A stretch of 57,344 bases of DNA from a virus, in the IMG/VR virus record IMGVR_UViG_3300018410_000010, positions 1-57,344 of that record. One strand, written 5' to 3'. How positions within the stretch are numbered: the first letter of the stretch is position 1; the number at the start of each line of letters is the position of its first letter. Shown here piece after piece: positions 1 through 57,344 of this stretch. A program made the position numbers and the translations under genes. Below the pieces are notes generated by a model. That model saw only the letters and a list, made by a program, of their open reading frames with translations, was not told where the DNA came from and made no database searches.

Positions 1-272
1 GTAACTTGGTCTCGTATTTCTAAACCAAACTTGGATAGGAAATCACCTTCGCCTTCAAACCCATCTACATTCTTAACATAAGCTTCGAACTCGTACTTCT
101 CGTCATAGAAAGGCATATCATCTTCATTGAAGACTTCGTCTCTGTTGTTAAATTCTCCAGAAATATATGTAACATCAAGACCATAGATCTTAATCGATTC
201 AATTACTAAATCATCAATTAAGTTCTGTTCGTTGAAGTTATTATAATTTCTAAAGTACGCGCTAGTGGCCAT
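1..272 (-). CDS. 14: Neck protein, T4 gp14-like (C-terminus cut by window edge)
   Basis: This is the first about 90 residues of a minus-strand gene that runs off the left edge. The translation begins MATSAYFRNYNNFNEQNL and continues with DDLVIESIKIYGLDV, an opening I recognise from gp14 neck proteins of T4-like marine phages. In T4, gp13 and gp14 form the neck that closes the filled head and joins it to the tail. The start ATG lies 3 bases after the gp13 stop and has a GGATAA ribosome-binding site. Its place directly downstream of gp13 matches the T4 order 13-14. Identity rests on remembered family sequence and position; no alignment was run. Confidence 0.8.
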   Translation of the reverse strand, partial: MATSAYFRNYNNFNEQNLIDDLVIESIKIYGLDVTYISGEFNNRDEVFNEDDMPFYDEKYEFEAYVKNVDGFEGEGDFLSKFGLEIRDQV

Positions 273-275
273 ATT

Positions 276-1019
276 TTATCCAATAAAGTTATATGTGAGA
301 GGTTGTAAATTTTGTACTGCTTCCTCTTCCATTGCTCTTCTTTCTTCTCTTGCTTCGGCTAAGATCTGCTCTCCATTGAACTGAACACCACCAACAAGCT
401 GCATTCCTGTAAATTTAGTTAAATTTAAACCCCATTGCTCTCTAATCAATACTGCTGCATAATTTTGCAGCCAACGATCTTCCCAAACATCTGAATATGC
501 ATCTGGATCAATCACATCATATGCTTCAATAATAATATAATGACCTTCTACCCAGTGAGAAATATCCGTATCTACATATAATCTATTCACATGTTTGTTG
601 TAACGAATCATAGGTTTACCTACAAGAATTTCTTGCATAAACTCAATATGCTGCATTGTCATGTAGTAGTGTTGAAGATTATAGTTTGTTAAATCGGTTA
701 GATTATTCAATACAAATTGATATTGAACATTAAACATACCAGTGCCAGTAGAAATTGATGTATCAAACGGAAATACTTTTGATATACCTAACAGCTTTTG
801 TGGTAAAGTAATGTAGCCGTTTTCTTTGTCTTGTTCTGTAATTTGATGCTTTAAGTAAATAAGTTGACTGCCATTATAATGATAATCACGCCAATATGAA
901 ATAGCCTCATCTATGCGATCATCTATTTGCTCTTCAGCTACGTTGATCTCGATAACCGGCGCACCGATTTTTCGGAGAACGTAATCTGTAAATTCTTCTC
1001 TTGATTGTGGTTGTGCCAT
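276..1019 (-). CDS. 13: Neck protein, T4 gp13-like
   Basis: This 247-residue protein has the length and opening of gp13 neck proteins of T4-like marine phages: a charged N-terminus, then KIGAPVIEINVAEEQIDDR, ISYWRDYHYNGS and YLKHQIT at about residues 17-60. gp13 and gp14 make the head completion and neck complex needed for head-tail joining. The start ATG overlaps the stop of the upstream gene as TAATG, so the two are probably translationally coupled. The gp14-like gene follows 3 bases later. No truncation or odd residue is seen. The call comes from motif memory plus the conserved 13-14 order. Confidence 0.85.
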   Translation of the reverse strand: MAQPQSREEFTDYVLRKIGAPVIEINVAEEQIDDRIDEAISYWRDYHYNGSQLIYLKHQITEQDKENGYITLPQKLLGISKVFPFDTSISTGTGMFNVQYQFVLNNLTDLTNYNLQHYYMTMQHIEFMQEILVGKPMIRYNKHVNRLYVDTDISHWVEGHYIIIEAYDVIDPDAYSDVWEDRWLQNYAAVLIREQWGLNLTKFTGMQLVGGVQFNGEQILAEAREERRAMEEEAVQNLQPLTYNFIG

Positions 1020-1351
1020 TATGCTATCTCATCTTTTACGATTACACGAATGTAACCTGTGTTTGGGAAAGTCTCTATCTGGCCATTATTATATTCAATT
1101 TGAAACTCAGCATTATGAATGCCAGTGTTTGAAGTATCACCGCTTTGCCATTGGTAAGCAACTATTCCTTTAGCACCGTTAACGACAGAACCGATACCAT
1201 TTTCTACTAAGATAGTACCTTGTTCGCTTTTCATATGAAACTTTACAGTAGAAGTGTCGGCCATAGATTTGACTCTGCCATTAGAATCTGTAAGAACAGC
1301 TTCAATGGTTGGTGCAGTATCATTTTGTTTTATATAGAAGCTTGCAGCCAT
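1019..1351 (-). CDS. Small phage structural protein, BppU-N-like beta domain
   Basis: This protein of 110 residues opens MAASFYIKQNDTAPTIEAVL and has alternating beta-type hydrophobic stretches. The layout (polar N-terminal KQNDTAP segment, VKFHMKSEQG in the middle, GIHNAEFQIEYNNGQ, then FPNTGYIRVIV near the end) resembles small baseplate or fibre-associated domains of the BppU N-terminal type found in many phages. It sits directly before gp13 with a TAATG overlap, and a possible late promoter (AATAAATA) lies 22 bases upstream of its start. It is probably a virion component made late. The exact role is not known and the BppU resemblance is weak. Confidence 0.55.
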   Translation of the reverse strand: MAASFYIKQNDTAPTIEAVLTDSNGRVKSMADTSTVKFHMKSEQGTILVENGIGSVVNGAKGIVAYQWQSGDTSNTGIHNAEFQIEYNNGQIETFPNTGYIRVIVKDEIA

Positions 1352-1373
1352 TGTTTTCTCCGGATTTTACTTT

Positions 1374-1381
1374 TATTTATT
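1374..1381 (-). promoter_or_regulatory. Possible late promoter AATAAATA
   Basis: The minus strand reads AATAAATA, one base off the T4 late -10 element TATAAATA and compatible with the NATAAATA form described for cyanophages. It lies 22 bases upstream of the ATG of the gene at 1019-1351, in the short gap after the gene at 1386-1967. Placement is good, but an 8-base AT-rich match alone is weak evidence. Confidence 0.45.
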
Positions 1382-1385
1382 TGTT

Positions 1386-1967
1386 TTAGATAATTTCAGC
1401 AAAGCCTATACCATTGCTTACAAGTTTAACGCCGTTGCTTTCTATTTTAATATTTGTACCATTATATTCTGGGCCCGTAAATCTAATTCCATTAGCGCCA
1501 TATCTATCGTAGATATGAGTATCCCAGTTTAATCCTTTACCAGCTAATGAAAAGCTCGTTGCAACTGAAACAGGGCCTTCTGAAAATACATAAATGTTTG
1601 TAGTAGATGGAAATTCAAGTAAAAGATCTGCATAGGCATGAGTAGTTACATAGCCAGGAACAGTATCTAATGCAAAATCAATAGAATTATTTGCATCTAA
1701 ATATCTTTGTACACCAAATTGAATAGTACCAGATACACTAAAACTAGTACTTAAATCGGTGGCTGACGCATACAGCGTGGGTGTTTCTATTAAAGACGTA
1801 CCTATAAGTGGTAATGTATATGGCTGTAATTCACCATAGATAGGTAATACGCCGGTGATCGATGTAATAGTATCAATTTGTACGGACAACGGCCCTTTTA
1901 CAGATACTACAGCACCAGCAATAAAATTAAAGTCTAATGTAGATGTAAATGCGCCATTAGCAGACAT
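1386..1967 (-). CDS. Hypothetical structural protein, beta-rich
   Basis: I do not recognise this 193-residue protein. It is low in charge and rich in Thr, Ser, Val, Ile and Gly with alternating hydrophobic residues, as in beta-sandwich virion proteins. The N-terminal half is full of short GxLxxxI/T steps (for example SVKGPLSVQIDTITSITG) and the C-terminus has NGIRFTGPEYNGTNIKIES. There is no signal peptide and no Cys. It lies between the small structural genes at 1985-2392 and 1019-1351 on the same strand, so a late virion protein such as a decoration or fibre part is likely by context only. Confidence 0.5.
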   Translation of the reverse strand: MSANGAFTSTLDFNFIAGAVVSVKGPLSVQIDTITSITGVLPIYGELQPYTLPLIGTSLIETPTLYASATDLSTSFSVSGTIQFGVQRYLDANNSIDFALDTVPGYVTTHAYADLLLEFPSTTNIYVFSEGPVSVATSFSLAGKGLNWDTHIYDRYGANGIRFTGPEYNGTNIKIESNGVKLVSNGIGFAEII

Positions 1968-1984
1968 GGGGCTTGTCCTTTAAA

Positions 1985-2392
1985 TTATGCCCCACCTGCC
2001 GTAATGGTAAATGCAGTAATGTTGATTTGCTGACCTGTTGCAATATTAGTATTATCTAATTGCATATCACCACCTGCACCTGTTGCAGTCACTGTTCCTT
2101 GCATATGACATACTGTACCGTCAGATTGGTGCATACGGAAATAGCTTGCTGTACCCGAAGCATCTGCAGAAAGATCCTGCCATGTGCCAGATAAAGTGAT
2201 TTGGCCGCTTACTGGATTGTTAAACCAATCGGATGGTAAAATCATAGTAGCAAGAACAGTACCGGTATTTGCAGTAGCGCAATCTGATGGGACTGCTCCT
2301 GAGTGTACTGTTAAAATAGGTGAAGCACCAACAGTGGTTTCAATGGCTTGCAAGGTTCCGTTTCTTACATCCGTTGATAGTTGAAAAGCCAT
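1985..2392 (-). CDS. Conserved phage structural protein, 135 aa
   Basis: The protein opens MAFQLSTDVRNGTLQAIETT and contains SPILTVHSGAVPSDC, ILPSDWFNN, LSGTWQDLSADASGT and HMQGTVTATGAGGDM. I recognise this layout as a small conserved protein found in many tailed phages, usually annotated hypothetical and placed among head or tail genes. The sequence predicts a beta-sandwich. An exact late promoter sits 37 bases upstream of its start and the ribosome-binding site AAAGGAGAA is strong. It is therefore probably made late as a virion part. The precise function is unknown. Confidence 0.65.
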   Translation of the reverse strand: MAFQLSTDVRNGTLQAIETTVGASPILTVHSGAVPSDCATANTGTVLATMILPSDWFNNPVSGQITLSGTWQDLSADASGTASYFRMHQSDGTVCHMQGTVTATGAGGDMQLDNTNIATGQQINITAFTITAGGA

Positions 2393-2428
2393 CTTATTCT
2401 CCTTTGATTAAAGACAAATTATTTTAGA

Positions 2429-2436
2429 TATTTATA
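2429..2436 (-). promoter_or_regulatory. T4-type late promoter TATAAATA
   Basis: An exact TATAAATA on the minus strand lies 37 bases upstream of the ATG of the gene at 1985-2392. In T4-like phages this single -10 element is read by RNA polymerase carrying the phage late sigma factor. Orientation and distance to the downstream structural genes fit. Confidence 0.75.
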
Positions 2437-2445
2437 AAAAAAGAG

Positions 2446-2473
2446 TTGACAATAATCTGGACGATGGTATAAT
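2446..2473 (+). promoter_or_regulatory. Consensus sigma70 promoter pointing antisense
   Basis: TTGACA at 2446-2451 and TATAAT at 2468-2473 are separated by 16 bases, a full consensus sigma70 pair on the plus strand. It sits in the only sizeable gap in this part (2393-2497), but all genes from 1 to 6977 are on the minus strand, so a transcript from here would run antisense through the nucleotidyltransferase-cupin gene and beyond. No plus-strand gene follows closely. Confidence 0.6.
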
Positions 2474-2497
2474 AGATTTATCTACTACAAAATAATA

Positions 2498-3259
2498 TTA
2501 GTTTCTTCTCTCAATATCATCTTCAGACAGCATGTCACCCATCCAAACTTCAATTACTTTACAAGGATAGTTGCCGACGTTTGTCGCTTTATGCCACGAT
2601 TTCTTGGGAATGTCGATGCTTTCGCCAGATTTGTAAACTTTCGATGTTTTATAACCATTGCTAAATTCAAGAGACATTTCTAAATTACCGTCAACAATAT
2701 GCCAATGCTCAGATCTTGCAAAATGTCTTTGATCGCTTAATGATTTACCAGGATCAATAGTAAGTTCTTTTACTTTCCAATGTCCATTTTGATCTAGATC
2801 TTTGTATCTACCCCACAATCTCTCTGTTGTTGGTTTATCCCATTCGGATAGAATCCAAGAAGAGCTATTCTTTTTATCCTCTCCTCCTACGCCAAACACA
2901 AAGTTTACATCATCAAATACCATTTCTGGTATGTTTTCTTTTGTGCGATCACCACCATTTGCAAAAATGATTTCAGAATTATTGGGAAAATACTCTTTAA
3001 TATGCCGAATAGCATCAATGGCTGAATCATCATCGTCATTAAAATCAAAGGCATAACCTACTGATTTAATATTATGGACAATATCTTTACGTTCCTCCCA
3101 AGGCATAAATGGCTTACCTTTTTTACGAGTTAACCATGCATCACTATTTACACCTACACAAAGAATATCACCAAGTTCTTTTGCTGCATTAAAATAAGCA
3201 ATATGTCCAGAATGTAGAGGATCGAATCCTCCTGTAACAATAACAACTCTCATTCCCAT
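2498..3259 (-). CDS. RfaE/TagD-like nucleotidyltransferase fused to a cupin
   Basis: Two domains are visible. Residues about 1-145 are a cytidylyl/adenylyltransferase-type Rossmann domain with GGFDPLHSGH near the start (the nucleotide-binding HxGH motif), GVNSDAW, a GGDR motif and a late SSSWILSEW segment, close to the RfaE2/TagD family that joins a nucleotide to a sugar- or alcohol-phosphate. Residues about 165-252 are a cupin like the sugar-isomerase domain of ManC/AlgA: RHFARSEHWHIVDGN, IPKKSWHKATN and a final EDDIERRN. I chose the ATG at 3259, which overlaps the upstream stop as TAATG; a longer frame from 3286 would overlap more and has no motif support. It probably acts with the next two genes in making or attaching a sugar. 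The substrate is unknown. Confidence 0.8.
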   Translation of the reverse strand: MGMRVVIVTGGFDPLHSGHIAYFNAAKELGDILCVGVNSDAWLTRKKGKPFMPWEERKDIVHNIKSVGYAFDFNDDDDSAIDAIRHIKEYFPNNSEIIFANGGDRTKENIPEMVFDDVNFVFGVGGEDKKNSSSWILSEWDKPTTERLWGRYKDLDQNGHWKVKELTIDPGKSLSDQRHFARSEHWHIVDGNLEMSLEFSNGYKTSKVYKSGESIDIPKKSWHKATNVGNYPCKVIEVWMGDMLSEDDIERRN

Positions 3260-4518
3260 TAAACTTCTCCCATCATATAATCCCAAGCAAAGTTTACTTG
3301 ATTTGCAGTTTTCATTTGTGGATTATTATTTGCAATATTTGGATGAACCCACCAATCTTCATAAGGAGACTTGGGATCAACAGCAACATTTGGTACTAAT
3401 AATATATATCCAATTTGCTTAAGTATCTTTCTTGATTCGTCTCTAAACTCTTCACCCCACCAAATAGCATTGTGCTGAAATTGTATTACATTAAATTCGT
3501 GTTTATCAAATGGAATGTTCTTTAAACAATCTAAAGATGCGTGTTCTGCATTAATTCTTAAAAAGTCAATTTGTTGTTCAAAGCAATTTTGTTTAAACAA
3601 CGCTGTGTAATCTTGATTTGCGCCATCAGCTAAAATAACCGGTGTCTTTCTTTCTCTAGAAAATATATGACACATACGTTCGCTATTATCTAGAGATATA
3701 CCTTTCCAATTAAACTTTTCTTCAAGCAATTTTGTATTATTGTAAAGCTTAGGATGACCAGATCCTATTTCAATGAAAGTACCATTTTTCTTTCCATCTA
3801 AACAAGACAATACAAACATATCTTGAAAATGTCTTGAATAGTTACGGTCTACTGATTCTATTCCATTAAATTTAAATTTATACATATCCCAGTCAACATG
3901 ATGATAAGTTAATGTGCTAGGATAGCCGTGCCATTTATCTAATAATTCGGTAGCTTCTGCATCTAATTCTGCTGATAAGTTATTTTTATATTTTAAATTA
4001 AATGCTAAATTCTTTGAAGAGTCTCTACCGTCAGTTTTCCACTTAGCTTTTGCATATAATAAACGCAAAGCATTCTCGCCCGGATACTTTAAATCATTAT
4101 CTGGGGGATCAAGCGCTGGAATATCTGATACTGATGATTCGATATGAGAAATACCAATAGCAGCATACATCATGCTTTCTCGCCAATCATCTCTTTCTTG
4201 TTTAAATTTAGATAAGAAATAGTAAGCCTCTGGTCTTTCAGGCATTGTTTCAATGGCAATTTTAAGTAAGCCTTCTGTGCTATGATTACGATTTTCATTA
4301 CGATCATAGATGAATGCGCCGAGAATCATAGACTTATATTGAATCCAACGCTCACCGTATTCGTCCTCATTCGCCATGTCAGCAGCTCTAAGATACCAAC
4401 TAAAAGCGCCAGCACCCTGTTCTAAGCGATCGTATTCTCGTGCTAACTTATAGATTTTATATGGATTCTGGTAGTCAAGCACCACATCATTTAAAAGATT
4501 CATATTTGTAAATTTCAT
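3259..4518 (-). CDS. TPR-type helical domain fused to FkbM-like methyltransferase
   Basis: This protein has 419 residues. The N-terminal half (about 15-150) is helical with TPR-like spacing (YKIYKLAREYDRLEQGAGAF, then EAYYFLSKFKQERDDW), suited to binding a protein or glycan enzyme. The C-terminal half (about 225-400) looks like an FkbM / Methyltransf_21 SAM-dependent methyltransferase: FIEIGSGHPKLYNNT is the SAM loop, then GISLDNSERM, VILADGANQDY, IDFLRINAEHASLD and FNVIQFQHN. FkbM proteins usually O-methylate sugars or polyketides. It overlaps the glycosidase-like gene by one base and the nucleotidyltransferase by one base, so the three probably form one sugar-modification unit. The real substrate is not known. 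Confidence 0.75.
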   Translation of the reverse strand: MKFTNMNLLNDVVLDYQNPYKIYKLAREYDRLEQGAGAFSWYLRAADMANEDEYGERWIQYKSMILGAFIYDRNENRNHSTEGLLKIAIETMPERPEAYYFLSKFKQERDDWRESMMYAAIGISHIESSVSDIPALDPPDNDLKYPGENALRLLYAKAKWKTDGRDSSKNLAFNLKYKNNLSAELDAEATELLDKWHGYPSTLTYHHVDWDMYKFKFNGIESVDRNYSRHFQDMFVLSCLDGKKNGTFIEIGSGHPKLYNNTKLLEEKFNWKGISLDNSERMCHIFSRERKTPVILADGANQDYTALFKQNCFEQQIDFLRINAEHASLDCLKNIPFDKHEFNVIQFQHNAIWWGEEFRDESRKILKQIGYILLVPNVAVDPKSPYEDWWVHPNIANNNPQMKTANQVNFAWDYMMGEV

Positions 4519-5561
4519 TATTCAGTATCCGTTAAAAATTGCAAAAACACACTTTGGGGAATTCTTAAGATAAAACTCGCGTTGTCTTGAAAACCAAAAG
4601 AAACCAAAATATCATCTCCAAGTATCGTCATGCCAGTCACAAATTCAATGTTATAATCTGTGTTTGTTACATGATCCCAATATGTACCAAGAAAATGAAA
4701 CTTGCGTGAAGCATGAATTAAATTCCAATCATTATCCCAAATTATGACACGGTGGCCATAATCACCATCTTTACGACCGAATGGATCTCTAAGAAGATTT
4801 GTTTCATGAATAAAAGCCATGCGCTGATTATCATTAATTCGTAGAACTTGAGAACCGCCTCTAAAGTCTTTTGCGAAAGGTTTACGTTCACCTTCATCTA
4901 CAAAGACTTCAGTTGTTGTGCCTTCTTCAATGTCAAATTGAACAACTTGAGTTGGGTTACACCATTTAACAAAATGATATGGCATATCCAAAATAGGCAT
5001 CCAATTCTTTTCACAATAGCTTCCGTCATTTCCTGGTGCGGGAATTGGATGTCGAGAAAGTTCCTGCCATTCTTGAGCTTCTTCATTAAACTCTATATGA
5101 CAAAGCTCCATTCTTCCTTTACCTTTATCATCATAGCAATCTCTACGAACTCCACAAAGGTACAATTTACCATCCCACTCGAATAAACGAGCATCTTCTA
5201 ATCCAATAAAATTCCAAGTTGGATCAGTATCTAATTTCATGTTAACACGTCCGGCACTGACGAGATTTAAGTTCCCGTCAAGTTCACACATTACATTGTG
5301 AGTTCTAAGTGTTACGTCGTTTTCAGGATGAATATAGACAAGCGGTCCCCACTGATGGGGGAACTTTTTTCCTTCACTATGATAGAGAATATAGTTTACG
5401 TGTCTAACGTTTATAAGAATCTTTCCATCATGTATAAAGATAGATGGATTCATAATTCCTGTTTCATTACCTAAAACAGATTTTGGTAATAAAATAGGAT
5501 GTAGCGATCCGCCTCTTTTTAAAGCGTAGGTCGCAAGACCACCCATATGCAAATCGTGCAT
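4518..5561 (-). CDS. Beta-propeller glycosidase-like protein (GH43/GH130-like fold)
   Basis: This 347-residue protein has the repeated blade pattern of five-bladed beta-propeller glycan enzymes: NPSIFIHDGKILINVR, GLEDARLFEWDGKLYLCGVRRD at about residues 120-141, EKNWMPI at about 184-190, RGGSQVLRI, then a C-terminal blade with NTDYNIEFVTGM. GLEDAR followed by EKNWMP is typical of GH130-type mannoside phosphorylases and of related proteins linked to glycosyltransferases. The start has a very strong site, GGAGGTGAC, directly upstream. It leads a three-gene set with the methyltransferase and the nucleotidyltransferase-cupin. It may trim, phosphorolyse or merely bind a glycan. Catalytic residues cannot be confirmed by eye. 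Confidence 0.65.
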   Translation of the reverse strand: MHDLHMGGLATYALKRGGSLHPILLPKSVLGNETGIMNPSIFIHDGKILINVRHVNYILYHSEGKKFPHQWGPLVYIHPENDVTLRTHNVMCELDGNLNLVSAGRVNMKLDTDPTWNFIGLEDARLFEWDGKLYLCGVRRDCYDDKGKGRMELCHIEFNEEAQEWQELSRHPIPAPGNDGSYCEKNWMPILDMPYHFVKWCNPTQVVQFDIEEGTTTEVFVDEGERKPFAKDFRGGSQVLRINDNQRMAFIHETNLLRDPFGRKDGDYGHRVIIWDNDWNLIHASRKFHFLGTYWDHVTNTDYNIEFVTGMTILGDDILVSFGFQDNASFILRIPQSVFLQFLTDTE

Positions 5562-5603
5562 GTCACCTCCATAATATAAAACAGTGATATAATACTATAT
5601 ATC

Positions 5604-5933
5604 TTACCAGCTCGGCTTCACGGTGCGAGTTCTGTTTCTTTCAAGTTTAGTTGCAAGTTGTTCATTAATTCTTTCGAGGTCTTTTGAGCTTACGCTGTTT
5701 GTCACCCACTCAAGAGCCATCGCATTAGTTACGTCAATTAAAGCAACAAAGTCAGCGGCCGCTGTGTTAGCAGCCGACAACTTAGTATTACCTACATAAC
5801 TAGCAATTGTTCCATCCGTGTCTTCGACAATGCGTTTCCACTTAATACTCACAATAGAGTTTTCTAAGAGAGTTCCCTCGTGATTCAGCTCGTCTTGCAA
5901 ATCGAGCTTCATTATTTGCCAAGTATAAGTCAC
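5604..5933 (-). CDS. Small phage protein, paralogue of the next upstream gene
   Basis: The gene starts with GTG at 5933, supported by AAGGAAA about 7 bases upstream and by alignment of its N-terminus with the gene at 5949-6362. Shared features are a short beta start, a (K)DE(V/L)NxEG box at about residues 13-19, (W)K..xxDTDG at 32-42, a SA...FV.. segment, then a helical C-terminus (SSKDLERINEQLATKLERNR). It is therefore a tandem duplicate that has lost the acidic, Pro/Ala-rich tail of its partner. It resembles small conserved hypothetical proteins of T4-like marine phages. Function unknown; perhaps a virion or tail-associated protein by context. Confidence 0.6.
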   Translation of the reverse strand: MTYTWQIMKLDLQDELNHEGTLLENSIVSIKWKRIVEDTDGTIASYVGNTKLSAANTAAADFVALIDVTNAMALEWVTNSVSSKDLERINEQLATKLERNRTRTVKPSW

Positions 5934-5948
5934 GGTGCGTTTCCTTTA

Positions 5949-6362
5949 TTATTCACCAGCTGGTGCTGGATCGTCTGCTGCTGGTGCATCTTCAGGAAGA
6001 GTTGGTGTAACGTCATCAGGTGCCCAAGGCATCGCGCGATCTTGAATAAGGTCTTGCTGGATCATGCGCTGAATTTGCTCTTCGATGTGAGCCTTATAAC
6101 TAGCATCACCATCTACTACAGCTTGAATCCACCCAATAACAGTTTCTTCAACTAGATCTTCAAAAGCTACGAATGCTCCTTCTGATACGGTAGCTGCTGA
6201 AAATGGTGTTGCTCCAGAAAATTCACCTGTGTTTCCGTCTGAGTCCGTTCCTGTGACTTTCCAATAAGTTTGGCATACTGCGTTTGGCAAAGTAACGCCT
6301 TCTGAATTTACTTCATCTTTTACTCTAAGATTAGTAACTTCGTATGATAATGTAAGAGCCAT
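5949..6362 (-). CDS. Small phage protein with acidic Pro/Ala tail, paralogue of neighbour
   Basis: This protein has 137 residues. The first about 105 form an alpha/beta domain (LSYEVTNLRVKDEVNSEG, AVCQTYWKVTGTDSDGN, FVAFEDLVEETVIGW, then a helix with EEQIQRMIQQ). The last 30 residues are a flexible acidic tail rich in Pro, Ala and Asp. It is clearly related to the downstream neighbour at 5604-5933, so the pair arose by duplication. An exact late promoter lies 47 bases upstream. This is a conserved hypothetical type in marine T4-like phages; I can give no function. Confidence 0.65.
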   Translation of the reverse strand: MALTLSYEVTNLRVKDEVNSEGVTLPNAVCQTYWKVTGTDSDGNTGEFSGATPFSAATVSEGAFVAFEDLVEETVIGWIQAVVDGDASYKAHIEEQIQRMIQQDLIQDRAMPWAPDDVTPTLPEDAPAADDPAPAGE

Positions 6363-6408
6363 TATTTTTTCTCCGTTTAGTTAACTAAGTTGTAGGTTCA
6401 TGTAAGTC

Positions 6409-6416
6409 TATTTATA
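6409..6416 (-). promoter_or_regulatory. T4-type late promoter TATAAATA
   Basis: An exact TATAAATA on the minus strand sits 47 bases upstream of the ATG at 6362, in the gap between the oxygenase gene and the small paralogue pair. It would drive the minus-strand run toward the sugar genes and the neck genes. Confidence 0.75.
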
Positions 6417-6419
6417 TAT

Positions 6420-6977
6420 TTACTGTCTATGCAAATATAAATCGACCGGTATACAAATTCTAAGGCTAGAAAGATAAGGATTTACGCAATGATATGCAAA
6501 GCTTGGAAATATCATATAGTCACCAGTTTTTGGCGCATGAATATGGTTTTGAAACAAAGAAAAAAACCAATCATCATATCCTCTATTACAATTCGATCTA
6601 GGATCTGAAAATACTATTTCGCCTCCTACGTCTTTTTCTTCTACCATAATGTAAAATACTCCAGACAATTGAGAACCAGAATGATTATGATTTGACATAC
6701 TATAGTACTTACCATGTCCGGTAATCCAAGCTTTCATCTCATAACTATCATAATCTGAAATTCTTTTACCAATTGTATTTATAAGATATTCATCAAATTT
6801 ATTATAAACTACTTTTTTAAACTTTTCCATTGTGGAATGTTTATCAGCAAAAATACTGTTTCCATCTACGCCGGGTCTTGAGCTTAAATCATAGTTAGAA
6901 AAAATATATTCGACTAAGCCTTCTACTTCAAAATTACCAGAGCCAAACATAGTCGGCCATAAAGCATCCATTTTCAT
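6420..6977 (-). CDS. Putative 2OG-Fe(II) oxygenase (2OG-FeII_Oxy_5-like)
   Basis: This 185-residue protein has the layout of the putative 2OG-Fe(II) oxygenases common in marine T4-like phages. Visible are H97xH99 in SNHNHSGSQLSGVFYI, GGEIVFSDPR at 118-127, PKTGDYMIFPS at 149-159, H163 in FAYHCVNPY and R173 in SLRICIP. These match the iron ligands and the 2-oxoglutarate-binding Arg of the double-stranded beta-helix fold. Such enzymes hydroxylate a C-H bond in a protein, peptide or small molecule. It shares SDPRxNxNRG with the plus-strand oxygenase at 12516-12977. It faces the island across a 101-base divergent region and may work with it. A late promoter and a GAGGTGA ribosome-binding site precede it. 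Confidence 0.8.
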   Translation of the reverse strand: MKMDALWPTMFGSGNFEVEGLVEYIFSNYDLSSRPGVDGNSIFADKHSTMEKFKKVVYNKFDEYLINTIGKRISDYDSYEMKAWITGHGKYYSMSNHNHSGSQLSGVFYIMVEEKDVGGEIVFSDPRSNCNRGYDDWFFSLFQNHIHAPKTGDYMIFPSFAYHCVNPYLSSLRICIPVDLYLHRQ

Positions 6978-7001
6978 ATTTCACCTCATCATATATAAAC
7001 C

Positions 7002-7009
7002 TATTTATA
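7002..7009 (-). promoter_or_regulatory. T4-type late promoter TATAAATA
   Basis: An exact TATAAATA on the minus strand is 24 bases upstream of the ATG at 6977. It is one half of a divergent promoter region; the other half, at 7022-7055, faces the plus-strand island. Confidence 0.75.
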
Positions 7010-7021
7010 GGATTTTTACAG

Positions 7022-7050
7022 TTGACATTTTCATCTGAATGTGTTACTAT
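7022..7050 (+). promoter_or_regulatory. Sigma70-like promoter of the plus-strand island
   Basis: TTGACA at 7022-7027 and TACTAT at 7045-7050 are 17 bases apart, the best spacing for host sigma70-type polymerase. Transcription would begin near 7057, just ahead of the cupin ATG at 7079. It suggests that the island can be read early by unmodified host polymerase. Confidence 0.7.
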
Positions 7051-7055
7051 AAATA
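7048..7055 (+). promoter_or_regulatory. T4-type late promoter TATAAATA of the plus-strand island
   Basis: An exact plus-strand TATAAATA overlaps the -10 of the sigma70-like promoter by three bases and lies 23 bases upstream of the cupin start. In T4-like phages this element is used late. Together the two would keep the island on both early and late in infection. Confidence 0.75.
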
Positions 7056-7078
7056 TAGATTATTAAGATAGGATTAGA

Positions 7079-7537
7079 ATGACATTTGACCAATTTGAAG
7101 CTTACTTGTTATCCGAAGCTTGTTATCAAAATCATGACGTCTCTATTATCGATCATCAACAATTGCAGCACTATATAAAAGCAAACGACTTTATAGAATA
7201 CAACGCTTTGATGTCTAGCCATTTAGCTCAAGGTGTAGTCACTATTAAAGTAGAGCAAATGGAGCGCTATTGGGAGTTCGATGATAGAACAATTCATGCT
7301 TTCTATAATCCAAAAAATGGTCCAACATTTCCTGAACATACTGACGATGTAGATGTTATTATCGAATGTAAAGATGGAATTAAAAATATGGAAGTAGACG
7401 GTAAAGAAATTGCATTGCAACCGGGTGATAAGTTGATTATATCAAAGGGAACAATGCACAAAGCATTAAATTATGAAAAGGCATTAATGGCATCACATGG
7501 GATTGGCGACACAGCGTCACTTGAGCGTTTACGTTAA
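7079..7537 (+). CDS. Cupin protein with HTD...H metal site
   Basis: This 152-residue protein is the first gene of the island. The cupin core is at about residues 70-145: FYNPKNGPTFPEHTDDVDVI carries H87 and D89, GIKNMEVDGKEIALQPGDKL is the central turn, and KGTMHKALN gives H127. H-x-D plus a distal His is the two-His-one-carboxylate pattern of non-haem iron enzymes, so it could be an oxygenase, an isomerase-like cupin or a metal-dependent binding protein. The N-terminal 60 residues look helical and are unassigned. Its last 41 bases overlap the start of the first radical SAM gene in another frame, so the two are probably coupled. The ribosome-binding site (AGGATTAG) is ordinary. Confidence 0.75.
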   Translation: MTFDQFEAYLLSEACYQNHDVSIIDHQQLQHYIKANDFIEYNALMSSHLAQGVVTIKVEQMERYWEFDDRTIHAFYNPKNGPTFPEHTDDVDVIIECKDGIKNMEVDGKEIALQPGDKLIISKGTMHKALNYEKALMASHGIGDTASLERLR

Positions 7538-8522
7538 AACGACAGAGACTTGTAATTTAAACTGTTCTCACTGTTTTACTTCTGGCATTAATGGAGCAAA
7601 AATTTATTTTGATCCAGTTCGTACTGCCAATTGGGTGAATCAGCTAGACAGAGATACAATTTTTTACGAATTTCACGGGGGTGAGCCTATGCTTGCCTCC
7701 GTCGAATCTATGCGCAAATTTGTTGAACTTACAAAGGGTGAAGGTGTCGATTATGGTATGACAACAAATTTGGTGTACAAACTTACAGATGAAAAACTTG
7801 AGTTTTTTGACGACGTCTTAAATAAGAGAATTGGAACGTCTTGGGATCCTACTATACGTTTTACAAATGATAGGCAAAGAAAACTATGGGAAGATAACGT
7901 AAAACTGCTAGTTGAACGCGGCTATACAATTAAATGTTTTGTGAGTTTAAGTAAAGATGTAATTAATATGGAACCAAGAGATATTGTTTCTTATATGGAA
8001 TCTCTTGGTGTTAAAGAACTAGATTTTGAGCGTATTACTATGGATGGTAACGCTAAAGGAAAAATGTGGCCATCTAACATTGAATTAGATAAATGGTTTA
8101 TGAGATATCATAATCAAATCGAAAGTAGAGATTCTATTTTTCATGTAATTATGGAAAACATTTACGCTAAATTTGAAGATAATAATCCATCTCGTGGTAC
8201 TTGGTGTAGAGATTGCGAACAAAAACTATTGACAATTAATGCAGATGGTAGTATAGCTGGATGTCCTAATACTGCTCCTCATAAAGCATACGGGCATATC
8301 GATACTCCCGCAAAAGAAGTAATGAAATCTACTGGCCGATGTGATATTATAATTAAAGAATTAAATAGAAATCCTGCATGCTTTTCTTGTCCGGTATTTG
8401 ATGTATGTGGATCAGATTGTCATCAATTAGAGTGGGAAGGTGAAATATGCCCGTCTCCTAAGAGTTTAATGCAGCATCTGAAGGATATAAATAATGTACA
8501 TATACTTAGAATTGGAGCTTAA
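7497..8522 (+). CDS. Radical SAM/SPASM enzyme 1, candidate peptide maturase
   Basis: This 341-residue protein has the radical SAM cluster motif C19xxxC23xxC26 (CNLNCSHC), followed by FHGGEP, the SAM-amine motif. The C-terminal region is a Cys-rich SPASM domain with C237, C240, C256, C295, C298, C304, C308 and C318, including ADGSIAGCP and CFSCPVFDVCGSDC. SPASM enzymes bind extra iron-sulfur clusters and most known ones modify ribosomal peptides or enzymes (sactipeptide, cyclophane and PQQ-type maturases). It lies directly before the gene whose product ends in CHYS repeats, with only two bases between them, so that peptide is its obvious candidate substrate. The ATG at 7497 overlaps the cupin gene; no better start is seen before C19. 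Confidence 0.88.
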   Translation: MGLATQRHLSVYVKTTETCNLNCSHCFTSGINGAKIYFDPVRTANWVNQLDRDTIFYEFHGGEPMLASVESMRKFVELTKGEGVDYGMTTNLVYKLTDEKLEFFDDVLNKRIGTSWDPTIRFTNDRQRKLWEDNVKLLVERGYTIKCFVSLSKDVINMEPRDIVSYMESLGVKELDFERITMDGNAKGKMWPSNIELDKWFMRYHNQIESRDSIFHVIMENIYAKFEDNNPSRGTWCRDCEQKLLTINADGSIAGCPNTAPHKAYGHIDTPAKEVMKSTGRCDIIIKELNRNPACFSCPVFDVCGSDCHQLEWEGEICPSPKSLMQHLKDINNVHILRIGA

Positions 8523-8524
8523 AA

Positions 8525-9106
8525 ATGGTATCTTTAAATAATAATGTTAGAAAGTCTAATGTTATTGACAGATGGGAAGATTATGTCGCTGACGACGCAA
8601 GAGGTGGTCTTGTGTGGGGATTAGACGCTAAGCCTTTCAGTACTGCTCCAGACGATTGGTTTGGAGGAGATATTGCTAGCCCACCTGCAAAAGACTCTTA
8701 CGTTTCAGACAGCAATATTAGTGGAACACTTATTGAGGCAACAGCCACGCGAAACGCGCTAGTGACTGGCACAACACAGTGGACTCATCTAAGAAATATG
8801 CGCGCGGTTCAATTATTTAATTCCCAAGGCACCCAGCAGGGAACATTTGATGACACACAAAAAGCATACCAAGAAACTGGTCAAAGAGTAGATGTTACAG
8901 ATCCTGCCATTCCAACACAAGGGCCTTCAAATAATGGAAATCTCATTACTATCGGCTCAGATTCTGCACAAACTGGTATGGAGCACTATCTTGCTAGACT
9001 TCGCGGCGCTTATAGAACTATTCGAGATGACGCAGTATATAGAGAACAAACTGTCTGCCATTACAGCTGTCACTATAGCTGTCACGGCTCAAGAGGAAGA
9101 AGATAA
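8525..9106 (+). CDS. Candidate RiPP precursor ending in CHYS/CHYS/CHGS repeats
   Basis: This 193-residue protein is of no family I recognise. Residues 1-170 are hydrophilic, without Cys, signal peptide or membrane segment, and contain ARGGLVWGLDAKPF, a Gly/Ser/Thr-rich middle and a helical LARLRGAYRTIRDDAVYR stretch. All its cysteines are in the last 16 residues, CHYSCHYSCHGSRGRR (178-193), three copies of Cys-His-Xaa-Ser followed by a basic end. A long leader and a short repetitive Cys/His/Tyr/Ser tail beside four radical SAM/SPASM genes is the pattern of a ribosomal peptide precursor. The tail resembles the His-Xaa-Ser repeats of HxsA. The start has GGAG 8 bases upstream; the stop overlaps the next ATG as TAATG. 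Alternatives: a metal-binding tail, or overlapping CX3CH haem-type sites. Confidence 0.7.
   Translation: MVSLNNNVRKSNVIDRWEDYVADDARGGLVWGLDAKPFSTAPDDWFGGDIASPPAKDSYVSDSNISGTLIEATATRNALVTGTTQWTHLRNMRAVQLFNSQGTQQGTFDDTQKAYQETGQRVDVTDPAIPTQGPSNNGNLITIGSDSAQTGMEHYLARLRGAYRTIRDDAVYREQTVCHYSCHYSCHGSRGRR
9056..9091 (+). repeat. Three tandem 4-residue CHxS units (candidate core)
   Basis: Twelve-base units encode CHYS, CHYS and CHGS. Codons differ between units (TGC/TGT, CAT/CAC, TAC/TAT, AGC/TCA), so the repeat is kept at the protein level and is not a recent copy at the DNA level. It is followed by codons for RGRR and the stop. Confidence 0.85.
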
Positions 9107-9846
9107 TGAATACAAGAGATACAGTGGCTCCTATTCCTATTGAATTACTTAAGGAGTATTTTAGTGATGATAGTATCGTTTTTAATATTGACTATGAAAA
9201 AAGTCTTTTAAAGGGTGATAAGATTATTACGTATCTAAGCAATTTAGATGTGCCATGCAAACTTACAGGTTTTGATAATGTTTCTTTAGAAGATAAAATG
9301 TCTTTAGTAAGAGATTATATGAATTCAAATCTCATAATTAACAGCAATGAACTTGAAGTATGCGTACTTAAAATATTACATAACGCAGCCATATATGATT
9401 TTGTGCGTCGATATGACGTTCAAGATATTTTAGACGAAAAAGAAATAGAGATTTTTTGCGAAAAAAATAAAGAAATAATTCATAAGTGGCTTGTTATGCT
9501 AGCAAGCTGTTCAGTGTATGCCATATATTCGATTGAAGATTTTAAAGATAAGGTAAAAGAAGAATTTGAAACTATAGATGATTATGATTATTGTGGCGTG
9601 AATTTTGTGCAATTATTTAAATACGAAGATACTCAGGTTTTGTTAACAAATCAAGACTTAGATGTATATTATTTTGAAAAACAATTTAACGAGCCTATGT
9701 TTAAAGGAGCTAATATATTTTATTATTGGCAAACAGAGGAAAACACAATGGCAATTATGGCATGGGGAATATCAACCGGAGAAATAAAACACGGTGATTT
9801 CACCCGTGCTATAGAAAAAGGATACGAAAATGTTTCTGCTTTTTGA
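9106..9846 (+). CDS. Unrecognised acidic helical protein of the island
   Basis: This protein of 246 residues matches no family I know. It is acidic and mostly helical, with ELLKEYFSDD at the start, LEDKMSLVRDYMNSNL, a Glu/Lys-rich EKEIEIFCEKNKEIIHKW around 120, and a beta-like C-terminal third (FVQLFKYEDTQVLL, NIFYYWQTEENTMAIMAWG). There are four scattered Cys with no clear metal motif and no signal peptide. Its ATG overlaps the stop of the candidate precursor, so the two are made together. A role in recognising or presenting the precursor, or in protecting from it, would fit the position, but nothing in the sequence proves it. Confidence 0.6.
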   Translation: MNTRDTVAPIPIELLKEYFSDDSIVFNIDYEKSLLKGDKIITYLSNLDVPCKLTGFDNVSLEDKMSLVRDYMNSNLIINSNELEVCVLKILHNAAIYDFVRRYDVQDILDEKEIEIFCEKNKEIIHKWLVMLASCSVYAIYSIEDFKDKVKEEFETIDDYDYCGVNFVQLFKYEDTQVLLTNQDLDVYYFEKQFNEPMFKGANIFYYWQTEENTMAIMAWGISTGEIKHGDFTRAIEKGYENVSAF

Positions 9847-11002
9847 TAGAGTTTATGTTAAGTACGATTTTTTACTTGACAACAACGTTGATAATTTAAC
9901 TATCAGCCCTAATTTATCAATTCTAAACTGGGATGCGCTTGAGCTGGTGCATTCAAACATGGGTAATGAAATGCACAGGGTGCAGTTATATGAGCAACTA
10001 TTTCCCGGTTTTACATCTCCTGCAATGCCTGAAGGACAAGATCCTTTGCGAGAAATTGATACTCCCTACCCAAATGATCTAGCGTTTTTTCAAGCATTAT
10101 TAGATAAAGGACGCCTTAATATACACGTAGATACTGTTGCTTACGACCAACTCTTTTCTAAATTCTTAAAAATATTCTTTCCAAATATGCCAAGGGAAGT
10201 AGTATGGAAAACTTATAACATATTTAGAACAAATAGTCAACTACTTAATACAACTTCTTTTATATGGGGAGTTGAAGGATATGATGCAGTACAGCAAGCA
10301 AATGCAGATGCATGGGTGCCTAGAACAAAGACTCAATTTTTAGAAGTATTTGATGCAACAACTTTAGATTTACCTGACGCAGATTATAATACATTTAGAA
10401 CTAATGCCAAGCAAAAAATTGGAATTGAATGGATGATTGCAAATAGATTAAACGGCGATCAAACATACGATGTTTCTCTTGGCGAAAAAATGTATAAGCT
10501 TATGTCACAGCGTATTAATGAAGAAGTACAGTTTCTTAAGTCATCGTTATTTAGTAATCTATTTAGAGGATGGTCTCAAACAGTATTAGGATTGTCGTCA
10601 GTTGATGCTAATACAGATTTAATGGATCTTCGAGATACTAATGATAAAACCCGATGGTTATTTGATGATGACGATAAATTCTCATCTCCTGATTATCTTG
10701 CTCGTCACCCAAATATTCAATTTAGTACAATACGTACAAATATTTTGCAAGCGGTTACCGCAAATAATACTCCAATCGAAGAAGCTCTTACAGATGATAT
10801 GATGAATTTCGTATATAATAATACCGCATTACAAAACTTTACAACTGCTGATATTACTACAATATTAGATAATGATAGAAATCATTTAGGTCCATCAGTA
10901 TTTGAATCTGAAGATAGAATTAAGGTAAATTCTTTATTTTTAAGTTACATTTATAAACTTAAAAACAACGATGATAGTGAGTTAGGCTTATTTAGTTTAT
11001 GA
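9830..11002 (+). CDS. Unrecognised 390-aa protein of the island
   Basis: The protein begins MFLLFDRVYVKYDFLLDNN and continues with mostly helical, Asn/Asp-rich sequence (FLKIFFPNMPREVVWKTYNI, FLEVFDATTLDLPDADYNTF, IGIEWMIANRL, EEALTDDMMNFVYNN). It has no cysteine, no P-loop, no radical SAM motif, no signal peptide and no membrane segment. It overlaps the gene before it by 17 bases and the oxygenase after it by 4, so it belongs to the same transcript. Possible roles are a scaffold or a peptide-binding partner for the modification enzymes. I cannot assign it; a structure prediction would be most informative. Confidence 0.6.
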   Translation: MFLLFDRVYVKYDFLLDNNVDNLTISPNLSILNWDALELVHSNMGNEMHRVQLYEQLFPGFTSPAMPEGQDPLREIDTPYPNDLAFFQALLDKGRLNIHVDTVAYDQLFSKFLKIFFPNMPREVVWKTYNIFRTNSQLLNTTSFIWGVEGYDAVQQANADAWVPRTKTQFLEVFDATTLDLPDADYNTFRTNAKQKIGIEWMIANRLNGDQTYDVSLGEKMYKLMSQRINEEVQFLKSSLFSNLFRGWSQTVLGLSSVDANTDLMDLRDTNDKTRWLFDDDDKFSSPDYLARHPNIQFSTIRTNILQAVTANNTPIEEALTDDMMNFVYNNTALQNFTTADITTILDNDRNHLGPSVFESEDRIKVNSLFLSYIYKLKNNDDSELGLFSL

Positions 11003-11541
11003 TTCAAAATTGCTATGAGTCTTCGATATGGATTAAACAATTTGTAAATAGCGATAATTTCAATCAAGACGTTTTAAATACAACTAAAGCAATATCAGCC
11101 ACGGTTCCTGAGCCTGTGGCTGATTATAATATTGACTTGTGGCAAACAGATAATATGCTCACAATTAAGTCTTACTTTACTGAAGGATTTAATGCGCTTT
11201 GTGAGCAGTACGAAGAATCATCTTCTTATAATATAGATTCTATGAATATTATCAATCCTATGAAGTTTGGCGATTTTAAATCATGCCATACTCATGATGT
11301 GATTGATGCCTTTGGTGTATATTATCTAAATGACTCTGAAGAAGGCGGTAAGCTTAGATTATATGATCCACGATTCTTAAATAAAAAATCATTTACCAAA
11401 GAAGCATATATAGAAATAGAACCTAAAACTGGTTTAATGGTTGTAGCTCCTTATTATATTTGGCATGAAGTTACTCCATACCTCGGAAAAGAAACGAGAT
11501 ATAGTTTAGTATGTAATATGGTATTTGATAATGTTGTCTAG
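10999..11541 (+). CDS. Putative 2OG-Fe(II) oxygenase A
   Basis: The C-terminal half of this 180-residue protein is a typical putative 2OG-Fe(II) oxygenase: CHTHD at 96-100 (H97, H99, D100 as iron-ligand candidates), FGVYYLND, GGKLRLYDPR at 116-125, PKTGLMVVAPYYIWHEVTP with H156, and KETRYSLV with R167 as the likely 2-oxoglutarate anchor. The N-terminal 85 residues are a less conserved alpha/beta lead. The ATG overlaps the previous stop by four bases, and radical SAM 2 overlaps its 3-prime end, so the two are coupled. The substrate is unknown; a residue of the island peptide is a candidate. Confidence 0.8.
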   Translation: MIQNCYESSIWIKQFVNSDNFNQDVLNTTKAISATVPEPVADYNIDLWQTDNMLTIKSYFTEGFNALCEQYEESSSYNIDSMNIINPMKFGDFKSCHTHDVIDAFGVYYLNDSEEGGKLRLYDPRFLNKKSFTKEAYIEIEPKTGLMVVAPYYIWHEVTPYLGKETRYSLVCNMVFDNVV

Positions 11542-12547
11542 TATAATTCCCACACAAAACGTAGATATAATAACGAAACAAAATAAAAGATCTCAAGATG
11601 GTGAGATCATTGTTACGTTATTTGAATATTGCAATCTCAGCTGTACGTTTTGTAATCAAGATCATAATAGTCTTGAAGGCATAGATACAATTTTAGAAAA
11701 AATACAGGTTGTACAGAATATTATCCAAAAAACTCCAAAGGACCATTATAGTGTGCACTTTATGGGAGGCGAAGTATTTGCTGATGGTTTGCCTGATACA
11801 GTATTTGATGATTATGTAATCTTATGCCATGAATTAAATACATGGGCGCATCAACAAAATATTAGTCTTGAAATTTGTTTTACAAGTAATATGGTCTTTG
11901 ATAATAGAGAAAGATTAGATAACTTTCTTTATCAATCTAATCCTACGTTACTTACAAGCTTTGATCCAGCAGCAAGATTTAATAAAAAGAATTTTAAAAT
12001 ATTTCAAGATAATGTGAAGCACTACAAAGACTTTATTAAGTCTGCTAATGTGATTATGACTAGACCAACTATAAATAAGTTCATGAATGGCGACGTAGAG
12101 TTTTTTGATTATCTTTACGACAACTTCGATATATATTTTGATTATTATACACCAGAGAAAAATATGAAGTTGTTTATTCCAAATGATATTCAACTGCGCG
12201 ACTTTATGATTTATATGCTTGAGCATTATCCTAAAGCTTTACCATTTGCTGATTATACAAATAAAGTAAAAAAGCAAATGAGCTGCATGGATACAATAAC
12301 AATTATGCCAAACAATTCATTTGGCGCCTGTACTATACTGTTGAATAATTTTAAAAATGTAACGGCAACAAAAATCGAAATGGAACAAGAATGGTTCAAG
12401 CAATATAATTGTCTTGAATGCCCACATTTTCAATACTGTTCTATGGGATGTTTTTTGTCAAACCATATGCAAAGTTTTAGAACACAAGAAGCATGCTGGT
12501 TAAGTGAGGTTTATGATGTGGTCCACTCCAATACAAGTATTCAATAA
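11531..12547 (+). CDS. Radical SAM/SPASM enzyme 2
   Basis: I place the start at the ATG at 11531 (338 residues) rather than the in-frame TTG six bases before. C34xxxC38xxC41 (CNLSCTFC) is the radical SAM cluster motif and FMGGEVF the SAM-amine motif. The C-terminal SPASM region has CMDTITIMPNNSFGACTILL followed by CLECPHFQYCSMGC and a final Cys in EACWLSE. This arrangement fits peptide- or protein-modifying SPASM enzymes. It lies directly after oxygenase A and overlaps oxygenase B. Its sequence differs strongly from radical SAM 1, so it probably catalyses a different step or acts at a different residue. Confidence 0.85.
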   Translation: MLSSIIPTQNVDIITKQNKRSQDGEIIVTLFEYCNLSCTFCNQDHNSLEGIDTILEKIQVVQNIIQKTPKDHYSVHFMGGEVFADGLPDTVFDDYVILCHELNTWAHQQNISLEICFTSNMVFDNRERLDNFLYQSNPTLLTSFDPAARFNKKNFKIFQDNVKHYKDFIKSANVIMTRPTINKFMNGDVEFFDYLYDNFDIYFDYYTPEKNMKLFIPNDIQLRDFMIYMLEHYPKALPFADYTNKVKKQMSCMDTITIMPNNSFGACTILLNNFKNVTATKIEMEQEWFKQYNCLECPHFQYCSMGCFLSNHMQSFRTQEACWLSEVYDVVHSNTSIQ

Positions 12548-12977
12548 TGGATATCAAGATCCATTCGAAAGATATAAAGATTTTTTAAAAGATCATTATA
12601 AGCTTGATTTAAACGATTTTAAATACGACATACGAGAATGGAAAACAACTCCAGGCTCAGGCTATTGGATGTCTCCGCATAATCATGGTCACTCTCATTT
12701 TACTTCAATATATTATAATCACATTTCTGGTGAAGGTGGTGAATTAATTCTTCATGATCCAAGAGTAAACGCAAATAGAGGATTTCCACAAGAGTTTGGA
12801 TCTGAGTTTGCTCCTTACATTATTCAGCCAGAAACTGGAATGACTGTGATATTTCCATCTTACGTTTATCATACAGCTGCGCCATTTAGAGGCATAATAA
12901 GAGAAGCAAGCGTAAGTGAGATACAGCTTGCGAGTATAAGTACTGGGGATTCATATTTAGGAGCAACATCGATATGA
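12516..12977 (+). CDS. Putative 2OG-Fe(II) oxygenase B
   Basis: I choose the second of two adjacent ATGs (12516; 153 residues) because AAGTGAGG ends 6 bases before it; the open frame also has a GTG at 12504 lying inside that site. The motifs are HNHGHSHFTSIYYN (H55, H57), GGELILHDPR at 74-83, QPETGMTVIFPSYVYHTAAP with H119, and IIREASV with R129. HDPRVNANRG closely matches SDPRSNCNRG of the minus-strand oxygenase at 6420-6977, so these two are paralogues. It overlaps radical SAM 2 by 32 bases and the next oxygenase by 4. The substrate is unknown. Confidence 0.8.
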   Translation: MWSTPIQVFNNGYQDPFERYKDFLKDHYKLDLNDFKYDIREWKTTPGSGYWMSPHNHGHSHFTSIYYNHISGEGGELILHDPRVNANRGFPQEFGSEFAPYIIQPETGMTVIFPSYVYHTAAPFRGIIREASVSEIQLASISTGDSYLGATSI

Positions 12978-13609
12978 ATGTAAATCAATTTTATAAGGAC
13001 GGATATGATGAATGGGAAATGCCTTCACATTTAAAAGCTATGATCTGGGGACAACTACTCAGTGAGAATTGGATTGATCATCCGGTTTATAAAGCAATTC
13101 CAGATTGGAGTATTAATCAAGGTGGTGAAGCTCAACTATATCGACAAAAATATGAGCGTAGAGATGAGCAAGAAATTAATCAAAAATCTTTAGAGCTTAT
13201 TCCTGAAACATATAGAATGGTAATTGAAGAGTTATTTAATGAAGGTTATTATCATGAATGGTTTCAAAACGTGTGCGGATATAATTATAAACTTAAATTC
13301 GTCGATGTATGGAATGGCTCAGACGATCTAGGATGGCATTGGGATGGAGTTGAAGATCACGATATTGGATTCTTAATTTACTTTACTGAAGAACAAAACT
13401 GGAAAAAAGAATGGCAATCATACTTATCTCTTGGCGAAAGAGATTGGCAGCAAGAAAATATTGAGCTTAAACACACGGCTTATCCTGCTAATGGTAAGAT
13501 TATATTGTTAAATAATATGAATCCAAGGTTTGTGCATTCTGTTGCAAAACTAACAAATGATAATGTAAATAGATATACAATTAACGCAGGCTTTTCTTTA
13601 TGGAATTAA
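12974..13609 (+). CDS. Putative 2OG-Fe(II) oxygenase C (HxD...H...R)
   Basis: This 211-residue protein carries a full set of 2OG-Fe(II) oxygenase residues: H122-W-D124 in GWHWDGVEDHD, H188 in NPRFVHSV and R200 in NRYTINAGF. The N-terminal 90 residues contain a WGQLLSENW segment and helical sequence. It is more like oxygenase E at 15129-15836 than like A or B: the W-H-x-D-G box, ILLNN, FVH-V and RYTI-A-GF are shared in the same order. It overlaps oxygenase B and radical SAM 3 at its two ends, which suggests coupled translation. It probably hydroxylates a residue or small molecule within the same pathway. Confidence 0.8.
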   Translation: MNVNQFYKDGYDEWEMPSHLKAMIWGQLLSENWIDHPVYKAIPDWSINQGGEAQLYRQKYERRDEQEINQKSLELIPETYRMVIEELFNEGYYHEWFQNVCGYNYKLKFVDVWNGSDDLGWHWDGVEDHDIGFLIYFTEEQNWKKEWQSYLSLGERDWQQENIELKHTAYPANGKIILLNNMNPRFVHSVAKLTNDNVNRYTINAGFSLWN

Positions 13610-14595
13610 TTATTAAACCAACTGAACGTTGCAATTTTAAATGTACTTTTTGTTCAAGTACATCGATTGCTGATGACATAAAAGATCAGTTGGGTTTAAG
13701 CTATATTTTCAAATTTCTAAAAAGATTTCCAAACACCAATACAATTATTGTAAATGGCGGCGATCCATTAATGATGGATCCTAAGTATTATCGAAAATTG
13801 TTAGATCATATTGAAATTTTCAATTATCAAACAACCGTTTCTTTTACTACAAACCTATGGCCTTTTTATAAGAATCCTGAAAAGTGGATAGATATTTTTA
13901 CACATCCACGAATGGGAATTACAACAAGCTTTCATTATGGTGATTCTAGACTTAAAGGTGATTATTCAGTATTTACTGAAGAAGATTTCTGGGCCGTATC
14001 AGATAAAATGTTAGAACTCGTCGGTTATAGACCCGATTTTATTTCAGTAATTGACGAAGCAAACGAAGATACAGCTTTAGATAATGTAAGGCTTGCAAAA
14101 AAGATGGGTGTTGAATGCAAATTAAATTATGCTATGGCATCAGGTATTCAATCTCGCCCATATCAATTATCTAAAATGTATAAATTATATTTAGATGTTT
14201 ATGAAGCTGGTTTAACCGACTGGGAATTTAATACTAAGCAAATGATTAAACGTCTACGCAATGAAGCTTTAATGTGTCCACAAAATAGAAATTGTGATGA
14301 TACAATCAGAGCACTGCAACCTAGCGGCGACTATTACTCATGCGGTGCTATGGGAGACGATAGAGAATATTCTATTGATTTTAATCGAGAAATGAATGGC
14401 GAATTTTTTAGACCATTGCAAGAAGATCTCGAAATACAAACAATGCATGACGGATGCTATACATGTCCAATGTTCCAAATTTGTAATGGATGCAAGAAAA
14501 CAGTCAAAGATACTAAACGACATAATATGGTTGAAGAACACTGCACATTAATGAAACAATTAGCTCCAAGGATTATCGATGCAAATAACGGATAA
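13600..14595 (+). CDS. Radical SAM/SPASM enzyme 3
   Basis: This 331-residue protein has C11xxxC15xxC18 (CNFKCTFC) close to the N-terminus, IIVNGGDPLM as the SAM-amine motif, and a barrel of alternating strands and helices. The C-terminal part holds the extra cluster cysteines: MCPQNRNCDD, LQPSGDYYSCGAMG, then CYTCPMFQICNGC and a last Cys in EEHC. This is a complete SPASM-like set. It follows oxygenase C with a 10-base overlap and precedes oxygenase D with a 17-base overlap. The N-terminal segment before the first Cys is very short, so a peptide-recognition domain is not present at the N-terminus; recognition would need the barrel or a partner protein. Confidence 0.85.
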   Translation: MELIIKPTERCNFKCTFCSSTSIADDIKDQLGLSYIFKFLKRFPNTNTIIVNGGDPLMMDPKYYRKLLDHIEIFNYQTTVSFTTNLWPFYKNPEKWIDIFTHPRMGITTSFHYGDSRLKGDYSVFTEEDFWAVSDKMLELVGYRPDFISVIDEANEDTALDNVRLAKKMGVECKLNYAMASGIQSRPYQLSKMYKLYLDVYEAGLTDWEFNTKQMIKRLRNEALMCPQNRNCDDTIRALQPSGDYYSCGAMGDDREYSIDFNREMNGEFFRPLQEDLEIQTMHDGCYTCPMFQICNGCKKTVKDTKRHNMVEEHCTLMKQLAPRIIDANNG

Positions 14596-15139
14596 TGCCC
14601 TTTCGAATATTGATTATAAGAAAATTCATCATTATTTTACTTCAGAAATACCAATATGGCGTTTTATGCCTGGAATTAATGATAATGTTAACAGTACTAA
14701 TCAGCCTGAATACAAACCGACTTCATGGGGTTTTACATGCAATATTAGCAATACTATAGCGGACATTAAGGATAAGCATGCTTATAGATTATTAAAACCT
14801 CTTATTTTAAATAAAGAAAAATTAGTGAGAATCAGATGCGGATTTATAGTGAATGTAGGTCCGTCTAAACTACATAAACCTCATATTGATCAGCAATCAA
14901 TAGAACATATTACTCAACTTTATTATTTAACAGATAGTGATGCTGTTACAAACGTATTCGAAGAATATGGAAATGACCCAAAATATGATAGTTATCAACC
15001 CGAAGATTTTACTGTTAAATTCCGATGTACACCAAAAAAGAATAGAATGTTTATTTTTGATGGAATGCATTGGCATAGTTCTTCGCCCGTTTTGGGTAAA
15101 GAAGCAAGATTAGTGTTGTCGATTAATTATGCTAAATAG
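14579..15139 (+). CDS. Putative 2OG-Fe(II) oxygenase D
   Basis: In this 186-residue protein the iron and cosubstrate residues are H102-I-D104 in KLHKPHIDQQS, H166 (or H164) in DGMHWHSSSPV and R177 in KEARLVLSINY. This is the pattern of small 2OG-Fe(II) oxygenases that act on aspartyl/histidyl or prolyl-type side chains, though the substrate cannot be read from sequence. AAGGA lies 7 bases before the ATG. It overlaps both neighbours. It is not close to A, B, C or E, so the island holds at least three distinct oxygenase types. Confidence 0.78.
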   Translation: MQITDNALSNIDYKKIHHYFTSEIPIWRFMPGINDNVNSTNQPEYKPTSWGFTCNISNTIADIKDKHAYRLLKPLILNKEKLVRIRCGFIVNVGPSKLHKPHIDQQSIEHITQLYYLTDSDAVTNVFEEYGNDPKYDSYQPEDFTVKFRCTPKKNRMFIFDGMHWHSSSPVLGKEARLVLSINYAK

Positions 15140-15836
15140 AAGTCCAAATTTTAACGATCTATATTTAAAAGGCGCCGATATCGTAGAGGTTGATTCGTCA
15201 TTTAATGCTATGCTTTATGGATTGCTAATGGCTGAAACCTTTGTCGGTGATGGCGCAATTCAAAATCCAATTTGGGATAGAGAATATCATGAAAGAGATT
15301 TAGATGTTTATGTTAAAGGAAAGCAGCCTTATTTAGAATTTTTCCAAGAAGTTGTTAAATCAGAATATTTTGATTATTGGAGGCATGTTTACGGAGATTT
15401 TGATGAAATACATGTAAACATTAATAAGGTAGACCAAACCGGGGAGATGCCTTGGCACTTTGATGGCTTCGATGGAACTTTATTACAAATTCTTTGTTAT
15501 CCAAACATGGATGATTTTGAGGAAAAAGATGGCGGTCATTTTTTAGTTGGTAGACCTGATAATTTATATCGAAACGGAGACCCTATGCCTCATTGGGATC
15601 CTCAATCTTCTTTAGATAATATTTTAACAAAAAACGTAAAAGTTACACAAAAGTATGTACCTAATCGAAATAGTGTGGTAATATTAAATAACAATGATCC
15701 ATCTTTTGTTCATAGAGTAACTCAGTTAAAAGCAGATAAAACTCGATATACAATTATCGCAACGCTTGGCTTTAGTTCTCTTTGGTCTCAAAACAAATTA
15801 AAATTGGGTCATTATAAAGGCACCAAATTATTATGA
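15129..15836 (+). CDS. Putative 2OG-Fe(II) oxygenase E (paralogue of C)
   Basis: This 235-residue protein has H110-F-D112 in MPWHFDGFDG, H195 in PSFVHRV and R206 in TRYTIIATLGF, a complete 2OG-Fe(II) set. Shared blocks with oxygenase C include the Lxx(A/S)E start region, W-H-x-D-G, IL-NN, FVH-V and RYTI-A-GF. Compared with C it has a longer insert between the HxD and distal His (about 130-175, with GGHFLVGRPDNL). It ends with a basic tail (LKLGHYKGTKLL). It overlaps oxygenase D by 11 bases and radical SAM 4 by 4. Together with C it supports a past duplication of an oxygenase plus radical SAM unit. Confidence 0.8.
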   Translation: MLNRSPNFNDLYLKGADIVEVDSSFNAMLYGLLMAETFVGDGAIQNPIWDREYHERDLDVYVKGKQPYLEFFQEVVKSEYFDYWRHVYGDFDEIHVNINKVDQTGEMPWHFDGFDGTLLQILCYPNMDDFEEKDGGHFLVGRPDNLYRNGDPMPHWDPQSSLDNILTKNVKVTQKYVPNRNSVVILNNNDPSFVHRVTQLKADKTRYTIIATLGFSSLWSQNKLKLGHYKGTKLL

Positions 15837-16738
15837 TTATATCTTTGAATCCAACATATCTATGTAATTTTAGATGTGATTTTTGTTATCTCACTTCAGA
15901 ACAATTGGCAGATAAAAATAAAATTGATTTAGAATTGTTAGATCAAAGACTGCTTGAAGTTTCTAATTATCAGCCTATCAGATATATTGATTTATATGGC
16001 GGTGAGATTAGTACTTTAAATGATGAGTATTTTTATGATTTAAAAAGAATTATTCGTAAACATTACCAAGGCGAAATAAACATTGTAACTAATTATGCTT
16101 CTCCAAAAAGCTATATGCATGACAATGATATTTCACTATCTGTATCATTTGATTTTGAAGCTCGTGAAAGATCTGATCTAGTATTTGCGAATATGCTTGT
16201 AAGTCCGGTTCCTATTTCTGTGCTTATTCTTGCTAGCCCTAAAGTCATAAATATGGACGTTGGGCAAATGATTCAACAACTTTCAATGCTTTCAAATATA
16301 CGTTCGGTAGAAATTAAACCGTATTCTACAAACCAAGCAAACGCGCATAACGTAACTCATAAAGACTTCGAATTGTTTGTTGCTGATTGGTTAAACCGCG
16401 ATCTACCGTTTGAGTTTGAAAATAGGCATCGTATTCATGAATCTTTATCTGGAAATTATGACGCATTTAGTAATGACCATGTATATATAAATCCAAACGG
16501 CAAGTTTGCTGTGCTCGAATTTGATAAAAATGATAATGAATACTTTTTAGAATTAGATACTTTTAAAGATTATCTTAAATGGGCAGATGAAGAACCGATA
16601 AAAAATGTCTCTGATATATGTAGAGAATGTAAGTGGTACGGTAAATGTTTGACTGAACATTATAGATATGTTAAAGATTTAGATAATGGCTGTAACGGCT
16701 ATAGAGGACTTTTAGAATGGCAAGAAAAAAAATATTGA
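15833..16738 (+). CDS. Radical SAM enzyme 4 with reduced SPASM-like end
   Basis: This 301-residue protein is the smallest of the four. C11xxxC15xxC18 (CNFRCDFC) and DLYGGEI give the radical SAM core; IVTNYAS and LSVSFDFEA continue the barrel. The C-terminal end keeps only CRECKWYGKC and a later GCNGY, while the upstream position where the others have DGS..GC reads NPNGKFAVLE with no Cys. It may therefore bind only one auxiliary cluster, or share ligands differently. The YxCNFxCxFC opening is close to radical SAM 3, in line with a duplicated unit. It overlaps oxygenase E and the halogenase gene. Confidence 0.8.
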   Translation: MIISLNPTYLCNFRCDFCYLTSEQLADKNKIDLELLDQRLLEVSNYQPIRYIDLYGGEISTLNDEYFYDLKRIIRKHYQGEINIVTNYASPKSYMHDNDISLSVSFDFEARERSDLVFANMLVSPVPISVLILASPKVINMDVGQMIQQLSMLSNIRSVEIKPYSTNQANAHNVTHKDFELFVADWLNRDLPFEFENRHRIHESLSGNYDAFSNDHVYINPNGKFAVLEFDKNDNEYFLELDTFKDYLKWADEEPIKNVSDICRECKWYGKCLTEHYRYVKDLDNGCNGYRGLLEWQEKKY

Positions 16739-18057
16739 TTGTTGGTGGTGGTACTGCGGGTTGGATGACCGCATTAGTTCTTTATCAAAAATACGATGTT
16801 ATGATGATTGAATCACCGAGTGTACCTATTATTGGTGTAGGAGAGTCAACTACAGAAACGGTAATGGATGCTTTGCGGCAAGGTGGTGTTGATATTAATG
16901 ATTTTGTTAAGCATACAAATGCTACACCTAAATATGGTGTAAACTTTTCTAATTGGAGCTCTAAAGATTACTTTCATGCATTCGGAGAAAATTTTTTAGA
17001 AAAAATCTTTGGTGTCGCAGAATGTAATGACTTTTTAGCAGACTGCCATAGATCTGGCAAAGATGTTATATCACTAAGTCCATATACTCATATGGCCCAA
17101 AAAGGAATAGATCCAGTTTTTGGAACAGATGAAGAGTTTTGGTGGGACACAGCTTTACATTGGGAAGCTAGTAAAGTTCCAGAATTTTTTAAAAAATTCC
17201 TTGAAAATAAAATTGTACACATTTACGACCATGTTAATGACGTGCAATCAAACGATTTTGGTATTACAAGTGTAAACGGCCATGTCGCAGATTATTATAT
17301 TGATTGTACTGGCGGTAAAAGAATTTTAAGTAATCATTTAGGAATTAAATGGCAATCTTGGAAAGATGTAACTCCATTAGATTCTGCAATTACATTTAGT
17401 ACTGAAGCAAAGCCAAAAACTTACTATACAAACGCGCATGCTATGAATTGTGGATGGGAATGGTCTATTCCATTACAAGATAAAATGAATCATGGATATG
17501 TATATTCATCTAAACATTGCACACGAGAAGAAGCTCTTGCAGAAATTAAAGCAAAAAGAGGTGATGTTGTAATTAATGGCGACGTTCATTTTGAACCAGG
17601 AGTTTTAGAAACTATAGCTACAAAAAACTTATGCTCAATTGGATTGTCTGCTCATTTTATCGAACCTTTAGAGGCTACAAATATTGAACTTACTGTTATT
17701 ATGGCTAAAGAATTTGATAAAGCTATTGAAAATAATAGTATCGATGAATTAGAAACAAGACTGCAGCAAATTGTAGAAGAAATAAAAAGATTTGTTTTAT
17801 TTCATTATTCTATACCTGAAAAACAAGGACAGTTCTGGAAAGATATATATCAACAGTATACACAAGATGATGTCTTAGAGCGTAAGCAAATTTATCCTTG
17901 GCATCCATTTAATTGGTATTCTGTAGCTCAAGGAATAGGATTTAAAAGAGAATTAGATTTTGTGGATATAGAAGTAGATTATTTAACAACTGAATTTGAA
18001 GTACATAGGAAGGTGGCAGAACTTGAAAGAATGGAAAGTAAGACAAGAAGTCTATAG
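16717..18057 (+). CDS. Flavin-dependent tryptophan-halogenase-like protein
   Basis: This 446-residue protein shows the FAD-binding GGGTAGW at 10-16, IIGVGESTT near 38-46, the equivalent of the catalytic lysine of PrnA at K72 in TPKYGVNF, the halogenase signature WEWSIP at 247-252, and GLSAHFIEPLEATNI at 309-323. These are the diagnostic features of the PrnA/RebH family, which makes HOCl at the flavin and passes chlorine or bromine to an aromatic ring through the lysine. It is about 90 residues shorter than PrnA-type enzymes, mainly in the C-terminal substrate-binding part, so free tryptophan may not be the substrate. Such genes are known from marine phages. No flavin reductase is seen in the window; the host would supply it. 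A peptide Tyr, His or Trp is a possible target. Confidence 0.85.
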   Translation: MARKKILIVGGGTAGWMTALVLYQKYDVMMIESPSVPIIGVGESTTETVMDALRQGGVDINDFVKHTNATPKYGVNFSNWSSKDYFHAFGENFLEKIFGVAECNDFLADCHRSGKDVISLSPYTHMAQKGIDPVFGTDEEFWWDTALHWEASKVPEFFKKFLENKIVHIYDHVNDVQSNDFGITSVNGHVADYYIDCTGGKRILSNHLGIKWQSWKDVTPLDSAITFSTEAKPKTYYTNAHAMNCGWEWSIPLQDKMNHGYVYSSKHCTREEALAEIKAKRGDVVINGDVHFEPGVLETIATKNLCSIGLSAHFIEPLEATNIELTVIMAKEFDKAIENNSIDELETRLQQIVEEIKRFVLFHYSIPEKQGQFWKDIYQQYTQDDVLERKQIYPWHPFNWYSVAQGIGFKRELDFVDIEVDYLTTEFEVHRKVAELERMESKTRSL

Positions 18058-18412
18058 AAGATTAAACGAATCTTTAACCGATGATTTAAATAAAGTAGAT
18101 ATTGTTTGGCGCCCAGAAACAATTGTGGAAGACGCTTTGCGTCATTGGGATGAAGAAGTAGATGAATGGATATATCCTGGTAAATCCTATTTTGTTGCTA
18201 TATGTTATGCGTATTGGATATCAGAAGACTTTGAAGAGGACTTTGAAGAAGTTTTAAATGACCCAGATTTGCTTCCAGGCGATCCATATTTTTTACCATA
18301 CAGCCAAGCAGAAGAAGTATATGACGAAATACTTTCAGCAGTGCGTTATATAGAAGACGGCGCTATGGTATCTGAAGTAAGAAATTATTATGATGAAGAG
18401 ATGCAGTTATGA
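18023..18412 (+). CDS. Unrecognised acidic protein, TTG start
   Basis: The frame is open from an ATG at 17996, but GGAAGGTGG lies 6-7 bases ahead of an in-frame TTG at 18023, which I take as the start (129 residues) and which reduces the overlap with the halogenase gene to 35 bases. The protein is very acidic and helical: KEWKVRQEVYRRLNES, DIVWRPETIVEDALRHWDEEVDEW, then EDFEEDFEEVLND and a Tyr/Glu-rich end. It has no catalytic motif I can name. Coupling with the halogenase suggests an accessory role, for example a partner or inhibitor, but this is only position. Confidence 0.6.
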   Translation: MKEWKVRQEVYRRLNESLTDDLNKVDIVWRPETIVEDALRHWDEEVDEWIYPGKSYFVAICYAYWISEDFEEDFEEVLNDPDLLPGDPYFLPYSQAEEVYDEILSAVRYIEDGAMVSEVRNYYDEEMQL

Positions 18413-18963
18413 TTGAAAGTAAATGGTCAAGTAAAGGCGAAGATACGCATTTTCATAGACCAGATGATTTTAAAGATTTAAAATCTTTGAAAAAAGATAG
18501 ACCTTATTTGTCATTAGAAAATATTGAATTAGTTGGTATTTCAGATACTAGTATTAATATTACATATAATGGAGCGCCGCCTGCAACTATATGCGCTTTT
18601 TTTGGTGTAGATAATCATGTCTTTTGTGATTATTATGCGCTTGAATTGTGTGCAGACGGATCTGAAATTTTAAAAATATATGATCAGGATTTATCTAAAC
18701 ATCCTTTGCCATCGTTACCCGTTGGCGCAAGATTAGATCCCCTTAAATCTGGAATTGGAATATATTATCCAGATGCTCAATTAGCAAAAATATATTTCTT
18801 ACATGACAATCCAGAACTTGTTCATAAGTGGTGGGGATCTAAAAATCCACCAGGACAAATTTCTAGGCTTACTTATTTTGGCGTAGAATTTGATAGAAAA
18901 ACTTTAATTACAACAGATATTTCACAATATTCAATTTATGATAAGGAGGAAGACCTTGGCTAA
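18409..18963 (+). CDS. Unrecognised 184-aa protein of the island
   Basis: I do not recognise this protein. The sequence alternates beta-type segments (LENIELVGISDTSINITYNG, HVFCDYYALELC, GSEILKIYD) with a LPVGARLDPL turn and a Trp-rich VHKWWGSKNPPG near 140. It has three Cys and no signal peptide or membrane segment. Its start overlaps the previous gene by four bases and its end overlaps the TTG start of the P-loop gene by eight. It is clearly part of the same operon. A beta-sandwich or lectin-like binding protein is conceivable, but this is not shown. Confidence 0.6.
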   Translation: MIESKWSSKGEDTHFHRPDDFKDLKSLKKDRPYLSLENIELVGISDTSINITYNGAPPATICAFFGVDNHVFCDYYALELCADGSEILKIYDQDLSKHPLPSLPVGARLDPLKSGIGIYYPDAQLAKIYFLHDNPELVHKWWGSKNPPGQISRLTYFGVEFDRKTLITTDISQYSIYDKEEDLG

Positions 18964-19525
18964 ATCAAACAAAACAATCGCAGTGGTAGGCGCGCATGGT
19001 GTCGGTAAAAACACTATTTGTATTAAACTTTTAGAACGCGAAAAATTTAAAGAGCGTGGTGTGAATGTCACGTATATGCCAGAAACAGTTCGCTCTACTA
19101 TGTTTATGACCGGTGAAATTTTAGAAAAAGAAATAGGCGGTAATTATTATTCTTGTAGCTGGTTGTATCATAGGCATTGGAGTCAAATGCTAGAACATCA
19201 ATATAGTTGTGATGTTTTTATTACTAAAAGACTTCCTCTAGATTATGTTGTATTTAATGAATGCGCATTTAAGCTTGGATTAATTGACAGAATGCTAGAT
19301 CCTCAATATAAAGAATTAGCAGTAATGCAAGCAGCTGATTTTGATGAAGTGTACTTTGTACGCCATAATCCAGAATATGAATTAGTAGAAGATAGTGTAA
19401 GAAAAGGGGCTGCAGCCAGTTCTGAACTACAACCCCTTTGGGATAAACGTTATAAAGAAATTATAGATCACTGGAATATTCCTGTTATTGAAGGAACATG
19501 CGGCGAACTATTAGAGTTATTTTAA
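18956..19525 (+). CDS. P-loop NTPase / nucleotide-kinase-like protein (AAA_28/NadR-like), TTG start
   Basis: The start is TTG at 18956, with AAGGAGG 6 bases upstream; an ATG at 18938 would place that site inside the gene. The 189-residue product begins with a beta strand and a P-loop, TIAVVGAHGVGKNT, then PETVRSTMFM, a FITKRLPLDYVVFN segment that fits a Walker B / DRGxxD-like region, and RHNPEYELVEDSVRKG near the end, as in NadR-type or AAA_28 kinases. The usual Ser/Thr after GK is Asn here with Thr one place later, an unusual P-loop. It is the last gene of the island and meets the fibre gene end-to-end, overlapping by four bases. It may phosphorylate a nucleotide-like cofactor; the substrate is unknown. 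Confidence 0.65.
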   Translation: MAKSNKTIAVVGAHGVGKNTICIKLLEREKFKERGVNVTYMPETVRSTMFMTGEILEKEIGGNYYSCSWLYHRHWSQMLEHQYSCDVFITKRLPLDYVVFNECAFKLGLIDRMLDPQYKELAVMQAADFDEVYFVRHNPEYELVEDSVRKGAAASSELQPLWDKRYKEIIDHWNIPVIEGTCGELLELF

Positions 19526-22500
19526 ACTTTAACTTCTACTTCTCCGTCTTTAGAATCACATAGAGCAATACCAAGAATTTCATGGCTTCCAATACCAGAA
19601 GTTCCGTATGGTACACCTTTACATTTACCAACGGCTTCTGGATCCGGAATTAGCCACATACCTTTTTTGACTGCGCCATCTTCACCAGATACAAATGCTG
19701 GAATACGACCTTTTAAAGCAATAAATGGATTCAATTTTGATTTTTTAGATTTCATATTCTCGATGCCCATGTCATTCATTTTGACACCAGGATTAGTCGA
19801 GATGATACCAGCTACTGGCAAACCTTCACGCCAAACTGTAATCTCAGAATCACCATCTAAATCGATACCCATTAAAGTACCTGGCTCATAGATTTCATCA
19901 GCAGTATAACGTTCCGCCAAGTCAGCCCAGCGAGCTGATGTTGCAGTACCATGATAAACACCATCATTTGCAACATAAGATTTGTTCGACCCATTTACGC
20001 GGAATTGGCAAATACGGTTAGAGTTGCCGCCGACTTCCATATAGAAACGGTTTGAGTGATATTCAAGCTTACCAACATCGTTACCAACGTTACCAGTCCA
20101 GGTTTCGTCACCGCCCTCTTCAAATCTCCAAGTTGGTGAATATCCGTCTTCCTGGCGATATCGTAATTTCCAAGAGCCGGCTCTATTAAGGAAACCACCC
20201 CATGCTCCAGAACCATACAACCACATACGAATAGTACCATCGTAATTTGACCTCATTCTTATACTGATACTTGAACTGTTGTTATTGCCGGTCACAGCCC
20301 AATACTGGGCTTGCTCTGAATAGAAGTGACAACCAGTTGCTTGGTTATATAAACCCTCATCTTCATTATCATTACGGAACCAGTTACGGGCGTAGAACTC
20401 GTTAGCTCTTACAGAAGTAGCAAAGTTAGAAGCACTAGATGGATCACAGTAGTAACCAGTATTATCTGTATCATAATAGATATTAGCATACATTGCAGCG
20501 TTGTTATTATTATTAACACCAAGCACTGGTATTGTACGCCATGATCTCCAACCAGACCAAGAAGAACGGAATCTCAAGTTCTCAATTGGACCACCAACCA
20601 TCTGCCAACCATAACCAGAAGTATTAGAGTTACGATAGTGGTATGCCTGACAACCAACCCAGTGAGATGTACCTGAAGGCTGGTTGTTTGGGTTTCCCCA
20701 AGAATCAATAAATCCTGAACCCCATGTACCTACGACGTTCATATCCTGGGTGCCCCAGCCCATAGCACCAGTCCAATAGTTTGTATCACCAGTCTGTCTT
20801 GGGCGTGCTCTGTAATACTCACCTGAGTTTCTTGTATGACCTGGCAATGCCATGTAAGCCATTGTACGGTTGTTCACACCTAAGAAACGAGAGCTGTTTG
20901 TGGAAGCCGGATTCATGTAATAACCAGTATCATTTGAGTCATAGAAGATCGGCGCTCTTAACGATGAACCAGCTTGTAGGTTATTGTTAACATAAACGTT
21001 ACTGCCACCAAGTGCATCAGAAGCGTTGTTAATCGACATAACCTGACCAGACATATTATAGTCAGTATAGAAACGCATACCATTGTAAGAAGCGTTTGCA
21101 CCAAACTTAAGACCAGTGTGGAATGCAATCCTTAGATCTGGATACGGATTAGACCAACCACCTCCTTCACGATAGATAGCATATGCTGTAGATCTATCAC
21201 TTGACCAGTAAATACCAAAGCTGTCATTTGAAGAAACTGAGCCGTCGTTTGTAAAGTAGTTTGCGCGTACAAGGTTGAGTCTTGATGTACTGTTAGGATC
21301 TATATAGTAGTTAGTATCATTTGTATCGTACATAATTGGAGCGTAGAAGTTATGATACGAACGTACTTCACTATTAGTACATCTAAGCGCCCAACCGTCA
21401 TCTTGAGATAGAATACCAATCTGGTTGCTGTTATTAGCATAGAATCTACCACGTCTGTTGTTACCAGATGTGTGCATATCAATACTGACTACGTTTGCAG
21501 TAGAGTACGCTCTCCAACGCTCAGTAGAAGTTGCATACCAATGCATCGCGTATGCGGTATTGTATAGACCTCTACCACCAGTATCGTTACGGAACCAACC
21601 ATCGTTATAAATTTCACCACGGTTATCAATCGTATTCATTACAGATGTTGAAGCAAAGTCACCATAATAGTTACCGTCGTTGCTATCTGTAAATCTTTGA
21701 GCGTAATGAGTACCTGTTGTGAATGTATTACCATCACCACGAATCAAGAAGTTTCTATCACCGCTTAGACCACCATCATAGAATGCGATGTCTTCGCCAC
21801 CAGATGTAGCAATCTTTAAGTGAGCATCGTTAGTGTCTGTAGCTTGAATATATCCACGAAGGTTACCATTTGAAGTATATAATCTGAGTTCGTTACCACC
21901 ATTAATACGTAGCTGGTTAATTTGTGATGTACCACCTGGATTCATATAACGAGCTGTGTTATCTTCATCATAGTAAATAGCAGCATACAAATCGTTACCG
22001 CCACCATCTGGGTTAACATCATATAACGCAACGTTGCGATAGTTAGAATACGCAGTTCCTGAGTTCCAAGACTGCTGCCATAGACGCATTCCATGACCAG
22101 ATTTCTTGAACATAAGCAAGTTATCTGATCCACCTGAAGAATCAGTGTATGATCTTAAGTGTAAGTAATCGGCCCAAGGTGATGTGTTATTATTAGCCCA
22201 TGATGTGAAACCAAAACGCAAATAACCAGATGGATCTTCGTTTGGTTCAATAATACGATTATCTCTACGTAGCATCCGTTCAGAGTAACCATTTACACTA
22301 CCCTGAATTACGTTATCAACCTGTAAAGTTAATAGACGTGATGTACCATTACCATCAATACGATATGTTGTATTGTTTGAATCATAGAAGATTGGTGCAC
22401 GGTAAGAACCACGAGCCTCCATATATCCTGATGCTGTTCTTTCTTCCCATGTGCCATTATAATAAATGTATACGCGAGCATTACGCTCCATGTACAATTG

Positions 22501-25500
22501 CCATTCATTATCTGGAGATTTTAAGCCCCAGTGATTATCGTCATCGAAGTAAATACGTCCACAGTTTGTAGAGTTAGAATCACGGAAGATAACCTCGCCG
22601 TGATCAGAGTTATTTGAACGAATACTTAACGTGTCAGCGTCGTCATCGTAAATATCCCAACCTGAGTTAAACTCAATACGACTAAGACTCGATATAACAG
22701 ACATTTGAGATGTGCCTGCCGGATTTGTATAATAATTCGTGTCATCATTATCATACACAATTGGTGTTCTGATTTCATTTCTTGCTTCAACATATCTTGT
22801 GCGAAGACCTGACGCAACAATACCCGCAGAGTTTGTACTATCAGGATCAATTTTATCGCCGTGGAACGTAAACCAAGCGCCCATTTGACGACCAGTCACC
22901 GTATAAGCGCTGTTGGTGTCTGAGTGCTGAATATAGTTATCGTCTCCGCTGCCGTCATTTAAGAATACAATTCTTGGAGTAACAACTTTAGAGGTTGCAA
23001 AAATAGTTCTTGTTGAAATATCTGGGTCACCGCCGTCACTAAAGCTAGTGTTTGTACCCGCACCGACATGTAATTTATTGAATACAGATGTACTCGCTGG
23101 GTCTGCGTAGTAGTTTGCATCATTTGTGTCATAGAAACGCTGAGCTCGCATGTAACGTTCAGCATAAAGATCGCCACTTGTGTTCAGCCACATACGGCGA
23201 GTACCGTTACCAGACCCTGAAGTAAATTGTAGATTACCGCCTGCGTTTGTTTGGTTATCTGGCGATTCATAAATCTGCCATAGATTACCACCTTCCCACT
23301 TAATACCTTCGTTAACGCCAGGATCGTTAAACGTCAAGTTGTTTAGGTTTATAATAGAACCATTATTCCAATTCCAAGAACCTTGAACATTACCGCCAGA
23401 GTTTGGATTCATAAAGCGAGCAGTATTATCGCGATCTCTGAAGTTGCTTGCATCAACTGTACTCAGTTTAGATGTTGATGCTGGATCTAGATAGTAGTTG
23501 ACATCATTTGAATCATAATAGATCGGCGAGTATATAGCCTGATCTGTACGAATACGCTGCTGAACATTTGATCTTGTCAAGATTGGAGCTGTAAATTCTC
23601 TTAATGCACCACCACTGTTGTAGTTCATTAAGATACGAATTCTTACATATCTACAGGCTGCTCCGTCTGAGCCGGAATAAACAGTGTGGGTTGTTGGAAT
23701 AGTTGTAAAGCCCGAATATTTAGTCCAAGAAGTACTCGTTAAATTAGAACCGCCTGCCACAAAATATGTCGTACCTGTGTTACCAGCGATTGGTCTTTTA
23801 TCTTTGTCAAATCTTTCAACACCATAGTAGAACAAGCCGCCTGAACCAGATACATAACGTACCCACATTTCACCGTAAATTTCTTCACCTGGCTCTACTT
23901 CGATATAATCAGAATAGAAAGTACGATAGCCAGATGTTCTTAAAACATATGAACTCGATCCTGGCGCGTTCGTTGATTTAACATATTCTGATGTATTACT
24001 AGTTGCGTTGTCTTCAGCACCTTGCAGAGATTTGATTGCTCGTTTTTCCCAATATAAGTTACCATCGAATAGTTTCTGTTCTGATGTACCAGCACCATAA
24101 GATTTTAATAGTGGGAATGGTTCGTTACCAGTACCAATGTTAAAGCTCTCGGCAGTCATCTCACCTTCAAGGTTAGCGTTACCGTCTTCTTTAACCCAAA
24201 ACTTATCGCCAATACCATTAAAGTGTAAGATAAATGCTGAAATACCGTCTTTATTATCGTGAGCAAGCCAAGGATAGTTAGCATCGGCCCCGCTATAACG
24301 CATACCGATTAAGTATCTGCTATTATGCCAAATGCCGAGAGGATACGTTGTCGATCCAGTTAAGTTACCCTGATTACCAAGCTCAAGAGTTTTAAGCTTA
24401 GAACGATCTGCAAAATTACCAAAGTAGGTTGTATCGTTGTAATCATAGAATATAGGTGAACGCATACTATTTGGTGCATAACCATAACCATTTTCAGCAC
24501 CAATCTGATGCACACCGTTTGCATACAAGCGAGTAAAGTTATTATCTTGAGCGTATAGCGACCATTCATTACGTGTATCATTATAGAGACCCATATTGCT
24601 AGAGCCATTAGCCATGAATACCCAATCATCATAGATTGCATATCCACCCCAGCCACCTTTTTGGCCTTGAACTCTAATTGAGCCATAGTCACCACTTGGC
24701 GAGTCAATAATATATGTAGAGCCGTCAACTTGGAATTGATTTGCTCTTACGACATTCATAATAGAAGTAGATGCAAAATCACCGTAATAACTAGTATTAT
24801 TTGAGTCGTAGAATCTTGGCGCTCTAAAGTCACCACGAGCTTCTACGTGGCCGCCACTTCTAGGACCACGCATTGCCCAGTTGCCGTTGACACTGTTGTC
24901 GTGTCCAATCAATCCCCATGTGCCGTTTGATAGGCCGTTTAGAGTTACGGGCTGTCCGCTGGCAGATGTTACACTAGCAGAACCACCCATGTATGCAAGA
25001 GACATGCCATAGCGATCCATTGAAGCAGTAGTCGAGTTATGTTCTGCAAAGAAGATACGAGCAGACCCTTCACCGTCTGTACCTGTATTACCTTCGATAG
25101 ATAACCAACGACCTTTAGTATTTGTACCGTTGCCCGGATTACCAAAAGTAATTCCGTTCATTCTTGAGAATACTGCTGGGTTCGTATAGTAGAAAGTATC
25201 GTTACTATCGTAGTAAGCAGGCGCATAAACGTTTTGAGCAAAGTCTGCCGAGTTGCCATCGAGGTTCATTACCTCATTACCAGCAACAAATGCTTTTATA
25301 ATGTTATTGCCTGGGAATCCAAGGTACGTATTCGTATTACCTCTATGACGGATATAGTCATCGATATCAACTGTGTTCAACTGCGAGTCTGCGCCTGGAT
25401 CTAAGTAATAGCTCGTGCTGTCGCTGTCATAATAGCGAGGTGCATATACATTTACACTAAAGTCAGCAGAATCTGTATCGATGCTGAGCTTGTTTGTTCC

Positions 25501-28500
25501 ATTTGTATTTACAACGTATGTATCGTTTGCACTGAAACCAAAGTATGTATTGTTATCTGCGTTATGTCGAATATAATCATCGATATCAATACGATTCATA
25601 GTTGACGTGCCAGCAGGATCAACATAATATGAATCATTACCTGAATCATAGAAGCGAGCTGCGTACATATCGCCGGTTGTATAGATGTTTTTGTTTCCAC
25701 GAACTTTAACGGTATTAACGTCGTCCATGTAGAAACCACCACCTGCAGAGAATCCTAGTTCATTTACTGCAAGGAATGTTGCTTCATTAATAGTTGTATT
25801 ACCAGTATCATTAGCATAAATGCTTAATGCATCTGATTTTCCGTTTAATGCTACACCACCATTAACGTGGAATTTATTAGCTGCCAAACTCGCAAGGTAA
25901 TTTGGCGACCCATCAGAAGTTGCTCTTGTTACAGAGTCTCCATTTGCAATTACATCACCTGAATTTAGAATTGCGAATTTGCCAGATGCACCACTATCAT
26001 ACCAGATATAGTCTCCGCCATTATCGTTTACAAGATAAATGTTACCGGATGCGTCTGTACGAATTGATAAATCTGGAGTTCCATCATCACCAAGTCTCAT
26101 AATAATGTTACCAGTGCTGAATGGGTTATTACCTACTGCTGTTGGTTTGTTTATATCAAAGAATACGCCAGGAGCTCCGCCAATACCAACTTGACCACCT
26201 GAATCTACTTCTAATCTTTTAACGTTAGCAGTCCAAATCCCAAAGTTGTCAACCGCGTCAAAACCAAACTTAGTGTCTAAATCGCCGTTATGAGTGATAA
26301 AGTCATCAATACCGATTGCAACATAGAATTCTGCGTTTGTATTGTTAATTAAAAGTCTTTCAGTGCCACCAGTGTAAACACTAAATGTGTCTGCGTTGTC
26401 AAAGCCAATATAAGTATCTGTGTCACCGTTATGAACTAAATAATCATTTGTATAAAAACGTGGTGCAAAAACATTTTGCGCAAAATCTGCAGAATCATTA
26501 TCGAGATTTAATCTACGAACTCCGTTTGTAAATACTCTGAATGTGTCATTTGCTTCAAAACCAAAATAAGTATTTTCGTCGCCACGATGTCTGATGTAAT
26601 CATCAATATCAATACGGCTCATTACAGAAGTAGAAGCAAAATCACCATAATAATTAGTGTTGTTTTGATCTACAAATTTTGGAGATCTCATCTCGTTATT
26701 TGCAAGAACGTAGGTGTTGGTTGCTTGTAATCTTGTAGAGCCGCCTGTTACAATTTGGAATTGATCTGCTGCTGGGAAGTTAATATAAGTATCAGTATCT
26801 CCATTATGACGTATTGATCCTTCAATATCAATAGTATTCATTACAGAAGTTCCAGCAAAATCACCATAGTAAGAAGCGTTATCTAAATCGTAGAAAATTG
26901 GAGCTCTAAATGAACCAGGCGCAGAAGCATATGTTGTTGTAACTTGTAATTCAACATTACCACCAGCTGAAAAATCTAATCTGTCGGTAGTTCCACGGAA
27001 CATACCAGTATTTGGATCGCTCTTAAACGAGTAAGTTGGAAGAGCGGCTGTTCCATTACCACCTTGAGATTGACCAGCAAAATAAAGTGATGTACCAGTA
27101 TTTCCAAAGTCAGCATAGTGAGTTACGTCATTTGAATCCCAGTATTTTGCAGCATATATATCACCTGTAAAAATACCACCTGCGCCTTCAATACTGTTAG
27201 TACCAAGATTAATATTTTTATTGAAGTTAAACTTATGCGGATATGTACCCGAAGAAATAATCTCAAAGTTTACTGAATGATTTGTAGCGCTACCAGTTTC
27301 ATCTTGGTAGTAACGAATATAGCCTTGGTTACCTGTAACATGAAAATTAAATCTTTCATTGGCATTTTTACCAACATTTATTTCACCGGTGCTGGCGCCA
27401 CTAAATACATCTAAATCAGGTGCTGTTACGAGATGTGTAAACGCTGATGAAGCAGGTGTTATTGTAAGACGAGTGCCAGTGTCTGCGTTAAATCTAATAA
27501 GATTCGTATCAAATTGTATTTTAGTATCTGTATCGCCATTATGGAATAAATCTGAATCAATTCCTAATGTATTAAATACAGAAGCATCGCCTGGATGAGC
27601 AAAATAACCAGTTGCATCTTTATCGATAAATCTTTCTGCAAGAATATCATTTCTTACTTCAATATCATTATCTGTTTTAACTTTAATGCCAAAATTAAAT
27701 GTGCTATCTAAGAAACCAATTTCACCATTTAATGCAGCAATCGATTCAATTCCACCAGCGGCATCTAATTTGATAGTAGCTGTGCCATTTCCGTCACCTA
27801 CAGTAAGGTCTCCTTCTACCGTGAGGTTACCTGTTGTAGTGTCGTCTGTGTCACTGCGAAGGAACTGTGAGGCTTCTAGGCCATCTACAGTGTCCGCATC
27901 AAATAAATTACCTGAACCTTCGTCTGCAGTTGTAATGATACGACCTAGATCTGTACCCGCTGAGATTAGTTTAAACCAATCGTTTGTTTCATCCCATTGT
28001 AGAGATGATGTTGCTAAATCACCACGAAGAACTTCCCAACCAGCATTTTCTGTTGGTGTACCTGATGTAAAATTGCTGTTGAGAGTGAGAAGGTTGTCAG
28101 CAATTAAAACAGTTTCTGATTCGACAGTGGTTGTTGTACCTTGAACTGTAAGATTACCAGTGATGATATAGTTACCAGACATGGTATCATCTTGGTCAGA
28201 ACGAACGAATTGAAGTGAGTCTAATCCGTCGATTAAGTCAGCATCAAGACCTGAGCCTGCGCCATCATTACCAGCATTCCAGAATACATTACCATTATAA
28301 CTTGGTTCTCTTTTAAAGTCAATACCCGCCGAATTAAACTGTAAATCTACCGAGCCATTGTACATAATTTCGACGCCGGCGGTATTGTCATAAAAACGAA
28401 TACCATTATCCTGGCCAGGATTAGTAATTTCGTAATCGCCGGGTGTAAAATTAATAATGTCTAAGCTTTGAGAATCGCCTTCGAAACGAGATACAATAGC

Positions 28501-28695
28501 GCTGCCAGTACCGTCGTTTGTAACTTTAAGGGTAGGAGTACCTGCAGTAGATTGCGAAATATCGGCTGCACCAGTAATTGCTGCATTTCCAGTAACTTGA
28601 AGTCGGCCAGTACCAGCGTCTGTTGTTGAGCCAATTACAACGTTTTCTCCAGTCAAGAGGCCGTTCTTGACTATAAATTTCTTATCATTCGCCAT
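19522..28695 (-). CDS. Giant tail fibre protein, about 3057 aa
   Basis: The start is ATG at 28695 (MANDKKFIVKNGLLTG), 10 bases after GGGGAG; an in-frame GTG nine bases earlier is too close to that site. The opening is the usual adaptor of marine-phage fibres. Most of the protein is built of 60-100 residue repeats around APxFYDSNDTxYYxDPASTSxMNxIDI, often joined to YIRHxGDxxTYxGF. The C-terminus (about 2910-3057) changes to an ADLAERYTADEIYEPGT domain with GLPVAGIISTNPG and FVALKGR-like steps, a type seen at the end of many phage fibres and thought to help folding or trimer formation. A late promoter precedes it. It probably binds the host surface. No frame break is seen. Confidence 0.85.
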   Translation of the reverse strand: MANDKKFIVKNGLLTGENVVIGSTTDAGTGRLQVTGNAAITGAADISQSTAGTPTLKVTNDGTGSAIVSRFEGDSQSLDIINFTPGDYEITNPGQDNGIRFYDNTAGVEIMYNGSVDLQFNSAGIDFKREPSYNGNVFWNAGNDGAGSGLDADLIDGLDSLQFVRSDQDDTMSGNYIITGNLTVQGTTTTVESETVLIADNLLTLNSNFTSGTPTENAGWEVLRGDLATSSLQWDETNDWFKLISAGTDLGRIITTADEGSGNLFDADTVDGLEASQFLRSDTDDTTTGNLTVEGDLTVGDGNGTATIKLDAAGGIESIAALNGEIGFLDSTFNFGIKVKTDNDIEVRNDILAERFIDKDATGYFAHPGDASVFNTLGIDSDLFHNGDTDTKIQFDTNLIRFNADTGTRLTITPASSAFTHLVTAPDLDVFSGASTGEINVGKNANERFNFHVTGNQGYIRYYQDETGSATNHSVNFEIISSGTYPHKFNFNKNINLGTNSIEGAGGIFTGDIYAAKYWDSNDVTHYADFGNTGTSLYFAGQSQGGNGTAALPTYSFKSDPNTGMFRGTTDRLDFSAGGNVELQVTTTYASAPGSFRAPIFYDLDNASYYGDFAGTSVMNTIDIEGSIRHNGDTDTYINFPAADQFQIVTGGSTRLQATNTYVLANNEMRSPKFVDQNNTNYYGDFASTSVMSRIDIDDYIRHRGDENTYFGFEANDTFRVFTNGVRRLNLDNDSADFAQNVFAPRFYTNDYLVHNGDTDTYIGFDNADTFSVYTGGTERLLINNTNAEFYVAIGIDDFITHNGDLDTKFGFDAVDNFGIWTANVKRLEVDSGGQVGIGGAPGVFFDINKPTAVGNNPFSTGNIIMRLGDDGTPDLSIRTDASGNIYLVNDNGGDYIWYDSGASGKFAILNSGDVIANGDSVTRATSDGSPNYLASLAANKFHVNGGVALNGKSDALSIYANDTGNTTINEATFLAVNELGFSAGGGFYMDDVNTVKVRGNKNIYTTGDMYAARFYDSGNDSYYVDPAGTSTMNRIDIDDYIRHNADNNTYFGFSANDTYVVNTNGTNKLSIDTDSADFSVNVYAPRYYDSDSTSYYLDPGADSQLNTVDIDDYIRHRGNTNTYLGFPGNNIIKAFVAGNEVMNLDGNSADFAQNVYAPAYYDSNDTFYYTNPAVFSRMNGITFGNPGNGTNTKGRWLSIEGNTGTDGEGSARIFFAEHNSTTASMDRYGMSLAYMGGSASVTSASGQPVTLNGLSNGTWGLIGHDNSVNGNWAMRGPRSGGHVEARGDFRAPRFYDSNNTSYYGDFASTSIMNVVRANQFQVDGSTYIIDSPSGDYGSIRVQGQKGGWGGYAIYDDWVFMANGSSNMGLYNDTRNEWSLYAQDNNFTRLYANGVHQIGAENGYGYAPNSMRSPIFYDYNDTTYFGNFADRSKLKTLELGNQGNLTGSTTYPLGIWHNSRYLIGMRYSGADANYPWLAHDNKDGISAFILHFNGIGDKFWVKEDGNANLEGEMTAESFNIGTGNEPFPLLKSYGAGTSEQKLFDGNLYWEKRAIKSLQGAEDNATSNTSEYVKSTNAPGSSSYVLRTSGYRTFYSDYIEVEPGEEIYGEMWVRYVSGSGGLFYYGVERFDKDKRPIAGNTGTTYFVAGGSNLTSTSWTKYSGFTTIPTTHTVYSGSDGAACRYVRIRILMNYNSGGALREFTAPILTRSNVQQRIRTDQAIYSPIYYDSNDVNYYLDPASTSKLSTVDASNFRDRDNTARFMNPNSGGNVQGSWNWNNGSIINLNNLTFNDPGVNEGIKWEGGNLWQIYESPDNQTNAGGNLQFTSGSGNGTRRMWLNTSGDLYAERYMRAQRFYDTNDANYYADPASTSVFNKLHVGAGTNTSFSDGGDPDISTRTIFATSKVVTPRIVFLNDGSGDDNYIQHSDTNSAYTVTGRQMGAWFTFHGDKIDPDSTNSAGIVASGLRTRYVEARNEIRTPIVYDNDDTNYYTNPAGTSQMSVISSLSRIEFNSGWDIYDDDADTLSIRSNNSDHGEVIFRDSNSTNCGRIYFDDDNHWGLKSPDNEWQLYMERNARVYIYYNGTWEERTASGYMEARGSYRAPIFYDSNNTTYRIDGNGTSRLLTLQVDNVIQGSVNGYSERMLRRDNRIIEPNEDPSGYLRFGFTSWANNNTSPWADYLHLRSYTDSSGGSDNLLMFKKSGHGMRLWQQSWNSGTAYSNYRNVALYDVNPDGGGNDLYAAIYYDEDNTARYMNPGGTSQINQLRINGGNELRLYTSNGNLRGYIQATDTNDAHLKIATSGGEDIAFYDGGLSGDRNFLIRGDGNTFTTGTHYAQRFTDSNDGNYYGDFASTSVMNTIDNRGEIYNDGWFRNDTGGRGLYNTAYAMHWYATSTERWRAYSTANVVSIDMHTSGNNRRGRFYANNSNQIGILSQDDGWALRCTNSEVRSYHNFYAPIMYDTNDTNYYIDPNSTSRLNLVRANYFTNDGSVSSNDSFGIYWSSDRSTAYAIYREGGGWSNPYPDLRIAFHTGLKFGANASYNGMRFYTDYNMSGQVMSINNASDALGGSNVYVNNNLQAGSSLRAPIFYDSNDTGYYMNPASTNSSRFLGVNNRTMAYMALPGHTRNSGEYYRARPRQTGDTNYWTGAMGWGTQDMNVVGTWGSGFIDSWGNPNNQPSGTSHWVGCQAYHYRNSNTSGYGWQMVGGPIENLRFRSSWSGWRSWRTIPVLGVNNNNNAAMYANIYYDTDNTGYYCDPSSASNFATSVRANEFYARNWFRNDNEDEGLYNQATGCHFYSEQAQYWAVTGNNNSSSISIRMRSNYDGTIRMWLYGSGAWGGFLNRAGSWKLRYRQEDGYSPTWRFEEGGDETWTGNVGNDVGKLEYHSNRFYMEVGGNSNRICQFRVNGSNKSYVANDGVYHGTATSARWADLAERYTADEIYEPGTLMGIDLDGDSEITVWREGLPVAGIISTNPGVKMNDMGIENMKSKKSKLNPFIALKGRIPAFVSGEDGAVKKGMWLIPDPEAVGKCKGVPYGTSGIGSHEILGIALCDSKDGEVEVKV

Positions 28696-28736
28696 TCGGT
28701 TCACTCTCCCCAGTTAGGCATTTGTCGTATTTTGTA

Positions 28737-28744
28737 TATTTATA
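28737..28744 (-). promoter_or_regulatory. T4-type late promoter TATAAATA
   Basis: An exact TATAAATA on the minus strand lies in the gap after the 728-residue fibre gene and 41 bases upstream of the start of the giant fibre gene. Confidence 0.75.
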
Positions 28745-28746
28745 AA

Positions 28747-30933
28747 CTACGCGTCGATTAAAGTCGCTACTATTTTAAAAGTAGTTGAACTCGAGCTAGC
28801 AGGTGTTGCTTTTAATCTAATTACAGGTCCACTAATATCTAATTCAAACGTTGCTAATTCATTAGAAGTGTAAACTACTCCAAATTCTGTAGCAATAGGA
28901 GTTGACCCGTCGTGTGTAATTAAAAGCTTTGTAATATGTCTATTGCTTCCTTGAGTCATTTGAACAACAACTTCTGCACCAGCAAAATCTCCGTAAGCAA
29001 ATGCATAAATTGCTGTTTCTGAAGTAGTTGTTAATGTTTGAGTTGTGGAAACAAGTCTAGATTCGTTTTGAATGATATTACCTTGAACTGTAAGATCACC
29101 CGTCATAGTATCGCCACTTATATTAACGTAGCGAGTATCTAGTTGGCCCCCATCGAGTTCTGCTTCTGTATAATATCTATTGTCTAGTTGACCTGCATCT
29201 AATTCTGTTTCTGTATAATATCTGTTATCAAGTTGGCCATTATCTAATTCTGTTTCTGTATAATATCTGTTATCGAGCTGCCCCGCGTTAAGCTCACCTT
29301 CAGTGTAGTATCTAGTATCAAGCTGACCACCATCTAATTCTGTTTCAGTATAATATCTATTATCTAATTGGCCACCATCTAATTCTGTTTCAGTATAATA
29401 TCTATTATCTAAATCGGTTGTACTTACCGTTTGTGCATGGCCATAAGTGTCAAATGTTAATCCTTGAATTACTACGCCGTCTAAATTTGCCGAATTAGCA
29501 ACAGAAGATGTATCTGCGTGTTCAAGTGTAATCGTTATGTTATTTGATGTATTAACATTAAAGGTGCCAGATCCTGTTAAGCCTGTTGTGCCTTCAACGG
29601 TAATTTCACCAGCGCCAATTAAACTTTGGGCGTTGTTAGCTGATGCATCTAAAATTTCTTGCGCAGAATATCCGTCAACTGTATCTGCATCTAGACCAGA
29701 ACCGTCACCATCAACTGTCTTAATTGCTGTTAATAGTTCGGCCGCAGTTTGATCAGCGGTAGCGTTTGGTTCAATTCCATCTAGCTTTGCACCATCTACT
29801 GAAAGATCGCGCCCATCAACAGTTCCAGCCGTTGTAATATCGCCGGTAGTAATATTACCAAAGGTATCAATAACAACTGGGAAATCTGTGGTACTTGTTT
29901 CAAGAACCAAAGTGTTGTTTGCTGAATACCAATTAAAGTCATCAACACCAGACACAGAAGCAGTTCCAGCCGCTGTTAAACGACCATCTTCGTCGACTGT
30001 AAATGTTGGGATTTCTGTGGATGAACCATAAGAACCAGCAGTAACCGCTGTATTTGCAAGTTCAGTAGTAATTGAAAGGTTGCCATCCGTGGCGGTAGCA
30101 GTCCCTGTAACTTTACCTGTTAAAGTAACTTCTGTTTCAGTTTGAAATTCAAATACTGATCCATCGCCAGTTTGAAGTGTAATTGTATTATTTGCTGCTG
30201 AATATGAAAAGTCATCTACACCAGCAACAGGTGTTGTATTCGCTGTTGTTAATCTACCTTCAGAATTAACAGTAAAAACTGGAATTGCTGTAGAAGATCC
30301 ATACACTCCTGCGGTTACACCAGTGTCTGTTAAAGCACCGTTTACTATTCCACCGACAGAAATATTACCTGCAAAAGTGGCGGTATTTGCTGTAACATTA
30401 TTCGCTACATCGATATCTACGCCAAAATTGACATTTTCATCAAACTGATTTAATTTAAGAGGATATTCTGTCCCATCACCTGTTGTAAGAAGAACAGTGT
30501 TATTTGCTGCAGTATAGGAAAAATCATCTACACCCGCAACAGCCGCAGTATTTGCAACTGTAATTCTACCATCATGATCAATAGTAAGAATTGGAATAGC
30601 GGTTGATGACCCATAAGTGCCGGCTACAACTCCAGTATTTGCAACAAGAGCATGAGCATAATCTGTATAATAAGAACCTTCTTGACCATCTAATAGGTCA
30701 GCATCTAAACCTGTTCCCGCACCGTCAACGGTAAGTAACTCTGCTAGAATTGCTGCAGCATCTAGGTTAGAGGATATGTCAATAATTGATTCTGTGTTGG
30801 CCGAAATATCGTACTTTTTAAAGTAGATCTTACCATCATTTGTATTGATGGCGAGTTCGCCTAACTCCAACTGTGAAGTTGTTGGTATGCGGCCAGGTAC
30901 CGCACTACGGCGGAGCTTAATAGTTGTTGACAT
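28747..30933 (-). CDS. Tail fibre protein with YYTETELDGGQ repeats, 728 aa
   Basis: The N-terminus, TIKLRRSAVPGRIPTTSQL with GELAINTNDGKIYFKK, is a common phage fibre adaptor. Three copies of a VxAGxYGSSTxIPxxTVDxDGRLTxAxTxxVxGVDDF unit follow (about 95-340), then TVDGDGSGLDADTVDGY segments, and at about 505-600 a run of 15-residue units LDNRYYTETELDGGQ. The last about 110 residues form a beta-rich cap (ETAIYAFAYGDFAGAEVVVQ, HITKLLITHDGS). The AAAGGGA site fits the ATG start. It sits between two other fibre genes and shares modules with them, so it is a virion fibre or part of a multi-chain fibre. Confidence 0.8.
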   Translation of the reverse strand: MSTTIKLRRSAVPGRIPTTSQLELGELAINTNDGKIYFKKYDISANTESIIDISSNLDAAAILAELLTVDGAGTGLDADLLDGQEGSYYTDYAHALVANTGVVAGTYGSSTAIPILTIDHDGRITVANTAAVAGVDDFSYTAANNTVLLTTGDGTEYPLKLNQFDENVNFGVDIDVANNVTANTATFAGNISVGGIVNGALTDTGVTAGVYGSSTAIPVFTVNSEGRLTTANTTPVAGVDDFSYSAANNTITLQTGDGSVFEFQTETEVTLTGKVTGTATATDGNLSITTELANTAVTAGSYGSSTEIPTFTVDEDGRLTAAGTASVSGVDDFNWYSANNTLVLETSTTDFPVVIDTFGNITTGDITTAGTVDGRDLSVDGAKLDGIEPNATADQTAAELLTAIKTVDGDGSGLDADTVDGYSAQEILDASANNAQSLIGAGEITVEGTTGLTGSGTFNVNTSNNITITLEHADTSSVANSANLDGVVIQGLTFDTYGHAQTVSTTDLDNRYYTETELDGGQLDNRYYTETELDGGQLDTRYYTEGELNAGQLDNRYYTETELDNGQLDNRYYTETELDAGQLDNRYYTEAELDGGQLDTRYVNISGDTMTGDLTVQGNIIQNESRLVSTTQTLTTTSETAIYAFAYGDFAGAEVVVQMTQGSNRHITKLLITHDGSTPIATEFGVVYTSNELATFELDISGPVIRLKATPASSSSTTFKIVATLIDA
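29130..29415 (-). repeat. Tandem 45-bp repeat coding for LDNRYYTETELDGGQ
   Basis: Six full 15-residue units plus a partial one lie head to tail. Variation is limited to T/G/A after YYTE, D/N, and G/A/N before GQ. Similar short Tyr/Asp repeats form the shaft of several phage fibres. The unit-to-unit DNA similarity makes copy-number change by recombination likely. Confidence 0.8.
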
Positions 30934-30990
30934 ATCTATGTCCCTTTGTTATAATACCTATATAGGTTACAAAATAATAATAGTCGTTCT

Positions 30991-33900
30991 TTAGAAAGAT
31001 CCACCATCTAATTCAGTTACAGCGATTGCCACTTCACCGTTCGAGATAGTTGTATCTACACCATCAGTTCCGGTAATTGTTAATGTATCACCAAGAGCAA
31101 TCGAAGTATTTGCTCCAGCCTCTCCAGAAATATTTATTTGCGGATTGGCCAGTTTTACGTTTGCGATATCTCCATCTTCGATAGAGAATTCAGTTCCTGT
31201 TAATGTTAAAGTATCTCCAGCAGTATATGTACCTGCACCAGAGAATTGATACCAACTTACATCGTCAGTTCCAAGAGTAAATGTTTCGGCATCAGTAACT
31301 TGAGCAACCCATCCTGTACCATTATTTGTAGTACCATCTGTAATAAATTGGAATGCGCCTGGAATTTCAGAAGATTCATTAAAGTATTCGCCTCGAGTAA
31401 GGACCCAAGGAGTTGCACCACTACCAACAGTTGTGACTTCATATGAGCCATTTTCTTCTGGATTGGTTTGATCTTTAACTAATACTTTATCACCAATACT
31501 CCAAGAAGTTACGCCATCTAATTCAAACGCTGCAGTGTTAGCTGAAGCATCTGTAAGAGTTCCCGCAACATTGTTATATGTTGCTCCTAAATCTGCGGTC
31601 GTACCAGCCAATGCAGCTGGAATTACACGAAGACCTTGAGCTACACTATCAACATATGATTTAGTTGCAGCATCTTGTGTTGCTGTAGGATTTAAAAGAT
31701 TTGTAATCTTAGAGTTGTTAACATCTAAATCATTACCAGAGCCATCTAAGCTAATACCACCAGATGCATCTATTGATAATAAACCTGTCGTAGTTTTAAT
31801 TGTACGATCACCAACATCACCACCAATTTCAATATCAGTTGCGGTAATTTTATTTTCAACATGAATTTGTTTTAAATATGAATCAGTGCCGCCTGGATGC
31901 AAGAAATAAGTGTCGGCGTCGTGGTCAACAAATCTTTCTGCTCTTACATCCGCGTTTTGAACGATCCAGTTACCAGTTGCTTTATCTGAATAAGCAGCAT
32001 AGTTGAAAGTATTATCAAGGAAACCAATTTTACCGCCAGATCCGTAAAGAACTGAGAAACTTCCTGGTCCATCTCTAAATCTTAATTGAGAAAATGATGT
32101 GCCAAAACCAAGATCTAGTTTATTGATTTGTGAAGTTCCAGTAGGATCTACAAATAAATTTGTATTATCTGAGTCAACAAATCTTGGAGCAACAATATCT
32201 CCAGAAGATGTACCGCCAGCAGTTGTAATATATCTTGTATCTAATTCAGTATAGTCTAATTCAAATGTTGCGTTAGAATTTGGACCAGCGGTATGAGTAA
32301 TTGTAACACCACTATTAGCGGTTGTCAACGCATTTGAAATAAAGTCTGCTGTTAAAGAAGTGTTGATTTCAGTATTTGAAAGTCTTGTAACTTCTGCTGT
32401 ACCACTTACATCACCGGTTAATGTGACATTAAAGTTATCAGCAATAAGATACATCTTATCATTTGCATCGTCGTTTACTGCTGTAATACCTTCGCTATTT
32501 GCAATACCATCCGTAAACATAAGTCCAATAATATCACGAGATGTTTCAGTAAAGTCTGGAATCGCGTTAGCTTGAAGCTCAACTGCAATCTCTGTAGCAA
32601 AGTCAACACGACCATCTTCAGTAATACGAATACGAGGTGAAAAACCGTCGTTACCGTACATACCAGGCTGAACACCTGTATTATCAATACCTAAAGTAAA
32701 TTCGTTATTTGCTGAATCGATATTTTCGATTTCTAGACCAGTGCCGATTGTAAGTTTTGGACTTGAAAGGAGGTCGATACCGTCTGTATAAGTATTTGCG
32801 CCATCAACAATAGTCAGACCAGATGAAAATTCATTATCCAAATAACGTAAATTAACTGCATCTGTAGGGTTAACAGGATCTGGTAAACCTGTTAAACTAT
32901 TATTAGAAACATTAACCGCACCAGTTGGATTTAAAACTAAATCAGAAGCAGCAGTAATGCCACCAGACGCTGTTAATTCACCGGAAGCAAAGTCAATTTG
33001 GAATGCTGTTAATCCATTACCATACTTGAATGTACCATCAGAATCAATTCTTGATCTGTGTACTCCATCTGTATAGAAATCTAATTGGTTATTATCGTCA
33101 CCTGCTGCAGTTTCAGCAATAATGTATGTATTTCTATCAAGGTCAATTACCGAACCAGCAAGACCTGACCATTGTACGCCATCCCATCCTTCAAAACGGC
33201 TTTCATCACTATTAAAGCGAAGCATTCCTGCTGGGCCAGTTGGTCTAAACGATGTATTCGCAGATGGCAATGCAATGGCGCCTGATCCACCAAACGTAAT
33301 AACATCATCACCGCTACGTATTGTATCTACAAATAGTGTAGCCCAGTTTTTACTTTGAGAACCTAGCGTATAGAAGTTATTTTGATTAGGTATTAAATTG
33401 GATTCAAAATCGGCAGCAACAGTAATAGAATCGGTATCTTGATCACCAACTGTAATATTACCGGCAATTATTACGTCACCATAAAAGTTTGCAGTATTAG
33501 CATCAAACTTTGCAGCGAGTGTTCCACCGGTAAAGAATTTTAATTCATCGTTATCATCGCCTGCATTATCTTCTGCAACGATTTTTGTATCTTGGTCTTG
33601 GTCAATTGTACCACCGAGACCTGACCAAGCATTACCGTCGTATCCTTCGAATTGGCCATCAACATTATTAAAACGAATCATACCCGCAGAAGAGGCTGGT
33701 CTAGCAGCAGTATTACCAGAAGGTAGCGTAATAGCACCTTCACCACCAAATGTTATTTTATCTGCGGTTTGTGGATTAATTGTATCTACAGCAATAGTAG
33801 GAGCTAATTGGAAAGTTGTTCCAACTAGAGTTAAACCAGTACCAGCGTTATAAGTACCTTCGCCTTGGAATTGATACCAATTAATGGAATCTGTATTTAG

Positions 33901-34959
33901 ATTAAAAGTAGAAGCGTCGTCAACTACCGTTACCCAACCAGTTCCGCCGTTGATTGTACCATCTGTTACAAATTCATACGAACCTGGAACTTCTTCACTT
34001 TCGTCAGACCAAGATGTTCTTTGGAATATCCATTCAGTATTAGCACTACCGACTTGAATCAAGTCATAGGAACCATTTTCTAATGGATTAGTTTGATCTT
34101 TAACTACAAGATTTTTGCCTAATGACCAAGTCGTTACGTCATCAATATAAAGAACTGAAGTTGGCGGCAAAGTTAATGTTGAGCCATAAGTTGTATTACC
34201 AACTTCAAAAAAAGCACCTAGATCAGCAGTTGTTGCAGCAAGAGCAGCAGGCCTTACTCGTAAGCCTTTAATTAAATTATCTACGTATCTTTTGTTTGTA
34301 GCATCTGTTTCAATAATTGGATCATCAAAAACTTTAATTGTAGTTTCAACACGATCTAATTCAAATTCTAAATATCTTTTGTTTACTACATCAGTCTGAT
34401 CTGTTGGGTTATCAACATTAACAATTCGTCTTAAACCAAAATCAAATGTACCAAGAGGTTCTGTTGTTGTGAATAGTGTAGTGTTTGCACTAGATGCAAT
34501 TGTATTGCCAGAAATAGTAAAGTTTCCAACTTCAATAGAAGTTAGATTTTCTAATTCACTGACTGTTTCACCAAGCGTAAGTGATGTATTACCAATTGAA
34601 ATATTTTTAGAAGAAATTACATTGTTTGCTACAGAAAAATTATTTGTATCAAATGCAGAAGAAGTGAATTCTATCGCGTGGCCAAATTCATCGAATGAGG
34701 CATTTCTTAAAAATTCTAATGTTGAATTTTGTGTATTTGCAATTTCGCTTGTATTAGCATGAGAAATTACAAGATTGGCCGATTCAATATCTGATTCTGG
34801 CGTAACAACAATACCTACACCCGCATCGAGTGCACGTACGTATTCACCTGTAGTATCGGATCCTAATGCTACTGAATCTGGAACAATTACGGGTCGTTTT
34901 TCACCGGTAGCTACTAGGCGAACGTTCTTAGTTTGGCCTACTTTAACTTTAACAGCCAC
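30991..34959 (-). CDS. Tail fibre protein with duplicated ends, 1322 aa
   Basis: The protein opens MAVKVKVGQTKNVRLVATGE and is beta-rich throughout. A module of about 175-200 residues with NKRYVDNLIKGLRVRPAALA, VVKDQTNPLENGSY and FVTDGTxNxGTGWV occurs near 215-390 and again near the C-terminus (1090-1265). In between are two copies of a FGGxGAIxLPSxNT...MxRFNxxxxxFEGxDGxxWSGL unit and one APRFVDSDNTNLFVDPTGTS block of the type repeated in the giant fibre. It therefore looks assembled by copying and shuffling fibre modules. It is expected to be part of the tail fibre or baseplate spike. The start is the first ATG, 3 bases after the previous stop. Confidence 0.8.
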   Translation of the reverse strand: MAVKVKVGQTKNVRLVATGEKRPVIVPDSVALGSDTTGEYVRALDAGVGIVVTPESDIESANLVISHANTSEIANTQNSTLEFLRNASFDEFGHAIEFTSSAFDTNNFSVANNVISSKNISIGNTSLTLGETVSELENLTSIEVGNFTISGNTIASSANTTLFTTTEPLGTFDFGLRRIVNVDNPTDQTDVVNKRYLEFELDRVETTIKVFDDPIIETDATNKRYVDNLIKGLRVRPAALAATTADLGAFFEVGNTTYGSTLTLPPTSVLYIDDVTTWSLGKNLVVKDQTNPLENGSYDLIQVGSANTEWIFQRTSWSDESEEVPGSYEFVTDGTINGGTGWVTVVDDASTFNLNTDSINWYQFQGEGTYNAGTGLTLVGTTFQLAPTIAVDTINPQTADKITFGGEGAITLPSGNTAARPASSAGMIRFNNVDGQFEGYDGNAWSGLGGTIDQDQDTKIVAEDNAGDDNDELKFFTGGTLAAKFDANTANFYGDVIIAGNITVGDQDTDSITVAADFESNLIPNQNNFYTLGSQSKNWATLFVDTIRSGDDVITFGGSGAIALPSANTSFRPTGPAGMLRFNSDESRFEGWDGVQWSGLAGSVIDLDRNTYIIAETAAGDDNNQLDFYTDGVHRSRIDSDGTFKYGNGLTAFQIDFASGELTASGGITAASDLVLNPTGAVNVSNNSLTGLPDPVNPTDAVNLRYLDNEFSSGLTIVDGANTYTDGIDLLSSPKLTIGTGLEIENIDSANNEFTLGIDNTGVQPGMYGNDGFSPRIRITEDGRVDFATEIAVELQANAIPDFTETSRDIIGLMFTDGIANSEGITAVNDDANDKMYLIADNFNVTLTGDVSGTAEVTRLSNTEINTSLTADFISNALTTANSGVTITHTAGPNSNATFELDYTELDTRYITTAGGTSSGDIVAPRFVDSDNTNLFVDPTGTSQINKLDLGFGTSFSQLRFRDGPGSFSVLYGSGGKIGFLDNTFNYAAYSDKATGNWIVQNADVRAERFVDHDADTYFLHPGGTDSYLKQIHVENKITATDIEIGGDVGDRTIKTTTGLLSIDASGGISLDGSGNDLDVNNSKITNLLNPTATQDAATKSYVDSVAQGLRVIPAALAGTTADLGATYNNVAGTLTDASANTAAFELDGVTSWSIGDKVLVKDQTNPEENGSYEVTTVGSGATPWVLTRGEYFNESSEIPGAFQFITDGTTNNGTGWVAQVTDAETFTLGTDDVSWYQFSGAGTYTAGDTLTLTGTEFSIEDGDIANVKLANPQINISGEAGANTSIALGDTLTITGTDGVDTTISNGEVAIAVTELDGGSF

Positions 34960-34961
34960 TG

Positions 34962-35288
34962 TTATACCTCCGTAATAGTTGAGATAACGAACGCTAGCCC
35001 ATCAACGATCTTAGATATTTCTCCCGTAGGCTTTTTCATTAACACATCATAAGAATATTTTCCCGGCTTAAGCTGAGAAGTAATGTCATTATCCATTACG
35101 AGTGTAATATCATTATTAGCTTTTTCAATTTCAAATTCGGCTGCAGGTTTTGATGAATACAACTTTTTAACTTCACTATAGAAAGTGTAGTTATCAATAG
35201 GCAAGTCTAAATCGTTCTCATCAAACAATTCGACCGTAAGCCTAAAATCTGTACCTTTATCAATGTAGATATTTAGTTGAGAACTCAT
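34962..35288 (-). CDS. Small fibre-associated protein, BppU-N-like
   Basis: This 108-residue protein is a single beta-sandwich-like domain: QLNIYIDKGTDFRLTVELFD, NYTFYSEVKKLYSS, NDITLVMDNDITSQLKPGKY, then YDVLMKKPTGEISKIVDG. The pattern of KGTDF(R)xxV near the start and PGKYxYDVxxxxxxGxxxKxxxG near the end is common in small phage proteins next to fibre genes and recalls the BppU N-terminal domain. It probably acts as an adaptor between a fibre and the baseplate. It is preceded by its own late promoter and by a terminator for the upstream fibre gene. Confidence 0.6.
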   Translation of the reverse strand: MSSQLNIYIDKGTDFRLTVELFDENDLDLPIDNYTFYSEVKKLYSSKPAAEFEIEKANNDITLVMDNDITSQLKPGKYSYDVLMKKPTGEISKIVDGLAFVISTITEV

Positions 35289-35308
35289 GTTAAATCTCTT
35301 TTTACCTT

Positions 35309-35316
35309 TATTTATA
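35309..35316 (-). promoter_or_regulatory. T4-type late promoter TATAAATA
   Basis: An exact minus-strand TATAAATA is 20 bases upstream of the ATG at 35288 and just downstream (in transcription) of the terminator at 35332-35353, so a new late transcript would begin here. Confidence 0.75.
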
Positions 35317-35331
35317 ACAGCGGGCTTATTG

Positions 35332-35353
35332 AAAAGGGGGCAGAACGCCCCCT
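35332..35353 (-). terminator. Rho-independent terminator after the collagen-like fibre gene
   Basis: On the minus strand a 7-base stem AGGGGGC/GCCCCCT with a 5-base loop is followed by TTTT. It lies 33 bases past the stop of the gene at 35386-39957. The GC-rich stem stands out in AT-rich surroundings. It separates the fibre gene from the next late promoter. Confidence 0.8.
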
Positions 35354-35385
35354 CTCATAACTTGCAATAGAAATGTAAAAGAGCT

Positions 35386-38300
35386 TTACTGGTTTTTAAG
35401 TTGTTCGATTTCGTCTTTAAGCTCTTTAACTGCTTCAACCAAAAGACCAACGATGTTACCGTAAGCAACGCTCTTAATTTGTTCTCCATCTTCTGCGGCT
35501 GAAACGACTTCTGGAAGTACTTCTTCAACTTCTTGAGCAATTAAGCCGACTTTTCTTACGCCTGGTCTTGATTTCATATCAAAATATACACCGCGCATAT
35601 TAGATACTTTTTCAAGAGCGTTAGGAATTGTTTCAATGTTTTCTTTTAGTCTAATGTCTGAATTAGATTCAATATCACCTGTAGCAGTAAAGTTACCTGT
35701 AGCGATTTGGAAAGTAAATAGATTCGAACCAGTAAGTGGCTTGATAACAAAATTACTTGTAACACTGGTATTTACTTCTAAGCTAACACTGTTATTTGTT
35801 GTTAACCAACCTAATCTAGAATATGGACCTGCCGCTGTATTACCCATCGACAAATAGTTATTTGACGCCAAGTGGAAATCACTTGAGCCAGATGCCGTAA
35901 AGCTATCAGCAGTAATAGATCCAACTACGTTAACATTACCTTCAACTTGAAGGTTTTCAACTGTAAGTTCGTCAACATCAGAAGTATAGAAGAAGTTAGA
36001 TTCACCGCCTGGGTTTGGTCCAGTCGTAGCTCTTAATGGCTGAGTTGTGTTTCCACCTTCAACCATTGTAATAAACAAGGCTGTATCTTGTACAGAAGTT
36101 TCGTGAACGTTTTGGATGTTAGTAACAGCGCCTGCAGGACCAAAACCTTGCATACCCTGTGTACCTTGGAAACCACGCTCACCTTGAAGACCTTGAGCAG
36201 CCTGTGTACCCTGAAGACCTTGAGTACCTTGGCCTGGGAAACCTTGAATACCAAGAGAACCTTGAGTACCTTGACCACCCTGAATACCCTGCGAACCAGC
36301 ACCAATTGTACCTTGGAAGCCTGGTCCACCTTGTGTACCTTGGTGACCTTGAGCACCGGTATCTCCTAATCCACCGCTGATACCTTGGAAACCCTGTGAA
36401 CCATCAAAGCCTTGAACACCTTGAGTACCTCCAACACCTGATTCACCAATAATACCTTGAACACCCTGATTACCGTCATTACCTTGTACACCTGTATTAC
36501 CGATACCAGCCGAACCTTGGAAACCTTGTGTACCTTGGTTACCGTCTCCGGTCTCACCCTGAACACCTTGAAGGCCTTCTTCACCGTCTGTACCTTGAAT
36601 ACCCTGTAGACCAGAAGTACCTTGTCCACCAAGACCTTGAACACCTTGAATACCTTCTCCGCCAATTGTACCTTGGAAACCTTGCATCCCTTGAATACCT
36701 TGGTTACCAAAACCTGGAGGACCTGAATTACCTTGTGTACCCTGATGTCCTTGTAAAGCATCACCTTGAATACCTTGGAAACCTTGAATACCGGTTGCAC
36801 CAATACCCGCTATACCTTGGAAGCCTTGAGCACCTTGAGTACCTTGCTGAGAAAGACCTTGTGGGCCTTGGAAGCCGTCAAAGCCTTGAATACCTTCATC
36901 ACCATCAGTACCGTCGACACCTTGTGGACCTTGTGGACCTTGAACGCCTTGAGAACCTTGAGTACCATCGCCACCAATAAAGCCTGGAGTACCTTGTGGA
37001 CCAGGACCACCTTGTAGACCTTGAACACCCTGCGTACCTTGGCCACCAAGTCCACCGCCCAATCCTTGAGCACCTTGGAATCCTTCAAAACCTTGAATAC
37101 CTTGTGACCCTGCCGGTCCAATATCACCTGTTCTAGCAAATGTAACAGTAATATCTGTACCATCTGTCCAGCTAGTTATTGAACTCGAAACAAAAGAAAC
37201 ACTAACATTAAAATATCCCGATTCTTCTGTTAAGCTATTGATTGAAAAGATAATAAACTCATCTACATTATCTTTAGAAGTAATTTTGACGTGACCTTTA
37301 ACAGGACTTGTAGAATCGTCAATCGTTCTTAAGAAAGGTTGAATATCTGTAAAATTATCATCTCTGTCGTCAAGTAACAACACATTAGCAGAAGCATAAG
37401 TTGCGTTATTAACTGAAACGCCACCAATGCCAGGATCTGAAAGAGTTGTTTGGCTTTTCCAAGTATAATCAAATGTTACACCACCAAAGCTACCAGTGGC
37501 ACCTTGTACACCACCTCCACCTTGGAGACCATCAGTACCTTGAATACCTTGTGGACCAATCGGGCCTGGAAAACCTTGTGTACCTTGGAAGCCTAGATCA
37601 CCCTGAATACCTTGTGTACCTTGAGCACCAGCACCTGTTGTACCTTGTAAACCATCATTACCTTGAATACCGTCTGTACCTTGGAAGCCTTGAGTACCTT
37701 GAGTACCTTGTGGGCCAAGATCACTAATGTTGAGCTGACCATTCATTCCAGCGTGAGCTGTACAGCTGTAATACAAAGTATCTGGCGCGTTACCAGGAAC
37801 TCTAAACGTAATTTCACCGCTAGATGCGCCGTTATTTGTTACGCCAGTATTATAAGCTGGGCCGGATGCACTACCAGATCTAATTTCAAATGGATGACCC
37901 GGTGCGTTGATAATAAATCTATATGTAAATCCTCTTAGAAGATTTAAGTCTGGGTTGTTAACACCATCTATTACATAAGCAATTGATGAAAGGTTAGTAA
38001 CGGTAAAGTCACGCGCACCTTCAACACCCTGAATACCTTGAGCACCTTGAATACCAGTTGTACCTTGAATAGACTGAGGACCTTGTGTACCTTGGACGCC
38101 TTGTAATCCTTGTACACCTTGATGTCCTTGTGTACCTTGAGCACCTTGTGAACCCGCATTACCAGATGGATTAAATGTAAAGACAGCGTCTGTACCATAA
38201 GTACCAGTAATTGCATCCCAGTCTGTGCCAGGACTTAAATCTGTTCCGCCAAGTTCTGATTGCTCAACGAGGCTAATAACAAAATGACCCCAGTCCGAAC

Positions 38301-39957
38301 CAGTACCAGTTACACCCCACACCCAATCTGTGTATTCAAAGATTAAGAACTGATATCCACCAGTTGCATCTTTTGGAGTTCTAATAAAGATTTGACCTTT
38401 TGGAGTACTTGTTACAGCATCAAGATAATTGAATAACTCGTCTACGCGTCTTCCGCTATCCGTTAAGTCATCAATATAAAGTTTTGTTGCTAAAGTAACA
38501 TCACTATTATTTAAAAGCCATGAATTAAGGCCTGGGAATCCTTCAGTTGTAGAGTTGTTGAAACCCCACATATAAGTAAGCCCGCCATTGTAACCAATTT
38601 GCCCTTGCAAACCTTGCAGACCTTGGTTACCATCAGTACCTTGCATCCCTTGGAAACCAGATCCACCCTGAACACCCTGATGTCCTTGCAAACCTTGCAG
38701 ACCTTGTATACCCTGTGCTCCAGTAAATCCTTGTACGCCCTGAAGTCCTTGAATACCAGTGGTGCCCTGAATACCTTGAGTACCTTGAAGAGACTGAGGT
38801 CCTTGAGTACCTTGGAATCCGACAAAACCTTGTACGCCTTGAACACCTTGTGTTCCCTGCGGTCCTTGAATACCTTGCGCACCAGACTCAACGAATGAAA
38901 TAATAACATCATCTGCATCCGAAAATGCGCCTGATTGTCCTATACTTGTTACATTAAAAGTAAACCAACCTGTATTGTCGGTAATATCTGTAATATCCCA
39001 TAATGCAAATACAGAAGTATCGCTTACTTTTGTAATTTTAATAGATGCTTTTACAGGATTAGTTAGAGCATCAAATGCATTTAAAAGATCTGAAATATCA
39101 CGAGCGCCAGGATTTGCATTTTCATTAATATAAATTAAAGTTGCATTTGCCTGGTCAGCGTTATTATACTTAATATTTGAGTTGCCTGGATCTGTAGCAG
39201 TTACGTCTGTACTAAATCCGTACTCAAAAGAAATTCCGCCATAAGAACCTGTGGTACCTTGAATACCAAGATCACCTTGAATACCTGTTGTACCCTGAAT
39301 AGACTGAGGACCTTGGACACCTTGAGTACCTTGATCACCTACGTCGCCTTGAATGCCTGTCGTACCCTGAACGCCTTGAACACCTTGAGTGCCTTGCAAT
39401 CCTTGAATACCTTGTACACCCTGAATACCAGTAGAGCCTTGGAAACCTTGAGTACCTTGGAAACCACGGAAACCAGTACTACCCTGAATACCTTCGTTAC
39501 CGATTGTACCCTGAAATCCTTGTAAACCATCATTACCTTGGAAGCCCTGTACTCCACGGAACGATCCAACATTTACCCAGCTTGATCCGTTATAAACCCA
39601 TAATTCGTCGTCAGCTTCATCTATAACTGCGTCGCCTGTTGATGGACTTGAAAAGGCAGCGTTTAGAGTGGCCTGGGGGTCGCCACCTGAGTCTACATCA
39701 GCAACAGATCCAACAACTGTAAAGCCTGGACCATATCCACCTTGTAAACCGTCTGTACCTTGGATACCGGTTAAACCTTGAACCGCTCCACCTGAGTCTT
39801 CAAGTACTAACCACGCGGTACCGTTTGAAAAGTATAAATTGCCGTCGTCGCCATAAGCGATCGCACCTTCATATACAGCTACGTCTAAGGTAATAGGTGT
39901 TTGTTGTGGCTTACCTTGACCTACTAATCTGCTGCCACTTATAGAACGAAAGGCCAT
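35386..39957 (-). CDS. Collagen-like tail fibre with S74 chaperone end, 1523 aa
   Basis: The N-terminus (SISGSRLVGQGKPQQTPITL) contains a short adaptor domain. Five collagen-like Gly-X-Y stretches follow, the last one about 325 residues long, separated by globular beta domains of about 100 residues. The Y position is very often Gln (GIQGTQGVQG) and proline is rare. Near residue 690 a domain with APGHPFEIRSGS and YYSCTAHAGMNG looks cupredoxin-like. The C-terminus (about 1425-1523) is a peptidase S74 intramolecular chaperone: SDIRLKENIETI, GLIAQEVEEVLPEVV, YGNIVGLLVEAVKEL. That domain drives trimer folding and is usually cleaved off. It is a virion fibre for host binding. The start overlaps the previous stop as TAATG. 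Confidence 0.88.
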   Translation of the reverse strand: MAFRSISGSRLVGQGKPQQTPITLDVAVYEGAIAYGDDGNLYFSNGTAWLVLEDSGGAVQGLTGIQGTDGLQGGYGPGFTVVGSVADVDSGGDPQATLNAAFSSPSTGDAVIDEADDELWVYNGSSWVNVGSFRGVQGFQGNDGLQGFQGTIGNEGIQGSTGFRGFQGTQGFQGSTGIQGVQGIQGLQGTQGVQGVQGTTGIQGDVGDQGTQGVQGPQSIQGTTGIQGDLGIQGTTGSYGGISFEYGFSTDVTATDPGNSNIKYNNADQANATLIYINENANPGARDISDLLNAFDALTNPVKASIKITKVSDTSVFALWDITDITDNTGWFTFNVTSIGQSGAFSDADDVIISFVESGAQGIQGPQGTQGVQGVQGFVGFQGTQGPQSLQGTQGIQGTTGIQGLQGVQGFTGAQGIQGLQGLQGHQGVQGGSGFQGMQGTDGNQGLQGLQGQIGYNGGLTYMWGFNNSTTEGFPGLNSWLLNNSDVTLATKLYIDDLTDSGRRVDELFNYLDAVTSTPKGQIFIRTPKDATGGYQFLIFEYTDWVWGVTGTGSDWGHFVISLVEQSELGGTDLSPGTDWDAITGTYGTDAVFTFNPSGNAGSQGAQGTQGHQGVQGLQGVQGTQGPQSIQGTTGIQGAQGIQGVEGARDFTVTNLSSIAYVIDGVNNPDLNLLRGFTYRFIINAPGHPFEIRSGSASGPAYNTGVTNNGASSGEITFRVPGNAPDTLYYSCTAHAGMNGQLNISDLGPQGTQGTQGFQGTDGIQGNDGLQGTTGAGAQGTQGIQGDLGFQGTQGFPGPIGPQGIQGTDGLQGGGGVQGATGSFGGVTFDYTWKSQTTLSDPGIGGVSVNNATYASANVLLLDDRDDNFTDIQPFLRTIDDSTSPVKGHVKITSKDNVDEFIIFSINSLTEESGYFNVSVSFVSSSITSWTDGTDITVTFARTGDIGPAGSQGIQGFEGFQGAQGLGGGLGGQGTQGVQGLQGGPGPQGTPGFIGGDGTQGSQGVQGPQGPQGVDGTDGDEGIQGFDGFQGPQGLSQQGTQGAQGFQGIAGIGATGIQGFQGIQGDALQGHQGTQGNSGPPGFGNQGIQGMQGFQGTIGGEGIQGVQGLGGQGTSGLQGIQGTDGEEGLQGVQGETGDGNQGTQGFQGSAGIGNTGVQGNDGNQGVQGIIGESGVGGTQGVQGFDGSQGFQGISGGLGDTGAQGHQGTQGGPGFQGTIGAGSQGIQGGQGTQGSLGIQGFPGQGTQGLQGTQAAQGLQGERGFQGTQGMQGFGPAGAVTNIQNVHETSVQDTALFITMVEGGNTTQPLRATTGPNPGGESNFFYTSDVDELTVENLQVEGNVNVVGSITADSFTASGSSDFHLASNNYLSMGNTAAGPYSRLGWLTTNNSVSLEVNTSVTSNFVIKPLTGSNLFTFQIATGNFTATGDIESNSDIRLKENIETIPNALEKVSNMRGVYFDMKSRPGVRKVGLIAQEVEEVLPEVVSAAEDGEQIKSVAYGNIVGLLVEAVKELKDEIEQLKNQ
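36140..37120 (-). repeat. Long collagen-like Gly-X-Gln coding repeat
   Basis: Nearly uninterrupted Gly-X-Y triplets, mostly GxQ, are coded by a low-complexity DNA repeat visible on the plus strand as many copies of ACCTTGxxxACC. Four shorter stretches lie near 37500-37725, 38010-38155, 38590-38885 and 39255-39555. The repeat opens false frames on the other strand. Confidence 0.85.
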
Positions 39958-40391
39958 TAGACGTCATCCTCCTCCGATTGACCGAGAGTGAATGACAATG
40001 TTGCGTCTACTGCTAAATTGGTGTCGCACTTGATGTCTAGCGTATCACCAGATTTAAAGAATTGTCCGTTAAGAGGAATAGGAATTGTATCATATGCTGG
40101 AATTTTCATATTTCTTACAAGATAAAATGGTGTCTGTGTACCACTATCAAACCTATTTGCTCTTACGTCGACTGATACTGTATTAGCCGTAAAGTTACAA
40201 AGAATAAGAGGCGAAATAACTTCGCCCACACCCGGCTCAACAACGTTTGAACCACCGAATACAAGTTCAGGAACTTCATAGTTCGGCACCTCAATCATAA
40301 TTTGCCAGTTTGTCGTCAACGTAAAGCTTTTGGCGACCGGTTTAGCGTCGGGCGCCTGAGATGTTGAAATTGTAGATATTGAATATGACAT
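39957..40391 (-). CDS. Small beta-rich virion protein, 144 aa
   Basis: The protein opens MSYSISTISTSQAPDAKPVAK, then SFTLTTNWQIMIEVPNYEVPEL, LILCNFTANTVSVDVRANRF, KIPAYDTIPIPLNGQFFKSGDTL and a closing beta hairpin with an acidic tail. The block NxTxxTVSVDV...PLNGQFFKSGDxL resembles small phage proteins that coat or cap fibres and occur next to fibre genes in marine T4-like phages. Both ends overlap neighbours as TAATG, so it is made together with the giant protein upstream and the collagen fibre downstream. The exact place in the virion is unknown. Confidence 0.6.
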   Translation of the reverse strand: MSYSISTISTSQAPDAKPVAKSFTLTTNWQIMIEVPNYEVPELVFGGSNVVEPGVGEVISPLILCNFTANTVSVDVRANRFDSGTQTPFYLVRNMKIPAYDTIPIPLNGQFFKSGDTLDIKCDTNLAVDATLSFTLGQSEEDDV

Positions 40392-43300
40392 TATAGTTGC
40401 GCCCTTGAGTTAGATGCTCTTCTTGCAAGTTTTCTAACAGATGAGGTAAACGGACGACCTTCAATTCGACCTGTTCTACCATTAATCCTTAGACCTCTTG
40501 CGAAGTATTGGTTGTTAAGTTCGTCAGAGCCTGACCATCTGATTCGACCACCATTTTCTGATAGGACCGAAGCGTTAGCACCAATTGCTGCACCCACGTT
40601 TCTAAAGTTCAGCGGTAGAGCGTTTCTGTTAACGCCAGCCGAAGCACCGTTGAACTGGTGAGCAATCGATTCAACCAACGAACCGAATGTTAAGAAGTTT
40701 GGTCTAATTACACTGTCGATTAGAACGTTATCAATCAATTCGGTTACCATATCTCTCTGATCTTGATTTACTGCGATATTGTTATTTATATAGGTTTTCA
40801 TCTGCGTCCATGCGCCAGTGAATGAATCAAGAAGATCGGTATTGTTGTCTGCATTACTATCAATCCAAGTTGTTCCATTGTAGTACCAAATTCTACCCAC
40901 ATAACGGTTACCGCTATTATTTGTTGGAACAATGAATGCATCCCAACGCTTACGTGGATCATCAGAGCTTCCATCTGGTAAATCAGTATTTGTTGGTCTT
41001 GTGCCCTTGAATCTCAACTTACGCCAATCAGCAAATGTTGATGGCGGGTTAAAGACCGGGAATACGTGCTGAGCATCAATGTTAAACAATGCACCGACAA
41101 ATGCTCTTGTTGCTTTATCAGATCCGTCAATGTTAAGTGCAGGATCAATAAATCTAAAGTCATTTGCAAGAATCTTGACTAAGTTTCCGCCATCGCGATA
41201 TGTTTTCGGTAAATCAATAAACTTGTATTCAGAAGTAATAAATCTTTGAACTTCGCGCTGTAGATCATTTCTGTTATTTTGCAGAATATCTTTAGCAAAA
41301 CTAAACTGCTTATCATTTTCCCAAGCAAAGTTAGGTTCAATTTCTGGACCAAGTGCTTCAGGACTATTGTAATATAGCGCATTGTAAAGAATCATACCAA
41401 GATCAATCGCTTGCTGAACTTGATGTGCTCCACCAAGCTCTGTTCTGAGACGCTGACCAGGATATTTACCCGCAACGATATCACTTACAATATAACCAAG
41501 TTGACGATATGCTTGAGCGGTTGCAACTCTTGTATCTTCTGGAACTCTGAGTTCGTTATTCCAGTAATAGAAGTCTGCATTCCATCTTGTCGCTTTGTTA
41601 CCGCCATAGTTGAAATCCCAGCTCATAGCATCTAGGATATAACCTGCATCGCGCTTACACTTAGTTTTGTTATAATCGATAATTGTAAATTCATCTTGCA
41701 AGAATTGAGTTATATCATCTGCAAGCTCATCTAAGTTATCGTCAATTTGTTTTGCAGCCCAAACTTTTCCAGCATCAACCCATGAAGTATTCGGATCAAG
41801 GATTTCTGGAATAATGTCCATGCTATCTCTTCTAATTGAATCTTCAACAATTCTTACAAGATCCATTACTTCTTCTTTTTCAGTAGCAGTAGCTGCTGGA
41901 TGCGTTGTAATATCTTGTTCTGCTGATGTGTGACTCATATGATCAGTATTTACAGCAGTTGCTCTTACAACATCACCTACTAGGTCAGCCATTTCTACAT
42001 AGAAGTTTGCAGTTTGCTCTCTTTGATCTTTTGGCAATACTGAAATTGCATTTTCAAAGTATAGCTCAGCAGTTCTAACTGTTGCATAATTTGTTGTATA
42101 GTTAACGTCGTGTGATAGAGCATCAATCATTACACCAACATCTCTGCGACATTTCTCACGAGAATAACTTAAACCTTTATAAGTTTCGTAAATATATGTC
42201 TGTAAAGTTTCTGCAATTCTAGCAGCATCATTTTCAACTGCATTTTTAGCAGAAAGAATTGATGCATCAATCCAGTTAATATGAGGATCTACTCTTGCTG
42301 GAATTCCTGAAGGATCATTGTCATCTGCTACTTTTGCTAACATTGTAGCAAGTTCCATTGCTTCTTGTGCAGTTTCTCTTCTTACTGCAAGAGATGGCAT
42401 TTCTTGTCTAACTGGGTTACCTGTTACATGAGCAATAGCATTTAGTTTAGCACTTACAAATGTATGAGCTCCGCCTTCACCGTAAGCTGTTTTACCAACA
42501 TTCATAGTAATTGTTGTTGCGTCAGCAGCAGTAATTTTCATCGGTGTATTATAGTATGGGTGATGAGATTCTGGTGCAGCATGTTCTTGCTGATTACCAT
42601 CAAGAGCACATGTAAATACGATGCTTTCAGGAGCAATTAATACGTAATCACCAACTTCTAAGTTGTGGTTTGCGCCAAGAGTTGCAGTGAATACACCTGT
42701 TACTGGATCATATGTAGCACCTGTTGGCTGCCACTTTCTTCCTAGCTCGCGTGGTACATGCTCGTTACGAGTTACCCAGCGAACAACTTTACCAAGATAT
42801 TCGAATGCTCTTCTTGTAGAGTCACGCTGATCGATTGGTAGAATGTTTACAGCATTTTTAAAGTAAAGCTCAGCAGTACCGTGCATTGCAGAGTTGCCAC
42901 CGTATTGGATATCGTGAGAAATCGCGTCAACAATATAACCAGTATCTCTGCGACATCTTTCTTCGCTGTACTCTAAGTATCCAAACTTATCTTTCAAGTA
43001 TTGAACAACTGTATCTCCAAGACCCTCTTTACGATCTCTAATGATTGCTGTACTTACTTCGTAATCGTAACCAGTTGCTGCACCGTCAGAAGTATCTGCT
43101 TCTTTCAGTTGTGGCATATTAATTAATGAATCATCAAGAATAATATCTCTTACGATTAAGAATAAGTTTTCAACATCAGCTCCTGTTCCAGCAACTACGT
43201 TTCCGAATCCAGAAGTAACTTGACTTTCAGCGTTTCCTGCTGTTGGTGTTACTGTTTGTTTTAGAACAACTCTTTCTGCAATTCCACCTACGTGAGCAAA

Positions 43301-46300
43301 TATTCCCGCAGTTTCAGATCTTTGATCTGCTGGGAGTACTGATGTTCCATTTTCGAAGTATAGTTTAGCAACATCTCTCATAGCAGCGTTTGAGCCGTGG
43401 CGAATATCAAATGATACTGCATCGACCATAACACCAATATCACGCTCGCATTTATCTCTTTGGACAGTTGTTAATGATGCCCATAAAGTAGGATATGTTT
43501 GTTCAAAGTGTGCTTTACCTTCAGCAGCTAAGAATGCTCTGTTTAATTGTAAGCCATCAGTTGCGTTATTATCACTATTACCAACATTAGCAGAACCGAA
43601 GTTGTATGTAACTCCAGCATCGCCATCTGTCATGATGCTAATGATATTATTAAATGCGGCTGTTGCTCTTGTAAGCGCAGTACCAGTAAGTCTTGGTAAA
43701 ATATCATCTTTAACGTATTCAATACCTTCAATTGTTTCCGCCAACTGCTCTTCAATTACTTTGTCTGCACCTACTGTACCTACACGATATGCTTTACCGT
43801 AGTATTTTGAAGGGTAATCAGAACCGGTTTGAACATCTCTTGATACGGCATCGATAATGAACCCAACATCTCTTGCACACTTATCTTCATCATATGTGTA
43901 ATTGTCTTTGCGTACAAAGCGAACAATTTCTTCTTGAATAAAGTGGCGGTTCCATTGTAGAGCTTTACGAGCATATGTTCTGCTTGGCTCCATTGCTGGT
44001 GATAGAGCAGTATTTGCTGTAGGCAATCCTGCAAGTCTAGTTTCAGGCTTCTGAGTAATATCTAGAGAACCTCTGTAATCTGGAATTACTAATCTATCAT
44101 CTGTAATATCAGCAATGATATTTGCCAATCTCTTAGCTTCATCACCTGTAGCAGTATTTGCTGCAGTCAAGCTACGGTTTTGATACTTGATATTACCGTT
44201 TACTTGTCTAATAGCGTCAGGTAGTGCACTTACGAATGTATGGGCACCAGTGTATGCTCCAGCATCGCCAACCCACATTGTAATAGTGGTTGCAGTTACA
44301 CCAATGATAGGACAAGCCCTTGCATAGAACCTATGGTGAGCCTCTGGTGATGCGTGGTTTGTTGGACCGCTTCCTGTGTCACAGCTAAATGTGATCGCAT
44401 CTTCTTTAAACCAAACATAGTCGTCAGTTGTTAAGCTGTGAGTACCAATGGTTGCTTCCATGATACCAGTAACTGGATCGTATGTAGCTCCTGTTGGTTG
44501 GAATCCAGGACCAAAGATAGGTTCATGAATTGTATTTTCAACAACTTTCTTAATTACGTCTGCAATGTGATTAAACGCAAGTCTGGTTGGTTCTCTTTGA
44601 TAGAAAGGTAGTACGTTGATAGCACCTTCGAAGTAATATCTTGCATTGTAGATTGTAGCATCTTCGCCACCATACTCAAGATCTTCTGAGATAGCATCAA
44701 CAATGTAACCAACATCGCGAGGACATTTAGCTTCGTTATAACCGAGACCATTGTATGTTTCTGCAATATGATCAATGATTTCAGTTTGATATTTTGGTTT
44801 CTGACCTTTGATTGAGTTAAAGCTTGAAACTAATCCTGCAGGATAACCAGCAGTTACCGCAGTAAGTTTTGGTTCTACAATCTCTGGAATTGTACCATCA
44901 TTTTCAAGAATAACTTCACCAATGTCTTTGAACAGTTTTTCAGCTGCATGAGAAACACTTGGCTTCAACGATCTTCTTACACCGTTAGTTGTTGCACTTA
45001 CGAATGTATGAACTGCGTCAACCTTAGCAGGACCGACATCTAACGTTACAGTAGTTGAAGTAGCAGAATCAATTCTAACCGGCTTGTTATAAATTGGATC
45101 TGTTGGTCTTGGATGTGCAAGGTTACCACCACCGTTAGATGGGCAAGAAAGTGTAATTGCGTCTTCTTCAAAGATAACGTAATCACCTTCAGTTAGTGAG
45201 TGAGTTCCTAGTGTCATTGTCATAACACCAGTGATATGATCGTAGTTTACGTCGGTTGGTGTATAAGCTTCAGCCATATTAGCTCGCTTAACCGAGTTTG
45301 CAGATGCAGATACAAATGTATGAGCTGTTTGTGGCTCGTGCTTAATAGCATTTGTTGTAGCGCTTACAAAGATGTGTGTCGAACCAGAAGCTGATCCGGC
45401 GTTACCAACGTTAATTGTAAACGTTCCATCTTGACGCTTGATACAATTTGCAGTAGCTGATACAAATCTATGCTCACCAGTATATGCTGATGGACCAACA
45501 TTTACTTTAAATGTGTTTGTAGTTACATCTGAAATTTCTAACCAACGATTTGTAGCATAATCTGTTGTTCTTGGGTATCCTTTTGCTACATAGTGATTGT
45601 CAAGATCACATGTATAAGATAATCCATAATCAGCAATCATGATATAATCACCATTGCTAAATCCGTGATTTGAAATTGTAATTACTGTATCACCAGAAGC
45701 AGCATCGTATGAAGCATAAGTTGGTGTATGTTCTGTTTGACCAACGTTTGTGATAGCAATAGAATCACCAGCATATGGATCTGATCCTGGTCTTGGATAT
45801 GTATGCTGAGTAGCATGTCCATCTTGGTCACAAGTAAATGTAAATGAATTATCTACTAGAACAACACCGTTTCCAACTCTCAATCCGTGTTGGCCAACAG
45901 TAACCACCATATCTCCATTTACAGCATCGTAAGTAGCGGCTGTTGGAGTAAAGTATTTGTTAGGACCAGAAGCACCGGCGTCAACAGTAACAGTATTTGT
46001 AGTTACTGCTGTTACAACATATGGTTTTAATGCATATGGGTCAAGCCCAGCTCTTGGATAAGTTTTAGCAGCCTGGTCTCCATCCATTGTACACGTGAAT
46101 GAGAAGGAGTTTGGCTCCAATGTTAGTCTGTCACCATACTTGAAATCATGACCAGCAATTGTCATTACAAAATTACCGTTTGCTGGATCGTAAGTTGCAT
46201 TTGTTGGTGTATAAGTTGTTGTTGAATCTACAATAGTTTGTGTTACTGTATTTTGAAGATTATCAACAACTTCATTTCTTAAAATTTGACCAATCATTTT

Positions 46301-49300
46301 AGAAGCATGGAAGTAAGCTTCAGCAGTTGGAACTACTTCGTTATCGTCTAAGACTGGAATTGCATTTTCAAAGTAAAGCTTTGAGTTTGTTGCAGTTGCA
46401 GCATTTGAACCGTGAGCAACATCCCATGCAGCCAAGTCTACAAAGATTCCCATATCTCTTTCACAAGCTGCTACATCATATGTAAAGCCCGGATGATTTG
46501 CAGAGATCCATGCAATTGTTTCTTTTTGGATAAACTCTTTGTTAGCTTGTAGTGCGCCACGAGCTTTACGATGCTCAGGTGATAGTGACATGTCGCCATA
46601 TATTGGATCAGCAGCAGAGCCAAAGCCGTTTGTCATAATATCGATAATGATATCGAAGCCAGCGTTAGAGCTTACAATCGCGGCTGAATCTGTAAGAACG
46701 TCAGTTGCGATTTTACCTTTAAGCCAAGTGATTGCTCCAACAGTTTGAGTAAGCTGCTGGTTAATGACTGCATTTGCGCCTACAGTACCGATACGATAAC
46801 CTCTACCAGTATAGTAAGCATTTAATGTTGAATCTGTTGCAATATCTCTGGCAATTGCATCAAGAATAATGCCTGTATCGCGCATACACTTTTCTCTGTC
46901 ATAAACAAAGTAGTTTTCTTTCATGTATGCTTCAACTTCAGCCATCAAATATTCTTTGTTAGCTTGCAAGATTTTTCTAGCACGTACACCTTGAGTTGTA
47001 GATCTTACTTTTACAACTGCACCTTCGTCAGCAGATACAAATGTATGAATATCTGTATTTGTTCCAGCCGCGCCAACATTTACTGTAACTGTATTTGCCG
47101 TTGTTGCAGTAATTTCAAGAGGCATTTGATAATTAGGTTCACCAATACGTGGGTGGAAGTCTGTTCCTCCGCCGTTATGTGCACAGCTAAATGCAAATGA
47201 TTGTGGCATTAATTCAATATGATCTGAAGTTGTTAGATCATGGCCAGGAATTGTGATTTCCATAACACCAGTATTTGCTGCATAAAGCGTATCAGTTGGT
47301 GTATAAGCTTTTAGATATTTAGCAGGATCTGAGAAATACAATCCATTTGCATCAATACAATCTGCTTCAGCACTTACGAATGTGTGGTTGTTTGCGTGAC
47401 CATTAGCGTTACCAACATTGACTGTAACTGTATCAGCAGTAACTGCTTTTACTCTCACAGGTTCTTGATAAGCTGGGTGATCGTATAAAGGAGCAGCATC
47501 GTTACCAACTACACCACCAACATCACAGCTAAATACGATTGATTCTGGCGCGATTTTAAGCCACTTACCAACCGGCAAGTCATGCTGACCGATTGTAAGA
47601 ACCATGTCACCAGAAATAGGATCGTATGTTGCAGTTTGTGGTGTAAATGTACCTGTCCACATATCCGCTTCACGAACAGCATTTGTAGTTGCTGATACGA
47701 ATGTATGAACTGAAGTATCGCTTGACTCACCAACGTTTACAGTAATTGTTGTTGCTGTTCTTGCAGAAATTGAGATAGGTTTTTTCCATGCTGGATGTCT
47801 CTTCTCAGCTTCAATAGCATTTGCTGTAGCGCTTACAAACGTATGAGCTCCGCCACCGTTCTCTACAGCACCAACATTCATATAGATTGTGTCGCCGATT
47901 ACAGCGTCAATTACAATCTGCTTTTTATAGAATGGATGATGTGATTCTGGAGCAGGGTGGTTAGTTGCATTGTTATCCATTGCACAAGTAAATACAATGC
48001 TTCCTGGTTTGAACTCTACGAGATCACCGGCTTTTAAAGCATTTGTACCAATTGTTGCACTAAACTCACCTGTTGCAGGATCGTAAGTTGCATTTGATGG
48101 AGTATACTTGATAAAGTCTCTTGTAGGATAAGAATGCTCAGTTGCGTTACTATCAAGAGCACAAGTAAATGTTAAGCTATTTGGCTCAAGATAAATTTGG
48201 TCGCCAACTGCGAAATCGTGAGATCCAATTGTGATCTCAACTGAACCTGTTGCTGGATCATAAGCCGCATTTGTTGGCGTATATTTCTTACCGTTGTTAT
48301 TTAATAGTCGAGTCATTTCATCAAAAGCAGCATTTGCTCTATCTTCAGCAATTGAATCTGTTAAGATGTCAGCAACTTTTGATTTCATGTAGTTAATTGA
48401 ACCAACGGTTTGTGTTAGCTGATCTGTAACACTTACTTCACCAGACTTAGTACGGTATGCAGCGCCAGTTTGAATTGCGTTGTAGTTCGTACCTAGCATC
48501 ATGTCTCGTTGGACAGCTGGTAAAATATATTCTTCAGTATCTCTCTTACACTTTTTAGAGTCGTAAACGTAATATTCGTCATCAACCCAGTCCATCATAT
48601 AATCTTGAATGAACTCTTTGTTAGTTTGTAGTTGCTTACGAGCATTTCTCTTATCAGCAGCGATTGATGTATTATCACTAAACGTAATTGCGTCACCAAT
48701 TACTGATATACAATCGTCAGCAGCTCTTACAAATCTATGCTCGTAATTTGCTGCAGTCATGCCTGGATTTACTGTAATCGTTTTTGCAGACACAGCAATA
48801 ATTGGCAGAGCAGCTAAATAAGCTTTTTCTTGAATTCTTGGATGAAGAATTTCAGTAGTGTAATTATCGCTTGAGCACTTAAATACAAAGCTTTCTTTTC
48901 CAAGATTTACATAACGACCAGGTGTTAGATCGTGAGTACCGATCGTAATCACCATATTACCAGTTACTGGATCATATGTAGCATTTGTTGGAGTATACTT
49001 GTCTCCAGTGTTTTGAAGTGCATTAATAATTGTATTGAATGATTTGTATGCATCTGCAGCCGCAGGAGCTGAGTTTGCTTGAATCAATTCATCTGTTGTT
49101 TTGCGTAATCTTTGGAATGAAGCAATTGTTTCATTTCTTTGATTTTCTAATACTGTTCTCGCAGTATTAACATAATACGCAAGACCTGTTGTGACAGAGT
49201 TGTAGTTTGTATCCAGCAACATGTCAAACTTCGTTGCAGGTAGAATGTACTCTTGAATGTCGCGCTCACACTTGGCGCTATCATATGCGTAGAATTCTTC

Positions 49301-52102
49301 GTTATTATCAATCCAATCAACGAATTCGCTAATAATCAAATCTCTGTTATCTTGAACAAGCTCACGAGCTGCAACAGCATGCTGATCGCCAGTTGTAGCA
49401 AATATAATTGGGTTTGCCGCGGCTTCGCCGTTATTTAAAATGTTAATTGTTTCGTCGAATGATCTATCCAAACGCGATTGAACTTGAGTATTTGCATTTT
49501 CAAAGATAAAGTCAACTGACTCTTTGATATGCTCAACAGATCCAACTGTCTCTGTAAGCTGTTCATTAACAACAACATATGAGATTGGTGATTGATAAGT
49601 AATACCGTTTAAACGACCCCAGTAGTTACCGTTTGTTGCGACGTCATATGAAGCACTATCGATAATTAGGCCCGTATCGCGGAAACACTTGTCTGCATTA
49701 TAACCTTGATAGCCAAGACCAGGCGCGCCATTAAATCCTGTTGTAGTATTTGCAGTAAGATAATATACCATATTATCGACGATATCTTGTGAATTCTCAT
49801 CAAGCTGATCAGCAAATGTGGTGTTTGCAATTAAGTTAAGACCTTGCTTATCAGAATCTCTAGGAGCTTCAGCTGGCTTAATAATTACTGTGCTACCACG
49901 TGCACGCATTGAGATGTCACCAAACTGAGAACCTGAGTTGTTCAACGTCATTTGACCGCCATCAAGAGCAAAGAACGCTTGGCGAGTAAAGATTGACAAT
50001 GAACCGATACCGTTGACACCAGCACCGTTCTTAGCAACGTAACCTGTACCGTTTTGAGTACGAGGTGTGAAACCAAAACAAAGTACGTATGTATAAAGTG
50101 AGTCAGTATCTAGAACAGCTCTGTCTGCAAGTAGACAACCACCACCTCGACCAACTAGTCTGTTCGGGAAGTCATCAATACCGATTGATTCGATAGTACC
50201 TGTACCGCCACGCTGAGCAAATAACTGATCACCGACTTCTACATTACCTTTTAGATTACGTACATAAATCTGACGGTTTGAATCGATATCGTCAATATAT
50301 GAAATATATCCTGAAGCACCGCTTGAAAATGTTACTTCGTCATCAATCTCAAAGTTTGATTGTGCACTATGTCCTACTTCTAAATAGAATTCTTGACCTA
50401 AGTCAAGGATTGTGCCTTTTGAGTTAAATGGGTTAAGTGGTGGCTCAACGTCTAAACGATTAAAGTTTGAAAGCTGCGTAGAGTCACGAAGATATGGTGA
50501 ACGACGTAGTAAAGCACCTGGACGATAAGCAATTGCAAATCCGCCTTCAGGCTGGTCGAAGTTATCAACCTCGAAGTTCATGTATGAGAAACCTTGAACA
50601 TAACAGCCAGATCCAACTAGAACACCGTTAGTGCGCTCCCAACCTTTTTTCTTTTGAATTACTGTTGCATACTGTCCAGCTGTTGATGTCATAGAACAAT
50701 CATCTGGTAGCATAATTGGCTCATCAACATAGTAAGTACCAGGACCTACCGAAATATGAACTGCATTATTAATGTCATTACGGTCGAACAATCCACCCGC
50801 TTTTTCCAAACAAAGTTCTTCAGCTCTTTTTAGAGTACGAACTGGCTGAAGAATAGTACCAGGATTTGCGTCGTCACCATCTGAAGCAACATGCACTTTA
50901 AGAGCTTTATTTGTTTTTCTAGAAAACTCGTCATAAAGCTGACGATATGTCATTTGCTCAGTTTCGCCAGTTTTGACGTTCTTTAGAGCAAAGTAAGAAT
51001 CTTCATCGATTGGAGCTTCGAATGTTTTTGTAAGCTCCATATTGAAGTCAGCAAGCTGTGACTCATCAATAGTTGAGTTAGCAATACGTACTTCGTTTAG
51101 ATCTGAGTTTTCAATTTTAGATCTGTTTTGTTCTAATCCATCAGAAGTCGAAGATGAAATTGTAATGTTTGTTGCAACAACTTGATCCATGCTACCAGTA
51201 AGTGTAGCGTCTTGCAATGTCGGATTAGTAAATGTGTTATTGTTACCAGTACCATCTGAGAAATCAGAATTAGTAATTTGAACATTGTTTGCTGTACTAT
51301 CATTGAGTTCAGAATTTGTAATTACAATATTGTTTGCGGTTGTATCAACAATTTCTGAGTTAGCAATACGAGTATCCCAAATATCGCCATTTGCAAATCT
51401 GGAATTTGTAATTGTAACATTATCTAAATCTGTATCACGGATATCAGCATTAGCGATATCAACGTCAAAGATTTGAGTGTTACCAGAAATTGTTGAGTTC
51501 TCAACAGTGCTGTTTGAGATCGCTGTATCAAACATCTCTGAGTTAGAAATAACAGCATCTTCAAGAATAAGCTCATCAATTTGAATGTTTGTAAGGATAA
51601 GGTTATTTGCAGTACCGCCTTCAATTGTAACGTTATTGAAGAATGAGTCATCAATTGTAGAATTTGTGAATGTATCGTTATTACCAGTCGAATTATTTAA
51701 CTGGCCTTGATCTACAATAGTATTTGTAAAGACGTTATTGTTACCAGTACCATCTGAGAAATCAGAGCCTTCAATTGTAGAGTTTGCAATAGCAACATTA
51801 CGAATATCTGTGCCATCCATAGTACCACGAGCAATATCAGTATCTTCGATATCACCGTTGGTAAAGGTGTTTTGATTCATTGTGTTGTTGTCGATCTGAG
51901 AATTTCTGATCGTAACGTTGCTGATTGATCCACCAGTAATGGTAATTCTATCAAAAATCTCATATTGAATGGCTTGAACTAACTCTTTTCGAGTTATGTT
52001 TTTTGTACCGTCGTCACCCTGAATCAAGTTAACAATGACAAAGAGGTCCTCGGATCTGGTATTGGCGCCTTTTATCGGACCTAATTCTGAAATCTTTGAC
52101 AT
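40391..52102 (-). CDS. Giant repeat-rich virion protein, 3903 aa
   Basis: The N-terminus SKISELGPIKGANTRSEDLF is a phage fibre adaptor. Residues about 55-340 are pentapeptide-like (IANSTIEGSDF, ISNSEMFDTAI), predicted to form a right-handed beta-helix. Residues about 395-620 resemble a pectate-lyase-type helix (VASDGDDANPGT, VRTLKRAEELC, VHISVGPGTYYVDEP). The rest alternates two units: a helical one with C-x-RD-x-G-x-IVDAISxDIxxG (about 11 copies) and a beta one running from YTPTNATYDPxTGxM to HTFVSATTNAI (about 11 copies). The C-terminus is basic. A late promoter lies 31 bases upstream. It is probably a long fibre or spike that contacts the host; the pattern repeats but no catalytic site is evident. 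The frame is intact over 11.7 kb. Confidence 0.8.
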   Translation of the reverse strand: MSKISELGPIKGANTRSEDLFVIVNLIQGDDGTKNITRKELVQAIQYEIFDRITITGGSISNVTIRNSQIDNNTMNQNTFTNGDIEDTDIARGTMDGTDIRNVAIANSTIEGSDFSDGTGNNNVFTNTIVDQGQLNNSTGNNDTFTNSTIDDSFFNNVTIEGGTANNLILTNIQIDELILEDAVISNSEMFDTAISNSTVENSTISGNTQIFDVDIANADIRDTDLDNVTITNSRFANGDIWDTRIANSEIVDTTANNIVITNSELNDSTANNVQITNSDFSDGTGNNNTFTNPTLQDATLTGSMDQVVATNITISSSTSDGLEQNRSKIENSDLNEVRIANSTIDESQLADFNMELTKTFEAPIDEDSYFALKNVKTGETEQMTYRQLYDEFSRKTNKALKVHVASDGDDANPGTILQPVRTLKRAEELCLEKAGGLFDRNDINNAVHISVGPGTYYVDEPIMLPDDCSMTSTAGQYATVIQKKKGWERTNGVLVGSGCYVQGFSYMNFEVDNFDQPEGGFAIAYRPGALLRRSPYLRDSTQLSNFNRLDVEPPLNPFNSKGTILDLGQEFYLEVGHSAQSNFEIDDEVTFSSGASGYISYIDDIDSNRQIYVRNLKGNVEVGDQLFAQRGGTGTIESIGIDDFPNRLVGRGGGCLLADRAVLDTDSLYTYVLCFGFTPRTQNGTGYVAKNGAGVNGIGSLSIFTRQAFFALDGGQMTLNNSGSQFGDISMRARGSTVIIKPAEAPRDSDKQGLNLIANTTFADQLDENSQDIVDNMVYYLTANTTTGFNGAPGLGYQGYNADKCFRDTGLIIDSASYDVATNGNYWGRLNGITYQSPISYVVVNEQLTETVGSVEHIKESVDFIFENANTQVQSRLDRSFDETINILNNGEAAANPIIFATTGDQHAVAARELVQDNRDLIISEFVDWIDNNEEFYAYDSAKCERDIQEYILPATKFDMLLDTNYNSVTTGLAYYVNTARTVLENQRNETIASFQRLRKTTDELIQANSAPAAADAYKSFNTIINALQNTGDKYTPTNATYDPVTGNMVITIGTHDLTPGRYVNLGKESFVFKCSSDNYTTEILHPRIQEKAYLAALPIIAVSAKTITVNPGMTAANYEHRFVRAADDCISVIGDAITFSDNTSIAADKRNARKQLQTNKEFIQDYMMDWVDDEYYVYDSKKCKRDTEEYILPAVQRDMMLGTNYNAIQTGAAYRTKSGEVSVTDQLTQTVGSINYMKSKVADILTDSIAEDRANAAFDEMTRLLNNNGKKYTPTNAAYDPATGSVEITIGSHDFAVGDQIYLEPNSLTFTCALDSNATEHSYPTRDFIKYTPSNATYDPATGEFSATIGTNALKAGDLVEFKPGSIVFTCAMDNNATNHPAPESHHPFYKKQIVIDAVIGDTIYMNVGAVENGGGAHTFVSATANAIEAEKRHPAWKKPISISARTATTITVNVGESSDTSVHTFVSATTNAVREADMWTGTFTPQTATYDPISGDMVLTIGQHDLPVGKWLKIAPESIVFSCDVGGVVGNDAAPLYDHPAYQEPVRVKAVTADTVTVNVGNANGHANNHTFVSAEADCIDANGLYFSDPAKYLKAYTPTDTLYAANTGVMEITIPGHDLTTSDHIELMPQSFAFSCAHNGGGTDFHPRIGEPNYQMPLEITATTANTVTVNVGAAGTNTDIHTFVSADEGAVVKVRSTTQGVRARKILQANKEYLMAEVEAYMKENYFVYDREKCMRDTGIILDAIARDIATDSTLNAYYTGRGYRIGTVGANAVINQQLTQTVGAITWLKGKIATDVLTDSAAIVSSNAGFDIIIDIMTNGFGSAADPIYGDMSLSPEHRKARGALQANKEFIQKETIAWISANHPGFTYDVAACERDMGIFVDLAAWDVAHGSNAATATNSKLYFENAIPVLDDNEVVPTAEAYFHASKMIGQILRNEVVDNLQNTVTQTIVDSTTTYTPTNATYDPANGNFVMTIAGHDFKYGDRLTLEPNSFSFTCTMDGDQAAKTYPRAGLDPYALKPYVVTAVTTNTVTVDAGASGPNKYFTPTAATYDAVNGDMVVTVGQHGLRVGNGVVLVDNSFTFTCDQDGHATQHTYPRPGSDPYAGDSIAITNVGQTEHTPTYASYDAASGDTVITISNHGFSNGDYIMIADYGLSYTCDLDNHYVAKGYPRTTDYATNRWLEISDVTTNTFKVNVGPSAYTGEHRFVSATANCIKRQDGTFTINVGNAGSASGSTHIFVSATTNAIKHEPQTAHTFVSASANSVKRANMAEAYTPTDVNYDHITGVMTMTLGTHSLTEGDYVIFEEDAITLSCPSNGGGNLAHPRPTDPIYNKPVRIDSATSTTVTLDVGPAKVDAVHTFVSATTNGVRRSLKPSVSHAAEKLFKDIGEVILENDGTIPEIVEPKLTAVTAGYPAGLVSSFNSIKGQKPKYQTEIIDHIAETYNGLGYNEAKCPRDVGYIVDAISEDLEYGGEDATIYNARYYFEGAINVLPFYQREPTRLAFNHIADVIKKVVENTIHEPIFGPGFQPTGATYDPVTGIMEATIGTHSLTTDDYVWFKEDAITFSCDTGSGPTNHASPEAHHRFYARACPIIGVTATTITMWVGDAGAYTGAHTFVSALPDAIRQVNGNIKYQNRSLTAANTATGDEAKRLANIIADITDDRLVIPDYRGSLDITQKPETRLAGLPTANTALSPAMEPSRTYARKALQWNRHFIQEEIVRFVRKDNYTYDEDKCARDVGFIIDAVSRDVQTGSDYPSKYYGKAYRVGTVGADKVIEEQLAETIEGIEYVKDDILPRLTGTALTRATAAFNNIISIMTDGDAGVTYNFGSANVGNSDNNATDGLQLNRAFLAAEGKAHFEQTYPTLWASLTTVQRDKCERDIGVMVDAVSFDIRHGSNAAMRDVAKLYFENGTSVLPADQRSETAGIFAHVGGIAERVVLKQTVTPTAGNAESQVTSGFGNVVAGTGADVENLFLIVRDIILDDSLINMPQLKEADTSDGAATGYDYEVSTAIIRDRKEGLGDTVVQYLKDKFGYLEYSEERCRRDTGYIVDAISHDIQYGGNSAMHGTAELYFKNAVNILPIDQRDSTRRAFEYLGKVVRWVTRNEHVPRELGRKWQPTGATYDPVTGVFTATLGANHNLEVGDYVLIAPESIVFTCALDGNQQEHAAPESHHPYYNTPMKITAADATTITMNVGKTAYGEGGAHTFVSAKLNAIAHVTGNPVRQEMPSLAVRRETAQEAMELATMLAKVADDNDPSGIPARVDPHINWIDASILSAKNAVENDAARIAETLQTYIYETYKGLSYSREKCRRDVGVMIDALSHDVNYTTNYATVRTAELYFENAISVLPKDQREQTANFYVEMADLVGDVVRATAVNTDHMSHTSAEQDITTHPAATATEKEEVMDLVRIVEDSIRRDSMDIIPEILDPNTSWVDAGKVWAAKQIDDNLDELADDITQFLQDEFTIIDYNKTKCKRDAGYILDAMSWDFNYGGNKATRWNADFYYWNNELRVPEDTRVATAQAYRQLGYIVSDIVAGKYPGQRLRTELGGAHQVQQAIDLGMILYNALYYNSPEALGPEIEPNFAWENDKQFSFAKDILQNNRNDLQREVQRFITSEYKFIDLPKTYRDGGNLVKILANDFRFIDPALNIDGSDKATRAFVGALFNIDAQHVFPVFNPPSTFADWRKLRFKGTRPTNTDLPDGSSDDPRKRWDAFIVPTNNSGNRYVGRIWYYNGTTWIDSNADNNTDLLDSFTGAWTQMKTYINNNIAVNQDQRDMVTELIDNVLIDSVIRPNFLTFGSLVESIAHQFNGASAGVNRNALPLNFRNVGAAIGANASVLSENGGRIRWSGSDELNNQYFARGLRINGRTGRIEGRPFTSSVRKLARRASNSRAQL

Positions 52103-52132
52103 GCGTCTATTACCCTTGTATGTTTTTCTTAT

Positions 52133-52140
52133 TATTTATA
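52133..52140 (-). promoter_or_regulatory. T4-type late promoter TATAAATA
   Basis: An exact TATAAATA on the minus strand lies 30 bases upstream of the ATG of the 3903-residue gene, in the 42-base gap after the 211-residue gene. Confidence 0.75.
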
Positions 52141-52144
52141 ATAA

Positions 52145-52780
52145 TTAGCCGTAGCGTTGCCCAGGAAGTGCTACAACAAAATAGCCTTGATCTTTTTTTG
52201 TTTTATGTCCAAATGAGTATCCCAAACCGCTTTTCACAACATCATTATATAAGTTTTCAGGACCTCCCCAAATTTTCCAATCATCAGTAATATTTTCTTG
52301 ATCTGTTCCAGAAGCTTCTAAATTATCTTCTGAGTCAAAATAATCTACTTTCATGGTTCTTAGTTTTAAATTAATATGATAATGTTTTTTACCTAACACA
52401 TTACCTTGCTTATTTAAATAATAACCATTTCCCCAATGCCATTCTGTACCCAAGTCGGCAGGTTTATTATGAGTTGTGGTAACATAAATTCTAAGACTTT
52501 CAGTACTCAGCGTGCCTAAATCAATGGCAATTAAACCGGTTCTTGTTCCTTCAGGGCCAGGCTCATATAATCTTCTTGGTATTGAAAATCCATATTTGCC
52601 TACAAAGTTATCTATATCTTTTCTGATTTCTTCTGAGTTATTGCGGATGTAAATTACAACTGAATGTGTATCTTGGCGTCTAACGAATTCTAATGTAGTT
52701 TGGATACTGATTGGAAATATATCTAATGCTTCGTCTAGAATATCATAATAGCCTCGAAAAATATTTGAATCTACCATCAT
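52145..52780 (-). CDS. Unrecognised virion-region protein, 211 aa
   Basis: I do not recognise this protein. It has a helical, hydrophobic N-terminal third (FRGYYDILDEALDIFPISIQTTLEF), an alpha/beta middle (SVVIYIRNNSEEIRKDIDNF, RTGLIAIDLGTLSTESLRIYV), and a C-terminal part with HYHINLKLRTMKVDYF and SGLGYSFGHKTKKDQGYFVV. There is a His pair in GTEWHWGNG. It sits between two fibre genes, overlapping the glycine-rich gene by four bases, and is thus likely to be made late. A fibre assembly factor or small structural part is possible; nothing in the sequence decides. Confidence 0.55.
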   Translation of the reverse strand: MMVDSNIFRGYYDILDEALDIFPISIQTTLEFVRRQDTHSVVIYIRNNSEEIRKDIDNFVGKYGFSIPRRLYEPGPEGTRTGLIAIDLGTLSTESLRIYVTTTHNKPADLGTEWHWGNGYYLNKQGNVLGKKHYHINLKLRTMKVDYFDSEDNLEASGTDQENITDDWKIWGGPENLYNDVVKSGLGYSFGHKTKKDQGYFVVALPGQRYG

Positions 52781-53757
52781 ACTACTCCACTAGTAGGTAC
52801 AGGAAATCTTGTTACTGTGCCATTTCTATTTACACGAAAACCAAAATAATACGATTTATTTCTATCATCGTTAGATCCACCGCCACTGGGTGCAAATTGG
52901 AATAATTGATTAGCAGCACTATCCACAGTAAATTCCATATAGCCTGGATTTCCGTAACCGCCGTCGTGGTTACCTACATCAAATGCTGGAGTTCCACCTT
53001 TACCAACTTGTACGACATAGTCTACTTCTACATCTATATCAAGTTTGCCTTCCCATCTTCCGTCATGCTGTCCACCTGCGCCGGCTTTACCCCATTCGTC
53101 AGCGCCACCTCTGTTAATCAAACCAAAGAATTCATAGCTATCTCCATTACCTTGGTCGCCGCCACCGCCACCGCCAGCTGCACCCCAGTGCCCCCAAGGT
53201 GCCGAGCCACCAGCACTATTTCGAGCGGCTGCTGCGCCACCTACACCAAAATCAGAACCTTCTCCAGCAGTCGCATTAGCATCGCTGAACGCGTTATTGA
53301 GTCCGCCTAGTCCACCAAACGTGCCCGCTGCAGACGGGCTAAATATTTGTCCGTCCCGTGTTAAGTCGAATGCACCTTGTATAAAATAATTTCTTGCAAT
53401 TACATCAGGTACCACGCCGCCGTTTACATCTACACGTTCATCAAAAGTTGACATAAGCATAATACCTGTAGCTCCGCCCGAACCCGCATTACTTACAATA
53501 TCAGAATTGTTTTCAAAACCAGAACCACCAGCTCCACCGCCACCATACGCTTTAAATTCTAAAGTAATAATTTTAGTAGCACCGTAAAATTGACCCAAAG
53601 AAATAGGAAGACCAGATCCTGCTACGGGAATAGCAGAGTTTGCATTTTTATTGGGCACATAATTACCACCACGATAATAATCACTCAGTGATCCAGTACC
53701 GCCAAACTCATCAATAATGTCTTGGATGTTAATGGGACCCGATGTCTTAATAGGCAT
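52777..53757 (-). CDS. Glycine-rich tail/fibre protein, 326 aa
   Basis: The N-terminus (SGPINIQDIIDEFGGTG, SDYYRGGNYVPNKN, ISLGQFYGATK) is a motif I know from many phage structural proteins; it precedes a variable C-terminal domain. From residue about 65 on the chain is a glycine-rich domain: AYGGGGAGGSGFEN, GSGGATGIM, GTFGGLGGLNN, GVGGAAAARNSAGG and GGGGGGDQGNG. Such Gly-rich loops build polyglycine-type adhesin tips in T4-related phages. Residues 235-326 form a beta closing domain (VDYVVQVGKGGTP). It is probably a tip adhesin or a receptor-binding part. It ends four bases into the next gene and starts next to the S74 fibre gene. Confidence 0.75.
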   Translation of the reverse strand: MPIKTSGPINIQDIIDEFGGTGSLSDYYRGGNYVPNKNANSAIPVAGSGLPISLGQFYGATKIITLEFKAYGGGGAGGSGFENNSDIVSNAGSGGATGIMLMSTFDERVDVNGGVVPDVIARNYFIQGAFDLTRDGQIFSPSAAGTFGGLGGLNNAFSDANATAGEGSDFGVGGAAAARNSAGGSAPWGHWGAAGGGGGGDQGNGDSYEFFGLINRGGADEWGKAGAGGQHDGRWEGKLDIDVEVDYVVQVGKGGTPAFDVGNHDGGYGNPGYMEFTVDSAANQLFQFAPSGGGSNDDRNKSYYFGFRVNRNGTVTRFPVPTSGVV

Positions 53758-54945
53758 TTACTTCCCCACTTTTGCCGATAGTTCCTTAATGGCCTCTATA
53801 AGTAATCCTACTAGATTTCCATGTCGAACTGCGTATGTCGATGCGCCTGTTTCCGGGTCTGTTGTTTCATATACAATTCCTGGCAATACTTGCTCAATTT
53901 CCTGAGCCATAACACCAGTCATTTCTTCGCCGGGTCTGTTTTTGTAGTTAAATGTATATCCACCGAGCTGCATTACTTTATCTAAAGCATTTTCAATTGG
54001 ATTAATATTTTCTTTCATTGCAATATCAGAAACAGAAGCAAACGCAGTAATATCTCCTGTCGCACTTACTGTATTAAATAAAACATCCGCGGCTTCACCG
54101 ACCGATTGTCCTATAGAAATAATACCGTTCGCTGAATCGTAAGTTACGCCCGTTCCTCCTTGCAAGGAGGCTCTTGCTCTTGCAGTCGTGAAATAAAAGT
54201 TATTAGCACCTTCTGTAAGGGCATTTGTATTATGGTTAGTAAGTGAGCTTACTGTACCTAAAACGTTACCTGTAAATGTCGCTGGAAGACCACTGCCTGG
54301 TCCGTTTTCAAAAACTTTTACTCCGTCTGGCGTAAAAATGTCTCCGTAAAGATTTCCTCTAATATCATCACAATTGATTAGAGTTGCATTAATTGTATTT
54401 GCAGTTAACGTATCAGAAATTGTAGCGTTAGCAACTTCGATTGTACCAGTAGCAACACCATTCGCAGTTGGGAAAGTAATTTCAGAAGTTACGATAATGC
54501 TTGGAACTGTAAGAACACCGTTAGGTGTTAAAGTAAGCTGTGTACCTGCTTGAGAATTCATGATGAAATTAGTTGTAGTACTATTTTCCATACCAATATC
54601 CCATGCATATGCACCGTTGGTATATCGTGTTCTACCACCTGACGCGGTATATTGGAAAGTAGCTACAACTGACTGAGTAGCACCTGTAATTGTAACTGGA
54701 GAAGCATAAGCAATAGTTCCACCAGCAGTTCTGGCAGCTACCGCATCTGTTTGAAGTTCATCAAATACAACAACACTGTTTGCCGTAAAGTCGCCAATAA
54801 GAGTAGCATCACCAGTTGTGCTATCGCCGGTACCCGAAGCAGTCATAGTATTATTTTTAAAGAGCAAAACCATTTCATTGGTTTTATCTAACCAATTCTG
54901 AAATGTTTGGGTTGTTGCTATTTCTGTAATATTAGGCTTGGACAT
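53758..54945 (-). CDS. Short tail fibre with S74 chaperone end, 395 aa
   Basis: The N-terminus contains a helix with FQNWLDKTNEMVLLFKNNTM, a common attachment segment of marine T4-like fibres, then beta-rich repeats with TLIGDFTANSVVVF and ATISDTLTANTINAT. Residues about 305-395 are a peptidase S74 chaperone: SDIAMKENINPIENALDKVM, GVMAQEIEQVLPGIV and HGNLVGLLIEAIKEL. The same end, in the same order, closes the collagen-like fibre at 35386-39957. It lacks the usual long shaft, so it is a short fibre, or a base piece onto which another chain docks. The ATG overlaps the end of the coiled-coil gene by 14 bases. Confidence 0.82.
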   Translation of the reverse strand: MSKPNITEIATTQTFQNWLDKTNEMVLLFKNNTMTASGTGDSTTGDATLIGDFTANSVVVFDELQTDAVAARTAGGTIAYASPVTITGATQSVVATFQYTASGGRTRYTNGAYAWDIGMENSTTTNFIMNSQAGTQLTLTPNGVLTVPSIIVTSEITFPTANGVATGTIEVANATISDTLTANTINATLINCDDIRGNLYGDIFTPDGVKVFENGPGSGLPATFTGNVLGTVSSLTNHNTNALTEGANNFYFTTARARASLQGGTGVTYDSANGIISIGQSVGEAADVLFNTVSATGDITAFASVSDIAMKENINPIENALDKVMQLGGYTFNYKNRPGEEMTGVMAQEIEQVLPGIVYETTDPETGASTYAVRHGNLVGLLIEAIKELSAKVGK

Positions 54946-55138
54946 TGATTTGTTTCTCTATTTTTTCTAATCGCTCATTAACGTTTTTTAAGCATTGCTT
55001 TACTTCATCACAATCACGAATAAGCTGGTCAACCTTACGGCGTAATGCTCTTTCTTGTTTATATTTATTTAAAGCTGTGACGTCGGTATTAAGTACAGCT
55101 CCGCTATTTTCATCTCTGCGCAATGCTGGATTTATCAT
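54932..55138 (-). CDS. Small coiled-coil protein, 68 aa
   Basis: The protein opens MINPALRRDENSGAVLNTD, then a long heptad-patterned helix from about residue 22 to 64 (YKQERALRRKVDQLIRDCDE, VKQCLKNVNERLEKIEKQI). A short conserved N-terminus (INPxxRxDxxxGAVxNTDVxALNKYK) followed by a coiled coil is found in a small protein of marine T4-like phages near the baseplate and fibre genes. It probably helps to assemble or trimerise a baseplate part. It overlaps both neighbours, so its expression is tied to them. Not named in T4, as far as I know. Confidence 0.65.
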   Translation of the reverse strand: MINPALRRDENSGAVLNTDVTALNKYKQERALRRKVDQLIRDCDEVKQCLKNVNERLEKIEKQINVQA

Positions 55139-57344
55139 GTTAATGCGATCCCTCTATAATCTTTAACAAACGGCGCATTAAATTGATTTGGAGCTAAGAG
55201 TTCGATTTTAATTGAAAAGGCTCTATATCCATCAAATGTACCAGCCGTGCTTGTATATCTAAGTACACCAGAATTTTTATTAGCATCAGCTACAGCATAA
55301 CGATACTCTCTAAAGTCTGATGTATTAATTGAAGATGAATATGTATTTTTACCTTCAATCATTTCAAGCTCAATCCAGTTAATTGTATCAAACGCTGAGC
55401 TGTCTTGCGTATGCTGTGGTCTAATATAAACTTTAATGTCAGTACCGTTTGGTCTATATCCCGTTAAGAAAACATTTAAATCTTCGGCATCTAAATCTGC
55501 CGCTAACTCAATGCGTCTTGAAATATATTTTGATGTAGTTGCTGAAGTATTTGTAACTTGATATTGATATGCTAATATCGTTGCTAATTCTAAATCAACA
55601 AATGGAGTTGATGTTACATTAGACTTATTAGCCATATCTACTTTAATATCAAATGTTTTCGGATTAATAAAGTTGTTTGATTTACTGTAAATTACTGCAC
55701 CTTTGCGAGTAAACTCGTTATTCTGGCCAAAGTTCATATTCATATCATATGTTGCAGAAAGATTACCAGGATCAGTAAATGTACCTTTAAGCTGTGTAGT
55801 AGTTACTGAATCATTTGATTTTTGAATCAATGGCTGAATATAGCTCACATTAATATTATCTACAGAACCAATTGTACCACTTGTTCCACTCGTAAATCCA
55901 GTAATGGTATCAGTTGCAACAAACTTTTTACTATTTGTAGCAGAGCTTTGTTTTATATGAAGCTCATTTGCTGTTCTTTTATTATAATGACATACAATAC
56001 CAGCTACAAGTGGTTTACCAGTTGCAGTTGCTCCATTGAATGGACATGGATGATCTGTAGTCATTTGAGTTGAGCTATCAACACTTGCGATTCTAAAGAT
56101 TTCTGAATTGCTTCCAGCTGTAACCATGATGTAATCACCGGCTGCATAATCGACAGCAAAGTCATTTCCTGACTGTGTAATTACATTTGTATTTTGAACC
56201 ATAGCAACACTGTATCCAGCGCTTACATCTTTGTAGACAATTTCGCCTGGAGTAAATCTTCCATCCCAGTCACTTAATGTTAAGAATTCGTGATCATCGT
56301 TTGTAAGTGTAATGGTACCAGTTGCATTGTTAAATTCATGACGATATAAGTTAAACTTAATATCTTCGTCTTGATATGATTTCCATGCACGGTTGTTTGT
56401 TGATGTAAATAGAACACCGTCACCCCAGTCCATAACAACCGAACCACCCGTCACAAAGTCAGTACCACCAACTTTTGCTGTGTAGTGCAAGTAATTTGGA
56501 TCATTGGCATCTGGCATAATTACCACTGCATATTCTTTTTCAACATCCATACGAACTGGTGCATCGAATTCTATTTCAGTAACCGCTGTTGCGTCATTTG
56601 AAACATTTACTTGAGAAGCTTTTAAATGCTTTTTAGAGAATGGCAAAATAGTACCTGATGGATAACCATTGATAACTTCGCGAAGTGTAATTGTTACGCC
56701 GTTTATATTACTTTTACGTCTAAAGAATAAATCAACTTTTGAAATAAATACGGTATTTGAACCTTTACCCATACCTTTCTTAATAAAGAATGTTTGAGCA
56801 AGAGGATCACCGCCGAAGCGGCGTGTTTCTACTCTATTTGCAAGGTTTCGTGTTGTTGTCTCTGAAATTTCTGTAACCTCAGGAACTCGTGTAGAAAGTG
56901 TTGATTTTTCTTGAGAAATGTTGTAAGCATGATATGCAATTTCCGCTTTAGAAGTAGAAGCTGAATCAATGCTTGAGAATTGAGCAACATCAACAACAGT
57001 TAAAACTCTGTCGCCAACATAGAACGTTGCGTCAGGAATCGAGAATATTGCTCTCAATACACCGTTTGCATCTGATTTTACAATATCACCTTTCGATCCG
57101 AATCTTCCAATATCTCTAGCAAAATCTGAGTTGACTGTGCCAGGAGTAATATGCGCATCTACAGCAGTTCCATCAAAGAAGAAATAATGTCGTGTGTTTG
57201 GCCTCAGACCTGAAACATAAACCTTAATATCACGAGCTCTCATAAATGGATTAAACGCTACGTTAGTAACAAAATCACCAACTAAATTTGAGCCTACGTC
57301 GTTTACTTGAATGCTTTGTTGAGTTACTTCTTCTGTTCTGTTAA
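55135..57344 (-). CDS. Large baseplate/tail structural protein (N-terminus cut by window edge)
   Basis: The frame stays open to the right edge without a stop, so the apparent ATG at 57243 is internal: the residues before it (VGDFVTNVAFNPF) run directly into MRARDIKVYVSGLRPNTRHYFFFDG. About 736 residues are visible. They contain PLAQTFFIKKGMGKGSNTVFISKVDLFF, GYPSG, VxxDxEYAVVIMPDAN, and repeated beta modules with GDYIMVTAG and FVATDTITGFTSGTSGTI. I recognise the type from marine T4-like phages as a large baseplate- or tail-associated structural protein, often annotated as virion structural protein. Position ahead of the fibre genes agrees. The exact T4 counterpart is not clear. Confidence 0.7.
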   Translation of the reverse strand, partial: NRTEEVTQQSIQVNDVGSNLVGDFVTNVAFNPFMRARDIKVYVSGLRPNTRHYFFFDGTAVDAHITPGTVNSDFARDIGRFGSKGDIVKSDANGVLRAIFSIPDATFYVGDRVLTVVDVAQFSSIDSASTSKAEIAYHAYNISQEKSTLSTRVPEVTEISETTTRNLANRVETRRFGGDPLAQTFFIKKGMGKGSNTVFISKVDLFFRRKSNINGVTITLREVINGYPSGTILPFSKKHLKASQVNVSNDATAVTEIEFDAPVRMDVEKEYAVVIMPDANDPNYLHYTAKVGGTDFVTGGSVVMDWGDGVLFTSTNNRAWKSYQDEDIKFNLYRHEFNNATGTITLTNDDHEFLTLSDWDGRFTPGEIVYKDVSAGYSVAMVQNTNVITQSGNDFAVDYAAGDYIMVTAGSNSEIFRIASVDSSTQMTTDHPCPFNGATATGKPLVAGIVCHYNKRTANELHIKQSSATNSKKFVATDTITGFTSGTSGTIGSVDNINVSYIQPLIQKSNDSVTTTQLKGTFTDPGNLSATYDMNMNFGQNNEFTRKGAVIYSKSNNFINPKTFDIKVDMANKSNVTSTPFVDLELATILAYQYQVTNTSATTSKYISRRIELAADLDAEDLNVFLTGYRPNGTDIKVYIRPQHTQDSSAFDTINWIELEMIEGKNTYSSSINTSDFREYRYAVADANKNSGVLRYTSTAGTFDGYRAFSIKIELLAPNQFNAPFVKDYRGIALT

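Follow-up and report, generated by a model that had tools for sequence, protein, structure and literature searches.

The window, that is, the whole 57,344-nucleotide stretch of viral DNA analysed here (positions 1 to 57,344 of IMG/VR record IMGVR_UViG_3300018410_000010), contains an island of 17 consecutive plus-strand genes between positions 7079 and 19525, as delimited by ORF calling (Table 1). The sequence-only reading had described these genes as almost all overlapping and as inserted between minus-strand genes, and both statements hold: 15 of the 16 neighbouring gene pairs share 1-62 nt and the remaining pair is separated by 2 nt, and minus-strand genes lie on either side, among them those for the head-tail adaptor Ad2 on the left and a large fibre protein on the right.

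Table 1. Genes of the island and of its flanks, with the matches and motifs on which their naming is based.
Feature	Position	Strand	Evidence and remarks
Head-tail adaptor Ad2, left flank	276..1019	-	
2OG-Fe(II) oxygenase, opposite strand	6420..6977	-	PF13759 E 1.8e-12
JmjC_2/cupin oxygenase-like protein; opens island and core cassette	7079..7537	+	PF08007 24.8 bits (cut-off 22); H87-x-D89...H127 kept across 41 homologues
rSAM1, radical SAM/SPASM; core	7497..8522	+	phrog_1802 E 3e-63; SPASM TIGR04085 27.4 bits; CNLNCSHC; 8 conserved C-terminal Cys
CHxS protein, putative substrate, 193 aa	8525..9106	+	tail CHYSCHYSCHGSRGRR
phrog_20767 protein; core	9106..9846	+	51/52 spanning loci
390-aa cassette protein, fast-evolving family	9830..11002	+	matches in 39/52 spanning loci; no match in Pfam and PHROG searches
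2OG-Fe(II) oxygenase a	10999..11541	+	PF13759 E 1.5e-9
rSAM2; core	11525..12547	+	phrog_1802 E 1e-37; CNLSCTFC and conserved C-terminal Cys
2OG-Fe(II) oxygenase b	12504..12977	+	PF13759 E 5e-12
2OG-Fe(II) oxygenase c	12974..13609	+	PF13661 E 6.5e-10
rSAM3; core, most conserved	13600..14595	+	PF04055 E 6.5e-9; 54-58% identity to isolated jumbo phages
2OG-Fe(II) oxygenase d	14579..15139	+	PF13640 E 1.7e-5; HxD..H..R kept
2OG-Fe(II) oxygenase e	15129..15836	+	PF13640 E 8e-6
rSAM4; core	15833..16738	+	PF04055 E 1.7e-7; CNFRCDFC; four conserved C-terminal Cys
Flavin-dependent halogenase, window-clade extra	16717..18057	+	PF04820 E 1.1e-72; phrog_2928 E 9e-89
138-aa core protein	17996..18412	+	phrog_20737
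184-aa accessory protein, no function assigned	18409..18963	+	
P-loop kinase-like protein	18938..19525	+	AAA_28 E 9e-4; phrog_2107 thymidylate kinase E 3e-4
Convergent fibre-like protein, 3060 aa, C-terminal ADLAER (Peptidase_G2-like) domain	19522..28704	-	

The four radical SAMs, five oxygenases and single halogenase proposed from the letters of the DNA were confirmed by matches to PF04055, 2OG-Fe(II) and PF04820 profiles, and catalytic motifs are intact in all of them as well as in the JmjC-like cupin, which represents a sixth oxygenase-like gene beside the five 2OG oxygenases. All four rSAMs match PF04055 (E 6.5e-9 to 8e-6) and, in comparisons with 32-39 homologues, conserve CxxxCxxC together with further C-terminal cysteines; this combination of CxxxCxxC and auxiliary-cluster cysteines places them among the radical SAM/SPASM enzymes, rSAM4 having fewer such cysteines than rSAM1-3. 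None of the four reached any named-equivalog profile. Viperin models also gave weak matches, of 17-39 bits, which would fit antiviral or nucleotide-modifying enzymes engaged in phage-host conflict; however, the window rSAMs score about 30 bits or less against an NF038283 cut-off of 180, their cysteines are of the SPASM type and the CHxS protein would be left without explanation, making such a role highly improbable. A defence-system reading (PADLOC) was likewise rejected. The five 2OG-Fe(II) oxygenases keep HxD/HxH...H...R, and the halogenase possesses GxGxxG, WxWxIP and a lysine that aligns with that of BrvH (6frl), as expected of a flavin-dependent halogenase.

The gene order of the island is kept in relatives with 32-88% protein identity, and it is therefore not an effect of assembly or chance. 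Among 52 loci that span the CHxS gene to rSAM4, rSAM1 is present in 48, rSAM2 and the phrog_20767 gene in 51 each, the cupin in 36 and phrog_20737 in 37. The conserved core thus consists of the cupin, rSAM1-4, phrog_20767 and phrog_20737 together with the CHxS gene, and the oxygenases and the halogenase are lineage-specific extras. As regards the question whether the island is a complete unit, it is this smaller core that forms the unit and not the 12.4-kb island as such. On the other hand, the proposal of a linked peptide-tailoring cluster rather than scattered auxiliary metabolism stood, as widely different phages keep the core together, and a search of related phages for cassette genes occurring singly and without linkage found no such case. 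Where CHxS records lack an rSAM at the locus, rSAM3 lies elsewhere on the contig in 14 of 18. Many phages carry the cassette, jumbo phages included, as do some predatory bacteria; in Sinorhizobium meliloti phage Phosso, the CHxS gene is at record positions 190414-191334. Relatives of the opposite-strand oxygenase left of the island are often same-strand cassette members elsewhere (L035, L125 and L179).

The CHxS protein is the likely substrate of these enzymes. Its tail (C178-R193) contains the repeats CHYS, CHYS and CHGS and the sequence SRGRR, and is nearly invariant in an alignment of 50 homologues and across 155 distinct proteins, the bodies of which are divergent; in L014, for example, the body shows 32% identity versus 66-78% for the rSAMs, so that it changes much faster than the enzymes. 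A search with the tail's DNA pattern matched more than 119 stretches of viral DNA and 18 in bacterial and archaeal genomes, and the reversed pattern gave none in the records scanned. Matches in Frankia and Pseudoalteromonas (L183 and L184) have neither such an ORF nor a cassette and were taken as chance. An AF2 model of the protein has a pLDDT of 85, with a low-confidence tail. A PDB fold search with the body returned no match of any kind and one with the phrog_20767 protein nothing usable and no known fold relative; in a viral library, the strong matches of the CHxS fold were Atu_ph07 gp170, itself a CHxS protein, and uncharacterised phage proteins.

A precursor with a conserved core encoded beside modifying enzymes is the arrangement of a RiPP, and rSAM/SPASM, 2OG and halogenase enzymes near a small ORF whose C-terminal core is conserved form a typical RiPP layout. 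The tail might consequently be cut off the 193-aa leader and freed as a small modified peptide directed against host cells or competitors. However, profile searches recognised no peptidase, transporter or immunity gene among the cassette genes (a host enzyme could supply leader removal or export), and the conserved RGRR is the very C-terminus. The putative substrate is about 190 aa long, its tiny invariant tail being joined to a folded body, and no dedicated protease or exporter was recognised, which makes a secreted natural product less likely; such a product would also leave the fibre adjacency and virion cluster described below without explanation; we consider it unlikely. The earlier notion of a biosynthetic cluster therefore survives as regards peptide tailoring and loses ground as regards a secreted product, the fibre linkage and Atu_ph07 data pointing to a virion-associated protein. 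The three CH pairs at four-residue spacing, the several iron enzymes and a tail that is probably flexible and exposed, given its low confidence in the model, are also compatible with a metal or iron-sulphur centre held at a fibre or spike tip, which the enzymes would assemble or protect, modification being secondary. In Bdellovibrionota, however, the repeats are replaced in tail variants (CHGNFPPPCHGSRGRR, CHSSHSSHSSHSSRGRR), so that the number of ligands varies while the enzymes persist, and this possibility is rather doubtful.

Linkage to fibre genes is a recurrent feature of the cassette. ADLAER-domain fibre genes end beside the CHxS gene in 62 cases or beside the cassette start in 52 (114 CHxS genes, some contigs being counted more than once), nearly all within 425 bp, and in seven further related contigs an ADLAER fibre gene is convergent at the 3' end of the cassette. 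No ADLAER fibre was seen on the L019 and L020 contigs (116 and 82 kb), nor was a recognisable one found upstream in FLC6-type phages; the domain also occurs in PA5oct-like and Campylobacter phages, in which searches found neither an rSAM1 nor a CHxS relative. In the jumbo phage Atu_ph07, three gene clusters hold most virion proteins as defined by proteomics, one of them being CDS 170-215 (PMC6102473), and the CHxS protein gp170 is the first gene of that cluster, a membership read from the cluster boundary with matching gene numbering. Together, fibre linkage and the Atu_ph07 data point to a virion-associated protein, providing indirect support for the CHxS protein as a virion component. With ADLAER and S74 fibres as constant neighbours, it is conceivable that the fibre is the main enzyme target and the CHxS protein a carrier or recognition factor; yet it is the CHxS tail whose sequence is conserved universally, and in most loci the CHxS gene is flanked by enzyme genes on both sides, so this is improbable.

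In Bdellovibrionota, the cassette is chromosomal and adjoins genes for prepilin-anchored S74 fibres. An S74 gene was found at most 16 kb from a CHxS gene or cassette piece in seven of nine Bdellovibrionota genomes with only 1-5 S74 sites, and prepilin and S74 are combined in a single protein in one case and again in five more genomes. Pure HxS repeats were seen only in L232 of this group (HSSHSSHSSHSS). A partner of about 194 aa ending in RHWVK[VI]K was considered as an ADLAER homologue and is not claimed as such (weak hmmsearch match, E 0.001; hhalign probability 10%).

Taken together, these data argue, with a probability of roughly 0.6, that the island is a RiPP-like cassette maturing the tail of a virion or surface protein that is associated with a fibre, and not a pathway to a secreted natural product. 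Its putative substrate would be the CHxS protein encoded inside the island, with a folded, fast-evolving, leader-like body. Four different radical SAMs and the JmjC-like oxygenase may act on the tail, probably assisted by phrog_20767 and phrog_20737, to cross-link or oxidize Cys, His or Arg, and extra 2OG oxygenases could decorate it further. The halogenase of the window clade would add to these modifications, its probable target being the Tyr of the first CHYS repeat: in loci with enough flank, it follows rSAM4 in 7/7 with a first-repeat Tyr, two of which have a tail one residue longer and were assigned by eye, and in 0/31 without, an association which is only a lead because all seven loci belong to one clade. 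The finished protein would be a tail-fibre-associated virion component, probably situated, like gp38 of T-even phages, near the distal end of the fibre, and it probably functions where the particle touches the host surface, possibly in attachment; in predatory Bdellovibrionota the same machinery would operate beside a prepilin-anchored S74 fibre. More tentatively, and at somewhat under even odds, this may be a previously unknown modification class common to phages and predatory bacteria, in which at least four radical-SAM steps, oxygenations and halogenation give a fibre-associated protein a chemically new tip, adhesive or reactive, with which it touches host or prey. If so, tailed phages alter their own particles by radical chemistry in several steps, as previously known from peptide natural products, with a bearing on host recognition for many phages, including jumbo phages, and two kinds of bacterial killer are tied to one surface chemistry. 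It would also provide a defined putative substrate for four new rSAM families and explain the orphan radical-SAM genes of sequenced jumbo phages.

A full-text literature search found no description of the CHxS cassette system. Cupin, radical SAM, Fe-S oxidoreductase and 2OG oxygenase genes have been annotated in FLC6, S13/SURPRISE13, RP12/RP31 and Atu_ph07 (PMC8066314, PMC11898562, PMC5468394, PMC6102473), where the enzymes are listed singly without function and the CHxS protein is hypothetical. The His-Xaa-Ser system (HxsA-HxsD; Haft and Basu, cited in PMC9062424) similarly combines radical-SAM maturases with a protein bearing short His-x-Ser repeats near its C-terminus, as L232 does; however, the CHxS cassette has four other rSAMs and a JmjC-like enzyme, its repeats all contain Cys and it is linked to fibre genes, and its scores against the HxsA, HxsB and HxsC models (16, 41 and 31 bits) are far below the cut-offs (121.65, 370 and 267.9). 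Enzyme superfamilies and operon layout are shared with rSAM/SPASM RiPP clusters, such as those of darobactin, dynobactin, ranthipeptides and sulfatase-maturase relatives, from which the cassette differs in its putative substrate, a protein of 120-360 aa with linkage to fibre genes, and in rSAMs without a named equivalog. In T-even phages, the tip adhesin gp38 is encoded immediately 3' of a large fibre gene, and in the tandem class the CHxS gene likewise follows straight after a fibre gene, whereas in the window the fibre gene is convergent; unlike gp38, the CHxS protein has a modification cassette and no PDB fold match, so that its resemblance to tip adhesins is positional only. Finally, the MAT fibres of Bdellovibrio are, like those beside the bacterial cassettes, predator fibres with S74 chaperone domains resembling phage fibres (PMC10769870, the text of which mentions neither radical SAM nor pilin), whereas the S74 fibre of the Bdellovibrionota loci carries a prepilin motif at its N-terminus and adjoins the CHxS cassette.

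Between the head-tail adaptor, on the left side of the 57-kb virus record, and the large fibre genes on its right lies an island of 17 plus-strand genes with 15 overlapping junctions. Searches of Pfam, PHROGs and NCBIfam bore out the gene counts and coordinates of the sequence-only reading, identifying four radical-SAM enzymes (rSAM1-4 of the core), five 2OG-Fe(II) oxygenases, one JmjC_2/cupin protein and one flavin halogenase, whose catalytic residues are kept across homologues. The third gene encodes the putative substrate, CHxS, which has no match in Pfam or NCBIfam and whose last 27 residues match a PHROG and Burkholderia jumbo phages. Across 56 related contigs of viral origin and five phage isolates, the gene at the equivalent place encodes proteins with differing bodies and one shared, exactly C-terminal tail, CHxSCHxxCHxSR[GS]RR. 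A DNA pattern for this tail alone matched over 119 stretches of viral DNA, plus 18 from genomes of bacteria and archaea, nearly all lying at the end of an ORF. Among the matches listed, 155 distinct proteins carry 75 distinct tails, in which all Cys, His and three Arg are constant by construction of the pattern, and the pattern-free positions are also restricted (mostly Ser at repeat place 4 and Gly before RR); a 50-row alignment is invariant at C178, H179, S181, C182, C186, H187, R190, R192 and R193. The body is predicted with pLDDT 85 and pTM 0.81 and the tail poorly; a PDB search found no relative of the body fold, and its viral structure matches include gp170, the CHxS protein of Atu_ph07.

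The usual phage order is cupin, rSAM1, CHxS, phrog_20767 (predicted at pLDDT 94, with no relative in a PDB search), the 390-aa family, rSAM2, rSAM3, rSAM4 and phrog_20737, while a second class has two ~127-aa CHxS genes directly after the fibre gene and the enzymes a few kb further. Nearly all of 52 loci spanning CHxS to rSAM4 hold every core radical-SAM gene and phrog_20767, together with 0 to 8 recognised oxygenases and, in nine, a halogenase; radical-SAM-like genes number 3 to 9 per locus. The 17-gene island is one rich version of this cassette, kept as a unit in related contigs L005, L010, L012, L013 (where the genome search gives rSAM4 one internal TAA) and L014, within the limits of their sequence. 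The core is present in the isolates Agrobacterium Atu_ph07, Sinorhizobium Phosso, Burkholderia FLC6, FLC8 and SURPRISE13, and Pseudomonas DT01, and published descriptions of RSF1, RP12 and RP31 carry the same enzyme annotations (PMC8066314, PMC5468394).

Coordinates of cassette genes and neighbouring features (window unless a contig is named)
Feature	Position	Strand
Island	7079-19525	+
rSAM1; rSAM2; rSAM3; rSAM4	7497-8522; 11525-12547; 13600-14595; 15833-16738	+
CHxS, 193 aa	8525-9106	+
phrog_20767; 390-aa family; phrog_20737	9106-9846; 9830-11002; 17996-18412	+
Fibre, 3060 aa	19522-28704	-
Cytidylyltransferase block	2498-5561	-
DUF7936 pair	5604-6362	-
QG-repeat fibre	35386-39957	
3903-aa ORF	40391-52102	-
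rSAM4 with TAA	L013:18384-19268	
Extra halogenases and oxygenases	L019:4387-7500; L020:4404-7500	
CHxS, L232	L232:4310-4918	
RHWVK[VI]K/RHWVQVK protein	L214:6150-6704; L215:3694-4323; L219:10929-11528; L226:15714-16298	

A profile (ADLAER) was built from the C-terminal domain of the 3060-aa fibre; Pfam Peptidase_G2 matches this domain in contig L179 at E 2e-5, just under the cut-off. A same-strand ADLAER gene ends beside the CHxS gene or cassette start, nearly always within 425 bp, for 114 CHxS genes, and the profile found none adjoining 38 others; some contigs enter these counts repeatedly, since the retrieved loci overlap. The window clade supplies 16 of the 38, its fibre being convergent at the cassette 3' end; a convergent ADLAER fibre occurs in seven related contigs (L003, L005, L010, L012, L013, L014, L016), and none was found in L019 and L020. 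PA5oct-like and Campylobacter phages carry the domain as well, several copies there being annotated as virion or tail proteins. A block encoding a fusion of cytidylyltransferase and mannose-6-phosphate isomerase domain, an FkbM-like methyltransferase and an unassigned 347-aa protein is conserved next to the cassette in many relatives, and a glycan may be its target. The window also holds a neighbouring paralogue pair of DUF7936 (PF25590) and a 3903-aa ORF with repeat units YTPTNATYDPxTG and HTFVSA, adjoining a fibre with collagen-like QG repeats whose end resembles S74.

Attai et al. detected 131 Atu_ph07 virion proteins by mass spectrometry, most from CDS 31-76, 170-215 and 284-329 (PMC6102473). 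Paper and record numbering agree, since both assign gp132/gp140 to the sheath and gp181 to the baseplate, and from the cluster boundary at CDS 170 we infer that gp170 is among the proteins detected.

SPASM maturases and JmjC ribosomal oxygenases are family precedents for Cys cross-links and for His or Arg hydroxylation. The four radical-SAM enzymes and the JmjC-like enzyme would modify the CHxS tail, plausibly by Cys-based cross-links and hydroxylation of His or Arg. All seven loci with Tyr in the first repeat, which form a single clade, have a halogenase, and all 31 loci without it lack one after rSAM4; in L019 and L020, whose tails have no Tyr, two more ~520-aa halogenases precede the cupin, together with additional 2OG oxygenases. 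The CHxS body diverges faster than the cassette enzymes, as expected for a host-facing protein. Linkage, intact enzymes, the invariant tail and the fibre neighbourhood are established. The preferred reading of the cassette product is accordingly a virion protein that is matured and associated with the fibre, rather than a secreted RiPP, its chemistry and virion place being putative. No published account of the system was found in searches of an open-access library, and within that scope it appears previously undescribed.

L180 (labelled Euryarchaeota) and L187 (labelled Bacteroidetes, a close relative of the window) fall within the phages or match them closely, look like phage contigs and were probably mis-binned. 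In Bdellovibrionota, rSAM3 occurs in 16 of 290 genomes, once on a 4.15-Mb contig, and the cassette is therefore chromosomal there; all phage sequences fall on one side of a branch (91/91) of the rSAM3 tree and Bdellovibrionota outside. In seven of nine exact-tail genomes an S74 chaperone gene (1-5 per genome) is found at most 16 kb from CHxS or a same-contig rSAM3 piece, the two exceptions having CHxS on contigs of ~11-12 kb; the one S74 protein tested has an N-terminal prepilin motif (PF07963, E 2e-5), and the remainder look similar. The prepilin-S74 fibre of Bdellovibrionota is accompanied by a well-conserved 184-209-aa protein whose C-terminus reads RHWVK[VI]K or RHWVQVK. Another seven genomes, lacking the exact tail pattern, were inspected: six have variant tails ending RGRR (CHGNFPPPCHGSRGRR, CHTNVPTPPPCHASRGRR, CHSNHCSHSNHGSRGRR, CHSSHSSHSSHSSRGRR), the seventh (L229) ends ...CHSNCYTPPPKSRSRR, and a prepilin-S74 gene lies alongside in five. 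In L232, where a small ADLAER-type protein stands upstream of the cassette, the tail CHSSHSSHSSHSSRGRR forms a bridge between CHxS tails and His-Xaa-Ser repeats.

Follow-up and report, generated by a model that had tools for sequence, protein, structure and literature searches.

What is a protein with three Cys-His-x-Ser units at its extreme C terminus doing in a phage genome, directly downstream of a gene for a radical SAM/SPASM enzyme? The window in which this gene pair lies, that is, the whole stretch of DNA analysed here (57,344 nucleotides, positions 1 to 57,344 of the IMG/VR virus record IMGVR_UViG_3300018410_000010), had been read in a first-pass annotation as encoding the precursor of a new phage RiPP-like product. 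The features on which the argument draws are the following:

7079..7537, plus strand: cupin/JmjC_2-like protein with an HxD...H motif, putative oxygenase (JmjC_2 24.8 bits, cut-off 22)
7497..8522, plus strand: rSAM1, radical SAM/SPASM enzyme, proposed tail modifier (CxxxCxxC plus 8 further Cys)
8525..9106, plus strand: CHxS protein, 193 aa, predicted folded body with an exposed C-terminal core tail; proposed substrate
9056..9103, plus strand: core tail CHYSCHYSCHGSRGRR of the CHxS protein
9106..9846, plus strand: partner A (phrog_20767), found in both layouts of the cluster, in cultured phages and in bacteria
9830..11002, plus strand: partner B, a protein kept in most single-copy clusters
10999..11541, plus strand: 2OG-Fe(II) oxygenase
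11525..12547, plus strand: rSAM2, CNLSCTFCNQDH subfamily
12504..12977, plus strand: 2OG-Fe(II) oxygenase
12974..13609, plus strand: 2OG-Fe(II) oxygenase
13600..14595, plus strand: rSAM3, CNFKCTFCSS subfamily
14579..15139, plus strand: 2OG-Fe(II) oxygenase-like protein, just under the Pfam cut-off
15129..15836, plus strand: 2OG-Fe(II) oxygenase
15833..16738, plus strand: rSAM4, PTYLCNFRCDFCYL subfamily
16717..18057, plus strand: tryptophan-halogenase family protein (PF04820, 246 bits)
18026..18412, plus strand: small protein recurring in clusters (..IYPAKSYAVAI.. in relatives)
19522..28704, minus strand: 3060-aa fibre protein; its C-terminal domain recurs in the fibre gene that precedes most CHxS clusters

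All the cysteines of the CHxS protein lie inside the tail CHYSCHYSCHGSRGRR, with none before it. The tail is encoded as TGC CAT TAC AGC, TGT CAC TAT AGC and TGT CAC GGC TCA, followed by AGA GGA AGA AGA and the stop codon, the codon choice differing from unit to unit, and the rSAM1 gene (7497-8522) stops 2 nt ahead of the CHxS ATG. Thus, the first-pass annotation was accurate in describing a 193-residue protein with no other cysteines, with codons that differ between units, and with a radical SAM/SPASM gene directly upstream. The protein has no Pfam or NCBIfam family match, and phrog_35144 matches its final 27 residues. Its body is predicted to be ordered with fair confidence (pLDDT 82.5, pTM 0.77), and the tail is modelled with low confidence (pLDDT around 52). 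A search of the PDB with the body gave no fold match at E <= 0.001, and a known virion or adhesin fold was rejected on this ground. Matches in BFVD include the CHxS protein of the Agrobacterium phage Atu_ph07 and a 178-aa protein with the same length as the CHxS protein of the Pseudomonas phage DT01. Myoviridae sp. ctijX18 contributes three large proteins with the CHxS body fold (504-660 aa; TM score about 0.5; BFVD A0A8S5USJ7, A0A8S5USJ8 and A0A8S5USV2).

The putative modifying enzyme, rSAM1, scores 27.4 bits against the SPASM model TIGR04085 (cut-off 27), which places it among the SPASM peptide maturases, and its CxxxCxxC motif and eight further cysteines are conserved across 125 orthologues. 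Its best NCBIfam scores are to the peptide maturases DarW, DarE, HxsB, PapB and FxsB, and to a sulfatase maturase. None of these relationships reaches membership: rSAM1 gives 45 and 46 bits against DarE and DarW (cut-off 650), and it stays below the cut-offs of the triceptide maturases FxsB (33 bits, cut-off 370), XyeB (19 bits, cut-off 450) and YhhB (32 bits, cut-off 445). The HxsA/HxsB/HxsC system, which the first-pass annotation had brought into play, likewise combines His-Xaa-Ser repeats with neighbouring radical-SAM maturases. Membership in it was rejected, as the precursor has no NCBIfam match, rSAM1 gives 41 bits where HxsB requires 370, and the window proteins reach neither the HxsB and HxsC equivalog cut-offs nor the HxsA model. 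Unlike those of HxsA, the units here are Cys-His-x-Ser, allow Asn or Ala in the last position, and are followed by an RGRR end. No NCBIfam maturase model of any named family reaches its cut-off with an enzyme of the CHxS system and, judged by sequence, the system fits no named maturase or precursor family tested. What is found is a precursor made on the ribosome whose core region is conserved and whose gene stands next to those of tailoring enzymes, as is characteristic of RiPPs. The RiPP-like part of the original proposal is kept, while the notion of a short peptide gives way to a folded protein of 124-309 aa in a tail-fibre setting.

The association between tail and enzyme was followed in both directions. 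A body-only search, based on an alignment of CHxS bodies with the tail removed, returned 80 loci, three of them cut by contig ends; the tail was kept by all 77 complete homologues, and the rSAM1 motif was found upstream in 71 of the 73 loci with enough upstream sequence. The two loci without the motif (L373 and L374) belong to the contigs of L171 and L172, where an rSAM1 orthologue lies directly 5' of a tail. Homologues lacking the tail or a radical SAM neighbour, named beforehand as the finding that would speak against a phage-encoded RiPP-like substrate tied to radical SAM/SPASM enzymes, did not appear, and that claim has held. In the reverse direction, a tail was present within the fetched stretch at 28 of 56 rSAM1 loci. 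Among the other 28, ten have the tail elsewhere on the contig, two carry a Phe variant of it, and at least two end near rSAM1, the remainder being mostly short fragments. This leaves about 16 of the 56 rSAM1 contigs without any tail, again mostly short fragments, and these were counted against the operon reading. Searches of the phage collection with rSAM1, with partner A and with rSAM2 all lead to one set of seven records. Conservation marks the tail, rSAM1 and partner A as one unit, most often found beside a fibre gene.

The CHxS tail occurs on phage contigs, in several jumbo phages that have been cultured and in MAGs of Bdellovibrionota. The family pattern is CH-x-[S/N/A] three times, then R-[G/S]-R-R, and 196 distinct tails were collected. 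In IMG/VR, the corresponding DNA pattern matches more than 119 stretches, nearly all of them with exactly 16 residues from the first Cys to the stop, and a reversed control pattern gave no matches in any record checked; the tail thus occurs far above chance. The same pattern has about a dozen true cases in a set of 84,980 species genomes from bacteria and archaea. A tblastn search of annotated phages identifies as carriers the jumbo phages DT01 (Pseudomonas), Atu_ph07 (Agrobacterium) and FLC6, FLC8 and SURPRISE13 (Burkholderia); FLC6 and its kin share 70% identity with the CHxS protein of the window over the last 27 residues only. The Sinorhizobium phage Phosso carries the tail as well. In DT01, Atu_ph07, FLC6 and Phosso, the CHxS gene lies directly 3' of a radical SAM gene.

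The 129 distinct CHxS proteins range from 124 to 309 residues, with cysteines confined to the tail in 95 of them, and their bodies fall into two large and seven small similarity groups with no blastp link between groups. The tail behaves very differently. None of its three Cys, three His and three Arg varies among the 196 distinct tails, a set selected by a pattern that already specified most of these residues. The two synonymous codons for Cys, and likewise those for His, are used about equally at these invariant positions, which indicates selection on the peptide and not on the DNA. The x residue of each unit is free. Two positions after the His, Ser is the most frequent residue, followed by Asn and Ala, with single cases of Asp, Val and Lys, two of Gln, and never Gly or Thr, a sampling that is partly set by the search patterns used. 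Two extra scans that opened this position in the middle unit, one to all G-starting codons and the other to AHN codons, recovered real tails with only Ala, Val or Asn there. The sequences demonstrate a fast-changing, predicted globular body that carries an exposed 16-residue tail (three CHxS units plus RGRR) under extreme purifying selection.

Two kinds of departure from the standard tail are known. At L169:7007-7699 and L170:7007-7699, the tail is CHYSCFTSSCHFSRGRR, in which the middle His is replaced by Phe and one Ser is inserted. This variant, CHYS-CFTS-S-CHFS-RGRR, was found via rSAM1 and is thus independent of the tail pattern. A scan with T-D-B codons for the middle His at fixed spacing gave chance matches only; the Phe variant carries an additional Ser. 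In addition, the CHxS ORF of L281 and that at L122:7832-8515 run many CHxS units in a row, those of L281 being joined by VPV linkers, which fits what would be expected of an iterative core.

The conserved operon comprises the cupin/JmjC-like protein, rSAM1, the CHxS protein, partner A, up to three more radical-SAM subfamilies and 2OG oxygenases. The four radical-SAM subfamilies have distinct motifs and recur in phages and bacteria. Two layouts are found. In layout I, that of the window and the cultured phages, the cupin/JmjC-like gene is followed by rSAM1, the CHxS protein, partner A, often partner B, and rSAM2, and continues with 2OG oxygenases, rSAM3 and rSAM4. In layout II, a fibre gene is directly followed by a tandem pair of genes for CHxS proteins some 127 residues long. 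Next comes a radical-SAM-like gene of a different type, and partner A, the cupin and rSAM1 lie further along. Both the tandem-pair and the single-copy layouts occur together on the 151-kb contig IMGVR_UViG_3300025138_000014 (L064 and L078). Partner A is modelled confidently (pLDDT 92.6), and has no fold match in the PDB; an RRE-like role for it was considered and rejected for want of such a match despite the confident model. The tryptophan halogenase (16717-18057) lies inside the radical-SAM/2OG operon and may halogenate the product. It is considered accessory since it is present in only three related loci, and the variation of halogenase and 2OG sets among phages suggests that the end products may differ.

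The fibre setting was assessed with an HMM built by iterative search from the C-terminal domain of the 3060-residue fibre of the window, a domain that matches the tail fiber family phrog_19602 and has a weak match, slightly below the cut-off, to Peptidase_G2. Upstream sequence of 3 kb or more is available for 91 distinct CHxS loci. At 59 of them, the nearest 3 kb upstream contain the end of a same-strand ORF carrying the domain, directly adjacent in 19 cases, and the other 32 have no such ORF in that interval. These 32 weigh against a link to the fibre, as does the window itself, whose fibre with the domain is encoded on the other strand, some 10 kb from the CHxS cluster. Two more tail-fibre genes with S74 chaperone domains, one of them with collagen-like repeats, are found in the window at 35386-39957 and 53758-54945 (minus strand). 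The gp38 adhesin of T-even phages is small and fast-evolving, and its gene lies directly downstream of a fibre gene. The CHxS gene of layout II resembles it in position, and gp38 is not known to have a modification operon. The CHxS protein of Atu_ph07 is gp170, and the report on this phage defines by mass spectrometry one virion cluster as CDS 170-215 (PMC6102473); from its place at the boundary of this cluster, we infer that gp170 would be part of the virion.

Taken together, these data suggest that the operon probably makes and modifies a small fibre-associated protein, with radical-SAM enzymes cross-linking the H-x-S units of a tail that is retained. Both the substrate status of the CHxS protein and its link to the fibre are deduced from conservation, and analogies point to the tail-acting enzyme and the type of bond. 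Under this proposal, rSAM1 and its sister radical-SAM enzymes would act on the tail, joining the ring of His (once Phe) at position i to the beta-carbon of residue i+2 (Ser, Asn or Ala), and the cupin and 2OG oxygenases would add hydroxylations. The finished tail would stay on the CHxS protein, which would sit on or near the attachment fibre and help to bind the host surface, its position resembling that of T-even gp38. The folded body, and the fact that Pfam annotation identified no protease or exporter among the annotated genes of the window cluster, indicate that the tail probably stays attached; combined with the association with fibres, this points to an attachment protein that carries a modification.

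The chemistry is modelled on the triceptides, or three-residue cyclophane RiPPs (XncB, OscB, MscB, HaaB, YhhB), which are made by enzymes of the SPASM radical-SAM family, to which rSAM1 also belongs, on repeated core units of the form aromatic-x-residue, including His-x-Ala and Phe-x-Ser, like the CHxS tail. Their enzymes join His C2 to the C-beta of Ala or Arg, Phe C4 to the C-beta of Ser or Asn, and Trp to Asn, Asp or Arg (PMC11002830). The aromatic residue at i, the Ser, Asn or Ala at i+2 and the replacement of His by Phe are as in triceptides, so that ring-to-C-beta cross-links in all three units are the favoured, if tentative, choice. Unlike in triceptides, the substrate would be a folded protein of 124-309 aa, Cys opens each unit, as many as four radical-SAM subfamilies are present, and the setting is that of a phage fibre. 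The darobactin-type DarE/DarW, among the best-scoring relatives of rSAM1, have a different core motif.

Other explanations have to be weighed against that of a retained, cross-linked tail. The product could be a released RiPP, the tail being modified, cut off, and exported or freed at lysis as an antimicrobial or signal. The core-like C-terminal repeats, the RiPP-type maturases and the multi-unit precursors of L281 and L122 agree with this, but it is made improbable by the lack of an identified protease or exporter among the annotated genes of the window cluster, by a body predicted to be a folded domain, by the consistent placement beside fibre genes and by the hint from the Atu_ph07 virion cluster. 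An equally unlikely alternative is that the Cys/His tail, with or without enzymatic change, charges the tip of the fibre with iron, copper or zinc, at a site that the radical-SAM enzymes may build. Three invariant Cys-His pairs per tail and the fibre setting would suit a metal site; however, four radical-SAM subfamilies are needless for an unmodified one, Phe replaces one middle His, and metal binding alone explains neither the invariant Arg nor the restriction to Ser, Asn and Ala. Least probable is a sorting tag recognised by a partner protein, fibre chaperone or enzyme, with the radical-SAM enzymes acting on some other molecule, for example the fibre or a small metabolite. Sorting signals typically take the form of a short, conserved C terminus on otherwise divergent proteins, and the terminal Arg residues are invariant, but usually only one or two proteins per locus are tagged, adjoining the radical-SAM gene, some tails are multi-unit, and the i+2 pattern fits known cross-link acceptors.

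The cross-linked attachment protein would not be restricted to phages. Within one order of predatory-type bacteria (that of G036), five genomes out of 129 have the cluster. The other genes on its contigs read, from their translations, as bacterial, acyl-CoA dehydrogenase and ABC-F among them, and a Peptidase_S74-type fibre-like gene lies nearby in four of the five, one of them with a recognised prepilin motif. The system is phage-encoded, as the first-pass annotation had it, and extends beyond phages to the CHxS clusters of bacterial MAGs. On six bacterial MAG contigs (L311-L314, L320 and L321), the operon stands among bacterial-looking genes. The accessible text of PMC10769870 assigns the S74 fibres of Bdellovibrio to the mosaic adhesive trimer (MAT) family, phage-fibre-like proteins of prey recognition with one member specific for prey surface glycans, and S74 genes lie near CHxS in related MAGs; the same text reports no radical-SAM/CHxS partner for them. 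No description of a CHxS/radical-SAM fibre system was found in the papers searched; in those on FLC6 and S13, the genes appear only as names or among the accessory proteins.

There is about an even chance that phages and some Bdellovibrio-like bacteria share a multi-radical-SAM operon that builds a cross-linked, non-standard tip rich in Cys and His permanently on an attachment-fibre protein, outside the described RiPP and fibre classes, and viral fibre components modified in this way may form a category in themselves. If so, tailed phages would be widely equipped with a biosynthetic route to unusual chemistry in their own proteins, of which some 200 distinct sequences were collected here. New radical-SAM chemistry could be drawn from this source, with adsorption as a natural and genetically tractable readout. 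It would also account for the radical-SAM, cupin and 2OG clusters listed as accessory in jumbo phages, and would suggest a chemical grip on bacterial cells common to phages and predatory bacteria.

Besides the operon, the window holds at 2498-5561 (minus strand) nucleotidyltransferase-like and FkbM methyltransferase-like genes together with unassigned ones. These are also kept near related clusters (L231 and, partly, L056) and are possibly glycan- or capsule-related.

Follow-up and report, generated by a model that had tools for sequence, protein, structure and literature searches.

Flavin-dependent halogenases dedicated to a ribosomal peptide include MibH (NAI-107), SrpI (a proteusin brominase), and ChlH (lasso peptide), according to excerpts of two papers (PMC12615548, PMC10858898). 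Listings of halogenase genes in phages go back to 2010 or earlier. In the excerpts available, prnA is reported from several of 16 cyanophage genomes (PMC3037559), a halogenase is counted in 20/153 (PMC10452541), and VirX1 is presented as a characterised cyanophage halogenase (PMC8407142). The literature covered names no natural substrate of a phage halogenase and, judged by titles and the beginnings of abstracts, the open-access collection searched describes neither a phage CHxS-tail protein nor a halogenase placed within a radical SAM cassette of a phage. Phage halogenases and peptide halogenases are already known, and the cassette with its CHxS family is the more novel part of the locus presented here.

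The window, that is, the whole stretch of 57,344 nucleotides analysed (positions 1 to 57,344 of IMG/VR record IMGVR_UViG_3300018410_000010), is a 57-kb virus record with T4-like parts, including a phrog_211 head-tail adaptor and tail fibres. Its source is a marine virus of bacteria. A co-directional run (7079-19525) leads from a cupin gene through rSAM1, a 193-aa tail protein, u246, u390, and 2OG oxygenases interleaved with rSAM2-4 to the halogenase, and then to u138, u184, and an AAA_28 protein (Table 1). This cassette thus holds four radical SAM enzymes plus 2OG oxygenases. The preliminary description had placed the halogenase within a peptide island, and the island is real: the tail protein and a radical SAM/2OG cassette surround the gene. 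The arrangement is RiPP-like, a precursor with a conserved CHxS core lying beside maturases (the radical SAM genes), and the halogenase is encoded together with the precursor and other tailoring enzymes, as in RiPP and peptide halogenase loci. The first 22 bases of the halogenase gene are shared with the end of rSAM4, and at its 3' end it runs into the u138 reading frame. The true start of u138 may be a TTG near 18023, inside the halogenase end and after GGAAGG.

Table 1. Features of the CHxS cassette and its borders (positions in the window; aa, amino acids).
Feature	Positions	Strand	Remarks
oxy0, 2OG-Fe(II) oxygenase, divergent, adjoins cassette	6420..6977	-	
Cupin protein, first cassette gene	7079..7537	+	
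rSAM1, radical SAM/SPASM enzyme, precedes tail-protein gene	7497..8522	+	
CHxS-tail protein, 193 aa, C-terminal end TVCHYSCHYSCHGSRGRR; putative substrate (Tyr180, Tyr184)	8525..9106	+	phrog_35144 match in tail only
u246, conserved cassette protein, no assigned function	9106..9846	+	phrog_20767
u390, cassette protein, no assigned function	9830..11002	+	
oxy1, 2OG-Fe(II) oxygenase	10999..11541	+	
rSAM2, radical SAM enzyme	11525..12547	+	
oxy2, 2OG-Fe(II) oxygenase	12504..12977	+	
oxy3, 2OG-Fe(II) oxygenase	12974..13609	+	
rSAM3, radical SAM enzyme	13600..14595	+	57% identity to Burkholderia phage FLC6 gp79
oxy4, 2OG-Fe(II) oxygenase-like	14579..15139	+	just under Pfam cut-off
oxy5, 2OG-Fe(II) oxygenase	15129..15836	+	
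rSAM4, radical SAM enzyme	15833..16738	+	3' end overlaps halogenase start
Halogenase, short flavin-dependent, 446 aa	16717..18057	+	ATG to TAG; GGGTAGW 10-16, K72, WEWSIP 247-252, E319 of EPLEATN
u138	17996..18412	+	homologue of FLC6 gp85, phrog_20737
u184, no assigned function	18409..18963	+	in both lineages with a halogenase; a few others match more weakly
AAA_28/nucleotide-kinase-like protein	18938..19525	+	in this sample only in two halogenase-bearing lineages
Tail-fibre-like protein, 3060 aa	19522..28704	-	relatives of C-terminal part just upstream of many CHxS cassettes

Pfam scans of 20 proteins recognised neither a flavin reductase nor a protease or exporter. Host enzymes could supply a leader protease and an exporter, or the product may stay a full-length protein. 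Membership in the His-Xaa-Ser (Hxs) system was considered, but the radical SAM scores lie far under the family cut-offs (rSAM1 to HxsB, 41.1 bits for a cut-off of 370; rSAM3 to HxsC, 31.2 bits for 267.9). Elsewhere in the window, the region left of the island (2498-5561) encodes a cytidylyltransferase-cupin fusion, an FkbM-like methyltransferase protein, and one more gene, possibly glycan-related. A collagen-like 1523-aa protein with GxQG repeats (35386-39957) and a 3903-aa protein (40391-52102) are both probably tail structures.

Profile, motifs, and full-length fold confirm the halogenase as an intact flavin-dependent enzyme of the PF04820 family. The match to Trp_halogenase in Pfam (E 1.1e-72, 245.8 bits for a cut-off of 21) spans residues 5-387. 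The FAD motif, Lys72, and WEWSIP, previously noted as intact, are all present, together with Glu319, and an alignment of 35 viral homologues shows no change at K72 or E319. The protein had also been described as some 90 residues shorter than PrnA/RebH, which holds (446 aa vs 538 aa for PrnA chains and 550 aa for tagged RebH chains). This shortness is shared by all nine cassette halogenases (421-450 aa), other sampled phage homologues being mostly of 450-537 aa, apart from a 355-aa piece and an ORF of 680 aa. An AlphaFold2 model (pLDDT 90.0, pTM 0.90) superposes over residues 1-441 on full-length SttH, PyrH, PrnA, and RebH (Z 36-40, about 430 residues), so that a PrnA/PyrH-like fold can be predicted with confidence. 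Because the short length is common to the cassette clade and the fold is full, truncation or decay is ruled out.

On these motifs and this fold, the gene very probably encodes an active halogenase. Loss of halogenation, the fold now serving as a flavin monooxygenase or as an inactive partner, is very improbable. It would fit the reading EPLEATN where PyrH has EPLESTG, the WCWTIH that replaces WxWxIP in two of the three clade-B members (clades defined below), and the faster divergence of the halogenase relative to its neighbours (45.5% identity vs 53-86% in the related contig L006). However, K72, E319, and WEWSIP are retained in the window and in all of clade A, and EPLEAT is also found in most other viral homologues.

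The distribution of the gene speaks to its role. Two halogenase-bearing lineages were distinguished: clade A, comprising the window and its relatives with CHYS as first repeat, and clade B, comprising the records G011, G012, and G025. PF04820 was found in 10 of 33 records (seven from clade A, three from clade B). In clade A the gene lies between rSAM4 and u138 in all seven records whose contig passes rSAM4, the other four searched ending earlier; in clade B a short halogenase follows AAA_28. Two further record sets gave PF04820 in 2/50 and 1/50 (three records are common to both sets), but these proteins are long (open frames of 502-538 aa) and encoded about 21-23 kb from the tail gene, and are therefore not cassette members. 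Two of the three clade-B records also carry two long halogenases upstream. These tandem genes (L027:4363-7522 and L028:4404-7557; 523-530 aa, EPLESNG) bring the count to three halogenases per phage. A 56-protein tree unites clade A (six sequences) and the short type of clade B (three) in one group with a support of 0.99, gives clade A alone 1.0, and sets all nine cassette halogenases apart from every other sampled phage halogenase. Cassette radical SAM genes were seen at four of the best 80 of at least 559 viral halogenase loci, all four of the short type, and at none of the other 76. The short-halogenase clade thus appears, from these sequences, confined to CHxS cassettes in this sample. The rSAM1 tree separates clade A from clade B, and for this reason two independent acquisitions of the halogenase were considered, but the AU test did not reject a common clade (p-AU 0.246). 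In L022 (11010-11696), a deviant tail, CHYSCFTSSCHFSRGRR, lies beside a normal clade-A halogenase.

One alternative is a free-standing halogenase of small molecules or of free Trp or indole. The gene would then be an auxiliary metabolic gene, as with other halogenases of marine phages, that happens to sit in the operon. Halogenases are indeed common in phages (65 phage records and at least 559 viral stretches) and lie outside such cassettes at 76 of the best 80 loci. The fold is equally close to free-Trp enzymes, and fold comparison cannot tell these from peptide enzymes. According to an excerpt of its description, VirX1, from cyanophage Syn10, can use many small aromatic compounds (PMC8407142). 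Against this stand a halogenase clade of its own restricted to cassettes, a fixed place with overlapping reading frames, and a missing segment. PyrH, Tar14, and Th-Hal, three free-Trp halogenases, have a YYHG segment before the C-terminal GLG/GMG motif, and the tyrosines of this segment bind free Trp by its amino-acid end. The segment is missing in the window halogenase, which reads IYPW-HPFNWY there, and in the other eight cassette halogenases; BrvH and a Pseudoalteromonas enzyme likewise go without it. We regard a free-standing enzyme as distinctly improbable. That the halogenase is a dedicated cassette enzyme and not a free-Trp halogenase is well supported by its short, cassette-only clade, its mid-operon place, and the missing YYHG, and we hold its dedication to the cassette with high confidence. 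The proposal of a peptide or protein substrate in place of free Trp stands to this extent, its choice of residue being a matter of candidates.

The putative partner belongs to a family of its own. The window tail protein terminates in CHYSCHYSCHGSRGRR, for which the Ser-type counterpart is CHSSCHSNCHGSRGRR, and the tail consensus of the family is CHxSCHxSCHxSR[GS]RR. At least 131 distinct CHxS-tail proteins were found, 130 of 131 fitting CHxxCHxxCHxx with R[GS]RR (or K) after it, and Ser mostly as fourth residue. A DNA pattern of the tail matched at least 119 IMG/VR stretches, and an ORF with that tail was present in 115 of 117 new loci among the matches listed. Among species genomes, 13 of 16 matched stretches were judged by eye to be real tails, several in Bacteriovoracales MAGs. 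The family is large and widespread in phages, usually without a halogenase, and its genes often occur in tandem pairs with multi-radical-SAM cassettes. Members lie at L012, L065-L068, L083-L199, and L295-L310. CHxS tails with cassette genes in Bacteriovoracales/Bdellovibrionaceae MAGs (L296, L297, L304, L306, L307, L310) may reflect phages or prophages that infect predatory bacteria, or contigs binned in error. The window tail protein matched no family in Pfam or NCBIfam and nothing of note in the PDB; in BFVD (E up to 0.001) it matched phage proteins only, including a 296-aa protein of Atu_ph07. Its predicted structure consists of an alpha/beta domain and a poorly defined tail (pLDDT about 55). 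A tblastn search of phages with another family member gave no matches, and FLC6 gp79 found only distant radical SAM proteins in plasmids.

The same cassette is present without a halogenase in Burkholderia jumbo phage FLC6 (rSAM1 44%, rSAM3 57%, rSAM4 40%, u138 41%), whose tail is CHSSCHTSCHGSRGRR; halogenase-free relatives such as FLC6 have Ser or Thr at the first-repeat position. The excerpt available of the FLC6 paper names genes for a cupin, radical SAM enzymes, and oxygenases but assigns them no common function. Similar cassettes are found in SURPRISE13, Atu_ph07, Phosso, and pPa_SNUABM_DT01, those of Agrobacterium phage Atu_ph07 and Sinorhizobium phage Phosso being free of a halogenase. 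The Burkholderia phage version of the cassette includes two dihydrofolate-reductase-like genes (L012:16771-17984, L068:20403-21580).

A link with tail fibres is suggested by gene order. At 43 of 77 distinct-tail loci with at least 3 kb upstream, the tail ORF is preceded on its own strand, at a distance of 4 to 2645 bp, by a gene for a protein resembling the C-terminal part of the window's fibre; six more have proteins like FLC6 gp67/68 and 28 show neither in this comparison. The end of the window's fibre protein and the neighbour in Atu_ph07 both match phrog_19602 (tail fibre). This suggests a fibre-associated role for the CHxS-tail protein and, since the cassette often follows a tail-fibre gene, its product may be a virion protein. 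In the window, the 3060-aa fibre gene lies at the far end of the cassette and on the opposite strand, so a virion role is something we infer.

Which residue could be halogenated? Among the matches listed, the first-repeat residue is Tyr (Tyr180) in nine of 131 distinct tail proteins, namely in 9/9 of clade A and in 0/122 of the others, which have Ser, Ala, Thr, Asn, and the like. In a 58-row alignment, column 180 is Tyr in 7/7 clade-A rows and in 0/48 halogenase-free rows. The CHYS-tail Tyr put forward earlier thus gains support in the lineage of the window, but it fails as a general rule in both directions. That a halogenase means Tyr in the tail is contradicted by clade B, where the tail CHSSCHSNCHGS (CHSSCHSN..) is Tyr-free and is carried by the one CHxS protein of each record. 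That a tail Tyr means a halogenase is contradicted by four contigs of 27.7-55.7 kb each (L133, L134, L151, L198), which show no halogenase, an absence that is not final, as the contigs are fragments. These four encode short tail proteins in tandem whose second repeat contains Tyr (CHYSCHGSRGRR). Being confined to one clade, the link between Tyr and halogenase counts as one evolutionary event. The Tyr-less tail of clade B and the four contigs make the tail Tyr the leading candidate target, not a demonstrated one.

Other targets of a cassette halogenase were weighed alongside: Y59 or W86 in the folded N-terminal part, a tail His, a residue that arises through the radical SAM or 2OG chemistry, or a different protein of the cassette. 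A different target would cover clade B, whose tail lacks Tyr. Y59, W86, and H88 are present in 7/7 clade-A rows and rare as those residues elsewhere, W86 being mostly Tyr there; with Y180 they are the clade-A-specific residues, about equally specific, of which only Y180 lies in the tail. Moreover, u184 and AAA_28 accompany the halogenase in both lineages. Nevertheless, no single alternative residue stands out: the position-by-position table has no aromatic or His column that is common to clades A and B yet absent from halogenase-free relatives. The leader Trp once proposed does not discriminate, position 31 being Trp in 31/48 halogenase-free rows, yet W86 is Trp throughout clade A. The tail His, another earlier candidate, gives no signal because it is present in nearly every repeat, and we know of no imidazole halogenation by flavin-dependent halogenases. 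VhaA and MibH need earlier hydroxylation or crosslinks, as stated in the part available of PMC12615548, so the true acceptor may be invisible in the gene sequence. Overall, we consider a different target unlikely.

The best explanation, to which we assign a probability of roughly 0.5, is that an active, dedicated tailoring halogenase modifies the C-terminal CHxS tail of the protein encoded at 8525-9106. That the enzyme acts on some part of the CHxS protein is rather probable; for a tail Tyr as the site, the odds are even. FADH2, probably from a host flavin reductase, would react with O2 and halide to give HOX, which Lys72 and Glu319 would guide to an aromatic residue in the CHxS protein. In this lineage the most likely target would be the ring of Tyr180, in the first CHYS repeat, perhaps also Tyr184. 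Halogenation would take place alongside the radical SAM and 2OG-oxygenase modifications of the tail, and the acceptor may be the already modified tail, by analogy with VhaA and MibH. A fuller picture, which we find doubtful as a whole, has a tail-fibre-associated virion protein with its [CHxS]3 tail rebuilt by the radical SAM and 2OG enzymes and its first-repeat Tyr chlorinated or brominated by the dedicated short halogenase. If true, this would be a halogenated, RiPP-like phage structural protein or adhesin. More broadly, the finding points to a widespread phage family of CHxS tails with multi-enzyme maturation cassettes, often beside tail-fibre genes. As gene order, phylogeny, and a co-varying residue tie this viral halogenase to a defined partner protein, the question of what a viral halogenase halogenates becomes reducible to a single co-expression experiment.

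Among known enzymes, VirX1 (PDB 6qgm) also comes from a phage and belongs to the same Pfam family of flavin-dependent halogenases, with a Z of 33.6 across 430 residues. However, its chain has 531 aa, and phmmer with the window protein ranks it under most bacterial Trp halogenases. Another Syn10 halogenase gene (L283, 507 aa) has no annotated radical SAM gene around it and, in the tree, built without VirX1 itself, is distant from the window sequence. The best named phage match (30%) is the 464-aa halogenase of Pelagibacter phage HTVC008M (NC_020484), a T4-like marine phage, where the gene adjoins a 2OG oxygenase and encodes EPLEATS. By contrast with the window gene, it lies among virion genes, with no annotated radical SAM gene in 31 kb, and falls outside the cassette clade. 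The free-Trp enzymes PyrH, PrnA, RebH, and Thal share with the window protein the fold, the FAD motif, the Lys/Glu pair, and the WxWxIP-type motif, but PrnA and RebH are about 85-90 residues longer, and the YYHG of PyrH, Tar14, and Th-Hal and the cassette context differ. BrvH and similar enzymes (6frl, 9luq) are the best PDB sequence matches (E 1e-43 and 2e-41) and also lack YYHG in the printed alignments, but they are bacterial and about 50-65 residues longer. Among the peptide halogenases, sequence and fold were compared with MibH. MibH is not specially close: its E-value is 5e-30 vs 1e-43 for BrvH, its Z is 35.6, and it ranks below PyrH, BrvH, and others. Finally, MibH, SrpI, and ChlH all act on Trp, whereas in the window the partner is a phage protein of 193 aa that ends in a CHxS tail, and neither a protease nor an exporter was recognised among the proteins scanned.
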